Shown here piece by piece: positions 1 through 64,000 of a stretch of 64,000 bases of DNA. The DNA comes from Chitinophagaceae bacterium (GTDB lineage: Bacteria; Bacteroidota; Bacteroidia; Chitinophagales; Chitinophagaceae). The translations under genes and the position numbers were made by a program. The notes under the pieces are model-generated. The model saw only the letters and a list, made by a program, of their open reading frames with translations. It had not been told where the DNA came from and searched no databases. Where the stretch lies: contig JAMLHK010000011.1 of assembly GCA_023957155.1 (NCBI GenBank), forward strand, positions 1 through 64,000, given 5' to 3'. Position 1 is the first letter of the stretch. Each line of letters begins with the position of its first letter.

Positions 1-155
1 TCCTCACAGGGATAATTATCTTCATCTACTGTTTCCGGCAAAGAAACTGTTCTTTCAAAAACCACTTCATAATCTTCGTTAAAAAGAAATAATTTCTTAT
101 TGGTTTTTCCAACGTCGTAGATTGCAATTACCGGGGCATTATGATTATTTTGCAT
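1..155 (-). CDS. FGGY-family carbohydrate kinase, N-terminal fragment
   Basis: Reading the minus strand from the ATG at 155 gives an open frame that runs off the left edge of the window (51 codons visible). It contains IAIYDVGKTNKKLFLF, the first ATP-binding motif of FGGY sugar kinases (D-x-G-x-T-N/S), followed by an acidic stretch (ETVDEDNYPCE) that I associate with the FGGY kinase clustered with rhamnose genes in Bacteroidota. These enzymes phosphorylate a ketose or related sugar with ATP in the cytoplasm. The substrate cannot be told from this fragment. The gene is complete only beyond base 1, so length and the C-terminal catalytic domain cannot be checked. It is separated from the RHS locus by about 700 gene-free bases. 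Confidence 0.75.
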   Translation of the reverse strand, partial: MQNNHNAPVIAIYDVGKTNKKLFLFNEDYEVVFERTVSLPETVDEDNYPCE

Positions 156-859
156 AATATAAAGATAGGGGGTGACCGCTTAACTTCAAAACATAGTGAG
201 AACCCTGAGATACCTCCATACTGTCTGTGTTTGCAGTTTCAGGCTGATCCCCGGGGTTTTAGTTATTTTCAGCGATTTCCCTGCCCGAAAATAATACGCC
301 CTGGGAGCAGGAAGGAGCACGTTTGGCACGACACAAAGCATCGCTACCAAACCTGCCAGTGGGGGAAGCCATCTTACGCAAGGTCCCGTGCCGGAGACGT
401 TGCTTGGAAGAAGATGGTGTTGGAAAGCAAATTATTATGTACTTAGCTTCCGTGCTACTATTAAGCCCGGTTGCGTCGCACTCTTGTACTGCAGCAAGGC
501 TATTCAGCTTTTTTCTCCGCAGTCTCAACTCCGTGCCTTTTGTGCGTGAGCTGGACTCTGCGGGGTATACTCATCATCTCTCTTTTGTTTACCTTACTTC
601 TTTTATATATGGCAGCAGTTTTTAATTACAACCTATGATTCTCCGCCTACCGCAGCGTCGCCCGCCAACACTCAGGCTATTCACGGGCAGACACTGCGGA
701 GAACTCCCACTCTGCGAAGAAGGAAACGCACAGGCAACAGGTCAGCTATCACACAATAGCAGCGCTACAGACCTGCGCCAGGATGTAGGTTTTGCTTCTG
801 ATATCATTTCTTTCATGGTTTCTATTTGATGCCTATAACGGCACACGGAGATCGGAAAA
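156..859. other. gene-free stretch of about 700 bases, possible repeated sequence
   Basis: No open frame here has a recognisable protein family, signal peptide or plausible coding pattern. Several short overlapping frames exist on both strands at 141-830, as expected of non-coding sequence. The base composition is less AT-rich than the neighbouring immunity gene. The stretch lies downstream of the last gene of the RHS locus, a position where remnants of displaced RHS tips and immunity genes are often found, but I could not identify any. Confidence 0.4.
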
Positions 860-1303
860 CTATTCTAATGGAAATACTAAAGGATACTTAGGTGATACTA
901 ATGAGTTGATTTTAGGAAACTCTTTCCCTAGATGTATTAACTCCTTTTTTGAAATTGGACAATACTCCCATACAAAGTTGTCATCGTATGTCCTATCAAT
1001 ATCAAACCAGTAAAATATCTTTTCATGCCTCAATATTTTATTAATCTTCCTCAGGCTATCTATCATCCGCATGTTAATTTCATTTTCAATCTGCCATATT
1101 GATGTATCGTCATCATTTAGCCAATTATTATACTTTTGGGCATATTCATTCTGCCACTTAGATACATCAATATATTGAAGAAGTTTTAAATGCAATTTGG
1201 ATTCAATTGTAAGTGGAATCTCGTCTTTCATGTTAAACAGAAGTTCTTCTTGATTGGGAAGCCACATTACTTTGATAAGTTCTTTATTTTTTAAATCTGC
1301 CAT
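860..1303 (-). CDS. putative immunity protein for the adjacent RHS toxin tip
   Basis: A 147-residue cytoplasmic-type protein with no signal peptide and no family that I recognise. It is rich in Trp, Asp, Lys and Asn and strongly AT-rich in codon use compared with the RHS core. Its start codon lies inside the last codons of the RHS gene (20-base overlap, other frame), so it is almost certainly co-translated with it. A small unrelated gene directly after the variable C-terminal end of an RHS protein is the classical position for a cognate immunity protein, which binds the toxin tip and protects the producer. The function is inferred only from position and composition. The alternative is an unrelated hypothetical protein. 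Confidence 0.6.
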   Translation of the reverse strand: MADLKNKELIKVMWLPNQEELLFNMKDEIPLTIESKLHLKLLQYIDVSKWQNEYAQKYNNWLNDDDTSIWQIENEINMRMIDSLRKINKILRHEKIFYWFDIDRTYDDNFVWEYCPISKKELIHLGKEFPKINSLVSPKYPLVFPLE

Positions 1304-4300
1304 CTTTTAATAGTTTTAGTGCCTTTTTTGCTCCTTCTTGACCCTGTTTCGCAGCTTTTTCAATTTCACCTAATGTTTTGCCTCGATATTGATCAGGAAA
1401 CTCTGAATTAATTGATCCTTTTCTATCCTTTGAAATTATATCTTGGGCAGTACGGTCCTTCTCTGAAGCAAAGAGATGAGGAGGTGCGACCACTGGTCGT
1501 GGTTGATAATTAGTATTATCTCGGGCTGCATAGGGAGATGGAAGACTATATCCCACACCATGTGGATCGCTTAAAAGAACTTGAATAGTGTAATAACCCA
1601 GAACAAAAGCTCCTGCAACTACAACAACTGGGTAAGCTTCTGGATTCGATCCAACAATTAATGCGGCTGCTGTCATAGAACCGGTATTTGAGGAACTCGA
1701 AGTAGATGAAGGTCCCAAATCTGGAATCATTTGAGGCCGTGCAGACGCCATTCCTTCATCAGAATACATTTTGGGCTTCTCGATCAACTTTGAGGTAATC
1801 ACAACTTCTTCTAAAACTATGGCGTTCGATGGTGTCGTGGAAAGTGAGTGTCCAGTAGAATCTGCAAATAACCCTAACGGATCATTAAAAAGTACTGGAT
1901 TGTTATTCGCAAATACATACGGACTCATATTAAAGGTTTCATCAGCTAACTCATCAATTTGATTAAATCGTCCAATTTGTGGGTCATAGCTTCTGAAAGT
2001 CGTTTCATACCACTCTAATCCTGAACCACTACTAAACTCTTTATTGGCTAACTCCGTTCCATCATTAAATTTATACTTATTTTCCGGTATGCCATTTAAA
2101 GCCTTTGATGATATCCCTGCCATTGTCAGTCCGAACGGATAATAATGACTTTCCTCCAGTATAGCCCCCCTGGTATGCGTTACCTGCAAATTATCAAAGA
2201 ACACACTTATGTTCGGCGTTTCATTGCTGACATATACATAAAGATAACCATTTTTGGTAACCGGAAGTCCTGATTTAACATGTACTTTTAATTCCTCATT
2301 ATCTCCTGCCTGCTCAAAACCTCCGTCATAATACCTGAACTGCTCATCAAAGAGTATCCAGTTAATATAGGCTTTGGGCTTATTGCTATTATACGTTTGG
2401 CTATATAGAAAATCGGTAGCCTGCGGAATCAGTACACCCGAGGTTTGCAGCTCTGAAGCTATGCCGGCTCCATGTGTGGAGGCTGCCACTCCACCCACAC
2501 CGCTGATCAGTGCTGCCACCAGGTCTGTTAACGGACTTACCGGGTTGTCGGGTGTTGTTGCATTCAGACTGTACCAGCTGCTAACTCTTATATTAAACCG
2601 GTCGCCAGACATTACCTTTAACGTTATAGACGGACCTATCTTTCGGCTCCCTGTCTCAGCTCTTACTTTGGCTACCTTGTTATTGGGATTGGTGTAGCCG
2701 TCGGTGGGATAACCGAAAGGCTTATCTTCTCTTGTTTCCGGCAGGTTAGCATACAAAGATTCTTCCACCTCCGACTGTGCAGTTTCCATGCTGGCAGGAG
2801 GATACGCATCAACCCTCTGCTCTTCGGTAAGCACCATCCGCACATTGCCCAGATGGTCTTTGATAAAATAGTCGTAATACAAAGTATCCATGCCGGGTTT
2901 AAAACGGACCCTTCCTTCCTCATGGGCCGTAAACTGTAAGGTATCATTTACAAATACCGTTCCGCCAAGGTACAGCGTGGTAACGGTCCGGGCTCCCTCC
3001 GTTGTTATCTTTTGCAGCTTGTTCCCCGCTGCATCATATACATACTTTACACTGCCTTTTCCCATAACCGCAACGCTGTCCGGCAGGTTCAGGTAATTGT
3101 AACGGATATCACTGATGTCTTTGTTCCGGTCTGTTACTAAGTTGCCGTTGCCGTCATAGCTGTAATCGGTGGCCGCTGTGGTTTTGTTGTTGCCGAGCGC
3201 CGTCATGTAGGCTTCGGAGCTGCGAAAATCACCCAGCCCGCCCGCCGTATCATTTTCCCGGTCTATTACATTCAGCAGCTTACCGGAATACGGAATGTAG
3301 GTATACAGCAGGCTGTCTATAGTGGCGCTGCCACCCGATTTCCAGCCTTTCTGGGTCATGGTCAATATATTGCCGTTGGCATCATAGCTTAAGCCGCTTA
3401 CACTAAAGTCTATTCCCGCATCCTTTGAAAAACTATTTGCGTTCAGCTGGTTAAAGTCTGCGCCCGTCAGCCTGTTCACCCCGTCATAAGTAAAATCATA
3501 TTTACGCAGCATATTATCCCCGCTGCTCCGCCATAACATGCCCGTAATATTGCCGTTGTACTGCCGGGCAGCATAAAAATTATTCGTATTATTAATGGTA
3601 ATAGTATCCTTATCATATCCCAGATCAAAGCCAAACCGGTTGCCGGTGCTGGTAGTATCCTTTACATAATCGCGGTTCATACCAAGCATCCAGCCCCGAA
3701 TGTTATAGTCATAAGTCAGGGAATCCAGCACCGAAGCGCCTAACTTTTTCTTCTTTAGCTGCCCCAGCGCATTGTACTCATTTTTTACCACCGGGGTAAA
3801 GCTGTCGGGCATGCTATTGCCATTTACATTCGTATTCTTTACTTTTTTATCTACCTGTACCACCCGCATCAGGCTGTCGAGGGTTATTTGCGTTACGGTT
3901 ACCGTAGTTTGTGCGGCTGCGCCCGCCTTTTCCTGCTCCTGTATAATAACCAGCGGCTGCCCCGTCCAGCTGTATTGTGTAGTGGCAACATCGGTTCCGC
4001 CGGTTATATTGGTGCTTTGCACCTGTATTATCCGCCCTTTATTATCATAAAGATGCACTGCATATAAAAAGCCGCCGGAAGGAAGCACTTTTGTTTTTGT
4101 TCCCGTTACCAGCCCCCGGGTAGCATTGCTTTGTGCTACCGGCTGCGGATAAGGCCATATACTGTCGGATGCCGCAAGTAAACAATTATCATAAGCTGTG
4201 CTTACCGTATTGCTGAGCGGGTTGCCCTGTCCCGAACGCCAGGAATAATCATCATAAAAGGTTTGGGTAAGCGTATCTATGGCGTATACGCCCGGCTTAG

Positions 4301-5495
4301 GATACAGGATGCTGGTATCGGCACGGACACGATGGTACAGGGAATTATTGTAATTGCTGTTATCTGTTATCAGCCCCGTAGCTACCGGGCGGTTCAGGTC
4401 GTCATACTTTGTATAAAGCCATTGATGCGCTGCTCTCCTTGCCGAATCCTGTGTCATCACCAACCGGTCCCGGGCATCATAGATCATATACACCGTTCCC
4501 GCACCGGGTACTTTTTTCATGATCATCCGGCTACGATGATCATATTCATAGCGGAAACACTGCTCTTCCTCCAGCTCCGGGGGGGAGCTGTCGAATGTCC
4601 AGTCATTTTGGGCAAGCACTTCCACACCATAGGGCTGAATAACACAGCGCAGCTTACTCAGGCTATCATACACATAATAGGTATTCAGCCAGCCGGCATG
4701 ACCGGTTCCGGTATCGGCACCCGCAGTCAGTTGCACCTTTTTTAATACCGCCTTCCCTTCCTTGTCCTTAAATTCAAGGACCTGCTTACCATGCTCATCA
4801 ACGGTTATATTTTTATACAACTGTCCGGCTGTGTATATCCCGGGTGTGAAACAGGCGCCAAAGCTGCCCGGCACATCCGTTACTTTCCAGATGCGGACTG
4901 AATCGGCAAGCGTATTGATCCGGTATTTTATTTTAACGGAGCGGCGATCGCTTTCAGCGCTTTGCCAGGATGTACCTGCCCAGCTGTTACCCGGTGCAAA
5001 ACTTTCCGATACCCGGTTCAGCGGCGAAGCTTCATAATGGGTCTGGGCGTAATACCAGCGCTCATCACTGAACATCTTTTTATTGAATGCGGAATCTGCC
5101 CAGAAGGCGTTAAGCTTAAAAAGACCATCACTGCTGTCTGAGGCAAAAGGCAGGTATTGGTATACTTCACGGCCGAACTCATCGTATATTACCGGGCTGA
5201 CCAGGTCAGCAGCACTGCTGCCCGTTACCATCGAACCCTGTTTCACCACGGTTTGCAGCAGCCTGCCTAATCCGTCAAAGTATCGGGTGGTTTGCTGCGC
5301 ATCGCGCAGAGGGCAGTCTATAAGATCATTAGCATCCTGTACCGGCGCTTTGGTATCCCAGCTGCGAATAAAGCTGACCGGCAGGTTTTCATCGTACTCC
5401 GGCGGGACCTCCGCCGGCGTTTGTCCTGTAACGGTAGCCGAATAAAGCATAACCAGCAGGAACGGGATGTTAAGAGAAATACGGCTTCTTTTCAT
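1284..5495 (-). CDS. RHS/YD-repeat protein with DUF6443-like N-terminus and variable C-terminal tip (putative polymorphic toxin)
   Basis: About 1403 residues when started at the Met that opens a clear signal peptide (MKRSRISLNIPFLLVMLY, cleaved near TGQ); an in-frame Met 14 codons upstream would bury it. The N-terminal third resembles DUF6443 (TTRYFDGLGRLLQTVVKQGS). YD repeats follow (YDGVNRLTG, YDANGNILTMTQ, YDGNGNLVTD, YDAAGNKLQK). The RHS core ends in the conserved GLEWYETTFRSYDPQIGRF and a DPLGL motif near 1880. After that come about 190 non-conserved residues with one hydrophobic segment and a basic tip (KDRKGSINSEFP, then a Lys-rich end). This layout is that of Bacteroidota RHS shells carrying a small toxin. 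The toxin family is not identified; its small basic character would fit a nuclease. A GPx-like gene lies just upstream and the probable immunity gene overlaps the end. Confidence 0.85.
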   Translation of the reverse strand: MKRSRISLNIPFLLVMLYSATVTGQTPAEVPPEYDENLPVSFIRSWDTKAPVQDANDLIDCPLRDAQQTTRYFDGLGRLLQTVVKQGSMVTGSSAADLVSPVIYDEFGREVYQYLPFASDSSDGLFKLNAFWADSAFNKKMFSDERWYYAQTHYEASPLNRVSESFAPGNSWAGTSWQSAESDRRSVKIKYRINTLADSVRIWKVTDVPGSFGACFTPGIYTAGQLYKNITVDEHGKQVLEFKDKEGKAVLKKVQLTAGADTGTGHAGWLNTYYVYDSLSKLRCVIQPYGVEVLAQNDWTFDSSPPELEEEQCFRYEYDHRSRMIMKKVPGAGTVYMIYDARDRLVMTQDSARRAAHQWLYTKYDDLNRPVATGLITDNSNYNNSLYHRVRADTSILYPKPGVYAIDTLTQTFYDDYSWRSGQGNPLSNTVSTAYDNCLLAASDSIWPYPQPVAQSNATRGLVTGTKTKVLPSGGFLYAVHLYDNKGRIIQVQSTNITGGTDVATTQYSWTGQPLVIIQEQEKAGAAAQTTVTVTQITLDSLMRVVQVDKKVKNTNVNGNSMPDSFTPVVKNEYNALGQLKKKKLGASVLDSLTYDYNIRGWMLGMNRDYVKDTTSTGNRFGFDLGYDKDTITINNTNNFYAARQYNGNITGMLWRSSGDNMLRKYDFTYDGVNRLTGADFNQLNANSFSKDAGIDFSVSGLSYDANGNILTMTQKGWKSGGSATIDSLLYTYIPYSGKLLNVIDRENDTAGGLGDFRSSEAYMTALGNNKTTAATDYSYDGNGNLVTDRNKDISDIRYNYLNLPDSVAVMGKGSVKYVYDAAGNKLQKITTEGARTVTTLYLGGTVFVNDTLQFTAHEEGRVRFKPGMDTLYYDYFIKDHLGNVRMVLTEEQRVDAYPPASMETAQSEVEESLYANLPETREDKPFGYPTDGYTNPNNKVAKVRAETGSRKIGPSITLKVMSGDRFNIRVSSWYSLNATTPDNPVSPLTDLVAALISGVGGVAASTHGAGIASELQTSGVLIPQATDFLYSQTYNSNKPKAYINWILFDEQFRYYDGGFEQAGDNEELKVHVKSGLPVTKNGYLYVYVSNETPNISVFFDNLQVTHTRGAILEESHYYPFGLTMAGISSKALNGIPENKYKFNDGTELANKEFSSGSGLEWYETTFRSYDPQIGRFNQIDELADETFNMSPYVFANNNPVLFNDPLGLFADSTGHSLSTTPSNAIVLEEVVITSKLIEKPKMYSDEGMASARPQMIPDLGPSSTSSSSNTGSMTAAALIVGSNPEAYPVVVVAGAFVLGYYTIQVLLSDPHGVGYSLPSPYAARDNTNYQPRPVVAPPHLFASEKDRTAQDIISKDRKGSINSEFPDQYRGKTLGEIEKAAKQGQEGAKKALKLLKDGRFKK

Positions 5496-5523
5496 GGCTG
5501 AAGGTATATGGCGGTTTAAAGAA

Positions 5524-6078
5524 TTAATGATCCACAACTTTACTGTCTAAGATGTGCTGCAGCAGGCTTTGCTCCACGCTGCCGCTGCGTTTCAGCACAG
5601 CGAACAGTCTTCCCGTTTCGCTGATCGCAAACAGGTAGCCGCCCTCCTTTATATCATGGTTAAAATGCCGGTTCTCTTTTTCGTCGGTTACCCACCGCAG
5701 CAGCGGATGCTGCGCTGTTCCGCTGGCTTTTTTGCCCGCCGAAACTGCTGAAACCTCGTAGCTCCCCCCTGTTCCCTGCCACCGGCTGGCATCAACAGCT
5801 TTGGCAGCGCTGCTCGCATCATTTACGGGAATAACAATTACCTTAAGCCGGTCCCGGTACTTTTTCTGCAGCTCATCCAACTGGGTGAGCAGCGGTGTAT
5901 CCGGGTTACGGGCATCGCACACCGCCACCAGCACTTTCTTACCCTGGCAGGCAACCAGGTTAACCGAGCTACCCGAATCGCTCAGCGCAACAGATAACCG
6001 GTACAAAGAGCTGGCCTCCTGACCCGTAACAATGGATGCAGAAAAGACACATAAAATAATTTGAAGTAAGATTTTCAT
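5524..6078 (-). CDS. secreted glutathione-peroxidase-like protein lacking the catalytic Cys
   Basis: 184 residues with a signal peptide (MKILLQIILCVFSASIVTGQ). The core follows the GPx/thioredoxin fold: a central strand (KKVLVAVCDARNPDTPLL), a helix (LDELQKKYRDRLKVIVIP), then QHPLLRWVTDEKENRHFN and a final GYLFAISETGRLFAVL, which match the GPx motifs around the W-containing loop and the last strands. When the 'TP' of the active-site loop and the following helix are aligned, the position of the selenocysteine/cysteine holds Asn, so peroxidase chemistry is unlikely; one nearby Cys (VAVCD) remains. The gene sits between the two giant RHS-type genes, and its end is 28 bases from the likely start of the toxin RHS gene, suggesting a chaperone-like or accessory role in the same operon. 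That role is inference. Confidence 0.65.
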   Translation of the reverse strand: MKILLQIILCVFSASIVTGQEASSLYRLSVALSDSGSSVNLVACQGKKVLVAVCDARNPDTPLLTQLDELQKKYRDRLKVIVIPVNDASSAAKAVDASRWQGTGGSYEVSAVSAGKKASGTAQHPLLRWVTDEKENRHFNHDIKEGGYLFAISETGRLFAVLKRSGSVEQSLLQHILDSKVVDH

Positions 6079-6155
6079 AACTTATTGCTGTTTAGTTTTT
6101 ATTTAATAGGCTATCACCGTTGTGGTAGGCATCAGCAGGGGGATATTGTTCACCA

Positions 6156-9100
6156 CTAAGTCGGTATCCGGTATGCTTTGTACATAGCTCTCATGCTATA
6201 ATAGTCCGTTGCCCCGTTGGTATGCATCGTTACATTGTAGTACCCCGCCGGAACGCTGCCTGCTGTACCCTGCGTGGTGTTCTTGTTCAGGGAGAAGGTA
6301 TACACCACGGACGTTGAAACATTGGTGAGCGTAAGGGTAACCTTCTTTGACAGGCTGTTCGTATACACAATCGTTGTATTGGAGGGTCCCTGGGGAGTAC
6401 AAAGACCGTTGGCATTGGCATAAGCCTGGCCCGCAGATGCGGTTTGGGCAATAGCCTGGGTATTGGCATCTGCCTGGGAGATCAACGAAGTATATACACC
6501 GGCAGCTACCACATACACTACCGATGTAGGATTATACCCCGAAGGACAGTTATTGCGCGTATAGGTAACGTTCTGTGTTGTATTTTCATAAGCCGCAGCG
6601 TATATGGTAAATGTACTGGTGATGCTTACATTGGTATAAGTAACGATGCTGCCGGTTTTTAATTCACCATTCAGGCTGAATACCATATTGTACCCTGTTT
6701 TAGACTCTATGGTAATATCGTAGGTACCCCAGTTGACATTCTTCGAGTAAGTCTCTCCCGGATCTAAGGAAACATTGTTGAAGTGGGTGGTACTGGCTGT
6801 TCCCCCCTGAGCTATAAAATCTACATAAAAGTGCTCGTTACCTTCGGCCCCTACGTTTTTGAGTGTAACCGGTAACTGAATGATCGTACAGGTGCCATTG
6901 GCATTGGCATAAGCCTGTCCGTTGGTATTGATATCGGTCTGCGCCTGTTGATCTGCATCTTCCTGGCTGATCAACGAAGTATATTGGCCTTGTGCAACGG
7001 AATAAACAACCGGTACCCCTTGTTTTCCTGCAACACAGTTATTTCGTTTAAAAGACTTCGACATTGCCGTACTTTTATAAATCATACTGCAATCCACGAT
7101 CTTACCGGCATAGTTATAACAGTATCGTTTAAGGATATTCTTATCCTCGTCCCTCACCATGGCCAACCTGCCAAAGCCATCATACTCATAGTAAGTGATA
7201 CGATTATTAATATCGCACTGACTCGATATGCCGACCATTGGCTCATAGGTATAGGTGGTCATTTGTGCGGTGGAGGGATAAAAACGCAGCTCATCTATCT
7301 GCCCTGTCAGGTTAATGGTATATGTTGAGTCATTAACCGATACGGCAGATTGCTGGTAATTCCACACGGAGGCATTTTTTTTCCAATAGGTTAAAAGGTA
7401 TGTTCCCGGTGTGAGCCCGGACAGCACTTTTTTATATGTTCCCGCGTAACTCCGGCTCCCGGTTTTAGCGCCGCCCGTAATAATGCTGTCCCCGGCTTCC
7501 TCAAAGGAAGTATGAAAAATATCTTTAACCGGTGCATTAACTACTGAGGCTATCGGATACTGGCCATTATAGCCCCAGATATAAGATCCCTTAATATTAT
7601 CCGTTTTTTGCTGTTCGAGAAGATTTCCATCAGCACCAAAGTGGTTGTAATAGAGCTGTGGTTTATACCCCGGATGAAAGGAAGGTTGCCCGTCAGACAA
7701 AAAAGATGATTTAGTAGTATCGCTGAGAGGAGTGGTTGTTTCTAAACCATAAATAACATCTGGCTTAAAGAACCGGTTGTTAAATTTCGCGTAGCTTGTA
7801 AAGCTACCCGATAGTAATTTCAAATTGTCGCCATCTTGCAATATGGACTGTTGTTCAATTACGGGGGAAACAATATGCCTGTCTCTCATCTCCTCTATAA
7901 AAGGATTACCCCCGCTTACGATATAATCATTTGGTCTTTTGAATAAGGTAACTAATGTATCACCCCTGCTGTTAACGAATATTTGTTTTGTAGGAAGACG
8001 ATGCTTATTATTATCATAGAAATACTTCTTTTCTGTCTGCATTAATCCACTATCATCATAAATAGTTTCCTTCTCTTCATTTAGAACAATCCAATAGGAG
8101 TAGTGCTCATAAAATATTCCGTCATATATATTTATTTGGTAAAATATAAAAGGCAAACCAAATATTTTCACTCCAACAATGGTGTCTTGCCCCTTATTCA
8201 GGTAAGAATATGTTACTTTCTTTAATAAACCTCCAAGATTGTTATAAACCAAAACAGAGTCTAATTTTCCGTTCAAAGGATCTCCAAGAATTGGCACTCC
8301 CGGAAAATTCACCTGGGGGGGAAACTCACCGTAACAATGGTAAAAATATTCAGTCTTCCCATTTTCTCCATTTTCCCCATCAAGCTCAGTAATTCTTTTA
8401 TAACCAACGATCCCTGAAGCGGAGTTTAAGCTGGACGGAAAAATATTTTGAGCGGATATCTGATAAAGATCCATCGGATAATTACACTCCATTGTCCCGT
8501 AAATCCAAGCCCTAAAATCATATTTGGGTGTATTTAATAAAATTCCGGAAACACTGCTGTCCCTGTTACTGTATATATATTTTTTTACGCTTTCCTTTCC
8601 CAGGCTATCCGTACTCCTTATTGACTTAATTCTAATTCCCCCTCCTTTTCTTGTATTTACCTCAATCCATTCGAGCCATGACACTTTCAGCTTGTAATTC
8701 CATGTTGTTGAAGACGAAACCGAAAGTCTGTATTTCCCGGGAGGAAGATCTCGGCTATCCAGGTGGGTACCCACTAATTCGTGAATGTGATCTGTTAAAT
8801 AGGAATACACGGTATCTGTTACATTGCCTGCTTCATTTAATGATTTAATTTGGACAAACACCGTTCCTCCCTGGCCCGAATCGGGCAGGTTGCCGTAGAC
8901 CGTATCAATATTTTCATACATACATTCAATTTTAATCGGGATATGTGAAAGACCCGCAATAGGGAGAACAGTAAAATCAACTTCCCGGTACGGTTCATAA
9001 GCCGGGTTTTGAGGATTATTGTATGCCATGGTATCTTTATGCAATGTTTTATGAGCCATATCACCCAAAAGGGTACCAAACTCATGCAGCTCATATTCAA

Positions 9101-10553
9101 AAGCGGAACTCCCTCCCGTGGGATATGTTATTTGGGATAGCACCCCTCTAACCGGGTAATTTTTAAGTTCTTCAGCTTCTCTGTCTCCGTAAGGATCATC
9201 TGCTATAAGCTTACCGAGCGGGTTAAGAGCGGAAGAATATGTGGCTATGCCTTCGTTGGAAGCTGCATTTTCATATCCCCAGTGATCTATGGAATAGGAG
9301 TCTTTTGCCGGCAAACTATCCGGGCTGAAATAAGTGAATTTATGCGGGGGGATTCTTTCTCCAGACTGGCCTGTTTCAACTATAGAATCTAACTTCAGCC
9401 GGCCTTGCGCGTCTGCAGAATTAAAATAACTGTGATAGAAAATAAAAGACTTTATCTTCGATCCGGTATTATTTTTTACTATTATTTCTTGTAGCCTGGA
9501 CGGACCTATTGAATCATAAATAGTACCGGATTCAATATCTGATCGGCCTGCTAATTTGAATTCAATTGATCCATTCAGACATTCAATTTTCTTAAGATAA
9601 ACATTTTGGATTTCCTGGCGGGAGTAACTAAATACAGGCATATCTATTTGTTCCACCGGCAACAGTTCAAAAGATGAACATGATTGCAAATCCGGAGTTG
9701 AGGTGATGTAACGATTTTCAGCAACACCTACTGTACTTAAGCTTAAACCTTTTACATAGGTAAACTTCAACACTTCTCCTGTTTGAGATACCATTGAATC
9801 CAGGTACCAGGCCGTAATACTGGACTGATCAGCAGGATTCAATGGAACATAACCAAGCCCGGTCTGGTAACTCAACCCATTAAAATCCGTTACCCTGTGA
9901 TCAATAGAAACCGAATAGTTTAGCGCAGTTTCCCCTGTAGAGAAATAATATTTATATCCCTGGTCATCCGTAATGGTCCAATGTGATAAATTGGTAAGCT
10001 CAATTTCAAGATTGCTTTTTTGATCTTGAAAAACAGGGATCCCGTTAATAGATTTACCAATAACAAACCGGCCTGTTTTACCACAGAAATTGTAGCTAAA
10101 AATATCTGGTTCTCCATCCGTCAATCCAAGGTACATATTATCAAAAATGAGAGGTCTTGTTTCCATGGTAATAGCCTTCGGGAATTCATAACCGCTACTA
10201 TATCCATTTATAAAATCATCCTTTTGCCTGATCGTCCTGGTAATCACCCCACCGGCCATAAGCGACCAGCCCAGGCCTACCCAGGAAGCATCTTCATTAA
10301 CCCTCGTACCTGAAGCATTGTAAGCCATTCCGATCTCTAAATTATGATTGGGAGTTGCCAGGTGATATAAAGGGATATTAATAGAAGGCGTACCATTGAA
10401 TAAATTAACCGGAATATCTCCATAACGCCCTAAAGCTGCCGAAGTAGGGGAAGCCGGAATGATTTTATTGATCTGGTACTCTGATGTTTGCTCACGGCTC
10501 ATTAAGCCTAAGTGAATAAAAAAGAGTATTAAAGCAGTACATTTCGTCATCAT
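6156..10553 (-). CDS. giant RHS-like surface protein with two DUF5977-like repeats
   Basis: 1465 residues with a short hydrophobic N-terminus. The region around residues 30-110 (GRYGDIPVNLFNGTPSINIP, then GMAYNASGTRVNEDASWVGL) is the typical beginning of Bacteroidota RHS/SpvB-like shell proteins. The middle carries degenerate YD-type segments (YYEYDGFGRLAMVRDEDKN at about 1140). The C-terminal third holds two copies of a DUF5977-like module at about residues 1170-1225 and 1333-1385 (RNNC..., YTSLISQ.DA..QA, GQAYANANG.C), each followed by a beta-sandwich-like segment. The protein has no obvious toxin tip. It lies in the same operon as the toxin RHS gene and is probably a secreted or surface partner; the function is unknown. 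It is not a truncated copy: start, core and end are intact. Confidence 0.75.
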   Translation of the reverse strand: MMTKCTALILFFIHLGLMSREQTSEYQINKIIPASPTSAALGRYGDIPVNLFNGTPSINIPLYHLATPNHNLEIGMAYNASGTRVNEDASWVGLGWSLMAGGVITRTIRQKDDFINGYSSGYEFPKAITMETRPLIFDNMYLGLTDGEPDIFSYNFCGKTGRFVIGKSINGIPVFQDQKSNLEIELTNLSHWTITDDQGYKYYFSTGETALNYSVSIDHRVTDFNGLSYQTGLGYVPLNPADQSSITAWYLDSMVSQTGEVLKFTYVKGLSLSTVGVAENRYITSTPDLQSCSSFELLPVEQIDMPVFSYSRQEIQNVYLKKIECLNGSIEFKLAGRSDIESGTIYDSIGPSRLQEIIVKNNTGSKIKSFIFYHSYFNSADAQGRLKLDSIVETGQSGERIPPHKFTYFSPDSLPAKDSYSIDHWGYENAASNEGIATYSSALNPLGKLIADDPYGDREAEELKNYPVRGVLSQITYPTGGSSAFEYELHEFGTLLGDMAHKTLHKDTMAYNNPQNPAYEPYREVDFTVLPIAGLSHIPIKIECMYENIDTVYGNLPDSGQGGTVFVQIKSLNEAGNVTDTVYSYLTDHIHELVGTHLDSRDLPPGKYRLSVSSSTTWNYKLKVSWLEWIEVNTRKGGGIRIKSIRSTDSLGKESVKKYIYSNRDSSVSGILLNTPKYDFRAWIYGTMECNYPMDLYQISAQNIFPSSLNSASGIVGYKRITELDGENGENGKTEYFYHCYGEFPPQVNFPGVPILGDPLNGKLDSVLVYNNLGGLLKKVTYSYLNKGQDTIVGVKIFGLPFIFYQINIYDGIFYEHYSYWIVLNEEKETIYDDSGLMQTEKKYFYDNNKHRLPTKQIFVNSRGDTLVTLFKRPNDYIVSGGNPFIEEMRDRHIVSPVIEQQSILQDGDNLKLLSGSFTSYAKFNNRFFKPDVIYGLETTTPLSDTTKSSFLSDGQPSFHPGYKPQLYYNHFGADGNLLEQQKTDNIKGSYIWGYNGQYPIASVVNAPVKDIFHTSFEEAGDSIITGGAKTGSRSYAGTYKKVLSGLTPGTYLLTYWKKNASVWNYQQSAVSVNDSTYTINLTGQIDELRFYPSTAQMTTYTYEPMVGISSQCDINNRITYYEYDGFGRLAMVRDEDKNILKRYCYNYAGKIVDCSMIYKSTAMSKSFKRNNCVAGKQGVPVVYSVAQGQYTSLISQEDADQQAQTDINTNGQAYANANGTCTIIQLPVTLKNVGAEGNEHFYVDFIAQGGTASTTHFNNVSLDPGETYSKNVNWGTYDITIESKTGYNMVFSLNGELKTGSIVTYTNVSITSTFTIYAAAYENTTQNVTYTRNNCPSGYNPTSVVYVVAAGVYTSLISQADANTQAIAQTASAGQAYANANGLCTPQGPSNTTIVYTNSLSKKVTLTLTNVSTSVVYTFSLNKNTTQGTAGSVPAGYYNVTMHTNGATDYYSMRAMYKAYRIPT
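6380..7055 (-). repeat. two DUF5977-like coding repeats
   Basis: Two stretches near 6400-6560 and 6885-7050 inside the giant RHS-like gene are similar at the DNA level as well as in protein. Both contain ggcattggcataagcctg and gatcaacgaagtatat in the same order and spacing. They encode the two DUF5977-like modules and point to duplication within the gene. Confidence 0.7.
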
Positions 10554-10648
10554 TGTTTTACTATATTAATATGCTTAGATTTCAGTTTTTCCTCACTATT
10601 CTCTTCCGCATGTGTAATTTGATTCAGCTTCTTCCTCCATAATACCGT

Positions 10649-12172
10649 CTATAACCCATACCCTACCCTCCACATCAATGCCGGGGTGAGGGGTACATGT
10701 TGCCGGTATAAAAAATCATACAATACCTGCAGGTTACCTTCCAGCTTCTTCCCCTTCTTTACCGGGGAGCTTATGCTGTACTTCTTCTTTAACCCCGCAA
10801 GGGCGCTCTTAGTCCAGCTGCTGTAGTTCTTGAACACCGAAAAGCTTTCTATCGCCCGGTTATAGTTCATCTCCGCCCCGGCTGTAAACCATAAGCCCGC
10901 CATAAACCGGCTGTTGGTCTTAAACAGGTCGGGCGCTTTCCAGTCTGCATACACCCTCAACCCTATTCCTTCGCCCGTCAGCCGGATATGTTTCCAGTCT
11001 CTGCCCCAGCCTATCTTACCCGATAAGCCGATACCCACTACCGATTTGTCCGTCAGCCGGTAGCCGGCCGTTAGTCCAGTTTCCGTGGTAACCGGAAAAA
11101 AATAATCCGACCGCCGGGTCTGTACATCGGCGCCCAGCTCTATCCGCTGTAAAAAAGACTTTGTCTTCTGATTATTGGGTGTAAAATCCGGTACTGCCAT
11201 ATCGCTGCTGCCTGCACCCTGCATGCCTATCCGGTTCAGCTTATCCTTAACTTCGGCAAGCTGCGACTGCGCCTGCTGTATCTGCTGCTGCAGGTATTGC
11301 GCCGGATCGCCGTTCCCTCCATTCGTATTTGTAACCGGTAACCGCTGTTGGATCGTCTGCATTACGGCTGCGCGGCTTTGTAACCCACCCAGGGACTGCG
11401 GTGTTCCGTAATGCTCCGGTGTGGGAAATAAGACCGCCAGCATCGAATATTTACTCATGAATTGCTGAAAGGCAGGAACCGTACTTAAATGGGATAAGGT
11501 TTTCCTTACTAACTTGTCCGGCTCATGGAGCAGTTGCCTGTATTCCCTCACCTGCTGTTCGTAGTAAAACGCTTCTGCCCGGTATTTGCCCAATTGCCTG
11601 CCAATGCTTTTGGGCAGCGTGGTATACCCCGACAGCAGCTGCCTGATCTGCGATTGTCTTTGCTGCAGGTAAGCCTGAACATCTGCTACCTCCTGCAGCC
11701 TGTGCTGAAGCTGGTTTGCTCCGTTCAGTGAGCTGCCTATCTTTTCCCGGATATCTTTTGCTTTGGAGCCAGGCTTTACCGCCTCTTTTAAAAATGCTAA
11801 TGTACCCTGCAGGGAATCCAGCCCCGCTATATATTCTCCCGGGCTGAGCCGGTCCACCTTTCCCGTAGCATCGTTTATTTTCCGGGAAAGAGAAGCGTAG
11901 GTATTGTTGATATCACCAAAAACCCCGGCAGCTCCCGAAGAATCGGTCTTTGACAGTTTCCGGTATATCTTTTCTTCCTGCCTGCGCAGGCTGCGTAAAT
12001 ATTTTTCGGATTGCCGGGTAAGCCGGTGGTCTATTGCCTTTATTTTCTGATCTGCCTGCCGGACAAAACCACGGGGAACTTCAACGGCGCCATTAACCAA
12101 ACTGTCCTGGGCGGCAGCCGAAGCAACAAGCAGTAATTTGAGCAGAAATACCAGTAGTATCCGGCAGATCAT
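10649..12172 (-). CDS. coiled-coil plus outer-membrane-like protein at the head of the RHS operon
   Basis: 507 residues with a signal peptide ending near AAAQD. Residues 40-330 are rich in Gln, Arg, Lys and Leu with heptad-like patterns (RQEEKIYRKLSKTDSS, LQQQIQQAQSQLAEVKDKLN) and are predicted coiled coil. Residues 350-507 alternate hydrophobic and polar residues with aromatic girdles (YRLTDKSVVGIGLSG, RLTGEGIGLRVYADWKA, FMAGLWFTAGAEMNYNR) and end in WRVGYGL, as expected of a small outer-membrane beta-barrel. I do not recognise a named family. It is the first gene of the minus-strand RHS operon, 95 bases before the giant RHS-like gene, so a role in anchoring or exporting the RHS proteins is plausible but inferred. 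Confidence 0.6.
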   Translation of the reverse strand: MICRILLVFLLKLLLVASAAAQDSLVNGAVEVPRGFVRQADQKIKAIDHRLTRQSEKYLRSLRRQEEKIYRKLSKTDSSGAAGVFGDINNTYASLSRKINDATGKVDRLSPGEYIAGLDSLQGTLAFLKEAVKPGSKAKDIREKIGSSLNGANQLQHRLQEVADVQAYLQQRQSQIRQLLSGYTTLPKSIGRQLGKYRAEAFYYEQQVREYRQLLHEPDKLVRKTLSHLSTVPAFQQFMSKYSMLAVLFPTPEHYGTPQSLGGLQSRAAVMQTIQQRLPVTNTNGGNGDPAQYLQQQIQQAQSQLAEVKDKLNRIGMQGAGSSDMAVPDFTPNNQKTKSFLQRIELGADVQTRRSDYFFPVTTETGLTAGYRLTDKSVVGIGLSGKIGWGRDWKHIRLTGEGIGLRVYADWKAPDLFKTNSRFMAGLWFTAGAEMNYNRAIESFSVFKNYSSWTKSALAGLKKKYSISSPVKKGKKLEGNLQVLYDFLYRQHVPLTPALMWRVGYGL

Positions 12173-12303
12173 AATCCGACAGTTTAAAATAAAAGAAACA
12201 GGATCAAATGATTAAAAACGGTATGTACAGGGTGCGGAAAAGACAGGGGTAAATACGGACTGTGAATAACATTTCAAAAGTATAATACCACTTTTATTTT
12301 TTT

Positions 12304-12327
12304 TACCCCCAAATGGGGGTATTTTTG
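12304..12327 (+). promoter_or_regulatory. palindromic operator overlapping a TAnnTTTG promoter
   Basis: TACCCCC and GGGGGTA (12304-12310 and 12315-12321) form a perfect inverted repeat around AAAT. Its end overlaps TATTTTTG (12320-12327), which fits the Bacteroidota -7 element TAnnTTTG. The site is about 22 bases before the ATG of the response regulator and faces the divergent RHS operon. A dimeric regulator, perhaps the encoded one, could bind here; this is inference. Confidence 0.6.
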
Positions 12328-12349
12328 TATTACCCTAAATTCACCGCTT

Positions 12350-13003
12350 ATGAACACATCCACCGGAAAAATAACCACCGTTGCTATTGCAGATGATCAC
12401 ACCCTCATGCGTACTGCATTAACATCCCTCGTTGCTTCAAATCATAATTATAAAGTCTGTATCCAGGCCCGGAATGGTAAAGACCTGCTGGAGCAGATTG
12501 AACATACAGGGCTGCCGGATGTTATCCTTCTTGATATCAGTATGCCGGTAATGGATGGCTTTAAGACGATGACCGTACTCAAAGAGAAGTACCGCGATCC
12601 TAATGTAATTGTCCTTACCATGCACGATAACCAGGACACTATATTTAAGATGTCCCTGCTGGGCGTAAAGGGGTATGTGCTCAAAACACAGGCTGAAGAA
12701 GATGTTTTACGTACGCTTGACGCCGTTGCAGGTAATAAGTCATTCTTTTCGAAAGAGATCAATGATAAGCTCCGCCTTGCCTCAACCGACCCGCTGTATC
12801 GCAAGATCACCTCTCTTAAAAAGAGAGATCTTACATTCTTGAAGCTTTTATGCGGGGGAATGAATTACGGAAAGATTGCAGGTAAAATGCACGTAAGCTA
12901 CTACACCATTAAAGATTACAGCAATGCTTTATTTGAAAAGTTTGAGCTGAATAATAAAACGGATCTGATCTTGTTTGCCATTAAACATAAGCTCATCGAA
13001 TAG
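12350..13003 (+). CDS. LuxR/NarL-type response regulator
   Basis: 217 residues in two domains. The receiver domain (about 8-128) has the acidic pair in VAIADDHTLM, the phospho-acceptor Asp62 in VILLDISMPVMDG, the switch Thr90 (IVLTMHD) and Lys112 (YVLKTQ). The C-terminal domain (about 150-217) is a HTH of the LuxR type (MNYGKIAGKMHVSYYTIKDY) but somewhat degenerate, without the usual GxSxKEIA start. No histidine kinase gene is adjacent, so it is an orphan regulator here. It is transcribed away from the RHS operon across a 177-base gap with a strong palindrome, which suggests that it controls itself and perhaps that operon. Confidence 0.9.
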   Translation: MNTSTGKITTVAIADDHTLMRTALTSLVASNHNYKVCIQARNGKDLLEQIEHTGLPDVILLDISMPVMDGFKTMTVLKEKYRDPNVIVLTMHDNQDTIFKMSLLGVKGYVLKTQAEEDVLRTLDAVAGNKSFFSKEINDKLRLASTDPLYRKITSLKKRDLTFLKLLCGGMNYGKIAGKMHVSYYTIKDYSNALFEKFELNNKTDLILFAIKHKLIE

Positions 13004-13004
13004 A

Positions 13005-13027
13005 TGCGGTATATCGTCCCGACCGCA
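13005..13027. terminator. possible bidirectional terminator hairpin
   Basis: TGCGGT and ACCGCA can pair over an 11-base loop in the 26 bases between the convergent response-regulator and S41-protease genes. The stem is short and there is no clear T-run, so support is weak. Confidence 0.3.
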
Positions 13028-13029
13028 GT

Positions 13030-14379
13030 TCACCTTCCACTTCTTTCCCTCAACGCTCCTTTAAACCGGGTTACACCCAATGCATCATTCCCTCGCTCCA
13101 ATCCGGCATCCTGCTGTACACGGGACGAAATACGGGAGAAAACACCATCCGTGATATAATGCAGTGCGCTGTTCAAACAATTCTCATTCACATCACCCCA
13201 GGGTTTATCGAGCCCGTCATCCACTACAGCATCAGGCTGCAACCCGTTGAAATAATTGCCCTCCCCGTTTTTATTCACACTTCTAAAAGACACCGGGAAG
13301 ATATACCAATCCCCCACACTTAAATCAGCAAGATAGCCAACGGGCTTTCCATGGCTCGGCCTGCCAATCAGCTTCACCTCCATATAAGGCTTAAGACTAT
13401 TAATAAGCAGCTCACTTGCAGAAGCCGTATTTTTTGTTATAATAAAAAAAATACGGTTAAGATCAAGCGTTCCTTTTTTCTGATAGTTGACCGTAGTATC
13501 ATAAAATACGCTATACTTATCATTAAACTTTTCCTGTAGCATAATATTATGATCACCGGAAAAAGGCACTAAGTAATTGGCTATCTCATTCTGGAGCTCT
13601 ACGAAACCGCCTCCGTTGTAACGCAGATCTATGATCAGATCCTGAATGCCGGCAGCAGAAAATTCATTAAAGATATTACCGATACGGTTTTTTATGCCGT
13701 TCATATCGCCTAAAAAAGAATTGAATACAAAATAGCCTGTTTTACTGCTGCCGGTGTTGTAGATGGTATCTAAAAGAACAGGTTCCTCCCGGTATGTACC
13801 GGCAGCCAGTGTAATATCCACTACTATTCCGTCAGGCTTTTCAAAAGTAAACCCGGCCGAAGCGCTATGAAATATGGCGTTGGTGATACGGGATATGGCC
13901 GCTTCGGTGGTATTAACCGAAGTGTTACCATTTACGGATAATATACGCCAGCCCCTCTCTATTCCTGCTGCTGCGGCAGGCGATGCCGGCTCAACATAGG
14001 AAACCCGGAGATCATTCTCCGACCTGAAAAAAATACCCATTCCCAAATCGCCACCAATGCCGGCGATCAGCTTATTCCATTCGGATTTTTTTAATGCAAA
14101 GCTCCACCGGTCTACCGGATCTGTGAAGCCCGGCTCAACACTATACGGACGGAGTGCCTTCATGATGGCATCGGGATCAGCATAAGACCTGGCATTAAAA
14201 CTAAAAGGAAGATTTTTATTCCACAGGTAAATATCCCTTGCATAACGCCAGGCGGTATCCTTTACTTTATTCTCCGTTGTATTACCGGCAGGATCAGCAG
14301 TATGATCTTCCTTCTTACAACCGGCAGTTGATAGCACAACTGCTGAAAAAGAGAGCAAAACAAAGTTTTTCAATTCCAT
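13030..14379 (-). CDS. S41-family C-terminal-processing-type protease lipoprotein
   Basis: 449 residues. The N-terminus is a lipoprotein signal with lipobox STAGC (Cys21). An N-terminal helical region is followed by a PDZ-like segment (about 108-165, VEPASPAAAAGIERGWRILS) and the tail-specific protease domain (about 210-415). The catalytic dyad fits Ser320 in TASASELL and Lys345 in SHGKPVGY, the usual 25 residues apart. Such enzymes cut proteins near their C-termini at the cell surface or in the periplasm. The C-terminal 40 residues are Arg-rich and without known motif. The gene converges with the response regulator and seems to be a single transcription unit; its target is unknown. Confidence 0.88.
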   Translation of the reverse strand: MELKNFVLLSFSAVVLSTAGCKKEDHTADPAGNTTENKVKDTAWRYARDIYLWNKNLPFSFNARSYADPDAIMKALRPYSVEPGFTDPVDRWSFALKKSEWNKLIAGIGGDLGMGIFFRSENDLRVSYVEPASPAAAAGIERGWRILSVNGNTSVNTTEAAISRITNAIFHSASAGFTFEKPDGIVVDITLAAGTYREEPVLLDTIYNTGSSKTGYFVFNSFLGDMNGIKNRIGNIFNEFSAAGIQDLIIDLRYNGGGFVELQNEIANYLVPFSGDHNIMLQEKFNDKYSVFYDTTVNYQKKGTLDLNRIFFIITKNTASASELLINSLKPYMEVKLIGRPSHGKPVGYLADLSVGDWYIFPVSFRSVNKNGEGNYFNGLQPDAVVDDGLDKPWGDVNENCLNSALHYITDGVFSRISSRVQQDAGLERGNDALGVTRFKGALRERSGR

Positions 14380-14514
14380 ATTGCTGTCATTGAGATGAGA
14401 AACAGCGGATATATAGCGGCGCTACACCTGTTGAAATTACGTATTTACCGAATACCCGGTTACCCAACGCGTTGTCCTTAACATTTATTTTCCCAAAATT
14501 AACGTTGTATCACC

Positions 14515-14976
14515 TTAAAAATTAACATTGCAGTTCACCCACCCCGCATCAAATTGTACATCGTATTTTTTATAGAACTGTATTGCAGGCTGATTCCAGT
14601 CTAACACCTGCCACATCATACCAGTGAATTTCCTGGCACGGGCTTCTTCCACCATCCGGTCCATCAGCAGCTTACCAATTCCCCGGCCTCTCCAGTCCCG
14701 GGTAACAATAATATCTTCCAGGTACATGCGCTGTCCTTTCCAGGTGGAGTATCGGATATAATACAAAGCAAATGCTACAATTACCCGGGTGCCGTTTTCA
14801 TCAGCTTCCGCTACATAAGCCCACCATACCGGGTGCTGTCCAAACCCGCTTTCTATAAAATGATCAGGATTAACCGTAACCTCCCCCGGTGCTTTTTCAA
14901 ACTCCGCCAGTTCAGCCACCAGCTCCATCAGCCTGGGACAATCTTCCTTTACGGCAGGTCTTATCGTTATACGCAT
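14515..14976 (-). CDS. GNAT-family N-acetyltransferase (SSAT-like)
   Basis: 153 residues, a single GNAT domain. The acetyl-CoA pyrophosphate loop is visible as RDWRGRGIGKLLMDR (R-x-x-G-x-G) and the fourth motif as VLDWNQPAIQFYKKY. The sequence around ALYYIRYSTWKGQRMYLEDI is typical of the diamine/spermidine acetyltransferase-like subgroup, where a small amine is acetylated by acetyl-CoA in the cytoplasm. The true substrate cannot be read from the sequence. The gene has its own 135-base upstream gap to the trans-sulfuration gene and appears monocistronic. Confidence 0.88.
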   Translation of the reverse strand: MRITIRPAVKEDCPRLMELVAELAEFEKAPGEVTVNPDHFIESGFGQHPVWWAYVAEADENGTRVIVAFALYYIRYSTWKGQRMYLEDIIVTRDWRGRGIGKLLMDRMVEEARARKFTGMMWQVLDWNQPAIQFYKKYDVQFDAGWVNCNVNF

Positions 14977-15080
14977 GCTTAGTTCATTAGCGGGTTAATC
15001 AATTCCTTTCTCCCGGTTCCATCCGCCTGTTCTTTTTTCACTTAAAAATGATACGGGGCTGAATAAAATACAAAAGAAAA

Positions 15081-16307
15081 TTATTTCAGCGCCTGTTCCA
15101 GATCAGCGAGGATATCTGCAACATTTTCCATTCCCACACTCATCCGGATCAATCCATCGGTAATGCCATACCGTTCCCTTTGTTCTTTGGGAACACTGTA
15201 ATGCGTCATAGAAGCGGGATGCGATAACAAGGTATCACAGGTACCCAGGGATACCGTCCGGGTACACAGGCGCAGCTTATTCATAAAATTGATGCCGGCC
15301 TGCAATCCTCCTTTCAGCTCAAAGCTCATCATGGCGCCCGGGTGCCTCATTTGCTTTTGGGCAACGGCATAATCGGGATGCGAGGGAAGCCCGTTATAAT
15401 TTACCGAAGCCACCGCCTGGTGGGTACTAAGCAATGCAGCTACCTGCTCTGCATTACTGCAATGTCTTTCCATGCGCAGCTCCAGCGTTTTCATACCATT
15501 CACCAATAAAAAAGCATCATAAGGACTGCTGCTGCCACCCAGCGCTTTATATATTTTATAGGTCTTGTCCTTCATCAAAGAAACGTGCCTGCTCATAAAT
15601 ACACCGCCGATAGCCGTACCATGGCCGTTAAGGAATTTGGTGGTGGAATGAACTACAAAATCAACCCCGTACTTAAAAGGCTGCTGCAGGTAAGGTGTGG
15701 CAAACGTATTATCACAGGCAACAAGTTTTCCGTATTGTTTACCCAGCTTCGTCAATGCTTCAATATCTACACATTGTATAGTAGGATTAGCCGGTGTTTC
15801 GAGATAGATCAGCTTAATGGACGGATGTTGCTTCAGCATATCTTCTGCAATATTCAGGTCACGCAGATCGGCAATAACCGCATCTACACCAAAAGCCGGC
15901 AACAACGTATTCATCTGCTCCTGTGTTCCTCCATAAAGTGAATAGTGCGACAGGATTTTATCCCCCGCCTTCAACGTACTCATCATTAAGGTACTGATGG
16001 CCGCCATTCCGGAAGACTGGAGATAGGCTTTTAAAACAAGAGGAGCGCCCTGCTCATCCGTGAGTCCGAAGGTTTCCATCGCAGCTATTTTTTCTTCTGC
16101 TTCACGAAAGGTTGGATTTCCCCACCGGGTATAAATATATCCCTGCTCCCTGCCGCTGAACCGCCGCATACCCTGCTCGGCATCATCATATACAAAAGTA
16201 GATGTGGCATATATAGGCGTAAGATGTGCATAATTAGGATCTTGCTGATGACCTGCATGTATAGCCAGTGAACTAAAGCCCGTGTATGAAAATGTAGGAT
16301 CTGCCAT
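15081..16307 (-). CDS. PLP-dependent trans-sulfuration enzyme (cystathionine gamma-synthase/methionine gamma-lyase type)
   Basis: 408 residues with the start placed at MADPTFSYTGFSS; an upstream in-frame Met gives a hydrophobic extension not found in this family. The Cys/Met-metabolism PLP fold is complete: substrate/PLP loop YTRWGNPT, phosphate-binding SSGMAAIS, Asp199 (ACDNTFATPY) for the pyridine nitrogen and Lys224 in VVHSTTKFLNGHG for the Schiff base. Members perform gamma-replacement or gamma-elimination on homoserine esters, cystathionine or methionine in the cytoplasm. The exact reaction cannot be assigned; methionine gamma-lyase or O-acetylhomoserine sulfhydrylase are both possible. 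It stands alone, separated from the cupredoxin gene by a terminator. Confidence 0.9.
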   Translation of the reverse strand: MADPTFSYTGFSSLAIHAGHQQDPNYAHLTPIYATSTFVYDDAEQGMRRFSGREQGYIYTRWGNPTFREAEEKIAAMETFGLTDEQGAPLVLKAYLQSSGMAAISTLMMSTLKAGDKILSHYSLYGGTQEQMNTLLPAFGVDAVIADLRDLNIAEDMLKQHPSIKLIYLETPANPTIQCVDIEALTKLGKQYGKLVACDNTFATPYLQQPFKYGVDFVVHSTTKFLNGHGTAIGGVFMSRHVSLMKDKTYKIYKALGGSSSPYDAFLLVNGMKTLELRMERHCSNAEQVAALLSTHQAVASVNYNGLPSHPDYAVAQKQMRHPGAMMSFELKGGLQAGINFMNKLRLCTRTVSLGTCDTLLSHPASMTHYSVPKEQRERYGITDGLIRMSVGMENVADILADLEQALK

Positions 16308-16384
16308 ATAAAATAGAATTTTTAATAATCGAAACGCTAAAAGCCGGCGGTCAAAATTACGTAAAAGCAGAAGTAAACTGCCGG

Positions 16385-16439
16385 ACAAAACAAAACCCAC
16401 CGGTATATCAGTGGGTTTGTGTAACCCGCTCTGCGGGTT
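16385..16439 (-). terminator. terminator of the cupredoxin gene (two tandem hairpins)
   Basis: Read on the minus strand, AACCCGC/GCGGGTT (16423-16439, 3-base loop) is followed by AAACCCAC/GTGGGTTT (16393-16418, 10-base loop) and then by a T-rich TTTTGTTTTG. This is a good intrinsic terminator 40-90 bases after the cupredoxin stop codon. Confidence 0.65.
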
Positions 16440-16477
16440 AACGAGGTTTTTATTGCATTATACCAAATGCAAAAATC

Positions 16478-16996
16478 TTATTCTACGATGAAATCACCTT
16501 TCATAAACCCGTAGTGCCCGGGGAAACTACAGATAAAAGGATAAGTTCCTGCTTCAGGAGCCGTAAACTCAATGGTAACACTTTCACCACCGCCGATGAT
16601 CCTGGTATGTGCAATTACGTTTGCCGCTTCTGATTCCGGAAAATAATCATTCGCTTTTGCTTCAACAGCTTTAGCAGCAAATGCTGCAATATCAGTGCCT
16701 GATTTTAATATTACCACATTATGACCCATTGCTTCCTTAGCCAGTTTACCGGAGTGATGAAGCGTAAGGGTAACTTTCTGTCCTGCCTTAGCACGCAGCT
16801 CGGCTTTATCGAATTTCATCACATCATCTCCTGTAATTTCCAAGGTTACGCCCTCGCCCGCAGGCGCTGCAGCAGATGTTTCTGTTTTGGGTTCTTCTGC
16901 AGCGGGCTGATCAGTTGCTTTTGAAGAATCATTTCCTCCGCCGCATGCTGCCAGACTTACAACACCGGCAATAAGTGCATACTTAATAATTTTCAT
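16478..16996 (-). CDS. azurin-like type 1 copper protein, lipoprotein
   Basis: 172 residues from MKIIKYALIAG, chosen because it opens directly on a lipoprotein signal with lipobox SLAAC; a Met seven codons upstream is less likely. After an Ala/Glu/Thr-rich linker (about 20-50) comes an azurin-type cupredoxin domain. The four copper ligands are all visible: His in MGHNVVIL, then Cys, His and Met in CSFPGHYGFMKG with azurin spacing (C-x4-H-x3-M). It should be an electron carrier anchored in the periplasm, possibly to a cytochrome c or the respiratory chain. It is transcribed alone and followed by a strong terminator. Confidence 0.93.
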   Translation of the reverse strand: MKIIKYALIAGVVSLAACGGGNDSSKATDQPAAEEPKTETSAAAPAGEGVTLEITGDDVMKFDKAELRAKAGQKVTLTLHHSGKLAKEAMGHNVVILKSGTDIAAFAAKAVEAKANDYFPESEAANVIAHTRIIGGGESVTIEFTAPEAGTYPFICSFPGHYGFMKGDFIVE

Positions 16997-17386
16997 AATC
17001 TTAAAATTTTTTCGCAAAGGTACACTGCAAATACTTATAAAAAGAGAAACAAAGCAATAAAACCCGAAATTTTCCCGAAATGATAAATGGCTGACCTGCC
17101 GATCATGCCGGGATTACGATCCATAAACCACAAAAACCCTAATGTATACCCATTAGCGGTTCAGTGGCCTGAATACATTCTGCCACCCCAAAGCATTATT
17201 AACCGGAAAGGCATTAGCGTATATTCCAAATCTTTGATCTTCCCCGCTCCCGCCCTGTCTTCCCCCTCCGTATAACAGCAAATAGCGGTTTGCAGGCAAG
17301 TTTAGAGCGACCCTACTAAAGCAACAGCCAATCCTTGAATTTTGAGACTGACATTTATTGTTTGTGAAAAACTATAAAACAAGAAG
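16997..17386. other. gene-free gap between cupredoxin and decayed toxin-antitoxin patch
   Basis: Nearly 390 bases without a convincing gene. At 17278-17293 there is the palindromic GCAAATAGCGGTTTGC, whose core recurs in the same orientation at 18081. Otherwise nothing recognisable. Confidence 0.5.
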
Positions 17387-17417
17387 TTGCCCCTTAGTGA
17401 AACTTATTATACCTTTG
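17387..17417 (+). promoter_or_regulatory. promoter of the toxin-antitoxin remnant
   Basis: TTG at 17387-17389 and TACCTTTG at 17410-17417 fit the Bacteroidota -33 and -7 elements (TTTG and TAnnTTTG) with a 20-base spacer. The promoter lies immediately upstream of the higB-like remnant and could still drive the intact antitoxin gene. Confidence 0.55.
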
Positions 17418-17418
17418 T

Positions 17419-17751
17419 ATTGTAAACGAAAGACAGAATTACAGGGAAGTCACATTCTTCAAAGACTATTTTCAAACCTTTTTTGAGAAGCAAAACAAAA
17501 AAGTGAAAGCTAAAATAGTTTGGACATTTGACTTGATTGAAGATTTGCAAATAGTTCCGGGAACATATCTCAAACACATTGAGAATACTGACGAACTCTA
17601 TGAAATCCGAGTTTAAGCGGGAAGTGATATTTTTCGTATTTTCTGCTTTTTTGACAAAGGACAATTAGTCGTTTTAGCAAATGGTTTTCAGAGGAAAACG
17701 AAAAAAACGCCTAAAAAGGAAATTGAATTAGCACTTAAACTAAAACAGAGT
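17419..17751 (+). pseudogene. HigB/Gp49-like (DUF891) toxin pseudogene
   Basis: In one frame the DNA encodes a nearly complete RelE/HigB-type toxin: VTFFKDYFQTFFEKQNKK, then AKIVWTFDLIEDLQ, LKHIENTDELYEIRV, and after the break GSDIFRIFCFFDKGQLVVL and NGFQRKTKKTPKKEIELA. The family is the phage Gp49-like mRNA-cleaving toxins that act at the ribosome. Three lesions are seen. No ATG precedes the conserved part (only ATT/GTA at 17419-17424), an in-frame TAA stands at 17614-17616 between 'EIRV' and 'GSDIF', and the frame runs without a stop straight into the ATG of the following antitoxin gene. The toxin is therefore very probably dead while the antitoxin is kept. Confidence 0.8.
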
Positions 17752-18057
17752 ATGAAAACGAAAAAAAATAATTTAATAACACTTGAAGAGTTCAAAGAAA
17801 AGAACTACGGAAAGCGGGGAACAAAAAAACGTGACGAATTAGAAGCAGGTTACAAAAATTTTAAAATTGGCGTTTTACTTCAAGAAGCAAGACTTGAAAA
17901 AGGATTGACACAGGAAGAGCTTGCAACAAAAGCAGGTACAACTAAATCTTATATTTCTAAAATTGAGAACAATATCAAGGAAGTACGTATTTCAACACTA
18001 CAAAAAATCGTTGAACTTGGACTTGGCGGACATCTGAATTTAACAATAAAACTATAA
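17752..18057 (+). CDS. HigA-like XRE-family antitoxin
   Basis: 101 residues. The Cro/C1-type HTH spans about 43-95: GVLLQEARLEKGLTQEELAT, then AGTTKSYISKIENN, with the conserved Gln and Ser contacts. The N-terminal part (LITLEEFKEKNYGKRGTKKR) is the toxin-binding arm usual in HigA partners of Gp49-like toxins. It would repress its own promoter and neutralise the toxin by binding. The upstream toxin is a pseudogene fused in frame to this start, so this is an orphan antitoxin. It could still protect against a homologous toxin elsewhere. Codon use is AT-rich compared with the flanking genes, as expected for an acquired module. Confidence 0.85.
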   Translation: MKTKKNNLITLEEFKEKNYGKRGTKKRDELEAGYKNFKIGVLLQEARLEKGLTQEELATKAGTTKSYISKIENNIKEVRISTLQKIVELGLGGHLNLTIKL

Positions 18058-18155
18058 CAAAAGAAAGCCTGCCCACAACAAGCGGTTGCAACAGCTTTGA
18101 CGACTTGGAACAGTTATGGAAAAATTGTAACTTCGGATAAATATAACTACTAACA

Positions 18156-18296
18156 ATGTTAGTGGAGAACACAACCAAAGAAGTGATTATCAGGCTTCCT
18201 GCTTCCGTGGACACGGAGTTCTTGCAGAACTTTTTGAACTATGCACATTACAAAGAATTAACAGCAACCTTCAAGACAATGACACGGTGTTTGTAG
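18156..18296 (+). pseudogene. truncated antitoxin-like gene (46 codons)
   Basis: An ATG at 18156 opens 46 codons: KEVIIRLPASVDTEFLQ, then NFLNYAHYKELTA and an unrelated end. From memory this resembles the start of short Bacteroidota antitoxin-like proteins of about 65-70 residues that normally end with a Trp/Lys-rich tail and precede a toxin gene. The tail is missing and no toxin follows, since the arginine-deiminase-family gene begins 21 bases later. I read it as a second decayed toxin-antitoxin module; it might still be translated. Confidence 0.5.
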
Positions 18297-18317
18297 CATG
18301 ATAAATTAGATGGTATT

Positions 18318-19769
18318 ATGAATACCCATCGTCCATATCCGCTTAACGTCTATTCCGAAATAGGCACGCTGCGCCGTGTGCTGGTACACACACCGGACAG
18401 CGGGTTAGGTAAGGTGGTACCATCCAAAGCACAGGACTGGCTTTTTGAAGACATCGTTCATTTAGATACTATACGGCGAAAGGAATACGATTATTATACC
18501 AAGCTGCTTTTGTACTTTCTTGACCCGGGGAAAATTAAAGGAAAATTAAAGCAGGCAGACGCACCGGAAAATAACAGGAATTTTTATAAGCCGGAGCATC
18601 CGGATTTTTTCCGCTCAGATAAAGTTATTGAGCTACAAACCCTGCTGGCAGATATCCTTCACGATAAGGGAATAAAAGAAAAACTAACAGCCTCGGTATG
18701 CGCTGTGGAAAATTGTACGTACCTGCTGCAAAATGAGCTTACACAGCTGGCGCCGCCTGCACTGGCCAAAGTATTTATTACGGGGAGCTTACCCGGCAAA
18801 GACATGATCTTTCCACCGATACCGAATTTTATTTTTACAAGGGATATCGGCGTAGTTATCAAAGATCATATACTGCTGAACAAACCTGCCAGGAAAGCCC
18901 GGTTACGGGAAGCATTATTAGCAAAGTATATCTTTTTTCATCACCCGTTTTTTTCGGCTTACCTGAAGAACATTATTGAACTGTCTGATAGCCGCCGCCA
19001 GTTCCTGATGCCGCATGACAGTAAAACTAAAAGCGTAACGCTGGAAGGCGGTGACGTGATGATCGTCAGTCCCAATCATTTGCTGATAGGCGTCAGTGAA
19101 CGCACCAGTATGGAAGCGGCCCACCAGGTCATCAATATCGTATTCGGAAAACAGCTCGTAGAAAAAATCAGTATCATCAAAATTCCCAAAAAAAGAGACT
19201 ACATGCACATTGATACCATATTTACCCAAATCAAAAGGAACGTATGGGTAATGCTGGGTAATTTTTCTAAAGCAGCGCTCCCCCAGAAAGCCGCTGATCC
19301 CGTTCAAAGAATACTGGAATCGCCTAAGAAAGAGGACTTCCTGGATATCATACAATTTCATAAAGACCATATTTCCCAACCGGTTTATATGGACAATCTC
19401 GAAGACCTGTTGACCGACATTAGCAAAAACGATTTACAATGTAACGACAGAGTGGAGTTTATTTATTCCGGGAATAATGAGTTCCCTTACGACAGCCGGG
19501 AACAATGGACAGATTCCTGTAACCTACTGGCATTAAAAGAAGGCGTGGTACTGGGATATGATCGTAACGATAAAACAACGGAAGCGTTTCGCCGTCATGG
19601 CTTTACCGTTACTGAAGCAAAAGAGATGGTGAATGTTTTTGAAGAAGGCAGTATAACTCCCGAAGAAATAAAGGATACGTTAATCCTCGTCCCTTCAGCA
19701 GAGCTGTCAAGAGCAAGAGGAGGATTTCATTGTATGAGTATGCCCTTGCTGCGGGATGAAGTGGAGTAA
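18318..19769 (+). CDS. arginine deiminase-family protein
   Basis: 483 residues, about 70 longer than classical ArcA. All catalytic motifs of the guanidine-modifying superfamily are present: FTRDIG (Asp176), LEGGDVMIV (Glu243), HIDTIF (His297, Asp299) and the nucleophile Cys472 in GGFHCMSMPL. The start, VYSEIGTLRRVLVHTPDSGL, is typical of ADI. Expected reaction: L-arginine + H2O to L-citrulline + NH3 in the cytoplasm. The extra length comes from inserts near 60-120 and 310-380. It is followed 50 bases later on the same strand by a CtlX-like gene, so the pair may convert arginine through citrulline to ornithine. No carbamate kinase, ornithine carbamoyltransferase or antiporter is near. Confidence 0.88.
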   Translation: MNTHRPYPLNVYSEIGTLRRVLVHTPDSGLGKVVPSKAQDWLFEDIVHLDTIRRKEYDYYTKLLLYFLDPGKIKGKLKQADAPENNRNFYKPEHPDFFRSDKVIELQTLLADILHDKGIKEKLTASVCAVENCTYLLQNELTQLAPPALAKVFITGSLPGKDMIFPPIPNFIFTRDIGVVIKDHILLNKPARKARLREALLAKYIFFHHPFFSAYLKNIIELSDSRRQFLMPHDSKTKSVTLEGGDVMIVSPNHLLIGVSERTSMEAAHQVINIVFGKQLVEKISIIKIPKKRDYMHIDTIFTQIKRNVWVMLGNFSKAALPQKAADPVQRILESPKKEDFLDIIQFHKDHISQPVYMDNLEDLLTDISKNDLQCNDRVEFIYSGNNEFPYDSREQWTDSCNLLALKEGVVLGYDRNDKTTEAFRRHGFTVTEAKEMVNVFEEGSITPEEIKDTLILVPSAELSRARGGFHCMSMPLLRDEVE

Positions 19770-19819
19770 GCTCCGGCATCAGCAACCAGGCTATCATCAC
19801 CTGTAACATTTAACCATGT

Positions 19820-20746
19820 ATGAAGAGCGCAAACAAGCTACAGCACAGAAAGCCCTCCCACCTGCTAATGATCCGTCCGGTGAATTTCGGTTTTAATGCA
19901 GAAACGGCGGTGAATAACAGCTTCCAGGTTGCGGAAGAAGGACAGGAGGTGCAGGAAAAAGCCCGGGCTGAATTTGAATACCTGTTACAACTGCTAACCG
20001 CTAACGACATTGATGTTACCGTTATGGATGATACGCCGCTGCCTTTTACCCCGGATGCCGTATTTCCCAATAACTGGATATCTTTCCATGAAGGAGGCAT
20101 CATCTGTCTCTATCCCATGTTTGCTCCTAACCGCAGGCAGGAAAGAAAGCCCGGGCTGATAGCCGCACTGCAGAAGAAATTTAATACTACATCCATCATA
20201 GATTTTACCGCACACGAAAAACATAACCGGTTCCTGGAAGGAACAGGCAGCATGGTGTTAGACCGCCGTTTCCATATTGCCTATGCCTGTCTCTCACCAC
20301 GTACTACCACAGATGTGCTGGATGAATTTTGCCGCACCATGCATTTTACACCGGTAGTCTTTAACGCATCCGATGACACCGGCAGTCCTATTTACCACAC
20401 CAACGTAATGATGTGCGTAACGGAGCAGTACGTGGTAATTTGCTTAGAGAGCATCCCTGACAGCAGGCAGAAAAAGCATATCATTTCAACAATGGAAGCA
20501 TCGGGGAAAGAAATAATCCCCATTACCATGAAACAGATGAAAGATTTTGCCGGCAACATGCTACAGGTAATCAATAAAGCAGGTAATGCCTTTGTGATCA
20601 TGTCTTCCCGGGCATACCGGTCGTTAACAGAAGCCCAGGTGTTGAAGCTTGAAAAATACAACAAGGTCCTTCACGCCCCCTTATATACCATCGAACGCAA
20701 TGGCGGAGGAAGCGCACGATGTATGATCGCTGAGGTATACCTGTAA
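19820..20746 (+). CDS. ctlX: citrulline utilisation hydrolase CtlX
   Basis: 308 residues of the same pentein superfamily as ADI. Visible motifs are MIRPVNFGFNAETAVNNSFQ at the start, PDAVFPNNWISFH, EGTGSMVLDR, YHTNVMM and the nucleophile Cys301 in GGGSARCMIAEVY close to the C-terminus. CtlX-type enzymes hydrolyse citrulline to ornithine, ammonia and CO2. It is co-directional with the arginine deiminase-family gene 50 bases upstream, so arginine to citrulline to ornithine is a likely two-step use of arginine nitrogen. The gene converges with the following aminotransferase gene. Confidence 0.85.
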   Translation: MKSANKLQHRKPSHLLMIRPVNFGFNAETAVNNSFQVAEEGQEVQEKARAEFEYLLQLLTANDIDVTVMDDTPLPFTPDAVFPNNWISFHEGGIICLYPMFAPNRRQERKPGLIAALQKKFNTTSIIDFTAHEKHNRFLEGTGSMVLDRRFHIAYACLSPRTTTDVLDEFCRTMHFTPVVFNASDDTGSPIYHTNVMMCVTEQYVVICLESIPDSRQKKHIISTMEASGKEIIPITMKQMKDFAGNMLQVINKAGNAFVIMSSRAYRSLTEAQVLKLEKYNKVLHAPLYTIERNGGGSARCMIAEVYL

Positions 20747-20777
20747 GCCGGCAACCGGTGCCGCTTAACCTGCTTCC

Positions 20778-22133
20778 CTATACCTTCCCCATCGCTTTTG
20801 CAATAGCCGCATCAACGATAGCAACCGCCTCCTTCAGTTGCTGTCGTGTTATCACCAATGGCGGAGACAGCTGCAGTACATTACCCTGCGAAATTTTAAA
20901 GCTCAGCCCGTTAGCCAGACATTCATATAAAACCATCTCGGCTTCTTCGATCGCTTTTTCCTTCGTTTGGCGGTCCTTTACCAGCTCTATACCCCATAAC
21001 AATCCGATCCCTCTCACATCACCGATCAATTCATGTTTTTGCCGGAGCGCTTCCAGCACTTCCCGCATAAACAAGGCGTCGGCGTTAACCTTATCAAGTA
21101 TCCTTTCTTTTTCAATAAACTCCAGCATCGCTAAAGCAGCCACACTGCCTAAGGGGCTTTTTTCATGCGTATAATGCCCGAGTGATACATCCGTAGCAAT
21201 ATTATACGTATCACGGGTAACCATAGCCGCTAACGGCATAATACCGGCGCCAAGCCCTTTACCCAGACAAACGATATCCGGTTCAATACCATAATGTTCA
21301 AAAGCAAACATTTTACCTGTCCTTCCAAAAGCAATCGGTATTTCATCCAGTATCAGCAATACACCGTGCTTCCTGCAGATCTCCATCACCCTCTTCCAGT
21401 AGGCTTTTGAGGGGATCTGCACATCGGTATTGCGAATGGTTTCCACAATAAAAGCACCGATATCCCCTTCTTTTTCTATTACATACCCGAGGTAATCGGC
21501 GTACACTTCATCATTTCCGTCATGGGTGAAAACACCGCGATAAGAAGTAGGCGGCGGTATCCTTTCCACACCGGGCATCAGCGGTCCCATGCCTTTGCGA
21601 AACACCTGCTCACCACCCGCGGCAATAGCATCTAAAGATGCACCATGAAAAGAATCCCATAAGGATACTACTTTATGCTTACCGGTAACAACGCGGGCTA
21701 ACTTCAGCGCCATGCCGACAGCAGAAGTACCCCCGGGCGCCAGCAGCACACGGTTAAGATCTCCCGGAAAAAGCGAAGCCAGCTTTTTTGCCAGTTCAAT
21801 AGCCGGCACATTGGTATACCGCCTCGGACTAAACGGTAATATATCCATCTGGGCTTTTATCTTTTCCAGGACAAACGAATTGCGGTAACCTACCTGGTGT
21901 ACATTATTGCCATGAAAATCCATATAGGATTTTCCGGTAAGATCCGTGATATAAATCCCGTCACAGGACTGCAATACATCCAGGCAGGGCGTGGACATAG
22001 ACTGATGCAGGAAATACCGGGCATCTTCAGCGAGGTAATTTTGTGTTTCAGGATGTGCAATCACCTTATACCAGGCATTGCGGGAAGCGGATAAATTGAT
22101 ATCTCCTTCTGTACGATGGTAGCTATTGTTCAT
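20778..22133 (-). CDS. class III PLP aminotransferase-fold enzyme (aspartate aminotransferase family; PbfA-like?)
   Basis: 451 residues from MNNSYHRTEGDINLS; a Met nine codons upstream is less likely. Class III motifs: APGGTSAVGMALKLAR for PLP phosphate, DSFHGAS, Asp263 (ILDEIPIAFGRTG) and Lys292 (CLGKGLGAG). The segment MDFHGNNVHQVG with a preceding FLHQSMSTPCL marks a subgroup I associate, from memory, with (R)-1-hydroxy-2-aminoethylphosphonate ammonia-lyase, but no phosphonate gene is nearby. Next to ADI/CtlX it could instead act on ornithine or another omega-amine. The gene converges on ctlX with a 31-base gap. Substrate is open. Confidence 0.8.
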   Translation of the reverse strand: MNNSYHRTEGDINLSASRNAWYKVIAHPETQNYLAEDARYFLHQSMSTPCLDVLQSCDGIYITDLTGKSYMDFHGNNVHQVGYRNSFVLEKIKAQMDILPFSPRRYTNVPAIELAKKLASLFPGDLNRVLLAPGGTSAVGMALKLARVVTGKHKVVSLWDSFHGASLDAIAAGGEQVFRKGMGPLMPGVERIPPPTSYRGVFTHDGNDEVYADYLGYVIEKEGDIGAFIVETIRNTDVQIPSKAYWKRVMEICRKHGVLLILDEIPIAFGRTGKMFAFEHYGIEPDIVCLGKGLGAGIMPLAAMVTRDTYNIATDVSLGHYTHEKSPLGSVAALAMLEFIEKERILDKVNADALFMREVLEALRQKHELIGDVRGIGLLWGIELVKDRQTKEKAIEEAEMVLYECLANGLSFKISQGNVLQLSPPLVITRQQLKEAVAIVDAAIAKAMGKV

Positions 22134-22383
22134 TGGGTAAAAATAACGTTTTAGATACATTTAAAGTAATGAGGGGCGTATTCCAAACGGTGGCTGCTTA
22201 TTTAATTGCCCTCACCCTTTTATTCCCTCTCCACGCAGCAAAGGAGGAATAGTGGTGCAACAATCTGGAATGCGCTCCAGGGATCATACTCAAATTATAA
22301 TGGTATCTTTAGCACACCTGTTACCTTCAAAAGAAGAGGTGAAAAATAATTTCCAGGCAGGTAGGCTACAATAACCAAAAACA

Positions 22384-24870
22384 ATGCATCACGTGAATTT
22401 TTTAAAGCGAAAGACGCTCTCGATCATTATCATGGCATGGGCATTTCAAACCGCTTCCGGGCAGCCGGCACCCCATCATTTCCAGGTAAGCGGCATCTAT
22501 CCTCACCTGGCTTACTACAATGAAGAAAAGGAATGTGGAACCGGCGCCGTAGTTCCCTGGGGCGGGAGGCTTTGGGTAATTACATACGGTCCTCACCAGC
22601 CCTTTGGTTCATCCGATAAATTATACGAAATAACGCCTGATCTGCAGCAAATTATCCGTACAGAAAGTATCGGAGGCACACCGGCTAACCGGCTCATTCA
22701 TCGTGAATCCAATCAGCTATTTATTGGTCCGTATGCCATTGACAGTAGTCGTAACGTACGGGTTATCTCAAACAAAGAGGCTCCCGGCAGGTATACCGGA
22801 ACGGCCCGGCATTTAACCGACCCTTTGAATAAGGTGTATATCGCTACTATGGAAGAAGGATTTTATGAAGTGGATGTTACTACGCTGAAAGCTAAAATGA
22901 TATATGAAGACGGTAATGTAACAAAAAAGGAAAATCGCAGCCAGTACTTCCAGCCCAACAATCTTCTTCCCGGCGCCCATGGAAAAGGACTCTACTCGGG
23001 ACAGGGCGTTCTGGTTTATTCTAATAACGGGGAGGCTTCTGACGAAGCGTTGAAACGCTTTGATATGGAAGCCGGTGTACTGGCGGAATGGAATGGGAAA
23101 GACTGGAAAGTGATCCGCCGTAACCAGTTTGTAGAAGTTACCGGCCCGGGGGGAATATATGGTAATAAAAACCCGGCAACAGATCCTGTTTGGGCTACCG
23201 GGTGGGATCATCGTTCCGTTTTGGTTGGTATCCGCGAACAGGGACAATGGTCATTTTACCGATTGCCTAAAGCAAGCTACAGCTACGACGGAGCGCACGG
23301 ATGGAATACGGAATGGCCGCGCATCCGCGACATCGGCACCACTGAGCATCCCGATTACCTGATGACAATGCACGGTATATTCTGGCGCTTCCCCGCTTCT
23401 TTCTCATTGAAAAACTCAGCAGGTATTCGTCCCCGGTCGGCCTACCTGAAAGTCGTGGGCGATTTTGCCCGGTGGAATGATCGTTTGGTGTTTGGTTGCG
23501 ATGATGCGGCAAAAAGTGAATTTTTAAATCGCCGGAAGGAAAAAGGAGGAATTGCAGGAGCGGGTCAGTCGAACTCCAACCTGTGGTTCACCCCGGTAAA
23601 CCAGCCGGACCGGTTGGGACCCAACCATGCAAGCGGATCAGTATGGCTCGAAGAACCCGTGCAGGCTGGCGTTCCCTCCGAACCTTTTCTTTTCAGCGGC
23701 TGGGACAACAGAAGCGCATGGATCAGGAATGAAGGAAAGGATCCGATTGTTATTCATCTTGAAGTAGATCAATCGGGAAACAACCAATGGACATCTCTTA
23801 AGCAGGTCACTCTTGCTCCCTATTCATCCGCATTTATTCCTTTTGCTGAAAACGAAAAAGGAGAATGGATCCGTGCCACTTCCGACAGGAATACAAAAGC
23901 TACCCTTTCTTTTACCTATACGGGTAAAGACCTCCGTAAAACCAGGCCGGATAGTATGTTTACCGGTCTCGCAACCATAAAAAGTACGTCTTCTACAGGC
24001 GGACTCCTGTATAGCTTAGGGAATAACCGGAGAGCGCTGGGCATTTTAGCCAATACCTCCGCAAAAAATAATTCCGTTGAAACCGGGTACTATGAAATGG
24101 ATGAGGAGATGAAGATTACGGCGAAGGATGATCCGGAAACGGCAACATTCATCAGGGAAAAGATGGCGATCCCTTCCCATGTGATCAATATTGAAAAAGG
24201 AGCTGTTGTGATAACCGACCACCTTAAAAGGCGTTGGAAACTTCCGGTAGGCGATGATATGTTTCGTGAACTAACAAACGCAGCGTCCTTACGGATATGT
24301 CGCGAAGTGGTTACCGAGAGAGACCTTTTTAGCTGTATGGGCACATTCTATGAACTACCGGCCGAAAATGCTGATGGTTTTGCTAAAATACGTCCTGTTG
24401 CTACGCACCATTTTAAGATAAACGATTATGCTTCTTACCGCGGTATGCTGATCCTGAGCGGGGCGTCTCCCGAATCAGCAAAAGGGAATCCGCATATTAT
24501 TGTGTCAGAAGATAAAAAGGTGGCCGTCTGGGCAGGTGTAATAGACGATTTGTGGAAGCTGGGGAAGCCCACCGGCAAAGGGGGACCGTGGGTTAATGCT
24601 GCGATAAAGAAGGATATACCCTCTGATCCTTTTTTAATCGGATTTTACGACAAGAAAACATTGCAGCTATCCCATACTTCCACGCAGCCTGTAACTATTA
24701 CGGCAGAGGTTGATCCTACCGGAGACGGAAGATGGATAAAATATAAAGACTTTGTAGTTAAACCCGGAGAGAAGACGCGCCACCGGTTTCCAGATCAATT
24801 CCAGGCAAGATGGATCCGCTTCCTATCCGGCAGTGATGCGGTTGCGACTGCCTGGTTGGAGTATAAATAA
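22384..24870 (+). CDS. large secreted protein of unknown function, beta-propeller-like
   Basis: 828 residues with a signal peptide cleaved near ASGQ. No named family is recognised. Residues 30-420 contain regularly spaced strands with Gly/Trp/Asp (GGRLWVITYGPHQPFGSSDK, NKVYIATMEEGFYEVDVTT, RWNDRLVFGCDDAAK), suggesting a beta-propeller. The part after 420 has two similar beta-sandwich-like blocks ending in SAWIRNEGKDPIVIHLEVDQ and LQLSHTSTQPVTITAEVDPT. These paired blocks each introduce a 'GNNQWTSLK / GDGRWIKYK' strand, so they look duplicated. The gene stands alone between a divergent aminotransferase and the convergent end of the large minus-strand sugar locus. It may belong functionally with that locus, but this is only a guess. 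Confidence 0.7.
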   Translation: MHHVNFLKRKTLSIIIMAWAFQTASGQPAPHHFQVSGIYPHLAYYNEEKECGTGAVVPWGGRLWVITYGPHQPFGSSDKLYEITPDLQQIIRTESIGGTPANRLIHRESNQLFIGPYAIDSSRNVRVISNKEAPGRYTGTARHLTDPLNKVYIATMEEGFYEVDVTTLKAKMIYEDGNVTKKENRSQYFQPNNLLPGAHGKGLYSGQGVLVYSNNGEASDEALKRFDMEAGVLAEWNGKDWKVIRRNQFVEVTGPGGIYGNKNPATDPVWATGWDHRSVLVGIREQGQWSFYRLPKASYSYDGAHGWNTEWPRIRDIGTTEHPDYLMTMHGIFWRFPASFSLKNSAGIRPRSAYLKVVGDFARWNDRLVFGCDDAAKSEFLNRRKEKGGIAGAGQSNSNLWFTPVNQPDRLGPNHASGSVWLEEPVQAGVPSEPFLFSGWDNRSAWIRNEGKDPIVIHLEVDQSGNNQWTSLKQVTLAPYSSAFIPFAENEKGEWIRATSDRNTKATLSFTYTGKDLRKTRPDSMFTGLATIKSTSSTGGLLYSLGNNRRALGILANTSAKNNSVETGYYEMDEEMKITAKDDPETATFIREKMAIPSHVINIEKGAVVITDHLKRRWKLPVGDDMFRELTNAASLRICREVVTERDLFSCMGTFYELPAENADGFAKIRPVATHHFKINDYASYRGMLILSGASPESAKGNPHIIVSEDKKVAVWAGVIDDLWKLGKPTGKGGPWVNAAIKKDIPSDPFLIGFYDKKTLQLSHTSTQPVTITAEVDPTGDGRWIKYKDFVVKPGEKTRHRFPDQFQARWIRFLSGSDAVATAWLEYK

Positions 24871-24960
24871 TCCGGAGTATAAATTGAAATCATTTATTAC
24901 AAACAGGAACCGGGCTATTTATTTTTACTCATCCTCCGTGAGTCGTTTTAATGAATTGTT

Positions 24961-26499
24961 TTACGCTTCCTGTTCACCCTTAACATGAATGATGGTATTC
25001 AAAAGCGTTAATGTAAAAAGCATGGACCGTTTTAATGATGGGATACGTCCTCCATCGTTGAATTTGTCTTCTATCGTTTCAAACTGACGCAGTTGGGAGA
25101 TAAGCGCTTTTTTATATAACTGCCTGCCCCTGCCATCGAGGTAAACCGGGTTGCTGAGATAGCCGGCAGGCCCGGGCGAATCTCCGAAAAGATTATCCAT
25201 ATAAAATTCTCCGGCAGGCCCTGTTTTCCAGTATTTCCTGAATTTTTCAACCACGTCTCCCCATTGGTCAAAGTAAGCCCGCTCCGTTTCCATGAAAATC
25301 CGTACAAGCTTTTGATGCGCTTCCGGATGTATGGGCTGATACAGTTGTTCAATTACCTGCGAGAGTACCTGTTTGATATCCTGTGAAGGGTCGGATGCCA
25401 TTAATCCCCCACACGCAATATTTACTTCGGTTCCCGGGTTGTTAACCGGTCCCTGGTAGTGCATAATACCCCGTACTCCCTGGGTGTACTGTTTCTTTAT
25501 GGCGATAGCCTGTTGCTGTACATGAGGAATAAAAAAAGATTCCCTGTCCCAGCGCTGTGCCGGGTACACCCATCTCCCTCCCGAAGTTCCGTAGGTGCAT
25601 TGCAATTGTTTTATAAAAGCCGCCCTTTCGGGTTCCGGTATATAAGTTCCATGCCAGCCCTGGTCGTAGAAACCGTCTATGTGCCGGCTTAATTCAATGA
25701 TATGTGTTTTGTCGGATTCAGTGAATCGTTCATTGCTGTCCATGGCCCAACCAATAGGAATAACATTGATCAGTTTATCCGGCCATTGTTTTCGGATGTA
25801 CTTTGCCGTTTTTTTATTGATCCTGCAATGATATTCTACAATACCGGCTTTACCTGCGCATTGTGGGCAGAAGCAGCCTCCCTGGTCAAACGATTCGAGA
25901 TGGATCCCGTCAAAATCAAATTCCGACATTACAAAATCAAGGATCTTTTTTACCCATTCAAAAGAGCGGTTGTTGGCATCACACAGCGCCTTAACATTGA
26001 AAGAGCCGTCACGGTTCCTGGCAGCGAGAGACGGGTCATTTTCAATTATTTTTTCATATCCCCAGCTATAGGTGCCCATGCCATAAATCACTTTTATATT
26101 TCTTTGATGCGCCGCATTAATAATTTCTTTTACCCTCCGTCTCCGGTCTAATTCAACGCCTGCACCAATATTTAACGGCCAGGAGGTTGTTGCCAGCAAC
26201 CCCCACGCATCAAGCCAGTTATATCCAAAGCGACTTTGTATATCAAGCGCCTTTAAAACGCCCTGTACCGTTTTTTCATCCATATTCGGGGCAGGCCATT
26301 CTTCCAATGCCAAAGGATCGAGCCTCATATCGTTTACCCAACATCCATAGGCAATCCGATAGTCAAACCCCTGTTTTGAAGAGATGGCCGGAAAAGAATT
26401 TGCAATTACATCCTGTTCCCTTCGTTGAACAAAAGAAAGACCGGAACCGGCCGAGGCAGTGGTTAAGAAATCTCTCCTGCTGATCTTTTTTAATTTCAT
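24961..26499 (-). CDS. Tat-exported putative glycoside hydrolase (TIM barrel)
   Basis: 512 residues with a Tat signal (SRRDFLTTASAGSGL). The body (about 45-400) has the strand-loop pattern of a TIM barrel: FGYNWLDAWGLL, RNIKVIYGMGTYSWGY, FDFDGIHLESFDQGG, then CFCPQC. A Glu followed closely by CxCxxC recalls the GH20-like/DUF4838-type catalytic barrels. It probably cleaves a glycosidic bond in the periplasm or outside. It is the last gene of the 37-kb minus-strand locus, 44 bases after the cytochrome/propeller gene. A distantly similar design (Glu near a Cys cluster) occurs in the glycosidase-like gene at 54.9-57.2 kb. The GH family is not assigned. Confidence 0.65.
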   Translation of the reverse strand: MKLKKISRRDFLTTASAGSGLSFVQRREQDVIANSFPAISSKQGFDYRIAYGCWVNDMRLDPLALEEWPAPNMDEKTVQGVLKALDIQSRFGYNWLDAWGLLATTSWPLNIGAGVELDRRRRVKEIINAAHQRNIKVIYGMGTYSWGYEKIIENDPSLAARNRDGSFNVKALCDANNRSFEWVKKILDFVMSEFDFDGIHLESFDQGGCFCPQCAGKAGIVEYHCRINKKTAKYIRKQWPDKLINVIPIGWAMDSNERFTESDKTHIIELSRHIDGFYDQGWHGTYIPEPERAAFIKQLQCTYGTSGGRWVYPAQRWDRESFFIPHVQQQAIAIKKQYTQGVRGIMHYQGPVNNPGTEVNIACGGLMASDPSQDIKQVLSQVIEQLYQPIHPEAHQKLVRIFMETERAYFDQWGDVVEKFRKYWKTGPAGEFYMDNLFGDSPGPAGYLSNPVYLDGRGRQLYKKALISQLRQFETIEDKFNDGGRIPSLKRSMLFTLTLLNTIIHVKGEQEA

Positions 26500-26543
26500 A
26501 CTTTTTATTTTAGAATAATGCAGGTTTTAAATCATCAGGCTAC

Positions 26544-28988
26544 TTAATCAGGAATACTGTTCATAGTATACCAGGCTTCTGTAGACCATAGTGGTTGGTT
26601 GGCTTCACTCAGTACTACTTTCCTGTCCAATCGAACATATAATATATGTTCCGGTTTCATCCCCGGCAATTCCAGCAATACCTTTCTCCTGTCTGCAGAT
26701 AGTCTTATGCTTTTAATGTCTAATTTTTCTTCATTCATCTTAGGACCACCATAATTTTCCGTAGGTTGATACCACCACTGCTTAATAGTATAATCAGATA
26801 ATTCATTACCTGATGTATTACTCAGAGGAGAAGTAAATTCTATTTCGATCCCATTATGTTTTGCCCTTATAGCTAACATTTCAAAAACAGCTGTGTGGTT
26901 ATATTCCAACCTTTGCAAACCGTAGGTTAATTTACCCGGGTGCCCCCAATTACCACTTGATCCTATTCCGCCAGCATATAATGCACTATCTGGTCCCCAT
27001 ATCATTCTGTTTATACCTGCTTCCAGTCCCTGACTGAACCTGAATACAGCACCCTGGTATTTTCCGTTTACTTTTTCGGCAAACACTCTTTTTATTCCGC
27101 CATGCGTAACATCTCCGTATATCATCTGGTTTTTATAAGGACCTTTATTCAACACTGTTACCTGGCTTGGAGAATTTGCTATTTCGCCCTGGGGCAACCA
27201 TACTACCGGCATAGTTGAGCTAAGCCCTTTCGTGCCTTCAAAATCAACTGATCTTGATCCATACCAGGCGCCGGTCTGCATATGAACAATTTTGTTGGCA
27301 GGGAGCCAGTCGCCCTGATTATCTGCTATGAAAATTTCATTATCCACTCCTATACCTATTCCGTTAGGGGTACGTAAACCGCTTGCTATAAAAGAACAGG
27401 ATCCATCCTTCCGTGATATTTTGATGACTTTTCCCCTGTCTGGTATTTGGGGTTGCGCGCTGGAACCTCCGTAATTGACAGCCGTTGCGAGTGTAGCATA
27501 AAAAAATCCGTCTCTATAAATCAACCCGAAAGCAAATTCATGAAAGTTGTCGGACACTTTCCAGCTATTGCATACTGTTTCATATTCATCAATTATTTCA
27601 TCCCGGTCATTATCCTTCAAATGGGTGAGTTCCTGCTTTTGTAAAACATATATCTCACCATCCACTACTTTTAAGCCCAGGGGCTCCGCAAGGCCCGAGG
27701 CTATTCTTTTCACAGTTATGGCTGTGCTGTCTTTTTGCCTGAGCCCATCAAGAACATATACTGATCCTTCCGGATCCCAGGTGCAGATTACCATTCTGCC
27801 ATCCGGTAAAAAATCCATCCCCCCTACCCGCGGATGCAAGCCGGCTGGTCGTGCCTGTGATAAAGTGAAAGCAGGATGTACATCCTTCAACGGCGCTCCA
27901 TCACCCGGATATTCTTCTGTTTTCTGCCCGGGGTCATTAAATACAACGCCTGTGTTCTCTCTTTTTCCAGACTGATGGTGAGTAGCAGAATCCATTGCAA
28001 TAATAAAATCAACAAGTGCTTTGGCTTGGTCAAAGTTAAGATCAGGATGGGGAGTCATAGGAACATTTCCCCAGTTACCTGAACCGCCATTGATGATTTT
28101 CATCGCCAGCCTGTCTACGTATTCACCGGCATTAGCTGCATACCGGCGGGCAATATCCAGATAAGCAGGACCGACAGTATGAACATCTTTGTTATGGCAA
28201 CCAGCGCAATCTTTGTTTTCCAGCAATGCTTGCGCCCCGGTTGCTTCCTTTACGTCCTCTCCGTGTTCTATAACCACCGGGCGTGCATATACCTGCAAAA
28301 AAAAGGTTTCCTCTTTATTCAGCACTAACCTGCCTCTCACATTTTTTTCCTTCTGGTTTGTAACAATTTCAAAATGACCATTTGTTTTATATGAATATAG
28401 TTGTGAGCCCTCTCCTGCCTGCAAATCAATCAAAACATCTGTATTCTCCGGTAACCGGGAAATTGTAAACCGCCGTTCAAAACCCAGTTTTGTAGTATCA
28501 CCGTCTATTGCAAAATATTCGGGTGTTTCCTGTACATATATTGTATCACGCAGGTAACATAAATTGTATTTCAATGAAACCTGTTGGCTATTGAATACAT
28601 GTCCCTTATAAATAACATCCGGAACAATGGTGCTTCCATTGATACGGATGCTCCATGGTTTTTTTGCAGGCTCTTCTATAAAACTGTGTCCTTGCGATGA
28701 GGGTTGAAAGCCGTGGACCTCATTGTATACTGCCCCGTCATAATTGATCCTGCCCTGCCATACTTTGTATAAAGCCCCCAATTGCGTACTGTAGGCTACA
28801 TATATATTTTTGTTTAGCGCAATATTGATCATCCTTGGTCGCTTGTCTAACACAGATCTTGTTACCCATACTTCGTTGGGACGTTCAATTTTTACCGGTG
28901 ATTCATTACAGGCTAAAAGAAAAAGCCCGATAGCAACAGACGATATGTTTATCAAATAATCAATATTGTATCTTTTTCTTTTACACAT
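26544..28988 (-). CDS. lipoprotein with cytochrome c and beta-propeller (dehydrogenase-like)
   Basis: 814 residues: lipoprotein signal with lipobox LLAC (Cys27), an N-terminal beta-rich domain (about 35-245), a class I cytochrome c (about 250-335) and a six-bladed propeller of the sugar-dehydrogenase/NHL kind (about 365-710). A C-terminal beta-sandwich closes it (about 715-814). The heme site is CAGCH (261-265), and the axial Met311 stands in WGNVPMTPH. Such fusions are thought to oxidise sugars or bind them while passing electrons to the respiratory chain at the outer face of a membrane. It follows rhaT after 12 bases, so co-transcription with sugar uptake is likely. Substrate unknown. Confidence 0.82.
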   Translation of the reverse strand: MCKRKRYNIDYLINISSVAIGLFLLACNESPVKIERPNEVWVTRSVLDKRPRMINIALNKNIYVAYSTQLGALYKVWQGRINYDGAVYNEVHGFQPSSQGHSFIEEPAKKPWSIRINGSTIVPDVIYKGHVFNSQQVSLKYNLCYLRDTIYVQETPEYFAIDGDTTKLGFERRFTISRLPENTDVLIDLQAGEGSQLYSYKTNGHFEIVTNQKEKNVRGRLVLNKEETFFLQVYARPVVIEHGEDVKEATGAQALLENKDCAGCHNKDVHTVGPAYLDIARRYAANAGEYVDRLAMKIINGGSGNWGNVPMTPHPDLNFDQAKALVDFIIAMDSATHHQSGKRENTGVVFNDPGQKTEEYPGDGAPLKDVHPAFTLSQARPAGLHPRVGGMDFLPDGRMVICTWDPEGSVYVLDGLRQKDSTAITVKRIASGLAEPLGLKVVDGEIYVLQKQELTHLKDNDRDEIIDEYETVCNSWKVSDNFHEFAFGLIYRDGFFYATLATAVNYGGSSAQPQIPDRGKVIKISRKDGSCSFIASGLRTPNGIGIGVDNEIFIADNQGDWLPANKIVHMQTGAWYGSRSVDFEGTKGLSSTMPVVWLPQGEIANSPSQVTVLNKGPYKNQMIYGDVTHGGIKRVFAEKVNGKYQGAVFRFSQGLEAGINRMIWGPDSALYAGGIGSSGNWGHPGKLTYGLQRLEYNHTAVFEMLAIRAKHNGIEIEFTSPLSNTSGNELSDYTIKQWWYQPTENYGGPKMNEEKLDIKSIRLSADRRKVLLELPGMKPEHILYVRLDRKVVLSEANQPLWSTEAWYTMNSIPD

Positions 28989-29000
28989 TGTTTAATTATT

Positions 29001-30050
29001 TTAAATACCTGCCATATTATTACCCGCCCCAATTAAAACAACGGAAAGCATTAAAGCGATGATACCCAACCACAGGTAGAACTTTGTCTTTTTGCTGACC
29101 GCCTTCCACTCTTTTAATACCACTCCCCATAAATTGCTGAAGATGATGATGGAAGCCATGTGAATGCTCCAGCTTGCAAAATCATATTGTCCCATTTTGG
29201 TAGCGCCCATTCCATAAAAGAAGAATTGTCCGTACCACATCAAACCACTCAGGAAAGCAAGAAAATAATTCCGGGTAAGCGTCTTAGAAGGCTTTATGGT
29301 ATAGTCACCAAAAGTTTTGTTTTTAAAACTGGTGATAAGATTATATATAAGATTGGAAGTGAAGCCGCCGGCAAGCGCCAATACGAAAATGGGAATGTTC
29401 ACAAATACGGCATCGGTGCCCATTAGCGCCGCCTGCCGGGCTATAGGCGCCCCTGCTGTTATGGCAAAGGCCATGCAGGCACTTAATACGCCGCCCATCA
29501 GCGCCATGATAAAGCCTTTGAATGCGGAAAACTCTTTTACGGAAGCTTTTTTATCGGCATCGGAAAGCATGCGGTCTTTCAGTATACCGGCATAGCCGCA
29601 ACATGCTACACCCGCTATGCAAATGATGAAGCCGGTTAATATCACTGCTCCGGAAGCCGTGGTAAAAAGCAGCCCGATCTTATCCTGCATTACTGCCGGA
29701 ATGATCGTGCCTACAATAGCAGAAACGCCCAGGCAAATGGACTGCCCCAACGCAAGTCCCAGGTATCTTAACCCCAGCCCCGCCAACAATCCGCCAAAAC
29801 CCCACAAGAACCCATATATATAAGTCCAGGTTTTGGCTCTGAAAGAGCTGGCTGAAAGTATTTCCCATAAGGCCGGGGAGGTGATCAGTCCGCCGATGGT
29901 AGGCATGATCATCCATGCCACAAATCCGAGTACGATCCAGTAGGTACCCCAGGACCATTTGCGCACACCATTATAGGGAACATAAAAGCTTGCAGAGGAA
30001 AATCCTCCGATCGAATGATAAATAATGCCCAGTATTTGTTCCATAAACAA
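29001..30050 (-). CDS. rhaT: L-rhamnose/proton symporter
   Basis: 349 residues with ten hydrophobic segments and no signal peptide. The beginning (GIIYHSIGGFSSASFYVPYN, then VRKWSWGTYWIVLGFVAWMI) matches the RhaT family, as do LGLRYLGLALGQSICLG and the late MWYGQFFFYGMGATKMG. RhaT imports L-rhamnose with a proton across the inner membrane. It lies 12 bases before the cytochrome/propeller gene, and 367 bases after the mutarotase-like gene; that gap contains a long nested inverted repeat. With the RhaM gene 1.3 kb away it makes rhamnose a probable product of this locus, although rhaA, rhaD and the kinase are not in the minus-strand block. Confidence 0.92.
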   Translation of the reverse strand: MFMEQILGIIYHSIGGFSSASFYVPYNGVRKWSWGTYWIVLGFVAWMIMPTIGGLITSPALWEILSASSFRAKTWTYIYGFLWGFGGLLAGLGLRYLGLALGQSICLGVSAIVGTIIPAVMQDKIGLLFTTASGAVILTGFIICIAGVACCGYAGILKDRMLSDADKKASVKEFSAFKGFIMALMGGVLSACMAFAITAGAPIARQAALMGTDAVFVNIPIFVLALAGGFTSNLIYNLITSFKNKTFGDYTIKPSKTLTRNYFLAFLSGLMWYGQFFFYGMGATKMGQYDFASWSIHMASIIIFSNLWGVVLKEWKAVSKKTKFYLWLGIIALMLSVVLIGAGNNMAGI

Positions 30051-30091
30051 GATAAATATTATAGCCGGTTATTTATTACAGGTGGCAGTGC

Positions 30092-30385
30092 GCGCATTTC
30101 AAATTTTCGCCGATTGGTGGTGACACTATCGCCGTCAACCTAATAAATCTAAGTGCTCAGATACCCCGGATGGGGTTTAATTTGAATAGCCATCGGTGTA
30201 ACCGATGATATATTTGTGCATTTTTACATTGAACCCCTACGGGGTTCAACAAAAACTTCGACATTTTGCCCCCCAACAAAGTTGGGGGCTATTCAAATTA
30301 AAGCCCTCCGGGCTTAAGTTGACGGCTATGGTGGTGACACCAACCGGTGTCTCACCGCCCACGAGATAGAAAATTTGAAATGCGC
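30092..30385. repeat. nested inverted-repeat element with 17-bp terminal inverted repeats
   Basis: GCGCATTTCAAATTTTC (30092-30108) and its exact reverse complement (30369-30385) bound 294 bases made almost entirely of smaller inverted repeats. One is a 15-base pair of arms, 30177-30191 with 30287-30301. Hairpins lie at 30163-30176 (ACCCC/GGGGT), 30192-30206 (ATCGGT/ACCGAT), 30231-30247 (GAACCCC/GGGGTTC), 30268-30289 (GCCCCC.AAC/GTTGGGGGC) and 30302-30316 (AAGCCC/GGGCTT). It encodes no protein. It looks like a MITE-like or other short mobile palindromic element, or a folded RNA, in the gap between rhaT and the mutarotase-like gene. Confidence 0.75.
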
Positions 30386-30417
30386 CCATTGGCAGGTTGT
30401 ATTAAAAGACCACACAA

Positions 30418-31374
30418 TTAGTTGAAATCTGATAACGGTCCATAGCTGGTTTCCACCTCTACGGACAGCACCGTTCCCGGTACTATTATTTCCGGGCATC
30501 CTCCTACTGCTTCAATTTCCATAAATCCCGAATTATCATTGTACATGCTGAATCTAACACCACGGGAATCTGGTTCACACCCGGGATCCGCATCACGTAT
30601 ATCAATATAAGATTGAGCCGGATCAATTTTTTTTGCCGTTCGTTTTACGGTCAGCCCCTGCTGAACATGGTGAAATGCGATCCAGGGAACCGAGGGCGAC
30701 AACCCTGCCTGGAATCTTTTCTTCCCGTCTGCCGGCACTTCCATCATTTCGTTGGAGAGCAGGCACTCACCTGCAATGGTTTCGCTGTACAGATCCCACA
30801 GCTCCCCCGGATCACTGCAGGGAAAGGTTACTTTTCCCCTGTAATCCGTATCAAACTGGCAAAGCGTCCAGGGTGCGATAATAGCCTCTGAAGCATCTAA
30901 AACCTTCTTTCCGGTATACGTGATAGACTCCTTTACATTGACGATAACCTTATTTTCATCTCCGGCTACACGAATATCCCTTCCAAATAATGTAGAGAGC
31001 CCTATGCCCCTGTTATTCACGAGGTCGATCTCCGCTTCTACAAGGACCCTTCCTTCTTCATTTTGCCTCACCTGGTATCTGGCAAACCGTACACCCGGAG
31101 CTACTCTCCATTTTCCGGTAGGATACTGGTACCCCATGGTGGTTCCTTCCGGTGCAGGCCATAATACATCCCCTCCGGGGTTGTGGTAGGTATCCTGGTC
31201 GCTGTGAAAACGGATGGCATCGGTATTTACCCGGTTAACAACCTCTCCCTTCCAAACAGTAAAGAGCCGGCCCTCCATATCCAGTGCAACAAGCACCCCC
31301 GCCCGGTGGCTGCCAATAAAATGGGTTCTTTTGCCGGCTTGATCAAAAGCTGCCAGCAGATCGTTGATATGCAT
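30418..31374 (-). CDS. mutarotase-like/DUF6786-type protein
   Basis: 318 residues, all beta-rich, with no signal peptide. I do not place it with certainty. HFIGSHRAGVLVALDMEGRL, IAPWTLCQFDTDYRGKVTF and GFMEIEAVGG recall the galactose-mutarotase-like fold and DUF6786-type proteins of Bacteroidota, which may act on the anomeric centre of a sugar or on a sugar-linked substrate. Eight bases or fewer separate it from rhaM upstream, so it is part of the tight M24-deacetylase-rhaM block. A cytoplasmic epimerase or mutarotase role beside RhaM is reasonable but inferred. Confidence 0.5.
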   Translation of the reverse strand: MHINDLLAAFDQAGKRTHFIGSHRAGVLVALDMEGRLFTVWKGEVVNRVNTDAIRFHSDQDTYHNPGGDVLWPAPEGTTMGYQYPTGKWRVAPGVRFARYQVRQNEEGRVLVEAEIDLVNNRGIGLSTLFGRDIRVAGDENKVIVNVKESITYTGKKVLDASEAIIAPWTLCQFDTDYRGKVTFPCSDPGELWDLYSETIAGECLLSNEMMEVPADGKKRFQAGLSPSVPWIAFHHVQQGLTVKRTAKKIDPAQSYIDIRDADPGCEPDSRGVRFSMYNDNSGFMEIEAVGGCPEIIVPGTVLSVEVETSYGPLSDFN

Positions 31375-31381
31375 TGCTCAG

Positions 31382-31702
31382 TTATTGTAAGTGAAAAACT
31401 TCCGTTAGCATTTCTTCTTTGGCTTTCGTGCTGCTTTCATTTTCACATTCTAAAAACGAAGTCATCAATAACCACCATCGCCGGCATACCTCCTGCTCAG
31501 CGAGCTTTTCAAAAAGCGCTTCGTCTTCCACCTCGAGGTAGCCGAAAAGTTGTTGTGAGCCTTCCCTGTAAAAAATGGAATAGTTGGTAACCCCATGCCG
31601 TTGGAGTTGTTCCTTCAGTTCCGGCCATATAGGGTTGTGGTGACGAATATATTCCTCTATCTTCCCCTCTTTAGCATGAATTACAAAGGCTTTCCTGATC
31701 AT
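31382..31702 (-). CDS. rhaM: L-rhamnose mutarotase
   Basis: 106 residues of the dimeric alpha-beta RhaM fold. RKAFVIHAKEGKIEEYIRHH at the start, then NPIWPELKEQLQRHGVTNYS and a Trp pair near residue 76 (CRRWWLLM) match the family, including the His and Trp residues that line the sugar site. It interconverts alpha- and beta-L-rhamnose in the cytoplasm. The start codon overlaps the deacetylase stop by four bases (ATGA), which indicates translational coupling. The end is slightly atypical, since Bacteroidota RhaM usually ends in EVFHL after a short loop and here a Q follows. Confidence 0.9.
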   Translation of the reverse strand: MIRKAFVIHAKEGKIEEYIRHHNPIWPELKEQLQRHGVTNYSIFYREGSQQLFGYLEVEDEALFEKLAEQEVCRRWWLLMTSFLECENESSTKAKEEMLTEVFHLQ

Positions 31703-32628
31703 GTGCTCATTTTGTTTTCTTTAAATTCCCGTGCCAGCTCACCGGCTGTTATAAAGCGTCCTCCGCGATCAAGCAATAAACCACACAGGGCATCAAGCTC
31801 TGCAATGGCTTTGGGACCGCAGTTTTCCACTATAAAGGGTAGGGGAGTAACCATACATTCCCCGAAATCCATTGCTCCCTGCGGCATTGGGTAAAATTCC
31901 CAGGGATGAAAATAAAAGCAGAGCACAGGTCTTTCCCCTTTATTCCGCACATAGCGCAAAAAACTATCTGCCTTTTCCATTACAGCGGTGGCAGACTTTG
32001 TTCTGAAGAGCGGCCATTGATCGCGATCGCGCTGAAAGGGATCATTACTTTCCATTTCCAGGTCGCAGAAGTTGGGGATCTCCACAATGTTCATTGTGCC
32101 TTTTTTTGTCCAGTCCTTTGCGGAAGGATGGTATGGAACAACTGGCTCTCCGTAATAATAAAGCGGTAAAGAAGCGTCTGAGATATAACCCAGCAACTCC
32201 AGCACATTCACTACCTGTGTGCTGCCCCATAGCCGGGGACAACGGAAACTTACCGGTTGCTCACCAATGATATCTTCGATAATACGGGTGGCATCTTTTA
32301 ACCTTCCCTCCACTTCATACGGGAGTATCGGCCAGTTATTGGGCAGGGGAAAGATGGGATCTCCAAGCGTTTCATGGAGCAGCCCGTGACAACCTGTTTC
32401 ATGCCCGGCGCCTTTTACTTTCTTTACCATTTCCGGATTGTGCATCGCAGCATGACCTGTCCAGTAAAAAGTTGCGGGAATATTGTGCTTCTTCAGAATA
32501 TCAAGTATAGGATCCGTGCCCTTCTGCACACCTTCATAGAAGGTGGTATAGGAGCCGATATCAGTTTCCATGTCGAAGCCCAGCACAATATCAAATGGCG
32601 TAGTATTTTTAACTTGTAATTGATCCAT
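31699..32628 (-). CDS. NodB-type polysaccharide deacetylase-family protein
   Basis: 309 residues, no signal peptide. NodB-domain motifs are visible: IVLGFDMETDIGSY (catalytic/metal Asp19 and Asp23), GAGHETGCHGLLHE (metal His81 and His85), VSFRCPRLWGST (Arg-containing motif 3) and LCFYFHPWEF near the end. Metal-dependent deacetylases of this kind remove N- or O-acetyl groups, and a cytoplasmic group works on small amides (allantoinase-like). Lacking a signal, this one probably acts on an imported product. It is coupled to rhaM (4-base overlap) and starts 10 bases after the M24 enzyme. The substrate may be an N-acyl compound coming from the glycan. Confidence 0.75.
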   Translation of the reverse strand: MDQLQVKNTTPFDIVLGFDMETDIGSYTTFYEGVQKGTDPILDILKKHNIPATFYWTGHAAMHNPEMVKKVKGAGHETGCHGLLHETLGDPIFPLPNNWPILPYEVEGRLKDATRIIEDIIGEQPVSFRCPRLWGSTQVVNVLELLGYISDASLPLYYYGEPVVPYHPSAKDWTKKGTMNIVEIPNFCDLEMESNDPFQRDRDQWPLFRTKSATAVMEKADSFLRYVRNKGERPVLCFYFHPWEFYPMPQGAMDFGECMVTPLPFIVENCGPKAIAELDALCGLLLDRGGRFITAGELAREFKENKMST

Positions 32629-32638
32629 AACTTCTCTT

Positions 32639-33808
32639 TTAATGATCCATAAAATGAGCGTCCATCCGGGGGCTTAAAGGAATAACACCACCATCCGTAA
32701 CCTCGTAACCGGTTTCTATGCGTAAGCCATGAAACTCGGGATGTCCGAAAAAGCTGATGTCAACACATATCATCATACCGGGTTGCAGTACATCGTTGCT
32801 GTGAGGTCCGAAAAAAGGAGATTCGGCTTCGTGCAAGCCAATGGTATGCACAAAGGGACAGACCAGGTATTGCGACAGGTTCTGCTCTTCAAAATAAGCC
32901 CTTGCAGGGGCATCCAGTTCCTTCCCCGTTTTACCGACCTTTAAACCATCCCGAGTTCTCCTAAATGCCTCCTTCAGGTGATTCACTGCTATTTGCTGCC
33001 TATCCGTATACTTTCCCGAAACAGGAAACACATCTCCCACCACACCCGCATACCCGTTTACTTTGGGAGAGATGCCGATCATTACCAGCTCACTGTCTTC
33101 CAGTACTTTTGAACTGGCTGTAGGCACCACGGCGTTAGAACGTGCGCCGCTGCCCACGATCGTGCCGAACCCAAAGCCGCTGGCACCCCGGCTTCTTACG
33201 GCGTATTCACCTGCTGCTGCTACTTCAATCTCGGATACTCCTTTTGTTGTTTTTGCTTTCATGGCGTCATAGGCATCATCGGCGAGCTTGAATGCAGCGC
33301 GGATCTGCGCTCTTTCCCATTCCGACTTTATATAACGCAGCTGCACGAACGCCTCGGTAATGTCTACCAGCTCAACTCCGCTGAAGCCTTCCACTATTTG
33401 CTGGTAACCTGCGGCAGGCATTCGCCCTGCACCTACCAGCCCAACACGTTTGATATTACCGAGCCTGCCGGTAAGCTCTTCAAATAATTTTTTAAAATCA
33501 ATGATCGTAGCGTTGGGGTACTCTTCATCAGGTACCATAAATACTGTGAAGTTCCTCGTTTCGGTGATCATGCTGTCTAACTTCGCGAAAGGCTCGCTTT
33601 CCGGCCCTCCCAGTATCATAGGTGCTCCCTGCCTGGGTACCAGCACTGCACCGCTTTCAAACTGCGGGCACCAGCCTGTGAGGTACCAGCCGTTGCCGAT
33701 ATTAAATTCATCATAATACACTAATGCAATATCCAGGTTGTTTGCAGCTAATAATTGCTGTACTTTCTCTATCCTGGCTGCTGATTCTGACTTAATTAAA
33801 TAGGCCAT
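32639..33808 (-). CDS. M24-family (creatinase/prolidase-like) enzyme with an incomplete metal site
   Basis: 389 residues: N-terminal creatinase-N domain (about 1-150) and pita-bread domain (about 160-380). Only some of the five metal ligands of M24 peptidases are found. The His is in VHTIGLHEAESP and the last Glu in LRIETGYEV. The second Asp is in VVGDVF. The first Asp position holds Gly in LVMIGISPKV, and the second-last Glu is Asp in ICVDISF. Creatinases of this fold work without metal, so a C-N hydrolase acting on a small guanidino or amide compound is more likely than an aminopeptidase. It heads a tight block with the deacetylase, rhaM and a mutarotase-like gene. Confidence 0.8.
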   Translation of the reverse strand: MAYLIKSESAARIEKVQQLLAANNLDIALVYYDEFNIGNGWYLTGWCPQFESGAVLVPRQGAPMILGGPESEPFAKLDSMITETRNFTVFMVPDEEYPNATIIDFKKLFEELTGRLGNIKRVGLVGAGRMPAAGYQQIVEGFSGVELVDITEAFVQLRYIKSEWERAQIRAAFKLADDAYDAMKAKTTKGVSEIEVAAAGEYAVRSRGASGFGFGTIVGSGARSNAVVPTASSKVLEDSELVMIGISPKVNGYAGVVGDVFPVSGKYTDRQQIAVNHLKEAFRRTRDGLKVGKTGKELDAPARAYFEEQNLSQYLVCPFVHTIGLHEAESPFFGPHSNDVLQPGMMICVDISFFGHPEFHGLRIETGYEVTDGGVIPLSPRMDAHFMDH

Positions 33809-34106
33809 GTTTTTTTCTTTAATTTTGTTCGTTAAAATATTATAGCTTATCTGTTACCGTTATAACTATTCCTAAATTGAAATTTTCAGGTTTGCTACAT
33901 GAAAAAAAGATACAGCTGTTCCCTCTTCGCAACCAGGAAGTTTCTCCCGCAGGCATAGTTTTTATTTTCCGATGCAATTCTTCTGCCACTGCATTATTTT
34001 CAGTAGCGCGGATAACAGAAATAAAACGGAAAGATTTCAAATCAGTATGACCTGTCTTTTTGAGATGCGCCTTTAATATCCTGAGTCGTCTAAAGAGACT
34101 TGTTTC
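33809..34106. other. gap before the M24 block, no gene recognised
   Basis: 298 bases on the minus-strand path between the sulfatase and the M24 gene. A 66-codon frame on the minus strand at 33840-34040 has no recognisable family and an unusual Ser/Cys-rich composition, so I do not call it. No clear hairpin or promoter was identified. Confidence 0.4.
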
Positions 34107-35546
34107 TCAGTTACCATACATGATCCACGGATCGTTTATAGTTTTTATTTTATCAAAAACCTGTTTTTTAAATTGATTGACCAGCACAGGCTGTTCGCTT
34201 GCTATATTCTTCAGTTGAAAAGGATCAGATTTATTATCGAACAGTAAGGTCCCTGTTTCCTTGCCTTCATTATTCCGTTGTATTACAAATGTGTAACGAT
34301 GATTTCTCAACCCCCGCATTCCCCCCAGTGCGTTCCAGGGGTTACAAAGCAGATAAAGCGTAAACTCAGGAGCTCCGGTCTTTTTGCCGGAGAAGTATGC
34401 CGACAGATCCTGTCCTTCAACACCAGAGGGTATTTGTTGCTCAAGGCCGATGAGCGAAAGAAGGGAAGGCATCATATCCGGCACACTGATTTGCAAATCG
34501 CTTGTTCCAGGGTTTAATTTTTCGGGCCAACGGATCACTAAAGGAATACGGAATGATTCTTCGTAAGGAACTACTTTGGCCATAAGCCCGTGGCTTCCCA
34601 TCATTTCACCATGATCCGAAGTGAACACCACTATTGTATTTTCTGCCTGCCCGCTGGCTTCCAGTGCTTTCAGTATCCGTCCGATCTGTTCGTCCACGCC
34701 CGTTACACAGGCAAAATAATCGGCCACACTTTGCCAGGCAACATTGCCTTGTTCGCCCCCGGGGACATTAGGCCTGTTTAATAGCTTTTTAACAGGGATA
34801 TCTTTGTATATTTTTTTATATTTTTCGGGAACTGCATCGTACGGACTGTGGGGCGGATTCATCGAAATGAATAAAGCCCAGGGCCTATCTGTGTTAGCTC
34901 CTATAAAGTCTACCGCCACATCCGCTTCGTGCTCCGGCGACCATTTCCCCGCAAACAAAGTGTCTTCTGCCGGCGAATCGTTTACCCAGTAATAAGGGTT
35001 GAGGTGTTCGTTGTAACACCCGTAAGCGTGCCAGAAATCAAAGCCATGCCTTTTTTCCCCCGGCGGTGTATATGCGTCCCATATACTATTTCTCCAATCG
35101 TCAACGTCTGGTCCTTTCGGAGCATCAAGGTGCCATTTGCCTATATAGCCGCAAGCATATCCGTTACTTTTCAAAACATCGGAAAAACAGGTTTCATCTT
35201 CATGTAAAAAATTTTGAAACTTACGGGTGCTCGTATTACAGTTTGTCAAAACATTATTTGAAAAGCAATACTTCCCGGTCATCAGCATTCCCCTGTAGGG
35301 AGAGCATATTGGGCGGTTGCTTACCGCATTGACAAACACGATACCCTCTTCGGCCAACTTGTCGATATAGGGAGTTTTTACAGGATCCTCTTTCATAACC
35401 CCCATTGCCTGGGCACGAAACTGATCAGGGAAGATAAAAAGCAGGTTAGGCTGTTTTACAGCTTTTTTTGAAGCATTCCCGAAAGAAAGTGTGGAAAGGA
35501 TCCCCACCAACAAAAAAAGATGATTCACCGGGAACAACATATTCAT
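34107..35546 (-). CDS. sulfatase (formylglycine-dependent, S1 family)
   Basis: 479 residues with a signal peptide. The alkaline-phosphatase-like sulfatase fold is complete: metal-binding PNLLFIFPDQ (Asp41), the formylglycine motif C-S-P-Y-R at Cys81 (RPICSPYRGMLMTGKY), GYIGKWHLDAP, FISMNPPHSPYD and VVFTSDHGEMMGSHG. It hydrolyses a sulfate ester in the periplasm after oxidation of Cys81 to formylglycine by an enzyme encoded elsewhere. It lies 70 bases after the GH3 gene and belongs with it. The carbohydrate sulfatase subfamily is not resolved; the C-terminal domain (about 390-479) is short. Confidence 0.92.
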   Translation of the reverse strand: MNMLFPVNHLFLLVGILSTLSFGNASKKAVKQPNLLFIFPDQFRAQAMGVMKEDPVKTPYIDKLAEEGIVFVNAVSNRPICSPYRGMLMTGKYCFSNNVLTNCNTSTRKFQNFLHEDETCFSDVLKSNGYACGYIGKWHLDAPKGPDVDDWRNSIWDAYTPPGEKRHGFDFWHAYGCYNEHLNPYYWVNDSPAEDTLFAGKWSPEHEADVAVDFIGANTDRPWALFISMNPPHSPYDAVPEKYKKIYKDIPVKKLLNRPNVPGGEQGNVAWQSVADYFACVTGVDEQIGRILKALEASGQAENTIVVFTSDHGEMMGSHGLMAKVVPYEESFRIPLVIRWPEKLNPGTSDLQISVPDMMPSLLSLIGLEQQIPSGVEGQDLSAYFSGKKTGAPEFTLYLLCNPWNALGGMRGLRNHRYTFVIQRNNEGKETGTLLFDNKSDPFQLKNIASEQPVLVNQFKKQVFDKIKTINDPWIMYGN

Positions 35547-35616
35547 TGTTCTGTTTTGTTTTAGTATTGAAAAGCTTTTTGTGGTTTTAATACCGGTAAT
35601 ACCTTTTAGGAATTGC

Positions 35617-37983
35617 CTATGTATTTGTAATATGGATCGTATCTTTTAGCCTGATGTCCTCCGCCGACGCCCCGATCATAATGTCAAACTCGCCGGGTTC
35701 AACAATGTAATTCATGTCTTTATTCCAAAGACCAAGCTCGTTGCATGGAATTGAAAAACTGAGCGTGGTAGTTTTTGATGGATGTATCTCTATTTTTTTA
35801 AACCCTTTCAGTACTTTAACCGGAGTTGTTATGGAGCTTATTTTATCATTTATATATACCTGAACTACTTCTTTCCCCGCTACAGAACCGGTATTTTTAA
35901 CCTGCACCGTTAATTCGATCGTATCTGTTTCTTTCCATCTTTTTTGCTTTATCTTCAGATCAGAATATTCAAATTGGGTGTAGCTTAACCCAAAGCCAAA
36001 GGGAAATAAAGGATCGGTGGATGAAAATACATAATCCCTTCCCGGATTACCGGGAGCACCGGGTTTGTGGTAAATTCCCCTTCCGGAAGGTTTGTAATTG
36101 TAGAATACAGGCAAATGCCCCGCACTCCGGGGAACAGAAACGGTAAGTTTTCCTGAAGGGACGACCTCTCCGAATAGGATCCGGGCAAGGGCATTACCCC
36201 CTTCTTCTCCCGGGTACCAGGCGTCAAGAATAGCCGGAATATGTTCCTTTTCCCAGGGGATACTATAGGGCCGGCCATGAACCATCACCAGTATAACAGG
36301 TTTGCCCGTTTTACTTATGGCCCGGATCAGTTCAGGTTGAATTCCCGGAGGCGTTAATTCAGACCTGTCATATCCCTCCCCGCAGGTTGGATATCCTCCC
36401 TGGTCGGCCAGCTCACCCCATCCAACACCCGATAAAGACATACTCGATCCTCCAATCACCAATACAACAACATCACTATTTTGTGCCGCATCAACCGCTT
36501 CTTTAAAGCCGCTGCTGTCTAAGCTTGTGATACCGCAACCCCTCGCATAGTTCACCCTGATCTTACCTTTTGTAATGTTTTTTATGCCTTCGAGGACAGT
36601 AACACCGGTGGAGTTCTCTTTTGAAATGCTGTAATCTCCGTATTGCACCTGGTTTGCATTGGGACCGATAACGGCAATTGATTTTAGCTGCGAAAGCCTG
36701 AGCGGTAATAAATTATCCTGGTTTTTTAGCAATACAACAGATTCTTCAGCAATTTCACGGGCGAGCCTGACCGATGTCTTTGTATGAACAAGATCTGATA
36801 GTCTTTCAGGTACAAAATATGGCTTGTCAAATAACCCTGCCCTGAACTTAACCGTAAGGATATTTTTTACTGCTTCATCCACCAATGCCGCAATTTCTTT
36901 ATCATTTTTTGACAGTGCGATTAACTCTGAATAAGCGTAATCAGCACCTTCCTGGTCAACCCCTGCTTTAAGAGCCAGTATGGCCGCTTCTTTTTTGCTG
37001 CCGGTGATCTTGTGGAAGGTTTGTAACATGCTCACTGCGCCGTAATCTGCAAAGACATACCCTTTAAAGCCATATTCTTTCCGCAGTATATCTTTCAGCA
37101 GGTACCCGTTTGCGTGAACAGGAATACCGTTTACTTCATTGTATGCGGGCATTACAGCATATACATTTGCCTCCCTGACCGCTTTTTCAAAGGGATATAA
37201 ATGAAGTGACCGCAAATCTCTTGGACCCACTTCAACAGGTGCAATGTTTATTCCGGCAGTAGGTGTGCTATACGCCACATAGTGTTTTGCCGTACTGATC
37301 AAATGGCCTTCAGGAATATATGCTTTTGTTATTTCCGGATCGCCCTGCAACCCGATTACGAACGCCTTCCCCATTTCAGCAACCAGGTAGGGGTCTTCTC
37401 CAAAGCATTCTTCAATCCTTCCGTACCGGGGATCTCTTCCTACATCAAACAAGGGAGCAAAGAGTTGGTCGCACCCGGTTAAACCGGCTTCGTAAGCAAT
37501 AACCTCCGCCATCTTTTTTATCAGGCCCGGATTCCATGTGCTTCCCTGGCCAATTGACTGGGGAAAATTGGTTGCGCCATGAGCCAACTGCCCGTGAATT
37601 CCTCCCAGGTCTACCTGGATAGCGGGGATTCCCAACCGGGTATTTTTCCTGAGATACTGATCGGCAGCTTCTGAAAAAAGGGCAATACGATCAATATCAG
37701 CAATCACAGGATCAAGGCAACCGATACTCTCACCCTGGAATAATTTTTCTAACGATTCCCTGGTAATATTTCCATTTTCGTCCTGTTTAAGATCAGCGAG
37801 GTCAAGTTTCAACATTTGCCTGACCTTTTCCTCAATGGTCATCCGGCTTAATAAGTCATTTACCCGGTCTTCTACCTTCAAAGCAGAATTTTTATAGGGC
37901 AATATCTGAGCGCTTAAGGGGCTTAAAAATATGGTGCCCGATAAAAACAATACTATAATTAAATATACCAGTCTGTTGTTCAT
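35617..37983 (-). CDS. GH3 family glycosidase (beta-glucosidase/xylosidase-like)
   Basis: 788 residues with a signal peptide ending LSAQ. Order of domains: GH3 TIM barrel (about 40-370), alpha/beta sandwich (about 400-600) and a fibronectin III-like end (about 690-775). Seen are TAKHYVAYS (Lys-His, 233-234), YGRIEECFGEDPYL and the nucleophile Asp313 in GYVFADYGAVSML. It releases sugars from the non-reducing end of oligosaccharides in the periplasm. The range of possible substrates is wide (beta-glucosides, beta-xylosides, alpha-L-arabinofuranosides); the sequence alone does not settle it. It follows susD after 216 bases and precedes a sulfatase. Confidence 0.93.
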   Translation of the reverse strand: MNNRLVYLIIVLFLSGTIFLSPLSAQILPYKNSALKVEDRVNDLLSRMTIEEKVRQMLKLDLADLKQDENGNITRESLEKLFQGESIGCLDPVIADIDRIALFSEAADQYLRKNTRLGIPAIQVDLGGIHGQLAHGATNFPQSIGQGSTWNPGLIKKMAEVIAYEAGLTGCDQLFAPLFDVGRDPRYGRIEECFGEDPYLVAEMGKAFVIGLQGDPEITKAYIPEGHLISTAKHYVAYSTPTAGINIAPVEVGPRDLRSLHLYPFEKAVREANVYAVMPAYNEVNGIPVHANGYLLKDILRKEYGFKGYVFADYGAVSMLQTFHKITGSKKEAAILALKAGVDQEGADYAYSELIALSKNDKEIAALVDEAVKNILTVKFRAGLFDKPYFVPERLSDLVHTKTSVRLAREIAEESVVLLKNQDNLLPLRLSQLKSIAVIGPNANQVQYGDYSISKENSTGVTVLEGIKNITKGKIRVNYARGCGITSLDSSGFKEAVDAAQNSDVVVLVIGGSSMSLSGVGWGELADQGGYPTCGEGYDRSELTPPGIQPELIRAISKTGKPVILVMVHGRPYSIPWEKEHIPAILDAWYPGEEGGNALARILFGEVVPSGKLTVSVPRSAGHLPVFYNYKPSGRGIYHKPGAPGNPGRDYVFSSTDPLFPFGFGLSYTQFEYSDLKIKQKRWKETDTIELTVQVKNTGSVAGKEVVQVYINDKISSITTPVKVLKGFKKIEIHPSKTTTLSFSIPCNELGLWNKDMNYIVEPGEFDIMIGASAEDIRLKDTIHITNT

Positions 37984-38199
37984 TGACTTCTTAATTTCTT
38001 TATTATAAACTCCTTTAATTTATCTTTGAACACATCATTAATGCTTCTGAAATTTGAGCAGTTAAAAACTACTTAATTGAATATTGCCTGTAACGTCTTT
38101 CTCTCATTTTTTAGAGTATAAAAATTCCGGATAGGGATAGTATCTACCCGGAACAGGTTTCCATATATTTGATCTAATAGTCGTTTATTCCGCCAGTAA
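37984..38199. other. gap between susD and GH3 genes
   Basis: About 216 AT-rich bases with no gene and no strong hairpin. A separate promoter for the GH3-sulfatase pair is possible but not identified. Confidence 0.35.
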
Positions 38200-39894
38200 C
38201 TACCAACCCGGATTTTGTGTTAAATTAGGATTTAAATTTAATTCTTCTGCCGGTATCGAGCTTAAATAATCCCGGTTCTCTTTGAATTGATAACCATTCG
38301 GCAAAAAGTTTTTAAAATAATCAATTAAGCCTTTTTCATCCAGTGGGGGATTGTAGGCCGGGAATTCATTTTGGTCAAAAGGATACCCCTTAGGCCGCTT
38401 TCCCTTGAACAACGCATGGGCTGCCCACCGCTTATAATCATCTTCCCTGAAGCCCTCAAGCGCCAGCTCAACTCTTCTTTCTCTTCTTATTTCATACAAT
38501 GCGTCGGAAACCGGATATCCATAGTCTGTCCAATTCGGATCCGAACTCTGCGGATGGACAACAAAATTCGGCATGCCGACCCTTGTACGTAATGGATTCA
38601 AAGCGTTATTGGCAACATTTCCGTTTAATTCATACAACGCTTCGGCATAATTTAACAAAACCTCTCCATAGCGAAAAAGAATATAACCGGTTTCGCTGTT
38701 TCCTCCGCCTGTAGAGCCTGCACCCGGAGAATTGGGATTAGAACATTTTTTTAACTGGAACCCGGTTGGGTTAAGCCATGCACCTACCTGGTCAACCGAA
38801 GGTTTTCCAAAAAACTGCGTCCTTGCTACCGATACCACATCCCCGGGTGTCCATACGGTAGCATGAAACCTGGGATCAACATCCTGTGCTATTTTCGTTA
38901 AAAAGGCATTTCCCCTGGTCGTTGACGCCAGCTCACTATAATCGTATGGTTGTCCGTTTTTATCTAAATAATTTGAGATCAAAGACCAGGTAACGCCTAT
39001 TTCGAAAGGTTGGAAGGTGGTCTGGTACTGAACATCATTAGATACCCCGTCTTTGATATTATAAGCCCTGTAAAGCAAAATCTCATTTGCGGAAGACATG
39101 TTGTCCAATCCAAAGAGCTTATAATAATCATTATAAATCCCAACCTGGTAATTCCCGCTCATTAATTCTTCGGCGGCATCAGTGCATGCTTTAAAGTACT
39201 TATTCGGATCTGCCCCGGGTGTTCCAAAAACAGAGCCTGCATGATATTTTTGCCATGTTCCTTCATAAAGGGCAACCCTGGTTTTAAAGGCCAGGGCGGC
39301 TTCTTTGTTGATCCGGTTATTACCATATTTTGATCTGAGGGAAAGCATTTCAATGGCATGGTCCAGGTCGGACAATATCGAATCAACAACCACTGTTCTC
39401 GGGTCGCGTGGACGCATTAATGCTTCCCCGGAGGTGGGTAGTAATTCCGTTGAAACCCAGGGCACATCGCCATATTTTTTAACCAGCTCAAAATAGTGCC
39501 ATGCCCGGAAGAAATAAGCTTCTCCCAAGAAGTGTTTATATATATCAAAATTATCTTTACACTTCTGATAATTATCCAGAAAGATGTTGACTCCCCGGAT
39601 ACTCGACCACTCGTTTGTCCACCGGCCTCCGCTAACTCCTCTCTCACCATTTAATATGGTGTTGGGCGTTCCTTCTATTGCGTTATCTGCACTTTTGATT
39701 GAATAACCATACCCAAATTGCCAAAAGCTATGGGAAGGAAATGTAGGATAGAATTGGATAACATAATTTTCAAGGTCTTTGGCTGTTTTCCAATAACTAT
39801 CAATGCCGATCTGGTCCAAGGGAGGGCGATCTAAAAAATCGTTTTTACATGCACAAAATATAAAAAGGAGTATAACTATTTTTACTTTTTTCAT
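38200..39894 (-). CDS. SusD/RagB-like glycan-binding lipoprotein
   Basis: 564 residues from MKKVKIV, which opens on a lipoprotein signal ending FCAC (Cys16). The beginning (FLDRPPLDQIGIDSYWKTAK) and the TPR-type helices with YFFRAWHYFELVKKYGDVP are hallmarks of SusD, as is LFRYGEVLLNYAEALYE followed by RRERRVELALEGFREDDYKR. SusD caps the SusC channel at the outer membrane and binds the glycan. It follows the susC gene after 28 bases, the invariable pair order. The ligand cannot be deduced. Confidence 0.96.
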   Translation of the reverse strand: MKKVKIVILLFIFCACKNDFLDRPPLDQIGIDSYWKTAKDLENYVIQFYPTFPSHSFWQFGYGYSIKSADNAIEGTPNTILNGERGVSGGRWTNEWSSIRGVNIFLDNYQKCKDNFDIYKHFLGEAYFFRAWHYFELVKKYGDVPWVSTELLPTSGEALMRPRDPRTVVVDSILSDLDHAIEMLSLRSKYGNNRINKEAALAFKTRVALYEGTWQKYHAGSVFGTPGADPNKYFKACTDAAEELMSGNYQVGIYNDYYKLFGLDNMSSANEILLYRAYNIKDGVSNDVQYQTTFQPFEIGVTWSLISNYLDKNGQPYDYSELASTTRGNAFLTKIAQDVDPRFHATVWTPGDVVSVARTQFFGKPSVDQVGAWLNPTGFQLKKCSNPNSPGAGSTGGGNSETGYILFRYGEVLLNYAEALYELNGNVANNALNPLRTRVGMPNFVVHPQSSDPNWTDYGYPVSDALYEIRRERRVELALEGFREDDYKRWAAHALFKGKRPKGYPFDQNEFPAYNPPLDEKGLIDYFKNFLPNGYQFKENRDYLSSIPAEELNLNPNLTQNPGW

Positions 39895-39922
39895 AACTGT
39901 AATTTTAAAAAGCATTAAACAT

Positions 39923-42900
39923 TTATAATGTAATGTTTATTCCAAAGGAAACCATTTTATCTGCGCGATAAGTAGCGCCAAAGGTGAAGCTGGTTCCCAA
40001 AGCAACAGGGTCTATTGGTTTGATTGCGTTGGTGATCGTCAATAAATTTTCACCTGAGATATACATCCTTACTTTTTGTATCTGGAGCTTCTTCAGAAGG
40101 GACTGCGGCAGATTATAACCCAACTGTACGTTCTGTAGCCTGGCATAGGATAAATCCAATAAATAGCGGGAGGAAGGCTGCCTGTTTTTATGATTCTGAT
40201 CGGCTTGTATATACATCTTGGGCCAGAAAGCATCGAGGTTAATATTTGCATCGCCCTCATACAACCCGGTATATTCGTCTCCGGGCTTATCGCGAAAATA
40301 ATCCAGGTGCTCCGTTGTAAGCCCGGTGTGCAGCCAGGTATTGATGCCCCAGTAAGCGTAATTTGAAACCGTGGTATTACTGGTAACGAAATAATCTCTT
40401 TTTCCTGTGCCTTTGATCAGAAAAGAAAAGTCAAAGCCTTTATATTCAAATCCTGCGCTTAATCCATATTGATACCTGGGCGTATTATTTCCAATTACCG
40501 AAATGTCGCCGGGGTTATTGATCGAATTGGTACCGTTGTTTACTTTCCCGTCGCCGTTCGTATCCAGGTATTTCAAATCGCCCGGATTCCAGGTATTATA
40601 AATAAAGGATAGATCTGTGCGGCTTAAATAGCTGTTTACATCCTCTTGTGATCTAAATAGTTCATTGGCTGTATACCCCCATATTTCTCCCACCTTTTTG
40701 CCGGCATACCAATCCGTAACAATCCCGGTAGGATTGAGATAATCCAGTACAACAGATTGCGCATCAGCCATATTAAAGGAAACAAAATAAGACAGTCCGG
40801 ATCTTTTGATCTCGCTGTTCCATCTTACAGCACCTTCCCATCCTCTCGTTCTTAATGTTGCATTATTGGATTTGGGTACAGATGCTCCCAGTATCCCCGG
40901 AAGTGGCTCCGAAGGTCCGATCATATTTTTTGTAACGCGTTCAAATACATCAAAATCAAATTGTAACCTGTTGTTCAGGAATCCTGTATTCAACCCGATA
41001 TTTTTTGTGGTGGCCGTTTCCCATGTCAGGTCAGGGCTTACCAGGCTTGGAGTAGAGGTATAGCCTAATGGTCTGGTAGCGCCGTAATTAAACAGCCAGT
41101 TCAATTGCCCCGATTGCAACGGGATCAATGCCAGATCCTGGTAGGAAGCCACCTGTTGATTGCCCAGTTGCCCCCATGAACCTCTCAGCTTAAAGGTGTT
41201 CACTGCATTTGCAATTCCTTTCCAGAAATTCTCTTTGTTTACATTCCATCCGAGTGAAAAAGACGGAAAAAATCCCCAGCGGTTTTCCTTTTTAAACCTT
41301 GAAGTACCGTCGTACCTCGCATTGGCTTCGAAGAGGTATTTTTCATTAAAATTATACGTTGCTCTTCCAAAATATCCCTGGGTTGCCCAATGCTCCAGGT
41401 TTTCGCCGGCTGTCAGGCTTCCATTGGCCGTTTCCAGAGAAGGTACTGTTTGAACAATTAAATTAGTTTTGGAAGCGGTGAGCTGGTTAATCTGATTTAG
41501 TTCAAACTGTGTTCCTGCCATAAGCATCATGTTGTGCTTACCCACATTGAGGTCATAGGATGAGTAAATATTTGTTGTCCAGTAGGAGAGGTTATGATGC
41601 CTTTGGGTAATACTGCTTGGAAGGGAGCCGGCAAAGGGGGATAAACTGCCATCTACTAAATTCGTATAAACGGCCAGTTGCCGGTCGGACTCAACAATAC
41701 CTGTAGACTGATAGGCAAATTCGCCGTAGATCTTCCATCCTTTAGCCGGCCGCAGCTCTGTTGCCAGAATGTGCCAGTTCTCTGTTGTTGTATGATCGCT
41801 GGTACCCGCTTCCTCTACAAATGGGATTTTTGACTGTATATTATAAGTACCGAATCCGTTATACTTGGCCTGGGTTGGCACAGTTCTCATCACGTGAAAA
41901 AACATATAATTATAAGGCATGCCCACGGGCATACTGGGGAACGTTCTGATACTTTTCATAAAACGGGTTTCGTATCGTATATCCATCCAGTCTGTAATTG
42001 TTGCCTTCACTTTACCGGATATATTGTATCTTTTGTAGGAATCAGTACCATAGTTGATCACTCCATTCTGTCCGGTAAAACCTGATGAAAAATAATAAGT
42101 AAGTTTATTCGACCCTCCCTTTACGGAGAGGTTATGTTGCTGATTCAAACTACTGCCATAATATTCATCATACCAGTCATAATTCGCATGTGAATCCTGG
42201 TTGGCTCCCCAGGCACCGTTTGCCAAAGGCATGGATTCGTAATAGGTTGCACCTGCCGGATAAAATTGTTTTAAATAATCCCAGTCCTCATTTTGATATG
42301 CGATGATCCGGTCTATAGCTGCATTCGAATAAGTACGTCCGCCGCCATTAACCCCGAATTCATTAATGACCCGTGCAAATGTGTAAGAATCGAGCATCTT
42401 AGGCAGCCTGGCTGTGCTGTTAACCGACATATTACCTGCATAGGCAATGGATAACTTTTCATTTTTTTTGCCGCTTTTCGTAGTGATCAGGATCACACCA
42501 AACGGCGCTCTGGCGCCATAAATAGCCGATGCCGCCGCATCTTTTAGCACTGAAATTGATTCAATATCATTTGGATTCAGGCGATCCATTTCTCCCGGGA
42601 ACCCGTCGATGACAACATACGGGCTTCCTCCATTTACCGAACCCATTCCCCGGATATTGATTTTCATTGAGGCCCCTGGCTCAAGTCCATTATCTCCCAG
42701 TGAAAAATCCAATCCCGGCGACTGCCCCTGTAAAATTTGAGAAACCGTGGGAGATTGCCGGTTCTCTATTTTTTTATTTGAGATCACATCTACAGCTCCT
42801 GTCAGGTTCACCTTTTTCTGGGTTCCATATCCAACTACCAGTACTTCGTCTAAGGAAGTGCTGGTGGCTGCCAAAGAAATGTCAATCGTTTCCCGGTTAT

Positions 42901-43207
42901 TCACGGGTATGTCTAAAGTTTCATAGCCGACGTGAGTAATAACGAGGATCCCGTTCCGGGGTGCTTTTATCGAGAACTGCCCGTTTTTATTGGTAGATAC
43001 GCCGATAGCAGTGCCTTTTATCTTTACAGATACGCCGGTTAAAAGTTCGCCTGATGTATTGGCCGTTACCGTTCCGCTGACAGTAATATCCTGTGCGTTT
43101 ACGGAGACTTTTAAACAAATTAAAAAAGCCAAAAAGAGTATCCGGCGAATAAATAATTTCCGGGTTGAAAGAATAACAGACGTTTTGGAATACTTGTCTT
43201 TTCCCAT
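39923..43207 (-). CDS. SusC/RagA-like TonB-dependent transporter
   Basis: 1094 residues from MGKDKYSKTSV, in front of the signal peptide that ends VSVNAQD. Domains: CarboxypepD_reg-like beta-sandwich (about 40-120), the linker SLDEVLVVGYGTQKKVNLTG, plug (about 125-240, with INIRGMGSVNGGSPYVVIDG and SISVLKDAAASAIYGARAPF) and a C-terminal 22-strand barrel ending GATYRADKMVSFGINITL. It imports oligosaccharides through the outer membrane with TonB energy. No TonB-box-linked sigma/anti-sigma pair or hybrid two-component regulator is adjacent. Upstream lies a 382-base gap that must hold its promoter. Confidence 0.97.
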   Translation of the reverse strand: MGKDKYSKTSVILSTRKLFIRRILFLAFLICLKVSVNAQDITVSGTVTANTSGELLTGVSVKIKGTAIGVSTNKNGQFSIKAPRNGILVITHVGYETLDIPVNNRETIDISLAATSTSLDEVLVVGYGTQKKVNLTGAVDVISNKKIENRQSPTVSQILQGQSPGLDFSLGDNGLEPGASMKINIRGMGSVNGGSPYVVIDGFPGEMDRLNPNDIESISVLKDAAASAIYGARAPFGVILITTKSGKKNEKLSIAYAGNMSVNSTARLPKMLDSYTFARVINEFGVNGGGRTYSNAAIDRIIAYQNEDWDYLKQFYPAGATYYESMPLANGAWGANQDSHANYDWYDEYYGSSLNQQHNLSVKGGSNKLTYYFSSGFTGQNGVINYGTDSYKRYNISGKVKATITDWMDIRYETRFMKSIRTFPSMPVGMPYNYMFFHVMRTVPTQAKYNGFGTYNIQSKIPFVEEAGTSDHTTTENWHILATELRPAKGWKIYGEFAYQSTGIVESDRQLAVYTNLVDGSLSPFAGSLPSSITQRHHNLSYWTTNIYSSYDLNVGKHNMMLMAGTQFELNQINQLTASKTNLIVQTVPSLETANGSLTAGENLEHWATQGYFGRATYNFNEKYLFEANARYDGTSRFKKENRWGFFPSFSLGWNVNKENFWKGIANAVNTFKLRGSWGQLGNQQVASYQDLALIPLQSGQLNWLFNYGATRPLGYTSTPSLVSPDLTWETATTKNIGLNTGFLNNRLQFDFDVFERVTKNMIGPSEPLPGILGASVPKSNNATLRTRGWEGAVRWNSEIKRSGLSYFVSFNMADAQSVVLDYLNPTGIVTDWYAGKKVGEIWGYTANELFRSQEDVNSYLSRTDLSFIYNTWNPGDLKYLDTNGDGKVNNGTNSINNPGDISVIGNNTPRYQYGLSAGFEYKGFDFSFLIKGTGKRDYFVTSNTTVSNYAYWGINTWLHTGLTTEHLDYFRDKPGDEYTGLYEGDANINLDAFWPKMYIQADQNHKNRQPSSRYLLDLSYARLQNVQLGYNLPQSLLKKLQIQKVRMYISGENLLTITNAIKPIDPVALGTSFTFGATYRADKMVSFGINITL

Positions 43208-43589
43208 AATTCTGAAGTTTTGATGAGTAGATTGAATGATCACCTGTGTGGTTTTTGGCTAGAGTGCCTTATTTATCAGTAAATGTACTTTCATAGAAAA
43301 ATTTAAAAAACGACTGTAAATTCAAATCATGACACTCTGTTTGCATAAAATTATACCCTGTTCATATATTAGTTAGCAACCCACTTTATTTCTCATTTAA
43401 AGAAACAGAGCTTTCAAGAGGTATTCAAAAAATATTATCCAAAATCCGGGATTTTGTTATTGCAAAGGGGAACCTTCAATGGTACGTCAATTGAAATCTA
43501 ATATTGGATGATTAGAGTTTCAAATATTTGCAGTAGGACATCTGTTTGTTAATCGGCATCAAACAAACTAAAAATAGCACCAAAACGAT
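43208..43589. other. susC upstream region
   Basis: About 380 AT-rich bases separating GH16 from susC. There is no gene. On the minus strand TTTG at 43322-43325 and several TA-rich -7-like sites exist, but none matches TAnnTTTG exactly, so I do not assign a start point. No LacI-type operator palindrome like those at 61.7 kb is present. Confidence 0.45.
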
Positions 43590-44381
43590 TTATTGGTAAA
43601 CCCTCACATAATCAACCAACATAGTAGCGGGAAATGCACTATCGTCAATGCCTTTCTTTCCACCCCAATCACCACCTATAGCAAGATTGAGTATGATATA
43701 AAATGGAGTGTCAAATGGCCACTCGTCTGTAGTAAGATGTTCATTTTTAAAGCTATGATACACTTTGTCATCCAGCAAAAACTCCACTTTTTCTTTTGTC
43801 CAGATGACTGAATACACATGAAAACGGGTATATGGATGATCGAGAAAGACAGCTTTCCCTTTTTGCGTGCCTTTGATGTGGTTATAAGCTGCGGTATGAA
43901 CAGTTCCATGCAGAGAATCCTCTTCGTAACCAACGTGTTCCATAATATCGATCTCTCCACATCCTGGCCATTTGACAGTGTCTATATTCTGCCCGAGCAT
44001 CCAAATGGCAGACCAGGTACCTCTACCAGAGGGCAGTTTAGCTTTAACATCAATACGGCCATATAAAAAATGATATTTACCGGAAGTAGACAGACGGGCC
44101 GAGGTATATTCTTTATTTTCCCTGTCTTCTTTTTTGGCAATAATATGCAGCACACCATTTTTTACGATTGCATTGGCGGTATCTCTGCTGGTATAGAACT
44201 GCTTTTCACTGTTGCCCCATCCATATGAGTTTCCATGTGTTTCAAATTGCCATTTGGATGAATCCGGCAGGCCATTATTATTAAATTCATCAGACCAGAC
44301 CAGTTTCCATTTTTTTTCCTGAGAAAAACTATACCGGGGAGCCAACACCAGCAAAAGCTGCAGTATAAAAATATATTTCAT
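43590..44381 (-). CDS. GH16 endo-beta-glucanase/galactanase-type enzyme
   Basis: 263 residues from MKYIFILQLLL, chosen because it begins a signal peptide ending SFSQ; a Met 14 codons upstream adds a basic stretch. The jelly-roll GH16 domain covers the rest: KLVWSDEFNNNGLPDSSKW, YGRIDVKAKLPSGRGTWSAI and the catalytic motif GEIDIMEHVG (nucleophile Glu143, assisting Asp145, acid/base Glu148). The ExDxxE form with Met before the second Glu is that of the beta-bulge laminarinase/licheninase group. It cleaves beta-1,3 or mixed beta-glucan (or a galactan) internally, outside the cell. Located directly upstream of susC in transcription, it probably supplies oligosaccharides for import. Confidence 0.93.
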   Translation of the reverse strand: MKYIFILQLLLVLAPRYSFSQEKKWKLVWSDEFNNNGLPDSSKWQFETHGNSYGWGNSEKQFYTSRDTANAIVKNGVLHIIAKKEDRENKEYTSARLSTSGKYHFLYGRIDVKAKLPSGRGTWSAIWMLGQNIDTVKWPGCGEIDIMEHVGYEEDSLHGTVHTAAYNHIKGTQKGKAVFLDHPYTRFHVYSVIWTKEKVEFLLDDKVYHSFKNEHLTTDEWPFDTPFYIILNLAIGGDWGGKKGIDDSAFPATMLVDYVRVYQ

Positions 44382-44443
44382 TGTATTTTTTGATAATGCT
44401 CTTTTTTTAATATTATGCTTCATCTCTATTTTTTATTTATCCC

Positions 44444-45310
44444 CTATTGAGCCGGAATTGTAGGCGATCCCTTTAAAAATCCGATAGATACAAGAAATTC
44501 ATCCGCTTTCAGCAAAGTTTTTTTATAGTATCCGGGATGCTTAAAATTAAAAAATCCATGTGTTTGCCCCTCATACAAATGCAAATCACAACGGCTCCCG
44601 ATTTTCTCCATTACCTTTTTATAGTATTGCACAGTCTCTACCGGTATGGCTTCATCTTTGGTTCCCAGGAACAAAATCGTTGGAGGAGCACCCCACCGCA
44701 GGTTATGCAAAGGGGAAAAGTTAAGGTATTCTTCACCTATCCTGTCATATCCATACCCCCCGGGTCCATTATCAATCACGGGATTAAAAAGTACCAATGC
44801 GTTGGGCCTGGCGGAAATGCTTAAATTATCATTTTTGTCATTATACTTTTTAGTTGTTGCAGCGGCAGCAGCTAACTGCCCGCCCGCCGAACCTCCGGAA
44901 GCAACAATTTGATGGGGATCAATATGAAATCTCTCTGCGTTTGCACGCAGGAACCGAATGGCAGACTTCGCGTCTTCCAGCGATTCAAAAGGCGTGGATT
45001 TATTCCGGGAGGAAACCCGGTATTCCACCAAAACACTTACCATCCCCCTCTCTGTAAAATATTTTGCGTGCGGCCGGAATTGGGAAATATCGCCTATGTT
45101 CCAACCGCCGCCAAAGAAGAATACAATTGCCGGGTATTTCTCAGGCTGATCACCCTGCCCCGGCTTTGGAGTATACATCTCCATCGACAGAGAAACCGAA
45201 TCAATCGTTTTATACACTATCTTTTCCTGACTGATGCCGCTTTGGGAACAGAAAACAGCACAGATCATTACAGCAGTTACCAGCCGGCAGTTATCTTTAA
45301 GTGTACTCAT
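44444..45310 (-). CDS. secreted alpha/beta-hydrolase (esterase)
   Basis: 288 residues with a signal peptide ending SGISQ. Alpha/beta-hydrolase core of the BD-FAE/xylan-esterase-like type: oxyanion region VFFFGGGWNIGD, nucleophile elbow GGSAGG (Ser about 138), acid Asp in FLGTKDEAIP and His in YEGQTHGFFN. These enzymes remove acetyl or feruloyl groups or cleave small esters. The gene lies between the ceramidase-like gene (62 bases upstream) and GH16 (63 bases to its chosen start), so it probably deacylates the glycan or a glycolipid piece. Exact activity unknown. Confidence 0.85.
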   Translation of the reverse strand: MSTLKDNCRLVTAVMICAVFCSQSGISQEKIVYKTIDSVSLSMEMYTPKPGQGDQPEKYPAIVFFFGGGWNIGDISQFRPHAKYFTERGMVSVLVEYRVSSRNKSTPFESLEDAKSAIRFLRANAERFHIDPHQIVASGGSAGGQLAAAAATTKKYNDKNDNLSISARPNALVLFNPVIDNGPGGYGYDRIGEEYLNFSPLHNLRWGAPPTILFLGTKDEAIPVETVQYYKKVMEKIGSRCDLHLYEGQTHGFFNFKHPGYYKKTLLKADEFLVSIGFLKGSPTIPAQ

Positions 45311-45372
45311 CCTGAATAAATACTTTTGGAAATCAGGTTTATGTTGAAATACGCAAAACTCCGGGAGTTACG

Positions 45373-46758
45373 CTAATCTCTAAACAATCCATTCAATAAC
45401 CTGGCGGCTGTTTCAACAATTTTGTACCCTGCATATGGCTCCAGCCTGCACCACGAAATGGGAGCTCCGGTATAACCGCCTCCAAGTATACCATAAATAG
45501 TGGGGCAATACCCGCCATGCCCGTCTGTAAGCCCGACAACAGCGGTGGTTGAAGCCGGGCTGCGGCGTTTGATATCAAGCCCAAACTGACAGTATAGTTC
45601 GCACGGTTGGGTCACTATTGCCAGTTCTCCTATGCGAATAGCATGTACCGGCAATATCTCAAAGGGGCTACTGGTATAAAGTTCCTGCAAACGGATAGCT
45701 CCGTATGCCAGGATAGTTTCCATTACGCCAACATTTTCTCCTTTATCAACGCGTGCCAATGTGCTTCGTCCATCAATTAACTGTTCAACGGATGCTGAAC
45801 GAAGGGCAACTTTTAAATCATGATAGTCATGCTTTAGCACCGGGTTATCATCATAGGTTACATTTTTGTATAGCTCCATGGTTTTGTTAACCACCAGTTC
45901 GCTGACTCTTTTCAATTTTTCTTCCGGCGTTTCCGGCTGACGGCCAAGCATATTTTCAATGGAAATATCTCCCTGGGCCCCATTCAGGAAAAGTACCGGG
46001 AGGTCGCTGCTAATCCTGTTGCGGATCATCTTTCTTACTTCTCCCGGAAAATCTGCGGAATATATGCCCGCACCGTAAAAAATGGTGGGATGCGTTGTGT
46101 TGTTGTATAAAACAGCTAAGAGTTTGCCTTTCAGGTCTGAAGCAAACATGGCTAAATGCTGTGGATCAACCGGCCCTTCCAACCCGGCAAAGTCTTTTCT
46201 TTTAGTATCACCGTGCATGGTATGCGTACCGTCTGCCCAGGTCACCCGGCGGTTGAACCCGACCTGCGCTTCCCCTTTCGCCCACCCGATCTTTCCCGGC
46301 CGTGCAGCTTTTACGGCTTCTGAAGCCAGATCCACCATCCATTGCTGAAGGCGCTCCATATAGGCTGTATCCACCGGCATTATATAATTTGTTCTTAGCA
46401 GGGATGGACCTGCATGGGTATGTGTGCAGGATATTAATATATTGCGCGGAGCAATACCGGAAGCAACTCCCATAGCTTCTCTCAGCCGGGCAACAAAGGA
46501 AGATTCAAGCCCCACCAGGTCGCAACTGACCATTAATAACCGGAATGTTCCTTTTGAGAAATACATCGCGTTTGCTTCCAGGTTATCCCGGATTTGGGTG
46601 GCCCTGCGGAGGGTACCCGCCCCCTGCACATAATTTCCTACTTCATTATTGATTATCCTGGTGGCGACGCCTATCTTAAATACTTCCGGCTGTGCAATAC
46701 CCAAATGTGAAAGCAATAAAAAAAAGAAAATCAACAATGCAGTGCAATACTTGTTCAT
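45373..46758 (-). CDS. neutral/alkaline ceramidase-like protein (N-terminal domain only)
   Basis: 461 residues, signal peptide ending GIAQ. It matches the N-terminal catalytic domain of neutral ceramidases: CTHTHAGPSLL (zinc-binding His pair), NNTTHPTIFYG and FLNGAQGDIS, with the conserved GVATRIINNEVGNYVQGAG start. Classical ceramidases have a further C-terminal Ig-like domain, absent here, and many Bacteroidota relatives in sugar loci of this kind have unknown substrates. It should be a periplasmic Zn-dependent amidase or hydrolase. Position between a sulfatase (53 bases) and the esterase ties it to the sugar locus. Activity on ceramide is not implied. Confidence 0.8.
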   Translation of the reverse strand: MNKYCTALLIFFFLLLSHLGIAQPEVFKIGVATRIINNEVGNYVQGAGTLRRATQIRDNLEANAMYFSKGTFRLLMVSCDLVGLESSFVARLREAMGVASGIAPRNILISCTHTHAGPSLLRTNYIMPVDTAYMERLQQWMVDLASEAVKAARPGKIGWAKGEAQVGFNRRVTWADGTHTMHGDTKRKDFAGLEGPVDPQHLAMFASDLKGKLLAVLYNNTTHPTIFYGAGIYSADFPGEVRKMIRNRISSDLPVLFLNGAQGDISIENMLGRQPETPEEKLKRVSELVVNKTMELYKNVTYDDNPVLKHDYHDLKVALRSASVEQLIDGRSTLARVDKGENVGVMETILAYGAIRLQELYTSSPFEILPVHAIRIGELAIVTQPCELYCQFGLDIKRRSPASTTAVVGLTDGHGGYCPTIYGILGGGYTGAPISWCRLEPYAGYKIVETAARLLNGLFRD

Positions 46759-46811
46759 ATCATGTGGTTTATGGAGTACAGTAATTTCAGCTTTTTAAAA
46801 TTCTATTCTGC

Positions 46812-48290
46812 TCATGGAATAGAGATGCTATCACGTGCTTTCAAATGCCTGGCCAGTTTTTCATGAAGTTCTTTTACCAGCTTTTGGTTTTCGGGGTTAT
46901 TCGCCACATTTATGTTCTCTTCAGGATCTGTACGATGGTCATACAGCATGCGGGCATAAGGCTGCCCCGTTTTGTTGTTGACCCATTCGGTATAAGCATG
47001 TGTTTTTGTCAAAATAGTTTCCCCGGCGCCGGCTCTGTAAAAAATGTATTCTTTCCCGGGAGCGGATGGATTATCAAGAAGAGGTGTGAGACTTTTTCCC
47101 TGCAGATGGACCGGCAGGCTTAATCCGGCCAGTTCACAAAGCGTCGGGTAAATATCCACGAACTCAACTAATGCAGAAGTATGGGCATCTCCGTTTTTCC
47201 AGGGTACCTTTACAATTAAAGGCGCATGGGGGCCTTTTTCCATATTGCTTTGCTTTGTCCAGAAACCATGTTCTCCAAGGAACCACCCGTGATCTCCCAA
47301 AAGCACCACTATTGTGTTTTCTGAAAGCCCAAGCTCTTCCAGTGCATTTAACACCCTGCCAACCTGTGCATCAACATAACTTACACAAGCATAGTAGCCA
47401 TGGATGAGATTGATCGCAGTGCTATCGGGCAAAGGGCCGGAGGCAGGAATACCATAAAAAAATCTTAGTTCAGCCCAATTAAGCCTTGCTATATCCGGGG
47501 CGTCTTTTGGAAAAAAATAATTCGGAGGCAGCTTAATATCTTTCTTTTTATACAGGTCCCAATATTTTTTGGGGGCATTGAATGGAAGGTGGGGCTTTTT
47601 AAATCCCACTGCAAGAAAAAAAGGCTCGCCGTTGTTGCTGAAGTTTTGTAACTCTTCAACAGCGCGGTTTGCAATGCTGCCATCCTCATAGCTGATGTCA
47701 GGAATATCAGGATCCTCATAGGCAGGTCCTCTCTGAGGCAGGTTATTATTATCACGAACATGTGTGTCTTTATACCGCTCTTTGTTTCTTTCTTCAAAAA
47801 CCCGGATGCTTTCTTTTGATTGATAATCCCAGTTAACAGCGGGCGGGCGCCAGCTTTTCACCCAGCTTCCTTTCCCATCGTTAAAATTATTGTACACCTT
47901 GCCTAAAGAAACCGTTTGGTAATTATTATTTTTAAAATGCATTGGCAGGCTTACAATTCCCGGAACATCTTTATCCTGTGACGCATTCCAAACGTTAAAT
48001 CTGTTGGTGCCCGGATAGATTCCACTTAATAAAGAAGCTCTGGATGGCCCGCAAACCGGGTAATTGGCAAAAGCATTATTGAAAACGATACCAGTTATAG
48101 CCAGGCGGTCAATATTAGGAGATTTGACCTGCTCGTTGCCGTAGCAGCCGAGTTCCGGCCTGAGGTCATCTACCACTATAAAAAGAATATTCGGCCGGTT
48201 TGGTTTTAAAGGCTTTTCCTGTGCAAAAACGAAAGATGTAAACATAAATACACCTGTCAGCAAAAACAACTTACTTATATTCATATGCAT
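46812..48290 (-). CDS. sulfatase of the iduronate-2-sulfatase-like type
   Basis: 492 residues with a signal peptide ending VFAQ. Sulfatase motifs: NILFIVVDDLRPELGCYG (metal Asp41-Asp42), formylglycine motif C-G-P-S-R at Cys80 (NYPVCGPSRASLLSG), VGFKKPHLPFNAPKKYWD and VVLLGDHGWFLGEHGFWTK. These features are those of the iduronate-2-sulfatase-like S1 subgroup, which removes sulfate from uronic acids or related sugars. Its motif (CGPSR) differs from the other sulfatase of the window (CSPYR), so two different sulfate positions are probably hydrolysed. It sits 118 bases after the aldolase gene. Confidence 0.93.
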   Translation of the reverse strand: MHMNISKLFLLTGVFMFTSFVFAQEKPLKPNRPNILFIVVDDLRPELGCYGNEQVKSPNIDRLAITGIVFNNAFANYPVCGPSRASLLSGIYPGTNRFNVWNASQDKDVPGIVSLPMHFKNNNYQTVSLGKVYNNFNDGKGSWVKSWRPPAVNWDYQSKESIRVFEERNKERYKDTHVRDNNNLPQRGPAYEDPDIPDISYEDGSIANRAVEELQNFSNNGEPFFLAVGFKKPHLPFNAPKKYWDLYKKKDIKLPPNYFFPKDAPDIARLNWAELRFFYGIPASGPLPDSTAINLIHGYYACVSYVDAQVGRVLNALEELGLSENTIVVLLGDHGWFLGEHGFWTKQSNMEKGPHAPLIVKVPWKNGDAHTSALVEFVDIYPTLCELAGLSLPVHLQGKSLTPLLDNPSAPGKEYIFYRAGAGETILTKTHAYTEWVNNKTGQPYARMLYDHRTDPEENINVANNPENQKLVKELHEKLARHLKARDSISIP

Positions 48291-48408
48291 GCTCTTATTT
48301 CTGTTAACCCTGCTGTTTTAAATACTGGTCGAAAGCATATCTTTCTGTTAACGGCTTTGGATAAAGTTATTTTAACCTCCAAACTTATAAAACTACTGTG
48401 TTACCCCC

Positions 48409-49275
48409 TTACAACACCCTGTTTGCATCTTTTGCCTGCTTATCGTGGAGTAGAGTTTCCAGACTGGTTTCTACAGGCATATTATCATGCACTATACTCA
48501 TCAGCACTCTCGTAATGAGGGCCGGATTCGCATGCTGAATTATATTACGCCCATAAACAATTCCACTCGCTCCCTGCTCCATTAGTTTTGCCGTGCGGAC
48601 AATAATTGCTTCATCATTGGCTTTACTCCCTCCTCTTACCAAGACAGGGGTGGTGCCGGCAATTTCAATAACACGATAGTAGTCATTAATATCATTGGTT
48701 GGATCAGCTTTGATAATATCTGCTCCCAACTCAACTGCCTGCCTTACCAGGGGTAATATTTTTTTTATATCACCATCTACCATATAGCCTCCTTTTTCAA
48801 TATTGGGTCTAAACACGAGCGGCTCTATCATCAGGGGCATACTGTAAAGATCCGATTCCACTTTTAATTTCAAAATATTGTCAATACATTGCGCTGTTAC
48901 TTCCGGCGCCCCGGGAATGCTAAACAAATTCACACACAAACAAACGGCATCGGCACGTACAGCCTGGAGTACAGCCCGGCTGATCATTTTGCTGAAAGCG
49001 AATGCGGGCAGGGAAGGTCCATAAACATTCGCAACATCGGTACGCAGCACAAGAGAAGGCTTTTGCTTTCCTGGTATTGACTGTAAATATTTCAACTGCC
49101 CCACGGTCAATTGAACGGCATCGGGTCCTGCCTTAACAATGGTTTCAACTGCAGATTTGATATTTTCTATTCCCTGCAAAAAATTCGCCTCATTGAAAAA
49201 GCCATGGTCTATGGCAACATCAAAACATTTGTTTGAAGCAGGATTAAAAAGCCTGTTGAGCCTGTATTGTTTCAA
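48409..49275 (-). CDS. DhnA-type class I aldolase
   Basis: 288 residues of the DeoC/FbaB/LsrF (PF01791) barrel family. The start (KCFDVAIDHGFF) is the typical DhnA motif with the Asp-His pair. The Schiff-base Lys is Lys189 in GADIIKADPT, and the phosphate site is GGSKANDEAI and ASGIVYGRNIIQ. Such enzymes split a ketose phosphate into two pieces, usually dihydroxyacetone phosphate and an aldehyde, without metal. The gene is the last of the block isomerase-like, PfkB kinase, aminotransferase, aldolase (spacers 9, 9 and 21 bases), so it should cleave the phosphorylated ketose made by the first two. No direct indication tells which aldehyde arises. Confidence 0.85.
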   Translation of the reverse strand: MKQYRLNRLFNPASNKCFDVAIDHGFFNEANFLQGIENIKSAVETIVKAGPDAVQLTVGQLKYLQSIPGKQKPSLVLRTDVANVYGPSLPAFAFSKMISRAVLQAVRADAVCLCVNLFSIPGAPEVTAQCIDNILKLKVESDLYSMPLMIEPLVFRPNIEKGGYMVDGDIKKILPLVRQAVELGADIIKADPTNDINDYYRVIEIAGTTPVLVRGGSKANDEAIIVRTAKLMEQGASGIVYGRNIIQHANPALITRVLMSIVHDNMPVETSLETLLHDKQAKDANRVL

Positions 49276-49296
49276 GGGAAAAGTTATTTTAAGTTA

Positions 49297-50682
49297 TTAT
49301 CTGTATCCAAATTCATTTTCTACTTCCGAAATCGCCTCTTCAATAATATCCATCCCCATTTTTGCATATTTTTCATCCATAATAAGTGGTGGAGACATGC
49401 GAAGAATGTGCCCTGCTGGAATCCAGGCCAATCCTTTCCGGAAAGCTTTCTGATATACAAGATTTCCGGCTTCGGGAAATGGTTCCTTTGTGCCTTTACC
49501 TTTTACCAGTTCAATACCCAGCAAAAATCCTTTGCCTTTAACGTCCCCGATAATGGGGTGCTCTTCTTTCATCTTTTTCATTCGCGCCATAAAAAAATTG
49601 CCAACGGAACGGACATTTTCCAGGATATTTTCATCTTCGATCACTTCAATAGACGCCAGGGCTGCGGCACAAGCCATGGGATTGCCTCCATAACTGGATG
49701 AGGCGGAGATCTTTTCAAGCGCTCCTCCGTTTTCTTCGCTCACCACCATGGCAGTAACCGGGAAGCCATTGCCAAACGATTTGCCAAAGGTCACGATATC
49801 AGGGATTACCTTCCAGTGGTTTAAGGTAAGCCATTCGCCGGTACGGCCCATCCCGGCCAATACTTCGTCATCGTACAGGAGAATACAATGCTTTTCACAT
49901 AAGGATTTTAATTTAGGGAAGAAATCATCTGGCGGGAATATACTCCCCGCCCAACCCTGAGCAGGCTCCAAAACAAATGCGGCAACGTTGCCTACGGTTC
50001 CTTCAATCAAAAATTGTTCGTAAAAACGGATATAAGCATCTGTATCAATAGTCCCATCTGTTTTGCACCAAAGCGGACGATAGGGATCGGGGCGCGGAAC
50101 CATATAAAAACCCGCGGCTCTTGTTGGTCCATAACTGAATGTTTCCCCCCGGTACATTTGTGCACAGCTTACCGCACCCATCGTTTTCCCGTGAAAATCG
50201 CGATAAGCTGAAATAAATTCATGTTTACCGCTGATAGCCCGCGCCGCACGGATGGCTGCTTCTACGGCGGTAGTTCCATCGGAATACAGTTGAATGGCAT
50301 TTAACTTTCCCGGTAAAATGGAAGCCATCTTTTCCATTAGCTTTTCCTTAACGGGAGTGGAAAAATCATGCACATTCATGAGCTTTTTTGCCCAATGGGA
50401 AACAGCCTCTGATATTTTAGGGTGGCCGTGCCCTAAAGAAGCCACATAGATACCCGATGAGAAATCAAGGTATTTATTTCCATCCACATCCGTTAAAGTA
50501 ATGCCCGATCCTTCTTCGAAACAAACAGGGAACAATTTTACCTGGGAGCTGAGCCCTTTTATATACCTGGCGGTATTGGCATGCATGATCCGCGATTTTG
50601 GGCCAGGCGTTTCAGTGATCAGCCGGGGAATGTTCGCAGCGCTTTCTTTCCACCAGTCTGTAGCTGTATTTAATTTATTCAT
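49297..50682 (-). CDS. class III aminotransferase (aspartate aminotransferase family)
   Basis: 461 residues. All class III features are intact: GNKYLDFSSGIYVASLGHGH, YSDGTTAVEAAIRAAR for PLP phosphate, RDFHGKTMGA, Asp271-Asp272 (LLYDDEVLAGMGRTGEWL) and Lys301 (VTFGKSFGNGFP). Family members transfer amino groups of omega-amines, beta- or gamma-amino acids, or amino sugars to keto acids. It is placed between the PfkB kinase (9 bases) and the aldolase (21 bases), an unusual partner for a catabolic sugar kinase. It may remove the amino group from an amino-sugar fragment or aminate the aldehyde from the aldolase. Substrate unknown. Confidence 0.88.
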   Translation of the reverse strand: MNKLNTATDWWKESAANIPRLITETPGPKSRIMHANTARYIKGLSSQVKLFPVCFEEGSGITLTDVDGNKYLDFSSGIYVASLGHGHPKISEAVSHWAKKLMNVHDFSTPVKEKLMEKMASILPGKLNAIQLYSDGTTAVEAAIRAARAISGKHEFISAYRDFHGKTMGAVSCAQMYRGETFSYGPTRAAGFYMVPRPDPYRPLWCKTDGTIDTDAYIRFYEQFLIEGTVGNVAAFVLEPAQGWAGSIFPPDDFFPKLKSLCEKHCILLYDDEVLAGMGRTGEWLTLNHWKVIPDIVTFGKSFGNGFPVTAMVVSEENGGALEKISASSSYGGNPMACAAALASIEVIEDENILENVRSVGNFFMARMKKMKEEHPIIGDVKGKGFLLGIELVKGKGTKEPFPEAGNLVYQKAFRKGLAWIPAGHILRMSPPLIMDEKYAKMGMDIIEEAISEVENEFGYR

Positions 50683-50691
50683 AGTAATTTT

Positions 50692-51888
50692 TTAGAGACT
50701 TCTCCATTCATTAGCAGCCATTTCCATGTCTGGCAAATCATTGTATTTAGCCAGTTTTAGATTGCTTATTTTCACCGATACCGATTTCAACTCTTCCCGC
50801 ATCTGCGCCCAGTCGTCCAACTCCCTGTAGATATCTGTGCAATACAGGCAGTTTCTGCCGGCCATGGCAGCGTATTTCAAAGAATGCTCGAGGTCTTCTC
50901 CATCGAGGATCGCTGCCAGAAATGCTGCCGATGCGGTATCACCTGCTCCCGAGGCATTTTTTACTTTTGCTGTATCAATCGGGAAGGCATTGCACCAGAG
51001 CTCCTGGTCATTCCATCTTTCCTTTTGGAAATTGAAGCTTGCTTTTTCATTTAGGGATGTTACATCTCCCGTTAACAGATAAGCCCCCCGATGACCTGCT
51101 TTTATGAATGCAATTTTAACCCCGGCATCAATTATCCGTTTCCCGATCTCCCGGATGGTCGGGATGGTAACCAAATCAATAATATTGGCATTACCGGAAG
51201 TCAATTGTATTGCGGCGTATTCATCGGGCATCATTATTTGCAGCGCCTCTTCGAGGCTGGGAACAAAAATATCGGTATATGGCAATACCCGCTTTATGAT
51301 CTCCGGCCAGTTTATTTTACCTGATTCACTTTCGGGGTCGGGCAGGCTGAGATCGAGCGAAGTAACGACATCCATTCCCTGTATCACAGAAAATAATTCA
51401 ATCAATTGGGCGCCTTCATTCAGATAAAACTGTTTTAACAGTGGAGGATAGCCGAAATGAAACAACCTGCTTTGTGCTACAACATCGAAATCAATATGCC
51501 TTATATCAAATAAGTGACTGCAGCCCGGCGATTCGAGAAAAATGCGGTCAATACCCGGAGGCGCAATTACAAATCCAAAAGCTGTTCCTTCGCCTTTCAT
51601 TACTTTCACGCCGGTTACCATATCAGCATGGTTCAAATACATCAGGGCGATCTTTCCGATTAGATCATCCCCGATCAATCCATTCAGAAAAACATTTTTA
51701 GAGAATCTTTTCATGACCATCCCCATATTTGCCACAGCGCCTCCCAGTGTATAACTGAGTCCGTCAATTTCTATTAGTTTGCCTGGCTTTAAAAGTTCGG
51801 AAATATTACCGACCGGTTTATCCTTTTTAAACTCAGGGACCAGGTCAACGCAGATGTATCCCGCAATAACAATATCATATTTCTTCAT
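50692..51888 (-). CDS. PfkB-family carbohydrate kinase
   Basis: 398 residues of the ribokinase/PfkB fold, longer than the usual 300-330. The N-terminal substrate half (VIAGYICVDLVPEF, LGGAVANMGMVMKRF, GLIGDD) and the ATP half with GAGDTASAAFLAAIL (catalytic Asp317, anion hole Gly314-Gly316) are present. Extra residues lie near 20-45 and at the C-terminus (about 350-398, NLKLAKYNDLPDMEMAANEW). It phosphorylates a sugar with ATP in the cytoplasm. It is coupled to the FucI/AraA-like gene (9 bases) and the aminotransferase (9 bases). A ketose made by the isomerase is its probable substrate. Confidence 0.88.
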   Translation of the reverse strand: MKKYDIVIAGYICVDLVPEFKKDKPVGNISELLKPGKLIEIDGLSYTLGGAVANMGMVMKRFSKNVFLNGLIGDDLIGKIALMYLNHADMVTGVKVMKGEGTAFGFVIAPPGIDRIFLESPGCSHLFDIRHIDFDVVAQSRLFHFGYPPLLKQFYLNEGAQLIELFSVIQGMDVVTSLDLSLPDPESESGKINWPEIIKRVLPYTDIFVPSLEEALQIMMPDEYAAIQLTSGNANIIDLVTIPTIREIGKRIIDAGVKIAFIKAGHRGAYLLTGDVTSLNEKASFNFQKERWNDQELWCNAFPIDTAKVKNASGAGDTASAAFLAAILDGEDLEHSLKYAAMAGRNCLYCTDIYRELDDWAQMREELKSVSVKISNLKLAKYNDLPDMEMAANEWRSL

Positions 51889-51897
51889 ATTCCGCGG

Positions 51898-53268
51898 TTA
51901 TACTACGTTGATGTTTTTTAAATAGCAAAAATCTGTCAGCTCCCGGATGTGATTTCCGTAAACAATGATGTAGTGCTGCCCCGAAATTTTCTGGGCAAAC
52001 TCTTCCACGGGAGTATCAAGGAATATCTCAAGGCTCGGGAGTTGGGGTGCCGGCTGATCCCATCCTGCTTCCTCCCAGGGTCTAAACCTCCCTTCTCCCG
52101 TACATATATGCATCGTATATTGGTTTGCGGTATTGGAAAGCCTTGCTATTGTAAGCGGGCCGGCCTTAATATCTGAAATATTTAGCAACCCGCCGCTTAT
52201 CCCGCCAAATGCTGCCCGGGTAACTTTTACTTTTCCATTCACAATTTCAGAAGGAACAAAATCGGGCACCCCCATCAGCACACTCTCTTCAAAAAACTCA
52301 TAAAATTCCAGATAAGCGGCACATTGCCCGGTAAGATGTTTAACAACCAATTGGGTAACAGCACCCATTACATCGTTTTCGGGAATGGTGCATAATTTCA
52401 TTTCATCAGAAAGAAGCATGAAGATTAACGCAGGAGGAAAATTCAGGATTTTTTTCATCCCATCCACATCTTTTAGCGAGATGGCATCAAAATGATTATT
52501 TTCAGTGATTTTCTTAATGGCGAGGTAATAGGCAATTCCCTTTTTCAAAAAGTCATCGTCAACGGGTTTAATAAAATTCCACTGCTGTTTAATTTTTTGG
52601 CATAAGCTCAGCACTTCTTCTTCTGCAACGCTTTCACTCAGTTGAAGCATTTCCAGCATTTCAAAAAATTCTACTTCTGTACCAAGGGTAGCTTTTAAGG
52701 AAATTCCTTCATAAAGCGTATTGTATAGTTTCATGTCGCGAAATCCCATCATTCCAACTTTCGTATTTTCAATTGATCTTACAGCGGATGCTGCGAGTCC
52801 AAAACTTTTTATTTTTTCCAGGGGAGAAGGTTTTCCAAAGGTGTTATAAATGTACCGGAACTTATATCCAAGATCATCAAATACTTTCCGGAGTGCAGTT
52901 GTACCGGCCTGCGCTGCCGCTGTTACCATGCGTCCGTTTTCCATATACCCTGTAAGCCCCCACAAGATCATTGGCTTGTCTTTAAATTCATTTGTAATGG
53001 AAATAACAGCATGGGATGGGATCCAGCCGGCAAGGCAAATAATCAGCACATCGAAGTCTTCTTTTTCGAAGTGTCTTATCGCCCGCTTAACGTCAAGCCC
53101 TTTAGGGTCATCTGTAATTACTTCGGTTGTTATTACTTCAAATCCCAGAGACCTTATTTCCTCCAACGCTCTTGAACAACTCTCCCTAATTAATTGCATA
53201 GGAGAATTCACTTCTCCAAATCCTGCAAATGCTGCACTAACAGGTACCTTTTTAATTGTCATTGACAT
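51898..53268 (-). CDS. L-fucose/L-arabinose isomerase-family-like protein
   Basis: 456 residues. The N-terminal half resembles FucI/AraA domains (SPMQLIRESCSRALEEIRSL, LIICLAGWIPSHAV, ILWGLTGYMENGRMV) and the C-terminal half ends in the family-like SGQHYIIVYGNHIRELTDFC. In this superfamily a His in a GHxG-like loop binds the metal; here the corresponding loop reads LMGVPDFVPSEIV, so the His seems to be missing, and the acidic residues at 335-345 (YLEFYEFFEES) may be atypical too. It should act on an aldose before the PfkB kinase (9-base spacer), but the chemistry may differ from canonical isomerisation. The start could also be the second Met (two codons later). Confidence 0.75.
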   Translation of the reverse strand: MSMTIKKVPVSAAFAGFGEVNSPMQLIRESCSRALEEIRSLGFEVITTEVITDDPKGLDVKRAIRHFEKEDFDVLIICLAGWIPSHAVISITNEFKDKPMILWGLTGYMENGRMVTAAAQAGTTALRKVFDDLGYKFRYIYNTFGKPSPLEKIKSFGLAASAVRSIENTKVGMMGFRDMKLYNTLYEGISLKATLGTEVEFFEMLEMLQLSESVAEEEVLSLCQKIKQQWNFIKPVDDDFLKKGIAYYLAIKKITENNHFDAISLKDVDGMKKILNFPPALIFMLLSDEMKLCTIPENDVMGAVTQLVVKHLTGQCAAYLEFYEFFEESVLMGVPDFVPSEIVNGKVKVTRAAFGGISGGLLNISDIKAGPLTIARLSNTANQYTMHICTGEGRFRPWEEAGWDQPAPQLPSLEIFLDTPVEEFAQKISGQHYIIVYGNHIRELTDFCYLKNINVV

Positions 53269-53364
53269 TACTTACTTTTTAAAATACAATAAACTCATCC
53301 TGCCATTCAAAATAGTTCAGCTTTTCAATGTGACGGGAGCTCTGCCCGGAGCTTTCTCAAGTCA

Positions 53365-54564
53365 TTACACTCCTGTTTTACTGACGTTTACATTATTAAC
53401 AATTGCCACACACAGCAAATAGAGGACAGATAAAACAGGCACAATAAAAGCAATTTGGATAGAGAAGCTGTCGGCAACCATCCCCATCACGGGAGGAATA
53501 AAGGCACCTCCTATAATGGCCGATACCATCAAACCTGACAACGCATTGGTGTGGCCAGGCATGTAGTCTATGGTTATCGAAAATATAAGCGGGAAAATAT
53601 TTGCAAATCCAAGCCCTACAAAAAAAATCCCAAGTAGCGTCAAAACAAATGAATTACTGAAAATCAAACCAAACCCGATAAGCGAGAGCAAAACGGTGAG
53701 CAGCAACAGCCGTTTCGGCGTTATTCGCGACATAATCCATGAGCCCAAAAATCTTCCCGACAGTATGGGTAGGTAAAAAAGCGACCAACTGATCAGTAAT
53801 CCCATCTTCTCTACGGAAACGTTGAACTTCTCTTTTAGCAGTATAGGCACATGAGCGCTCATCGCTATTTCAACGCCGCAATAAATGAAAATTCCCGCGA
53901 CCATTATGAATATATAGCCATTTTTAAGTAACCTGAGGCATGATCTGAAAGTTGCATGGTTTTCTGTGCTGTCACTTCTCTCCCTGATCCGGATACTATT
54001 TATCCATATAATACCGATCAAAACAATTCCGGCAAAAATTGGGAATAATATACTCCAATCCAGTCCAAAGGCATGAAACATGACAACAGGCAGGAGGAAG
54101 CCCAACGAAGATCCAATGGTAATGAAGGATTGTGCCAACGAAAGATTTTTGGAATATTGGCCTGCTTCAGAAATATCCCGCATAACAGGATTCCCCGAAA
54201 CCTGGAGGATCGCACCTCCTGCCCCTAACAGGAGGATGGCTGCTAAGATTTTATAAAATTGCATTAAGGAGCTGCTGTCAACCACCATTTTTCCAAACAT
54301 GCCCGATACAATTGGGATTATGAGCCCGGTAAGGGCTATTGACAGACCAAGGTTCATGATGAATTTTTTCCCCTTTTTGTCTTGTAACAACCCTATCGGT
54401 ACAGACAGCAAACCATACATGATGTATCCCAACATAGGCAGCAGCGAGGCCATGGTAGTTGATATTTTAAACGATTCTTTGGCCAGGCTAACCATTGGCC
54501 CTACCGAATCAATCAAACCCATAGCCAGAAAGATCAAATAAACCGGAAACGTCTTTATTTTCAT
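53365..54564 (-). CDS. MFS sugar transporter (FucP-like)
   Basis: 399 residues with 12 hydrophobic segments of the major facilitator superfamily. LSVPIGLLQDKKGKKFIMNL (loop 2-3), GAGGAILQVSGNPVMRDISE and FVGLGFANIFPLIFSITIDY are characteristic of the FucP/sugar-MFS group. It likely imports an oligosaccharide or monosaccharide with protons across the inner membrane, feeding the isomerase-kinase-aldolase block that starts 96 bases downstream. It differs from the RhaT symporter in the same locus, so the two should take up different sugars. Confidence 0.88.
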   Translation of the reverse strand: MKIKTFPVYLIFLAMGLIDSVGPMVSLAKESFKISTTMASLLPMLGYIMYGLLSVPIGLLQDKKGKKFIMNLGLSIALTGLIIPIVSGMFGKMVVDSSSLMQFYKILAAILLLGAGGAILQVSGNPVMRDISEAGQYSKNLSLAQSFITIGSSLGFLLPVVMFHAFGLDWSILFPIFAGIVLIGIIWINSIRIRERSDSTENHATFRSCLRLLKNGYIFIMVAGIFIYCGVEIAMSAHVPILLKEKFNVSVEKMGLLISWSLFYLPILSGRFLGSWIMSRITPKRLLLLTVLLSLIGFGLIFSNSFVLTLLGIFFVGLGFANIFPLIFSITIDYMPGHTNALSGLMVSAIIGGAFIPPVMGMVADSFSIQIAFIVPVLSVLYLLCVAIVNNVNVSKTGV

Positions 54565-54738
54565 GCAGACCAGATTTGGGGTATACGACCTTATGCCTCT
54601 CTTTTTCTGATGTTCTCAGCTCCTGAAAAACAAAACTATCTGATTATTATTTTTCAATAAACTACTACCTTCCCCAATTATGACACTATATATACCTCTT
54701 TACCCGTTAAAACCCTGTCTGTTCAAAAGAAGTCGCAG

Positions 54739-54842
54739 CGGGGTCTTCATTCAAGGTTATTGCGGGCAGCCATAAGACCCTGGTGCTAAATAATTCACCG
54801 GGGTCTCACCCTTCACATAGTTGCCTGGCTGTGAAGACCCCG
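54739..54842. repeat. 104-base nested inverted repeat
   Basis: CGGGGTCTTCA (54739-54749) is repeated exactly inverted as TGAAGACCCCG (54832-54842). Inside, AGACCC.GGTG and CACC.GGGTCT (about 54775-54807) pair around a short AT-rich centre. The block lies in the 355-base gap upstream of the MFS gene (minus strand) and downstream of the large glycosidase-like gene. It could be a folded leader or a small palindromic repeat element. Confidence 0.6.
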
Positions 54843-54888
54843 TCAGGACGATGTTCAAAATAACAAGCAGTGTTCACACGCGCTAAAG

Positions 54889-54907
54889 TAAAGTTCCGGG
54901 AACTTTA
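54889..54907 (-). terminator. hairpin just after the glycosidase-like gene
   Basis: TAAAGTTCC and GGAACTTTA pair perfectly around one G, 13 bases after the stop codon of the gene ending at 54920. There is no long T-run, so termination may be partial. Confidence 0.45.
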
Positions 54908-54919
54908 AAGCGACCTGGT

Positions 54920-57202
54920 TTATTTCTCTAACCGGTTAAGGAGATAGTTGCAATTGATGACTTTTTCAACGAGGTCCTGTTGAACGTAATAATATTGATT
55001 TGAAGCTTCATAACCAATCCGGGAATCTTTTCCGCATAGTTCAAACAGCTCTGAAGCAAGCTGTATTTCATGGTTCAGTATACGGCGTATTTCTTCCCGG
55101 ATCTTACTTTTAGCCGGTGAGGAAAGATCGTTTGCTAACAGTTTGTCTCTGTTAATAATATAAGCGGTTTGATTGGCAACCGAAGCAAAATGTAAATATG
55201 CCGCTTTAGCAATATTCTCATCAGATATAGCGATGGTTCGGTGCGAACTGTCGGACGCAGCAACTGCCTGCTTAAAGTATTTAAGCCCGTTCATCCAGCC
55301 ATCTGCAACTTTCCTGAACTGCTCCATAAAGACGTTCGCAGGATACGCACCCTTCCAGCTTTGCAGGTCATCATATGGAAATCCGACCATTGTAGCCTTG
55401 TATCCTGTTGGTTGTTCATATAGCAAATTCGCGGGCCCATATTGCTGAGGTGCGGTATATAATGTTTGACCTCCATATGGGAATTGCTCAAATGCATTGC
55501 TGAATGCGGTCCATGCCTTACGCGCTGCATTTACAGCACGCTTTCCATATCTTTCTTCGGCAAGGGTGTTTAACAATTCGTCTTTTGAAAGCTCCGGGTT
55601 ATTTGAGATGCGATCCGTGATTTTCAGGTTGGGAGAAGGATAGCCTCCGAGAGACCAGCTTAACATTAACCCGTCGGTTTTTGCATCTGAAAGCGCTGAT
55701 ATATGACGCACAACAAGATCAGGTACAGGCAACCAGGGAACGGACGAAAGTTCCCATGTATTATTTACCTGCACTTTGGCAATTGTCTTCAACCCTCTCT
55801 CTTTTGCCCATTTCCAGTGTTGCAGGGCCCGTGGGCCAGGGCCCACTGCAGACATGGAGTATTCGCCAACTTCCGATATTACACCCCCACGGTCAATTGA
55901 TTTCGCCCACTCGCTCACAGACATAAGATACACAGAATGTGGCAAAGCAGCGATTACATCGGGGGCAAGCCCGTGGTTATGCCATCCCCAGTCCCATACC
56001 ATTACTTTAGCATCAGGATTGCCTTTATGAACCCCCTCTTCTATTATGCGATTTACCTCCGCAATAATTTCAGCATAGCTCCGCCTGCTGCATCGCTCGC
56101 AGCTCTTTTGATTTCCATGTGATGCGCAATTGGTGAAATTTTCCGAAGCCGTTATGGTCAGTACGCCTCCCAACCCGGGCACATTTGAAAAAACATATGC
56201 TAAGGCATCCCTGATCCATTGTTGAACTTCCCCGCTGCTGGTGCACATGGCATAATAGTTCCCTTCTTTTGCACCTCTCATCTGATCCCTGTTAATAAAA
56301 AAAGCAGCATCCATTGCTCTCGGCTCATTAATGTACAGATAAATATCTATGCCGTATCGCCTGGCCCGCTCAACGATCCTGTTTAGATTTTGAATGCGTA
56401 ACGTATGACCCGCCCCAAATTCGGGAAATGCGGTACCGCCCGGAGCGATCTGGTTTAAAACCACGTGCATCCATATACCATTAATTCCACTTTGAGCCAG
56501 CTTTTCCAGTAAACCATCGGGATACAGATCCTGTAAGGTATCGGAAAGAGGGTCACCGTAAATACTAAAATATGAATAAACGATTTTTGGACTTTTATCC
56601 TTATCAGGCTGATAAACACTTTCTGCTTCTTTTCCGGAAGGATACCTTAAATCTTCAATGAATTGAAACGGGGTAAAAGCGCTTTGCCCGCGGAAATACC
56701 TTTGAGCAACGCGTTGTATGTTTGATGCACCCCTGATTGTATTTTTATCCGGGGCGGTGTACCTCAGCTCCTCAATCTCTGGCTTTAGATTTCCAAGCTT
56801 GATGAACAAACCATCGTCTTCCTTTAAGGCGACAGACAGCTCTTTACTGCTCATGTTAAGTAGCGTAAGCAGTTGAGAATAGGGCAATAAATGCCAATTC
56901 CTTCTTATTACAGTTATATATATACGCCGATCAAAGTCAGCGTCCTTAGGCTGATAGGGCGGGAGTCCCATCGAGGATGCAATTTTAATAATATCGGAAG
57001 CATTGCATCCTACTGTTTTACCCATTGTTCCGGGACTAACCAGATTCCAGTTTCTCCATACAAAAGCGTGTAGTCTGTCGGGGAAATGTGGTACCGGTAT
57101 AGCCTGTGGATGGCTCCCTAAAGGCAGTGATCCCTCCTGGCCTAAAGAGACCTTACAGCACAGCAACCCAAGAATCATTAAAAAAGAAATCGTTTTTTTC
57201 AT
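54920..57202 (-). CDS. large secreted putative glycosidase (GH20/DUF4838-like barrel)
   Basis: 760 residues from MKKTISFLMILG, the Met that opens a signal peptide ending KVSLGQ; earlier in-frame Mets make a non-signal extension. An N-terminal domain (about 25-230) is followed by a TIM-barrel-like region (about 230-560: SGINGIWMHVVLNQIAPGG, RARRYGIDIYLYINEPRAMD, AKVMVWDWGWHNHGL) and a helical C-terminal domain. The segment TITASENFTNC, then KSCERCSR, places a Glu close to a Cys cluster as in DUF4838-type proteins related to GH20 hexosaminidases. An exo-acting enzyme on an N-acetylhexosamine or uronic acid is plausible. It follows the GH109-like gene after 49 bases. Family not assigned. Confidence 0.65.
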   Translation of the reverse strand: MKKTISFLMILGLLCCKVSLGQEGSLPLGSHPQAIPVPHFPDRLHAFVWRNWNLVSPGTMGKTVGCNASDIIKIASSMGLPPYQPKDADFDRRIYITVIRRNWHLLPYSQLLTLLNMSSKELSVALKEDDGLFIKLGNLKPEIEELRYTAPDKNTIRGASNIQRVAQRYFRGQSAFTPFQFIEDLRYPSGKEAESVYQPDKDKSPKIVYSYFSIYGDPLSDTLQDLYPDGLLEKLAQSGINGIWMHVVLNQIAPGGTAFPEFGAGHTLRIQNLNRIVERARRYGIDIYLYINEPRAMDAAFFINRDQMRGAKEGNYYAMCTSSGEVQQWIRDALAYVFSNVPGLGGVLTITASENFTNCASHGNQKSCERCSRRSYAEIIAEVNRIIEEGVHKGNPDAKVMVWDWGWHNHGLAPDVIAALPHSVYLMSVSEWAKSIDRGGVISEVGEYSMSAVGPGPRALQHWKWAKERGLKTIAKVQVNNTWELSSVPWLPVPDLVVRHISALSDAKTDGLMLSWSLGGYPSPNLKITDRISNNPELSKDELLNTLAEERYGKRAVNAARKAWTAFSNAFEQFPYGGQTLYTAPQQYGPANLLYEQPTGYKATMVGFPYDDLQSWKGAYPANVFMEQFRKVADGWMNGLKYFKQAVAASDSSHRTIAISDENIAKAAYLHFASVANQTAYIINRDKLLANDLSSPAKSKIREEIRRILNHEIQLASELFELCGKDSRIGYEASNQYYYVQQDLVEKVINCNYLLNRLEK

Positions 57203-57251
57203 AACAAACATTTTAATCTCATTGAGACCTTCTCCATGCAGGCAGATCATT

Positions 57252-58613
57252 TCAGATGGAAAAGTCATCCTGCAGCCCGAATACAGGTTTTCTACTCTTC
57301 CATTTTCCTCTTGTAAAGTCGGGTACTAAAACCGGCTGTGATCCTTTCGCTATGGATCTTTCCGAGAGCGGGCGCAGTACCGACCACATAGCTGCATCAT
57401 ATACATCCATCAAAAAGGGTTTCCTGTTGATCACACAATCTACAAACTCTCTGATTATAAAATAGTCCATGCCTCCATGCCCAGAAGATTCTGCTTTAGC
57501 TCCATATTTTTTCCAGTAAGGATGATCGTACCCGCTGAAATATTTTGCTGCGGGCTCATATTGGTGGGCATGGGGTGAATGTTTCTGAAGATAGATTCCG
57601 TTAGCATCTTCCGTCCAGATACCATCGCTGCCCTGTATACGAAAGCCCAGGGAATAGGGTCTGGGGGAACAGGTATCAAAAGTCATTTTTATTATCTCCC
57701 CGTTTATGCATTTAATCAGGCTGGTAACTACGTCCCCGCATTTGAATTTTACTTTGGCATTGGGATGGGAAGCTCCCCCGTTTTCAACAATATACTGATG
57801 TAATCCTATAGCGGGGGAAGCCATGGATACCAGTTGTGCAAATTGGTTTCCCCGAGTGATATTTAAAATATTGGATACCGGCCCTACGCCATGTGTAGGA
57901 TACATATCCCCATTATTTGTTACATAATGCGGCGTTCTCCACTTTGCTTCATTAATTCCTTTTTCCCCGAATTCAACACCATGTCCGGTCATGTGCTGTC
58001 CATCATTGAATAAGACCTCTCTCAGGTCATGCTGATACCCGCATTCCGTGTAAGTAATGTTACCAAACAGATTTTTTCTTGCCATGTTCAATACTGCCAT
58101 TACGTCCCTCCTGTAACAAACATTCTCCATCATCATATAGGGAGTATTGGTTTTTTCCTGCAAATTTACCAGCTCCCATATTTCCGGTACGGTTAATCCG
58201 GCCATTACCTCGCAACCTGTATGCTTTCCGGCTTTCAGGCTTGCAAGAGACATCGGTAAATGCCATTCCCACGGAGTGGCTATAATTACAGCGTCTACAT
58301 CATCTCTTATCACAATCCTTTCAAAGTCATTTTCTTTCAGGTAATAATCCGGTTCTCCTGATCCGGCATCTTTAATGATCTGCTTTGCACTATTAATGGC
58401 AATCTCATTAATGTCGCTAATAGCTACTATTTCACTATACCCCTGTGATACGGCTTCTTTCAGCAAACCGCTCCCTCTCATGCCTACGCCGATAAACGCA
58501 AGCCTGGCCTTTGGCAATTGCTTTTTTGTTGCCGTTAATATTATTTTATCCTGAAAGACTGCAGCTCCGGCCCCAATAATAGCGGCATGGGCTATGAATT
58601 CTCCTCTGTTCAT
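57252..58613 (-). CDS. GH109-like Gfo/Idh/MocA protein (NAD-dependent glycosidase type)
   Basis: 453 residues: an NAD-binding Rossmann part (about 37-160, IGVGMRGSGL and ATPWEWHLPMSLASLKAGKH) and the GH109-type C-terminal domain with MMMENVCYRRDVMAVLNMAR, YTECGYQHDLREVLF and MYPTHGVGPVS. GH109 enzymes cleave alpha-N-acetylgalactosaminides and related glycosides using tightly bound NAD by an oxidation-elimination path. Most carry a Tat signal; here the N-terminus (MNRGEFIAHAAIIGAGAA) lacks the twin Arg, so export is doubtful unless this is read as a degenerate signal. Position next to a GH20-like candidate favours amino-sugar release. Confidence 0.78.
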   Translation of the reverse strand: MNRGEFIAHAAIIGAGAAVFQDKIILTATKKQLPKARLAFIGVGMRGSGLLKEAVSQGYSEIVAISDINEIAINSAKQIIKDAGSGEPDYYLKENDFERIVIRDDVDAVIIATPWEWHLPMSLASLKAGKHTGCEVMAGLTVPEIWELVNLQEKTNTPYMMMENVCYRRDVMAVLNMARKNLFGNITYTECGYQHDLREVLFNDGQHMTGHGVEFGEKGINEAKWRTPHYVTNNGDMYPTHGVGPVSNILNITRGNQFAQLVSMASPAIGLHQYIVENGGASHPNAKVKFKCGDVVTSLIKCINGEIIKMTFDTCSPRPYSLGFRIQGSDGIWTEDANGIYLQKHSPHAHQYEPAAKYFSGYDHPYWKKYGAKAESSGHGGMDYFIIREFVDCVINRKPFLMDVYDAAMWSVLRPLSERSIAKGSQPVLVPDFTRGKWKSRKPVFGLQDDFSI

Positions 58614-58660
58614 GTTAATACAATTAATTAAATAATATAATAACTATTGCTATGTTACTC

Positions 58661-58700
58661 GTGAAACATCAAACGTGAAGTCTCATCTTTCACGTTTCAC
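58661..58700. terminator. hairpin with GTGAAA-type repeats between the dipeptidase and GH109-like genes
   Basis: AAACGTGAA (58671-58679) pairs with TTCACGTTT (58689-58697) over a 9-base loop, flanked by GTGAAAC (58661-58667) and another TTTCAC. It lies in the 119-base gap after the dipeptidase gene on the minus strand. No clear T-run follows; it may slow transcription or be a simple repeat. Confidence 0.4.
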
Positions 58701-58732
58701 ATTTTACTTCTCCCAATAGTCTTAACTTAACA

Positions 58733-59806
58733 CTACTTCCACGCATTGCGTAAAAATCTCAGCCAGTTGCCATAAAAAATATTTTCCACATCACCTGGCG
58801 CATATCCCCGCTTTGCGAGCAATTCTTTCAACCGCTGCAAATCGGCAATGGTATCTATATCACCGGGTGATTGCTCCAGTCCGAACATGCCATCAAGGTC
58901 GCTGCCAATGGCTATATGATTGCTGTTGCCCGCTATCTGGCAGATATGATCGTAGTGATCTATCAATGTATCAAGTGTAATATTTTCTTCTTTGGGATCA
59001 TGCTTGCCGCGTATCCAGCCGGGCATCAGCATCCAGGTGTCCAGCACGCCGCCAATCACAGCATTCCGCTCTATCAGCATTTTTATCTGTTCATCGGTAA
59101 GCTGGCGCTGGTGCGGAACCAATACCCTGCAATTATGATGGCTCGCCCAGATATGACCCTTAAATAAATCAACTGCCTGTGTAAATGCTTCATCGGTGAG
59201 ATGAGTGACATCAAGGATAATATTCAGCTCTTCCATCTTTTTTAACAACGCTATGCCTCCCTGTGTTAATGGTCCTTCCATACCCGTGCCTGGTGAGTAC
59301 CTTCCCGGTCCGTAATGAGCAGGTCCCAGGGCGCGCAAACCATTTTGCCAGGACTTTTCAAGATAGGAGACGTTAACAAGCGAATCCGCACCTTCAAGGC
59401 TGAGTATAAAACCCACCGGCTTTTTTTCATCGGGAATAGTATCATTATTCCATAATTGAATATGGTTTTCCAGCTCTTCAGCATTACTGACCTGTTTCAT
59501 CTCCCCCGCTGCTTCCATGGCTTTATACCATGCGAGCTGCCCCTGTGTTTGCGCCCAGGCCTGCTCCGGCGAATGCCAGCCGGGAAGCGTGTTGTCTTCC
59601 GCGACATATCTTGCGATCTGCGTGGCAACTACCAGTCCTATTTTTCCTTTTCTTAATTCAGGTAAGGATACGGCGCCCTTCCTGCGGTCCGGCTTATCGG
59701 TAAGCTTTTTTTCTCCTGCCCTGATCGCTGCCACAGTTTTTTTAAGATCCCTGTTCCATTCCATGGCATTCATGGAGAGATCAAGGTGTGCGTCAATGAT
59801 CAACAT
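58733..59806 (-). CDS. M19 membrane-dipeptidase-type enzyme
   Basis: 357 residues of the renal-dipeptidase (M19) amidohydrolase barrel, without signal peptide or membrane anchor. Zinc ligands are visible: His7 and Asp9 (DAHLDL), Glu in LSLEGADSL, His in LDVTHLT, His in WASHHNCRV and Asp in AIGSDLDGM. It hydrolyses dipeptides or a related amide in the cytoplasm. Its start codon is two bases after the stop of the 3-hydroxyacyl-CoA-dehydrogenase-like gene, so the two are translated together. In a sugar locus such an enzyme may split an amino-acid-linked product; this is inference. Confidence 0.88.
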   Translation of the reverse strand: MLIIDAHLDLSMNAMEWNRDLKKTVAAIRAGEKKLTDKPDRRKGAVSLPELRKGKIGLVVATQIARYVAEDNTLPGWHSPEQAWAQTQGQLAWYKAMEAAGEMKQVSNAEELENHIQLWNNDTIPDEKKPVGFILSLEGADSLVNVSYLEKSWQNGLRALGPAHYGPGRYSPGTGMEGPLTQGGIALLKKMEELNIILDVTHLTDEAFTQAVDLFKGHIWASHHNCRVLVPHQRQLTDEQIKMLIERNAVIGGVLDTWMLMPGWIRGKHDPKEENITLDTLIDHYDHICQIAGNSNHIAIGSDLDGMFGLEQSPGDIDTIADLQRLKELLAKRGYAPGDVENIFYGNWLRFLRNAWK

Positions 59807-59808
59807 AA

Positions 59809-60828
59809 TTATATACTTTTCTTTGTCTTTGATCTTTTTGCTGCTTCCATTTTTTTCTTTACAATGTTTTCGGGGTACTTAAGTGCGAGCGCCCTTATAT
59901 CGTAGCTGAAGTCGGTAAATGTTTTTTCCCAAAGCTTAGCTTCTTCGGGCGTATACTTGTGAAACCCATGAGCGTTTGCGACACCCCTGCCACCTTTTTT
60001 CACTATATCATCAATCAGCTTCGGCACCTTTGTTCCATTATTAAGTGTTGGAAACAAATCCTTCATTACCGTGTGGTAGGCTGGCACGCCTGTTAAGTCC
60101 ATCCACCGGAATACGCCCACCAATGTCATCCAGTAGCCGGCATTGTTCCTGCATGCCCTGTCAACATCTTCTACCGTGGCATAGCCGTTTTCTACAAGCG
60201 AAATGGCTTCCCGGTATGCGGCGTACATGATGCGGTTGGTAATAAACCCCCGTATATCCTTACGAACCAGTGTTGGCTCCTTACCCCAGCTATGTGATAA
60301 TTCATACAGGTATTCCCCTTTCTTAATATCGCTCTTATTACCACATATAATTTCCAGAAAACGGGTAGTGTGGGAAGGCTCCGCCCAGTGTAAACCAAAA
60401 AATCTTTCCGGCCGCGTGGTTTGCTCCTGCAGCAAACTAATGGGGATAGCTGAAGTGTTGCTCGTCATTAATGCCCCGGGGCTGACAACATCTTCTATCT
60501 TTTTGTAAACCGACTTTTTTATTTCCATGTTTTCGATAGTGCACTCAATTACGAGACCACAATCTTTTAAAGCAATATAGTCTTCAGTGACCAAAAGATT
60601 TTTGAGGTAATACTCCGGCAATTGCTTAACGAGCCTCTCTTTGAACGACCTTTTAAGATGAGCTCTAATACGTCGCCCGGCGAGGAGCAGGTCGTCAGGT
60701 ACTGGTGCAACAGCTATTACCTGATGTCCTGCGATTAAAAGACAGGTAGCGATGCTGCATCCCATCAGCCCTAACCCTACAACACCTATACTGGTTACAT
60801 CATTTCTTTGTCTCACGGTTTTATTCAT
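59809..60828 (-). CDS. 3-hydroxyacyl-CoA dehydrogenase-family oxidoreductase
   Basis: 339 residues. N-terminal Rossmann domain with GLGLMGCSIA, a following helical domain (about 190-290) with GFITNRIMYAAYREA and VEDVDRACRNNAGYW. The catalytic segment SNTSAIPIS is present, but the canonical HFFNP around the catalytic His reads LHWAEPSHT, as in relatives that act on non-CoA substrates such as L-carnitine dehydrogenase or L-gulonate 3-dehydrogenase. It is therefore likely an NAD-dependent dehydrogenase of a small hydroxy acid or sugar acid in the cytoplasm. Two bases separate it from the M19 dipeptidase gene; 96 bases from the SDR gene. Confidence 0.82.
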   Translation of the reverse strand: MNKTVRQRNDVTSIGVVGLGLMGCSIATCLLIAGHQVIAVAPVPDDLLLAGRRIRAHLKRSFKERLVKQLPEYYLKNLLVTEDYIALKDCGLVIECTIENMEIKKSVYKKIEDVVSPGALMTSNTSAIPISLLQEQTTRPERFFGLHWAEPSHTTRFLEIICGNKSDIKKGEYLYELSHSWGKEPTLVRKDIRGFITNRIMYAAYREAISLVENGYATVEDVDRACRNNAGYWMTLVGVFRWMDLTGVPAYHTVMKDLFPTLNNGTKVPKLIDDIVKKGGRGVANAHGFHKYTPEEAKLWEKTFTDFSYDIRALALKYPENIVKKKMEAAKRSKTKKSI

Positions 60829-60924
60829 TTGTATTAAACATTTTCTATCTAAAAATTATCCTGCTATAATACAGTAATACTGAAAAGACCATAATCCTCC
60901 CTGGATTCAGCTTTTGCAGGGCTA

Positions 60925-61650
60925 TTAATATACTGCCCTTCCTCCTGATAAATCAAAGGTAAATCCGGTTGTGAAGCTGCTTTCAGGTGATACAATGAAT
61001 GCTACCATATTCGCCAGCTCTTCCAAAGTTCCGCATCTTCTCATAGGTATTTTGTCTGTCATGTACTTTACCTGGGTTTCAGGCATTGCGTCTACAAGGG
61101 GTGTCTGGATCACAGCCGGCGCAAGCGCATTAACCGTGATACCTGTTCCCGCATACTCTTTACCCTGTACTTTTGCCATGGCAATAACAGCAGCTTTAGA
61201 AGCTGAATACGCAAGCATGCCTGCATTACCTTCCTTACCCGCAATGGAAGCAATATGTAAAATACGACCATAATGATTGATCAGCATGAATGGCAACACA
61301 TGCTTCGACATTAAAAAGCTACCTGTAAAATTCACATTGAAAACAGACTGCAGATCACCGGCATTCACTTCGTGGCTTTTAATATTTGTAGCCCCGGTTA
61401 TGCCGGCACTGTTTATAAGTATCTGCACTGAACCAAACTGTTCAATCGCTCCTGCTACATTTTTTTTAACTTCGCTTTCGTTTGTGACATCAGTTTTAAA
61501 TATCTTACAATTGCCCGTCAATTGCCGGCAGAGTGCTGACAGCTTTTCCGTTTCTTTATCAAACAGCGCAAGATTAATATCTTTTTGTGATAGCTTTTTT
61601 GCAATTGCTGCGCCTAATCCCGAAGCGGCGCCTGTTATGATTGCAGTCAT
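60925..61650 (-). CDS. short-chain dehydrogenase/reductase (SDR)
   Basis: 241 residues of the classical SDR fold: cofactor loop TGAASGLGAAIA, NSAG motif (LINSAGITGA), catalytic Ser135, Tyr148 and Lys152 (HIASIAGKE, YSASKAAV) and the end TGFTFDLSGG. Asp31 after the second strand (LALFDKETE) points to NAD(H). It would oxidise a sugar or sugar-acid hydroxyl in the cytoplasm. It is the first gene of the minus-strand locus, divergent from the LacI gene, with two operator-like palindromes in the 154-base gap. Substrate not identified. Confidence 0.9.
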   Translation of the reverse strand: MTAIITGAASGLGAAIAKKLSQKDINLALFDKETEKLSALCRQLTGNCKIFKTDVTNESEVKKNVAGAIEQFGSVQILINSAGITGATNIKSHEVNAGDLQSVFNVNFTGSFLMSKHVLPFMLINHYGRILHIASIAGKEGNAGMLAYSASKAAVIAMAKVQGKEYAGTGITVNALAPAVIQTPLVDAMPETQVKYMTDKIPMRRCGTLEELANMVAFIVSPESSFTTGFTFDLSGGRAVY

Positions 61651-61711
61651 ATAGTTTTTTTTAATTCCGTTATTTATTGCAATAGTAAAAACTGTGCATC
61701 ATATTTCCTTT

Positions 61712-61727
61712 AGACAACCGGTTGTCT
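61712..61727. promoter_or_regulatory. LacI-type operator 1 (perfect 16-base palindrome)
   Basis: AGACAACCGGTTGTCT is its own reverse complement, with the central CG step common in LacI-family operators. It lies about 60 bases upstream of the SDR start and 78 before the LacI start. Confidence 0.8.
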
Positions 61728-61740
61728 GAAAAAAATCAGC

Positions 61741-61752
61741 ACAACCGGTTGT
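61741..61752. promoter_or_regulatory. LacI-type operator 2 (12-base palindrome)
   Basis: ACAACCGGTTGT repeats the core of operator 1 exactly, with centres 27 bases apart. Two sites in the divergent promoter region suggest binding by the encoded LacI-type regulator to control both sides. Confidence 0.78.
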
Positions 61753-61760
61753 CTTATTAT

Positions 61761-61789
61761 TTTGCTTCATCTCCTTTTTTGTAACTTTA
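61761..61789 (+). promoter_or_regulatory. possible promoter of the LacI-family gene
   Basis: TTTG at 61761-61764 and TAACTTTA at 61782-61789 resemble the -33 and -7 elements with a 17-base spacer, one mismatch in the -7. It is just downstream of operator 2 and leaves about 15 bases to the ATG. Confidence 0.4.
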
Positions 61790-61804
61790 AAGAAAGAGGA
61801 TTTC

Positions 61805-62833
61805 ATGACACCGCGGAAAGTCACCATTATTGATATTGCTAAACAGCTTAATATTTCCAAGTCTACGGTATCCAGGGCGCTAAGTAACCATCATAGCATC
61901 GGGCTACGGACTAAAATGCGTGTAGCACAGTTGGCATCAGAATTAAATTATGAACCTGACAACAGAGCGATCTTTTTTAAGCAACGTAAAACGTATCTGA
62001 TCGGCTTGATATTACCTTCCTTGTCCAATACCTTTTTTGCATCCATAGTAAGCGGTGTTGAGGACGTTGCATATCAAAAAAAATACACCTTACTGCTTGG
62101 ACAATCAAGAGATGACCAGGAAAGAGAAAAAAGGATCGTAGAAACAATGAAAGATCATCGCGTGGATGGGATGCTCATATCTATCTCAAAAAACACCACC
62201 GGTTACGAACATTTTAAATTACTGGAAAAAAACAACATACCCGTAGTGTTTATTGACAGGATACCTGAAATGAAAAACATTCATTTTATTGCCTGTAAGC
62301 TAGAAAATGGTATGATAGAAGCAGTAAGTTTTTTAGTTAAAAAGGGACATAAGATAATTGGATTGATTAACGGGCCTGAAAATTTTTCCGCCAGTAAGGA
62401 ACGTTATAGCGCTTACCTAAAGGCACTAAGGAAAAATAAAATAAAGCCCTGTAAAAAATTAATTACCTGTTCAGATCTTACAATTGACGGGAATGTGGCA
62501 GCTTCAAAAAAACTCCTGGCACTCGCCAGACGGCCAACTGCAATAATCACTTTTAACGACTATGTGGCCCTGGATGCCATAGACTATTGCAAACGGCAAA
62601 AGATAAAAATAGATACGGATATAAGCTTTGTAAGCTTTGCCAATGAGGCTATCTGTAATTATATGGATCACCCTCCAATAGCGTCTGTAGAGCAGTTTCC
62701 CTATCAGCAGGGGCAAAAAGCCACCGAAATGCTGATAGAGATCATTGAAAAAGCAAAAACGGAAAACGAAAATAGAAAGACGTTCAACAATTTATTACTG
62801 CAATCCCAGCTCGTTATTCGCGGAACCCATTAA
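61805..62833 (+). CDS. LacI-family transcriptional regulator
   Basis: 342 residues. DNA-binding HTH at about 6-30 (TIIDIAKQLNISKSTVSRAL) followed by the hinge region LASELNYEPDNRA and the periplasmic-binding-like sensor domain: GLILPSLSNTFFASIVSGVE, DGMLISISKN and the end RPTAIITFNDYVALDAIDYC with SVEQFPYQQGQKATEMLI. It should repress or activate according to a sugar-derived ligand. It stands divergently at the head of the 37-kb minus-strand locus with two matching palindromic operators between, and a third similar site just after the gene. It is the only regulator in the locus, no hybrid two-component or ECF sigma gene being near SusCD. Confidence 0.92.
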   Translation: MTPRKVTIIDIAKQLNISKSTVSRALSNHHSIGLRTKMRVAQLASELNYEPDNRAIFFKQRKTYLIGLILPSLSNTFFASIVSGVEDVAYQKKYTLLLGQSRDDQEREKRIVETMKDHRVDGMLISISKNTTGYEHFKLLEKNNIPVVFIDRIPEMKNIHFIACKLENGMIEAVSFLVKKGHKIIGLINGPENFSASKERYSAYLKALRKNKIKPCKKLITCSDLTIDGNVAASKKLLALARRPTAIITFNDYVALDAIDYCKRQKIKIDTDISFVSFANEAICNYMDHPPIASVEQFPYQQGQKATEMLIEIIEKAKTENENRKTFNNLLLQSQLVIRGTH

Positions 62834-63178
62834 ATATCGTTTCAAAAAGAGATACAGCCGGTTGTGCTAAAGCTGACAATACTATCCCCGTTAGAAATAC
62901 CACAATAAGATATCTACTCGAAATAGTAAATTGGTATAATGACATTGATTCCGGAACATACAGGGAAAAATAGAATTTGAAAACTCTAATTAATTAATTC
63001 AAGTTGTTAGTTAATCAGTGAGTTTATTCAAGGTAAAAGCGAGCATAAACATCACCAGTTTAATCAGAAACCCTTTAAAGGTGACTGCACGTATCTTTCT
63101 AATGAACAGACAACATGAAATTACTTTATGAAGCTTTTTCCATTTTCGAAATTTACTAACCCCAAATGTGTGTTTAAG
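62834..63178. other. gap between LacI-family and outer-membrane protein genes
   Basis: About 345 AT-rich bases without a gene. The only recognisable item is the operator-like site at 62854-62865. A promoter for the outer-membrane gene must lie here but no clear TAnnTTTG was fixed. Confidence 0.45.
62854..62865. promoter_or_regulatory. possible third LacI-type operator
   Basis: ACAGCCGGTTGT differs in one base from the ACAACCGGTTGT core. It is 21 bases after the LacI-family stop codon and upstream of the outer-membrane barrel gene, so it could act by looping or control that gene. Confidence 0.45.
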
Positions 63179-63949
63179 ATGAAGAAATTTGTTTTACTGT
63201 TCTCTCTTTTTATTACCTGTATAATTTCTATACTCCATGCTCAAACAAACAACGCTACTAAAAAATTCAGATTGGGTCTGAAAACAGGACTTAGCCTTTC
63301 CTCTTTCACAAAAGATGTTGGTGTTTTCGCTCCGTGGACACCTGGCGTTCCTGCGAGTGGCTATTCCAATTACAAAAAGTATTTTCGAATATCTTCTCTC
63401 CTGGGTGCTACGGTTGAATACCCCGTAACCCCTTCTTTTGTCGTGGGAGCAGAGTTACTGTACGCGGGTAGGGGTGCGGCTTATCGTGAGCCCAATCACT
63501 CTGTTGTTACTATTACCGACCAGGGCACAAGAAAAACATACAATTATTACAAGTTTAAAATTGATTATCTCGAAGTGCCTCTTTCTGCCAAGTGGGATTT
63601 ATCAGCAAATTCTAATGGCATAACAAGTTTTTCTCTTTATGGAGGACTTGCCCCTGCTTTCGTTCTCAGTCAATCAACCTCCTATCATTCCTATTCAACC
63701 AGTTCGGCGTCACCTATAGCCGATCCTACTGTTCGGAATGGTGAACTGAAGTATGTCCGTCCCTTTAACCTAAGTACCGTTGCCGGTTTTCAAATAGCTG
63801 GCAAGAGAAAAGGCAGTTTTTTTGTTGATGGGCGCTTTAGCCACACCTTACTTCCGGTTTTCAAATATGCAACGACTGACGAGGGTTATAATCTCAACAC
63901 AGCAATGTGGACTGCCACTCTTGGATTGGGTATTTATCTCAAAACATAA
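63179..63949 (+). CDS. outer-membrane beta-barrel protein (PorT-like)
   Basis: 256 residues from MKKFVLLFSLFITC, the Met that begins a signal peptide ending LHAQ; an earlier in-frame Met gives 17 extra residues. The mature part is an eight-strand type beta-barrel of the outer-membrane protein family common in Bacteroidota: FRLGLKTGLSLSSF, GATVEYPVTPSFVVGAELLY, YLEVPLSAKWDLS, FSLYGGLAPAFVLS and the end MWTATLGLGIYLKT. The 'YLEVP' motif is characteristic. Function unknown; it may follow the LacI-controlled genes because an operator-like site lies upstream. Confidence 0.85.
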   Translation: MKKFVLLFSLFITCIISILHAQTNNATKKFRLGLKTGLSLSSFTKDVGVFAPWTPGVPASGYSNYKKYFRISSLLGATVEYPVTPSFVVGAELLYAGRGAAYREPNHSVVTITDQGTRKTYNYYKFKIDYLEVPLSAKWDLSANSNGITSFSLYGGLAPAFVLSQSTSYHSYSTSSASPIADPTVRNGELKYVRPFNLSTVAGFQIAGKRKGSFFVDGRFSHTLLPVFKYATTDEGYNLNTAMWTATLGLGIYLKT

Positions 63950-64000
63950 AGAGTCCGGGGCAAAGTGGCACTTATTCCTCAATCCTATATTTGTACTATC

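What the first reader, a model, noticed from the sequence alone, without database searches (positions are those of the whole stretch)
48409..53268. Unassigned sugar route: FucI/AraA-like protein, PfkB kinase, class III aminotransferase and DhnA-type aldolase in one block
Four genes with spacers of 9, 9 and 21 bases encode, in transcription order, an isomerase-family protein, a PfkB kinase, an aminotransferase and a class I aldolase, next to a FucP-like transporter. Isomerase, kinase and aldolase together form a complete ketose-phosphate cleavage route. The aminotransferase in the middle is not part of known fucose, rhamnose, arabinose or sulfoquinovose pathways as I know them. The isomerase-like protein seems to lack the metal-binding His of its superfamily. 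Together these suggest an undescribed pathway, perhaps for an amino or otherwise modified sugar.
Basis: partly seen in the sequence, partly recalled or inferred. Interest (0 to 1): 0.8.

Follow-up and report, generated by a model that had tools for sequence, protein, structure and literature searches.

The report
Undescribed sugar route with aminotransferase
This bacterium carries a tightly conserved set of genes, shared in part with gut bacteria, that looks like a complete but undescribed way to use an unusual sugar, probably one carrying nitrogen.

Summary
The four genes are real, in the stated order, with gaps of 9, 9 and 21 bases. Their catalytic residues are intact. In a 394-genome family sample the isomerase is in 11 genomes, the aminotransferase in 13 and the aldolase in 15; all 11 isomerase genomes hold all three. 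All 12 loci in these genomes carry the four genes plus a fifth: a neutral-ceramidase-like hydrolase (fold). The isomerase has 196 relatives; of 79 loci read, 59 also hold a ceramidase-like gene, including gut Clostridia with another kinase.

The missing metal-binding His is not confirmed: E297, E321 and H432 match the fucose-isomerase triad. One relative keeps the regulator, transporter and ceramidase-like gene but follows them with a dehydrogenase, a sugar-acid dehydratase and another class III aminotransferase.

Best reading: catabolism of an N-acylated amino-aldose, with isomerase, kinase and aldolase yielding DHAP plus an aldehyde. The cleavage core is well supported; the amino-sugar part is inference, and the aminotransferase is missing from most Clostridia. 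The substrate is unknown. Nine searches of an open-licence library found no description.

The parts
51898..53268 (-). ISO: FucI/AraA-fold aldose-ketose isomerase; probable metal ligands E297, E321, H432
50692..51888 (-). PFKB: PfkB-family sugar kinase, Asp317 of GAGD; probably phosphorylates the ketose (inferred)
   Evidence: PF00294 77.4 bits, cut-off 25.8; D317 in 25 of 25
49297..50682 (-). AT3: class III aminotransferase, PLP Lys301, Arg428
   Evidence: PF00202 302.7 bits, cut-off 30.5; K301 and R428 in 26 of 26
48409..49275 (-). ALDO: DhnA/DeoC-type class I aldolase, Lys189; probable ketose-1-phosphate aldolase (inferred)
   Evidence: PF01791 109.3 bits, cut-off 23.8; aligned to MJ0400; K189 in 20 of 20
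53365..54564 (-). FucP-like MFS transporter, entry of the sugar in this locus type (inferred)
   Evidence: PF07690 120.5 bits; TIGR00885 73.9 against cut-off 280.4; in place in the 5 type A loci
45373..46758 (-). CERase: neutral-ceramidase-like hydrolase with a hydrophobic N-terminus (by eye); type B loci have a distant homologue, CERaseB, without one
46812..48290 (-). sulfatase, in place in the 5 type A loci; may free the substrate from a sulfated glycan (inferred)
   Evidence: PF00884 150.2 bits
54920..57268 (-). W782: 782 aa conserved protein, possible glycosidase, without Pfam, NCBIfam or PDB match
   Evidence: in the 5 type A loci
57252..58613 (-). GH109-like Gfo/Idh protein; accessory, absent from L028
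   Evidence: PF21252 265.7 bits
58733..61650 (-). M19 dipeptidase, 3HCDH-type dehydrogenase, SDR; accessory, role unknown
   Evidence: same order in L038-L041
61805..62833 (+). divergent LacI-family regulator, likely regulator of the - strand genes (inferred)
   Evidence: PF00356 44.7 bits; same place in L038-L041
38200..43243 (-). SusD- and SusC-family outer-membrane pair downstream
   Evidence: PF07980 157.3 bits, TIGR04056 817.7 bits; neighbours in L028, L029, L031

Best explanation
A catabolic cassette for an aldose that arrives with an acyl-protected nitrogen. Shown: isomerase, kinase, aminotransferase and aldolase are intact members of their superfamilies and are inherited together in this family, and a ceramidase-like gene is a steady partner. 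Inferred mechanism: (1) the ceramidase-like hydrolase removes the acyl group, outside the cytoplasm in loci like this one and inside in the other type, so before the isomerase; (2) the aldose enters by the FucP-like or XylE-like transporter; (3) ISO converts aldose to ketose with a FucI-type metal site; (4) PFKB phosphorylates the ketose, probably at C1; (5) ALDO cleaves it through a Schiff base to DHAP and an aldehyde; (6) AT3 removes the nitrogen, either from the sugar before step 3 (with a Gfo/Idh protein in relatives) or from the nitrogen-bearing fragment after step 5. C2 and C3 should carry free hydroxyls, because one route is isomerisation and the route in L149 looks like oxidation plus sugar-acid dehydration; the nitrogen would then sit at C4 to C6.
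Against: Outside Bacteroidota-labelled loci only 7 of 44 ISO genomes searched (of 56 such loci) have AT3 at E<=1e-90, so the nitrogen step is not universal. Of 6 loci from other phyla only 1 has CER within six genes. Window CERase and CERaseB are only 25-27% identical and may differ in substrate, which weakens the two-sides-of-the-membrane argument. A ceramidase fold does not prove an amidase; it could cut esters. Class III enzymes usually act on primary amines or amino acids (recalled). In L146, L148 and L123 no class III aminotransferase was labelled (L122 has one), so ALDO often works without AT3. The L149 argument rests on one locus. NagA and NagB neighbours may serve ordinary GlcNAc. No substrate, growth or expression data.
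Confidence: 0.45

Rival explanations
1. The sugar is neutral or a uronic acid, the ceramidase-like protein is an esterase, and AT3 works downstream on the three-carbon fragment, for example between tartronate semialdehyde or hydroxypyruvate and an amino acid.
For: A glycerate kinase gene follows CER and a GH39 gene in Pedobacter L059, so glycerate may be an end product; esterase and sulfatase genes lie in the locus; AT3 is missing in most of the Clostridia genomes searched that have ISO.
Against: The L149 route, with the same entry genes but no ISO or ALDO, again has a class III aminotransferase and an M81 gene. NagA, NagB-like and PIG-L neighbours in relatives.
Confidence: 0.25
2. An ordinary fucose-, arabinose- or rhamnose-type operon with a hitch-hiking aminotransferase.
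For: FucI/AraA fold and FucP-like transporter; RhaT-family transporter in the window; rhamnosidase-family genes near ISO in L049 and L079.
Against: Against the window, AT3 is the most conserved of the four proteins in 10 of 11 loci (82-97%; PFKB 52-94%; in L028 ISO is higher), and AT3 is inherited with ISO; ISO is far below the AraA cut-off (19.6 against 622 bits) and 11-16% identical to solved AraA and FucI chains.
Confidence: 0.12
3. A sulfosugar route, since the best named relative of ISO is the sulfoquinovose isomerase SftI, with AT3 acting on a sulfonated fragment.
For: SftI is the top NCBIfam hit for ISO (49.6 bits) and for a Clostridia ISO (47.9 bits); sulfatases in the locus.
Against: 49.6 bits against a cut-off of 700; no sulfolactaldehyde, sulfolactate or sulfonate gene was named among the window genes searched (not every gene was searched).
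Confidence: 0.07
4. A lipid (ceramide or glycosphingolipid) route, with the ceramidase-like enzyme a true ceramidase.
Against: CERase 26.0 and CERaseB 21.5 bits against 32.1 for PF04734, and CERase 24.1 against 1200 for NF041649; no sphingosine kinase or lyase was named among the genes searched; ISO, kinase and aldolase would have no role.
Confidence: 0.03

Closest known systems
L-fucose / L-rhamnose type pathway (FucI-FucK-FucA, FucP; pathway recalled)
   Same: isomerase, kinase, aldolase logic giving DHAP plus an aldehyde; FucI fold and metal triad; FucP-like transporter
   Different: kinase is PfkB, aldolase is class I DhnA-type, plus aminotransferase and ceramidase-like hydrolase; ISO 11-16% identical to solved AraA/FucI chains
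Sulfoquinovose isomerase SftI and the sulfo-TAL pathway (pathway recalled)
   Same: nearest named isomerase model; 14 of 49 Clostridia-labelled ISO loci also have a TAL/FSA-family gene
   Different: 49.6 against cut-off 700; kinases and, here, an aminotransferase present
DhnA-type aldolases: MJ0400 (ADH synthase), LsrF, archaeal FBP aldolase
   Same: family and aligned lysine
   Different: 125.2 against 241, 100.7 against 297, 87 against 430 bits: member of none of these functional families
GlcNAc / galactosamine catabolism (NagA-NagB, Aga)
   Same: deacylation, deamination, kinase and aldolase steps; NagA and NagB-like genes sit in relatives
   Different: no NagA or NagB next to the four genes here; a ceramidase-like hydrolase and a PLP aminotransferase instead (roles inferred)
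Neutral ceramidase
   Different: shorter, often without signal-like N-terminus, embedded in sugar operons, below family cut-offs
Kanosamine pair NtdC-NtdA (recalled)
   Same: a Gfo/Idh dehydrogenase paired with an aminotransferase, as AT3-Gfo/Idh in Bacteroidales, Clostridia and Chloroflexi
   Different: biosynthetic; NtdA is from another aminotransferase class

Membership tests
FucI/AraA isomerase superfamily | fold | tested here: met
FucI/AraA isomerase superfamily | metal ligands Glu, Asp/Glu, His of FucI (E337, D361, H528 in E. coli, recalled) | tested here: met
   E297, E321, H432 align with E, D, H of the FucI of L067 (FucI model 983.2 bits, cut-off 775) in two alignments; invariant in 50 of 50 ISO
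L-arabinose isomerase AraA | curated model score | tested here: not met
   PRK02929 19.6 bits, cut-off 622
Sulfoquinovose isomerase SftI | curated model score | tested here: not met
   49.6 bits, cut-off 700
PfkB kinases | family score and GAGD catalytic Asp | tested here: met
   77.4 bits, cut-off 25.8; D317 in 25 of 25
Class III aminotransferases | family score, PLP Lys, carboxylate-binding Arg (role recalled) | tested here: met
   302.7 bits, cut-off 30.5; K301, R428 in 26 of 26
DhnA/DeoC class I aldolases | family score and Schiff-base Lys (role recalled) | tested here: met
   109.3 bits, cut-off 23.8; K189 in 20 of 20
Neutral ceramidase | fold and zinc motif, tested on CERaseB | tested here: met
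Neutral ceramidase | curated family score | tested here: not met
   PF04734 26.0 (window) and 21.5 (L016) against 32.1
Neutral ceramidase | hydrolysis of N-acylsphingosine | not testable with these tools
   no assay
L-fucose symporter FucP | curated model score | tested here: not met
   TIGR00885 73.9, cut-off 280.4

The most novel reading that the evidence does not exclude
An undescribed amino-sugar degradation system with parts in several phyla (ISO in Bacteroidota-, Clostridia-, Chloroflexi-, Spirochaetes- and Verrucomicrobia-labelled genomes): a ceramidase-fold zinc amidase de-N-acylates an amino-aldose with nitrogen at C4 to C6 (for example N-acyl 4-amino-4,6-dideoxyhexoses of bacterial surface glycans), a dedicated class III aminotransferase with or without a Gfo/Idh reductase removes the nitrogen, and a new branch of the FucI/AraA superfamily feeds the carbon into exchangeable kinase-aldolase modules.
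Probability: 0.3. Interest if true: 0.8.

Novelty: new variant of a known kind. Interest (0 to 1): 0.6.

Why it matters
The pathway logic (isomerise, phosphorylate, cleave) is known, but this combination was not described in the papers searched, and its parts recur in Chitinophagaceae, Pedobacter and ruminant-gut Clostridia (record titles). It gives a function-linked context to several poorly known families at once: ceramidase homologues in sugar operons, a new isomerase branch, a conserved aminotransferase, UPF0047 and two glycosidase-like families. Five proteins can be tested in one reconstitution, so the question is directly testable.

Tried and rejected
ISO lacking its metal His: rejected. 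AraA, SftI and FucP membership: not met on scores. Glycosidases as a clue to the sugar: W782 has no match; the 591 aa protein beside the second copy only weakly resembles N-terminal domains of GH67 and GH20, so no sugar could be named. Apiose was considered because a Rhizobium ALDO locus has a transketolase N-terminal protein and an FGGY-like kinase upstream of ALDO, Gfo/Idh and a lyxose-type isomerase (the link of transketolase halves with apiose comes from passages of PMC13001218, and from recall); those passages gave no link to ISO or AT3, so it was dropped. Plasmids: one weak ISO match, no CER match at the limits used. Paper searches gave listings with nothing describing this set; one search had no hits. 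Promoter-like sites 47 against 37.5 (sd 5.7) and terminator-like 14 against 17.5 (sd 4.0) in shuffles; not used. Ten class-sample genomes other than the window's own have weak ISO-like hits (E 1.4e-8 to 8.8e-4); they served only as outgroup rows. In one search two of those rows (L003, L004) were the wrong ORF through a slip of my script; one search repeats the alignment with the right ORFs (dropping L005, L008 and L010, which are shorter proteins) and gives the same triad. In one search two of the four Clostridia loci counted with AT3 (L105, L111) hold a 30% ArgD-like protein and are not AT3; L062 (Spirochaetes) has a 74% AT3 farther than six genes from ISO, and L068 a 60% AT3 piece at its contig end. 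The fold comparisons list only what Foldseek ranked highest. In one search at most four candidates per genome were scored, so CER counts are lower bounds.
Full report
1. Observation. The four ORFs are on the - strand at the stated places: isomerase-like ISO 51898-53268, PfkB kinase 50692-51888, class III aminotransferase AT3 49297-50682 and aldolase ALDO 48409-49275, with gaps of 9, 9 and 21 bases; a FucP-like transporter lies at 53365-54564. Pfam assigns AT3, PFKB and ALDO above cut-off and ISO below it. No NCBIfam model shown for the four reaches its cut-off (for AT3 the best 25 of 69 are shown), so none is called a plain known enzyme.

3. Is the set real? In the window's family (394 genomes drawn), ISO at E<=1e-20 is in 11, AT3 at E<=1e-130 in 13, ALDO at E<=1e-30 in 15; the 11 ISO genomes are in all three sets. 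Eight of the 11, the window's own included, are of one genus, so the count by genus is fairer: 3, 4 and 5 of 101 genera. G668, of the same genus, lacks all three at these limits. All 12 loci in these 11 genomes carry ISO, PFKB, AT3 and ALDO, and all carry a ceramidase-like gene. The window's genome has a second, diverged copy on contig C26 (ISO 68%, PFKB 57%, AT3 87%, ALDO 76%). Two layouts. Type A (window, L028-L031): FucP-ISO-PFKB-AT3-ALDO-sulfatase-CERase. Type B (L016, L032-L037): AraC-type regulator on the other strand, XylE-like transporter, ISO-PFKB-AT3-CERaseB-ALDO; in L037 the contig begins at ISO, so its transporter and regulator are not seen.

4. Beyond the family. A scan of genome contigs (two peptide patterns) found 196 ISO relatives and kept 80; 79 have an ISO gene in my ORF set. 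Taxon labels are the record titles. Within six genes and on the same strand, 24 Bacteroidota-labelled loci have PFKB in 23, CER in 23, AT3 in 21 and ALDO in 13; 49 Clostridia-labelled loci have an FGGY kinase in 35, CER in 34, UPF0047 in 22, a TIM in 18, a SIS protein in 16, a TAL/FSA protein in 14, and AT3 in 4, of which 2 are 30% ArgD-like and do not count; 6 loci of other phyla have PFKB, FGGY and CER in one each. CER is somewhere in 59 of 79 loci, a kinase of either kind in 60, both in 46. Many contigs end inside the locus, so these are lower bounds. Of 44 genomes searched (for 44 of the 56 loci not labelled Bacteroidota) 7 have AT3 at E<=1e-90: four Clostridia (90-100% to the query, from L101), two Chloroflexi (64%, 63%) and a Spirochaetes-labelled one (46%, a piece). 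L062, also Spirochaetes-labelled, has a 74% AT3 in its locus. Of 18 genomes searched for ALDO, 4 have it: L052, L059, L060 and L061, the last three Sphingobacteriaceae by name; 14, among them the Bacteroidales-labelled ones, do not. So inside this family the four are inseparable; across phyla the commoner core is ISO, kinase and CER.

6. What replaces what. Loci with ALDO but no ISO show ALDO, Gfo/Idh, a D-lyxose/D-mannose-type isomerase and PfkB (L121, and Thioclava plasmid L125 with a sugar ABC transporter), or NagB-like, PIG-L, ALDO, Gfo/Idh and PfkB (L122, L146, L148; NagB-like, PIG-L and ALDO at a contig end in L123; in L147 NagB-like and PIG-L lie near ALDO and Gfo/Idh, PfkB not seen; labels partly by similarity). 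So ALDO belongs to a ketose-phosphate route with exchangeable isomerases, often without AT3. Loci with AT3 and ALDO but no ISO (L118, L119) carry NagA (245.6 bits, above cut-off, in L118), NagB-like and CER; L118 also an FGGY kinase, L119 ends inside CER. AT3 pairs with a Gfo/Idh protein in Bacteroidales, Clostridia and Chloroflexi. In G591 (L149) the same AraC (70%), XylE-like (72%) and CER (58%) are followed by an SDR near sugar 1-dehydrogenases, an enolase-superfamily dehydratase near galactonate dehydratase, a HemL-like class III aminotransferase and an M81 protein. I read this as two routes for one substrate, both with an aminotransferase; it rests on one locus.

7. Mechanism. Well supported: aldose to ketose, phosphorylation, class I aldolase cleavage to DHAP and an aldehyde. 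Inferred: phosphorylation at C1, the hydrolase as N-deacylase, AT3 as the nitrogen-removing step, nitrogen at C4 to C6. A glycerate kinase gene after CER and a GH39 gene in Pedobacter L059 would fit a hexose with a three-carbon remainder.

8. Against this reading: AT3 is absent from most Clostridia searched; CER is absent near ISO in 5 of 6 loci of other phyla; ALDO often works without AT3; fold does not give specificity; NagA and NagB may serve ordinary GlcNAc; no substrate is known. Novelty: new variant of a known kind. I found no description in searches of an open-licence library; of papers I read only passages of PMC13001218, the rest as listings with abstract starts.

Noticed in passing
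L098 6602-13635; also L077, L097, L104: Clostridia loci join ISO and CER with FGGY kinase, TAL/FSA, archaeal-type TIM, KpsF/GutQ-like SIS and UPF0047; UPF0047 is within six genes in 22 of 49 Clostridia-labelled loci, a context for an orphan family.
   Followed up: partly
L149 4166-13068: Same AraC, XylE-like transporter and CER as type B loci but with SDR, sugar-acid dehydratase, HemL-like aminotransferase and M81 protein: a possible oxidative route.
   Followed up: partly
window 54920-57268: W782, a conserved 782 aa protein without Pfam, NCBIfam or PDB profile match; possibly a new glycosidase family.
   Followed up: partly
L016 17615-19390; also L033, L044, L049, L079: 591 aa protein with weak GH67/GH20 N-domain similarity, next to the second copy and in Clostridia L079.
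   Followed up: partly
L122 6544-12387, L146, L148: Recurring module NagB-like, PIG-L deacetylase, ALDO, Gfo/Idh, PfkB; in L146 a 3-keto-disaccharide hydrolase (PF06439) gene is close by.
   Followed up: partly
L125 9905-13582 (Thioclava plasmid p4): ALDO, Gfo/Idh, D-lyxose/D-mannose isomerase and PfkB in one run of genes with a sugar ABC transporter.
   Followed up: no
window 29001-33808: RhaT-family transporter, DUF6786, polysaccharide deacetylase and M24 creatinase-type peptidase further along the same strand.
   Followed up: no
L150 3555-7901: Three CER paralogues in a row in G668, which lacks ISO, AT3 and ALDO at the limits used.
   Followed up: no
L078, L085, L095, L097: M20 peptidase and CapA-like (PF09587) genes next to or near ISO in some Clostridia; L078 also has NagB-like and NagA genes downstream.
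   Followed up: no
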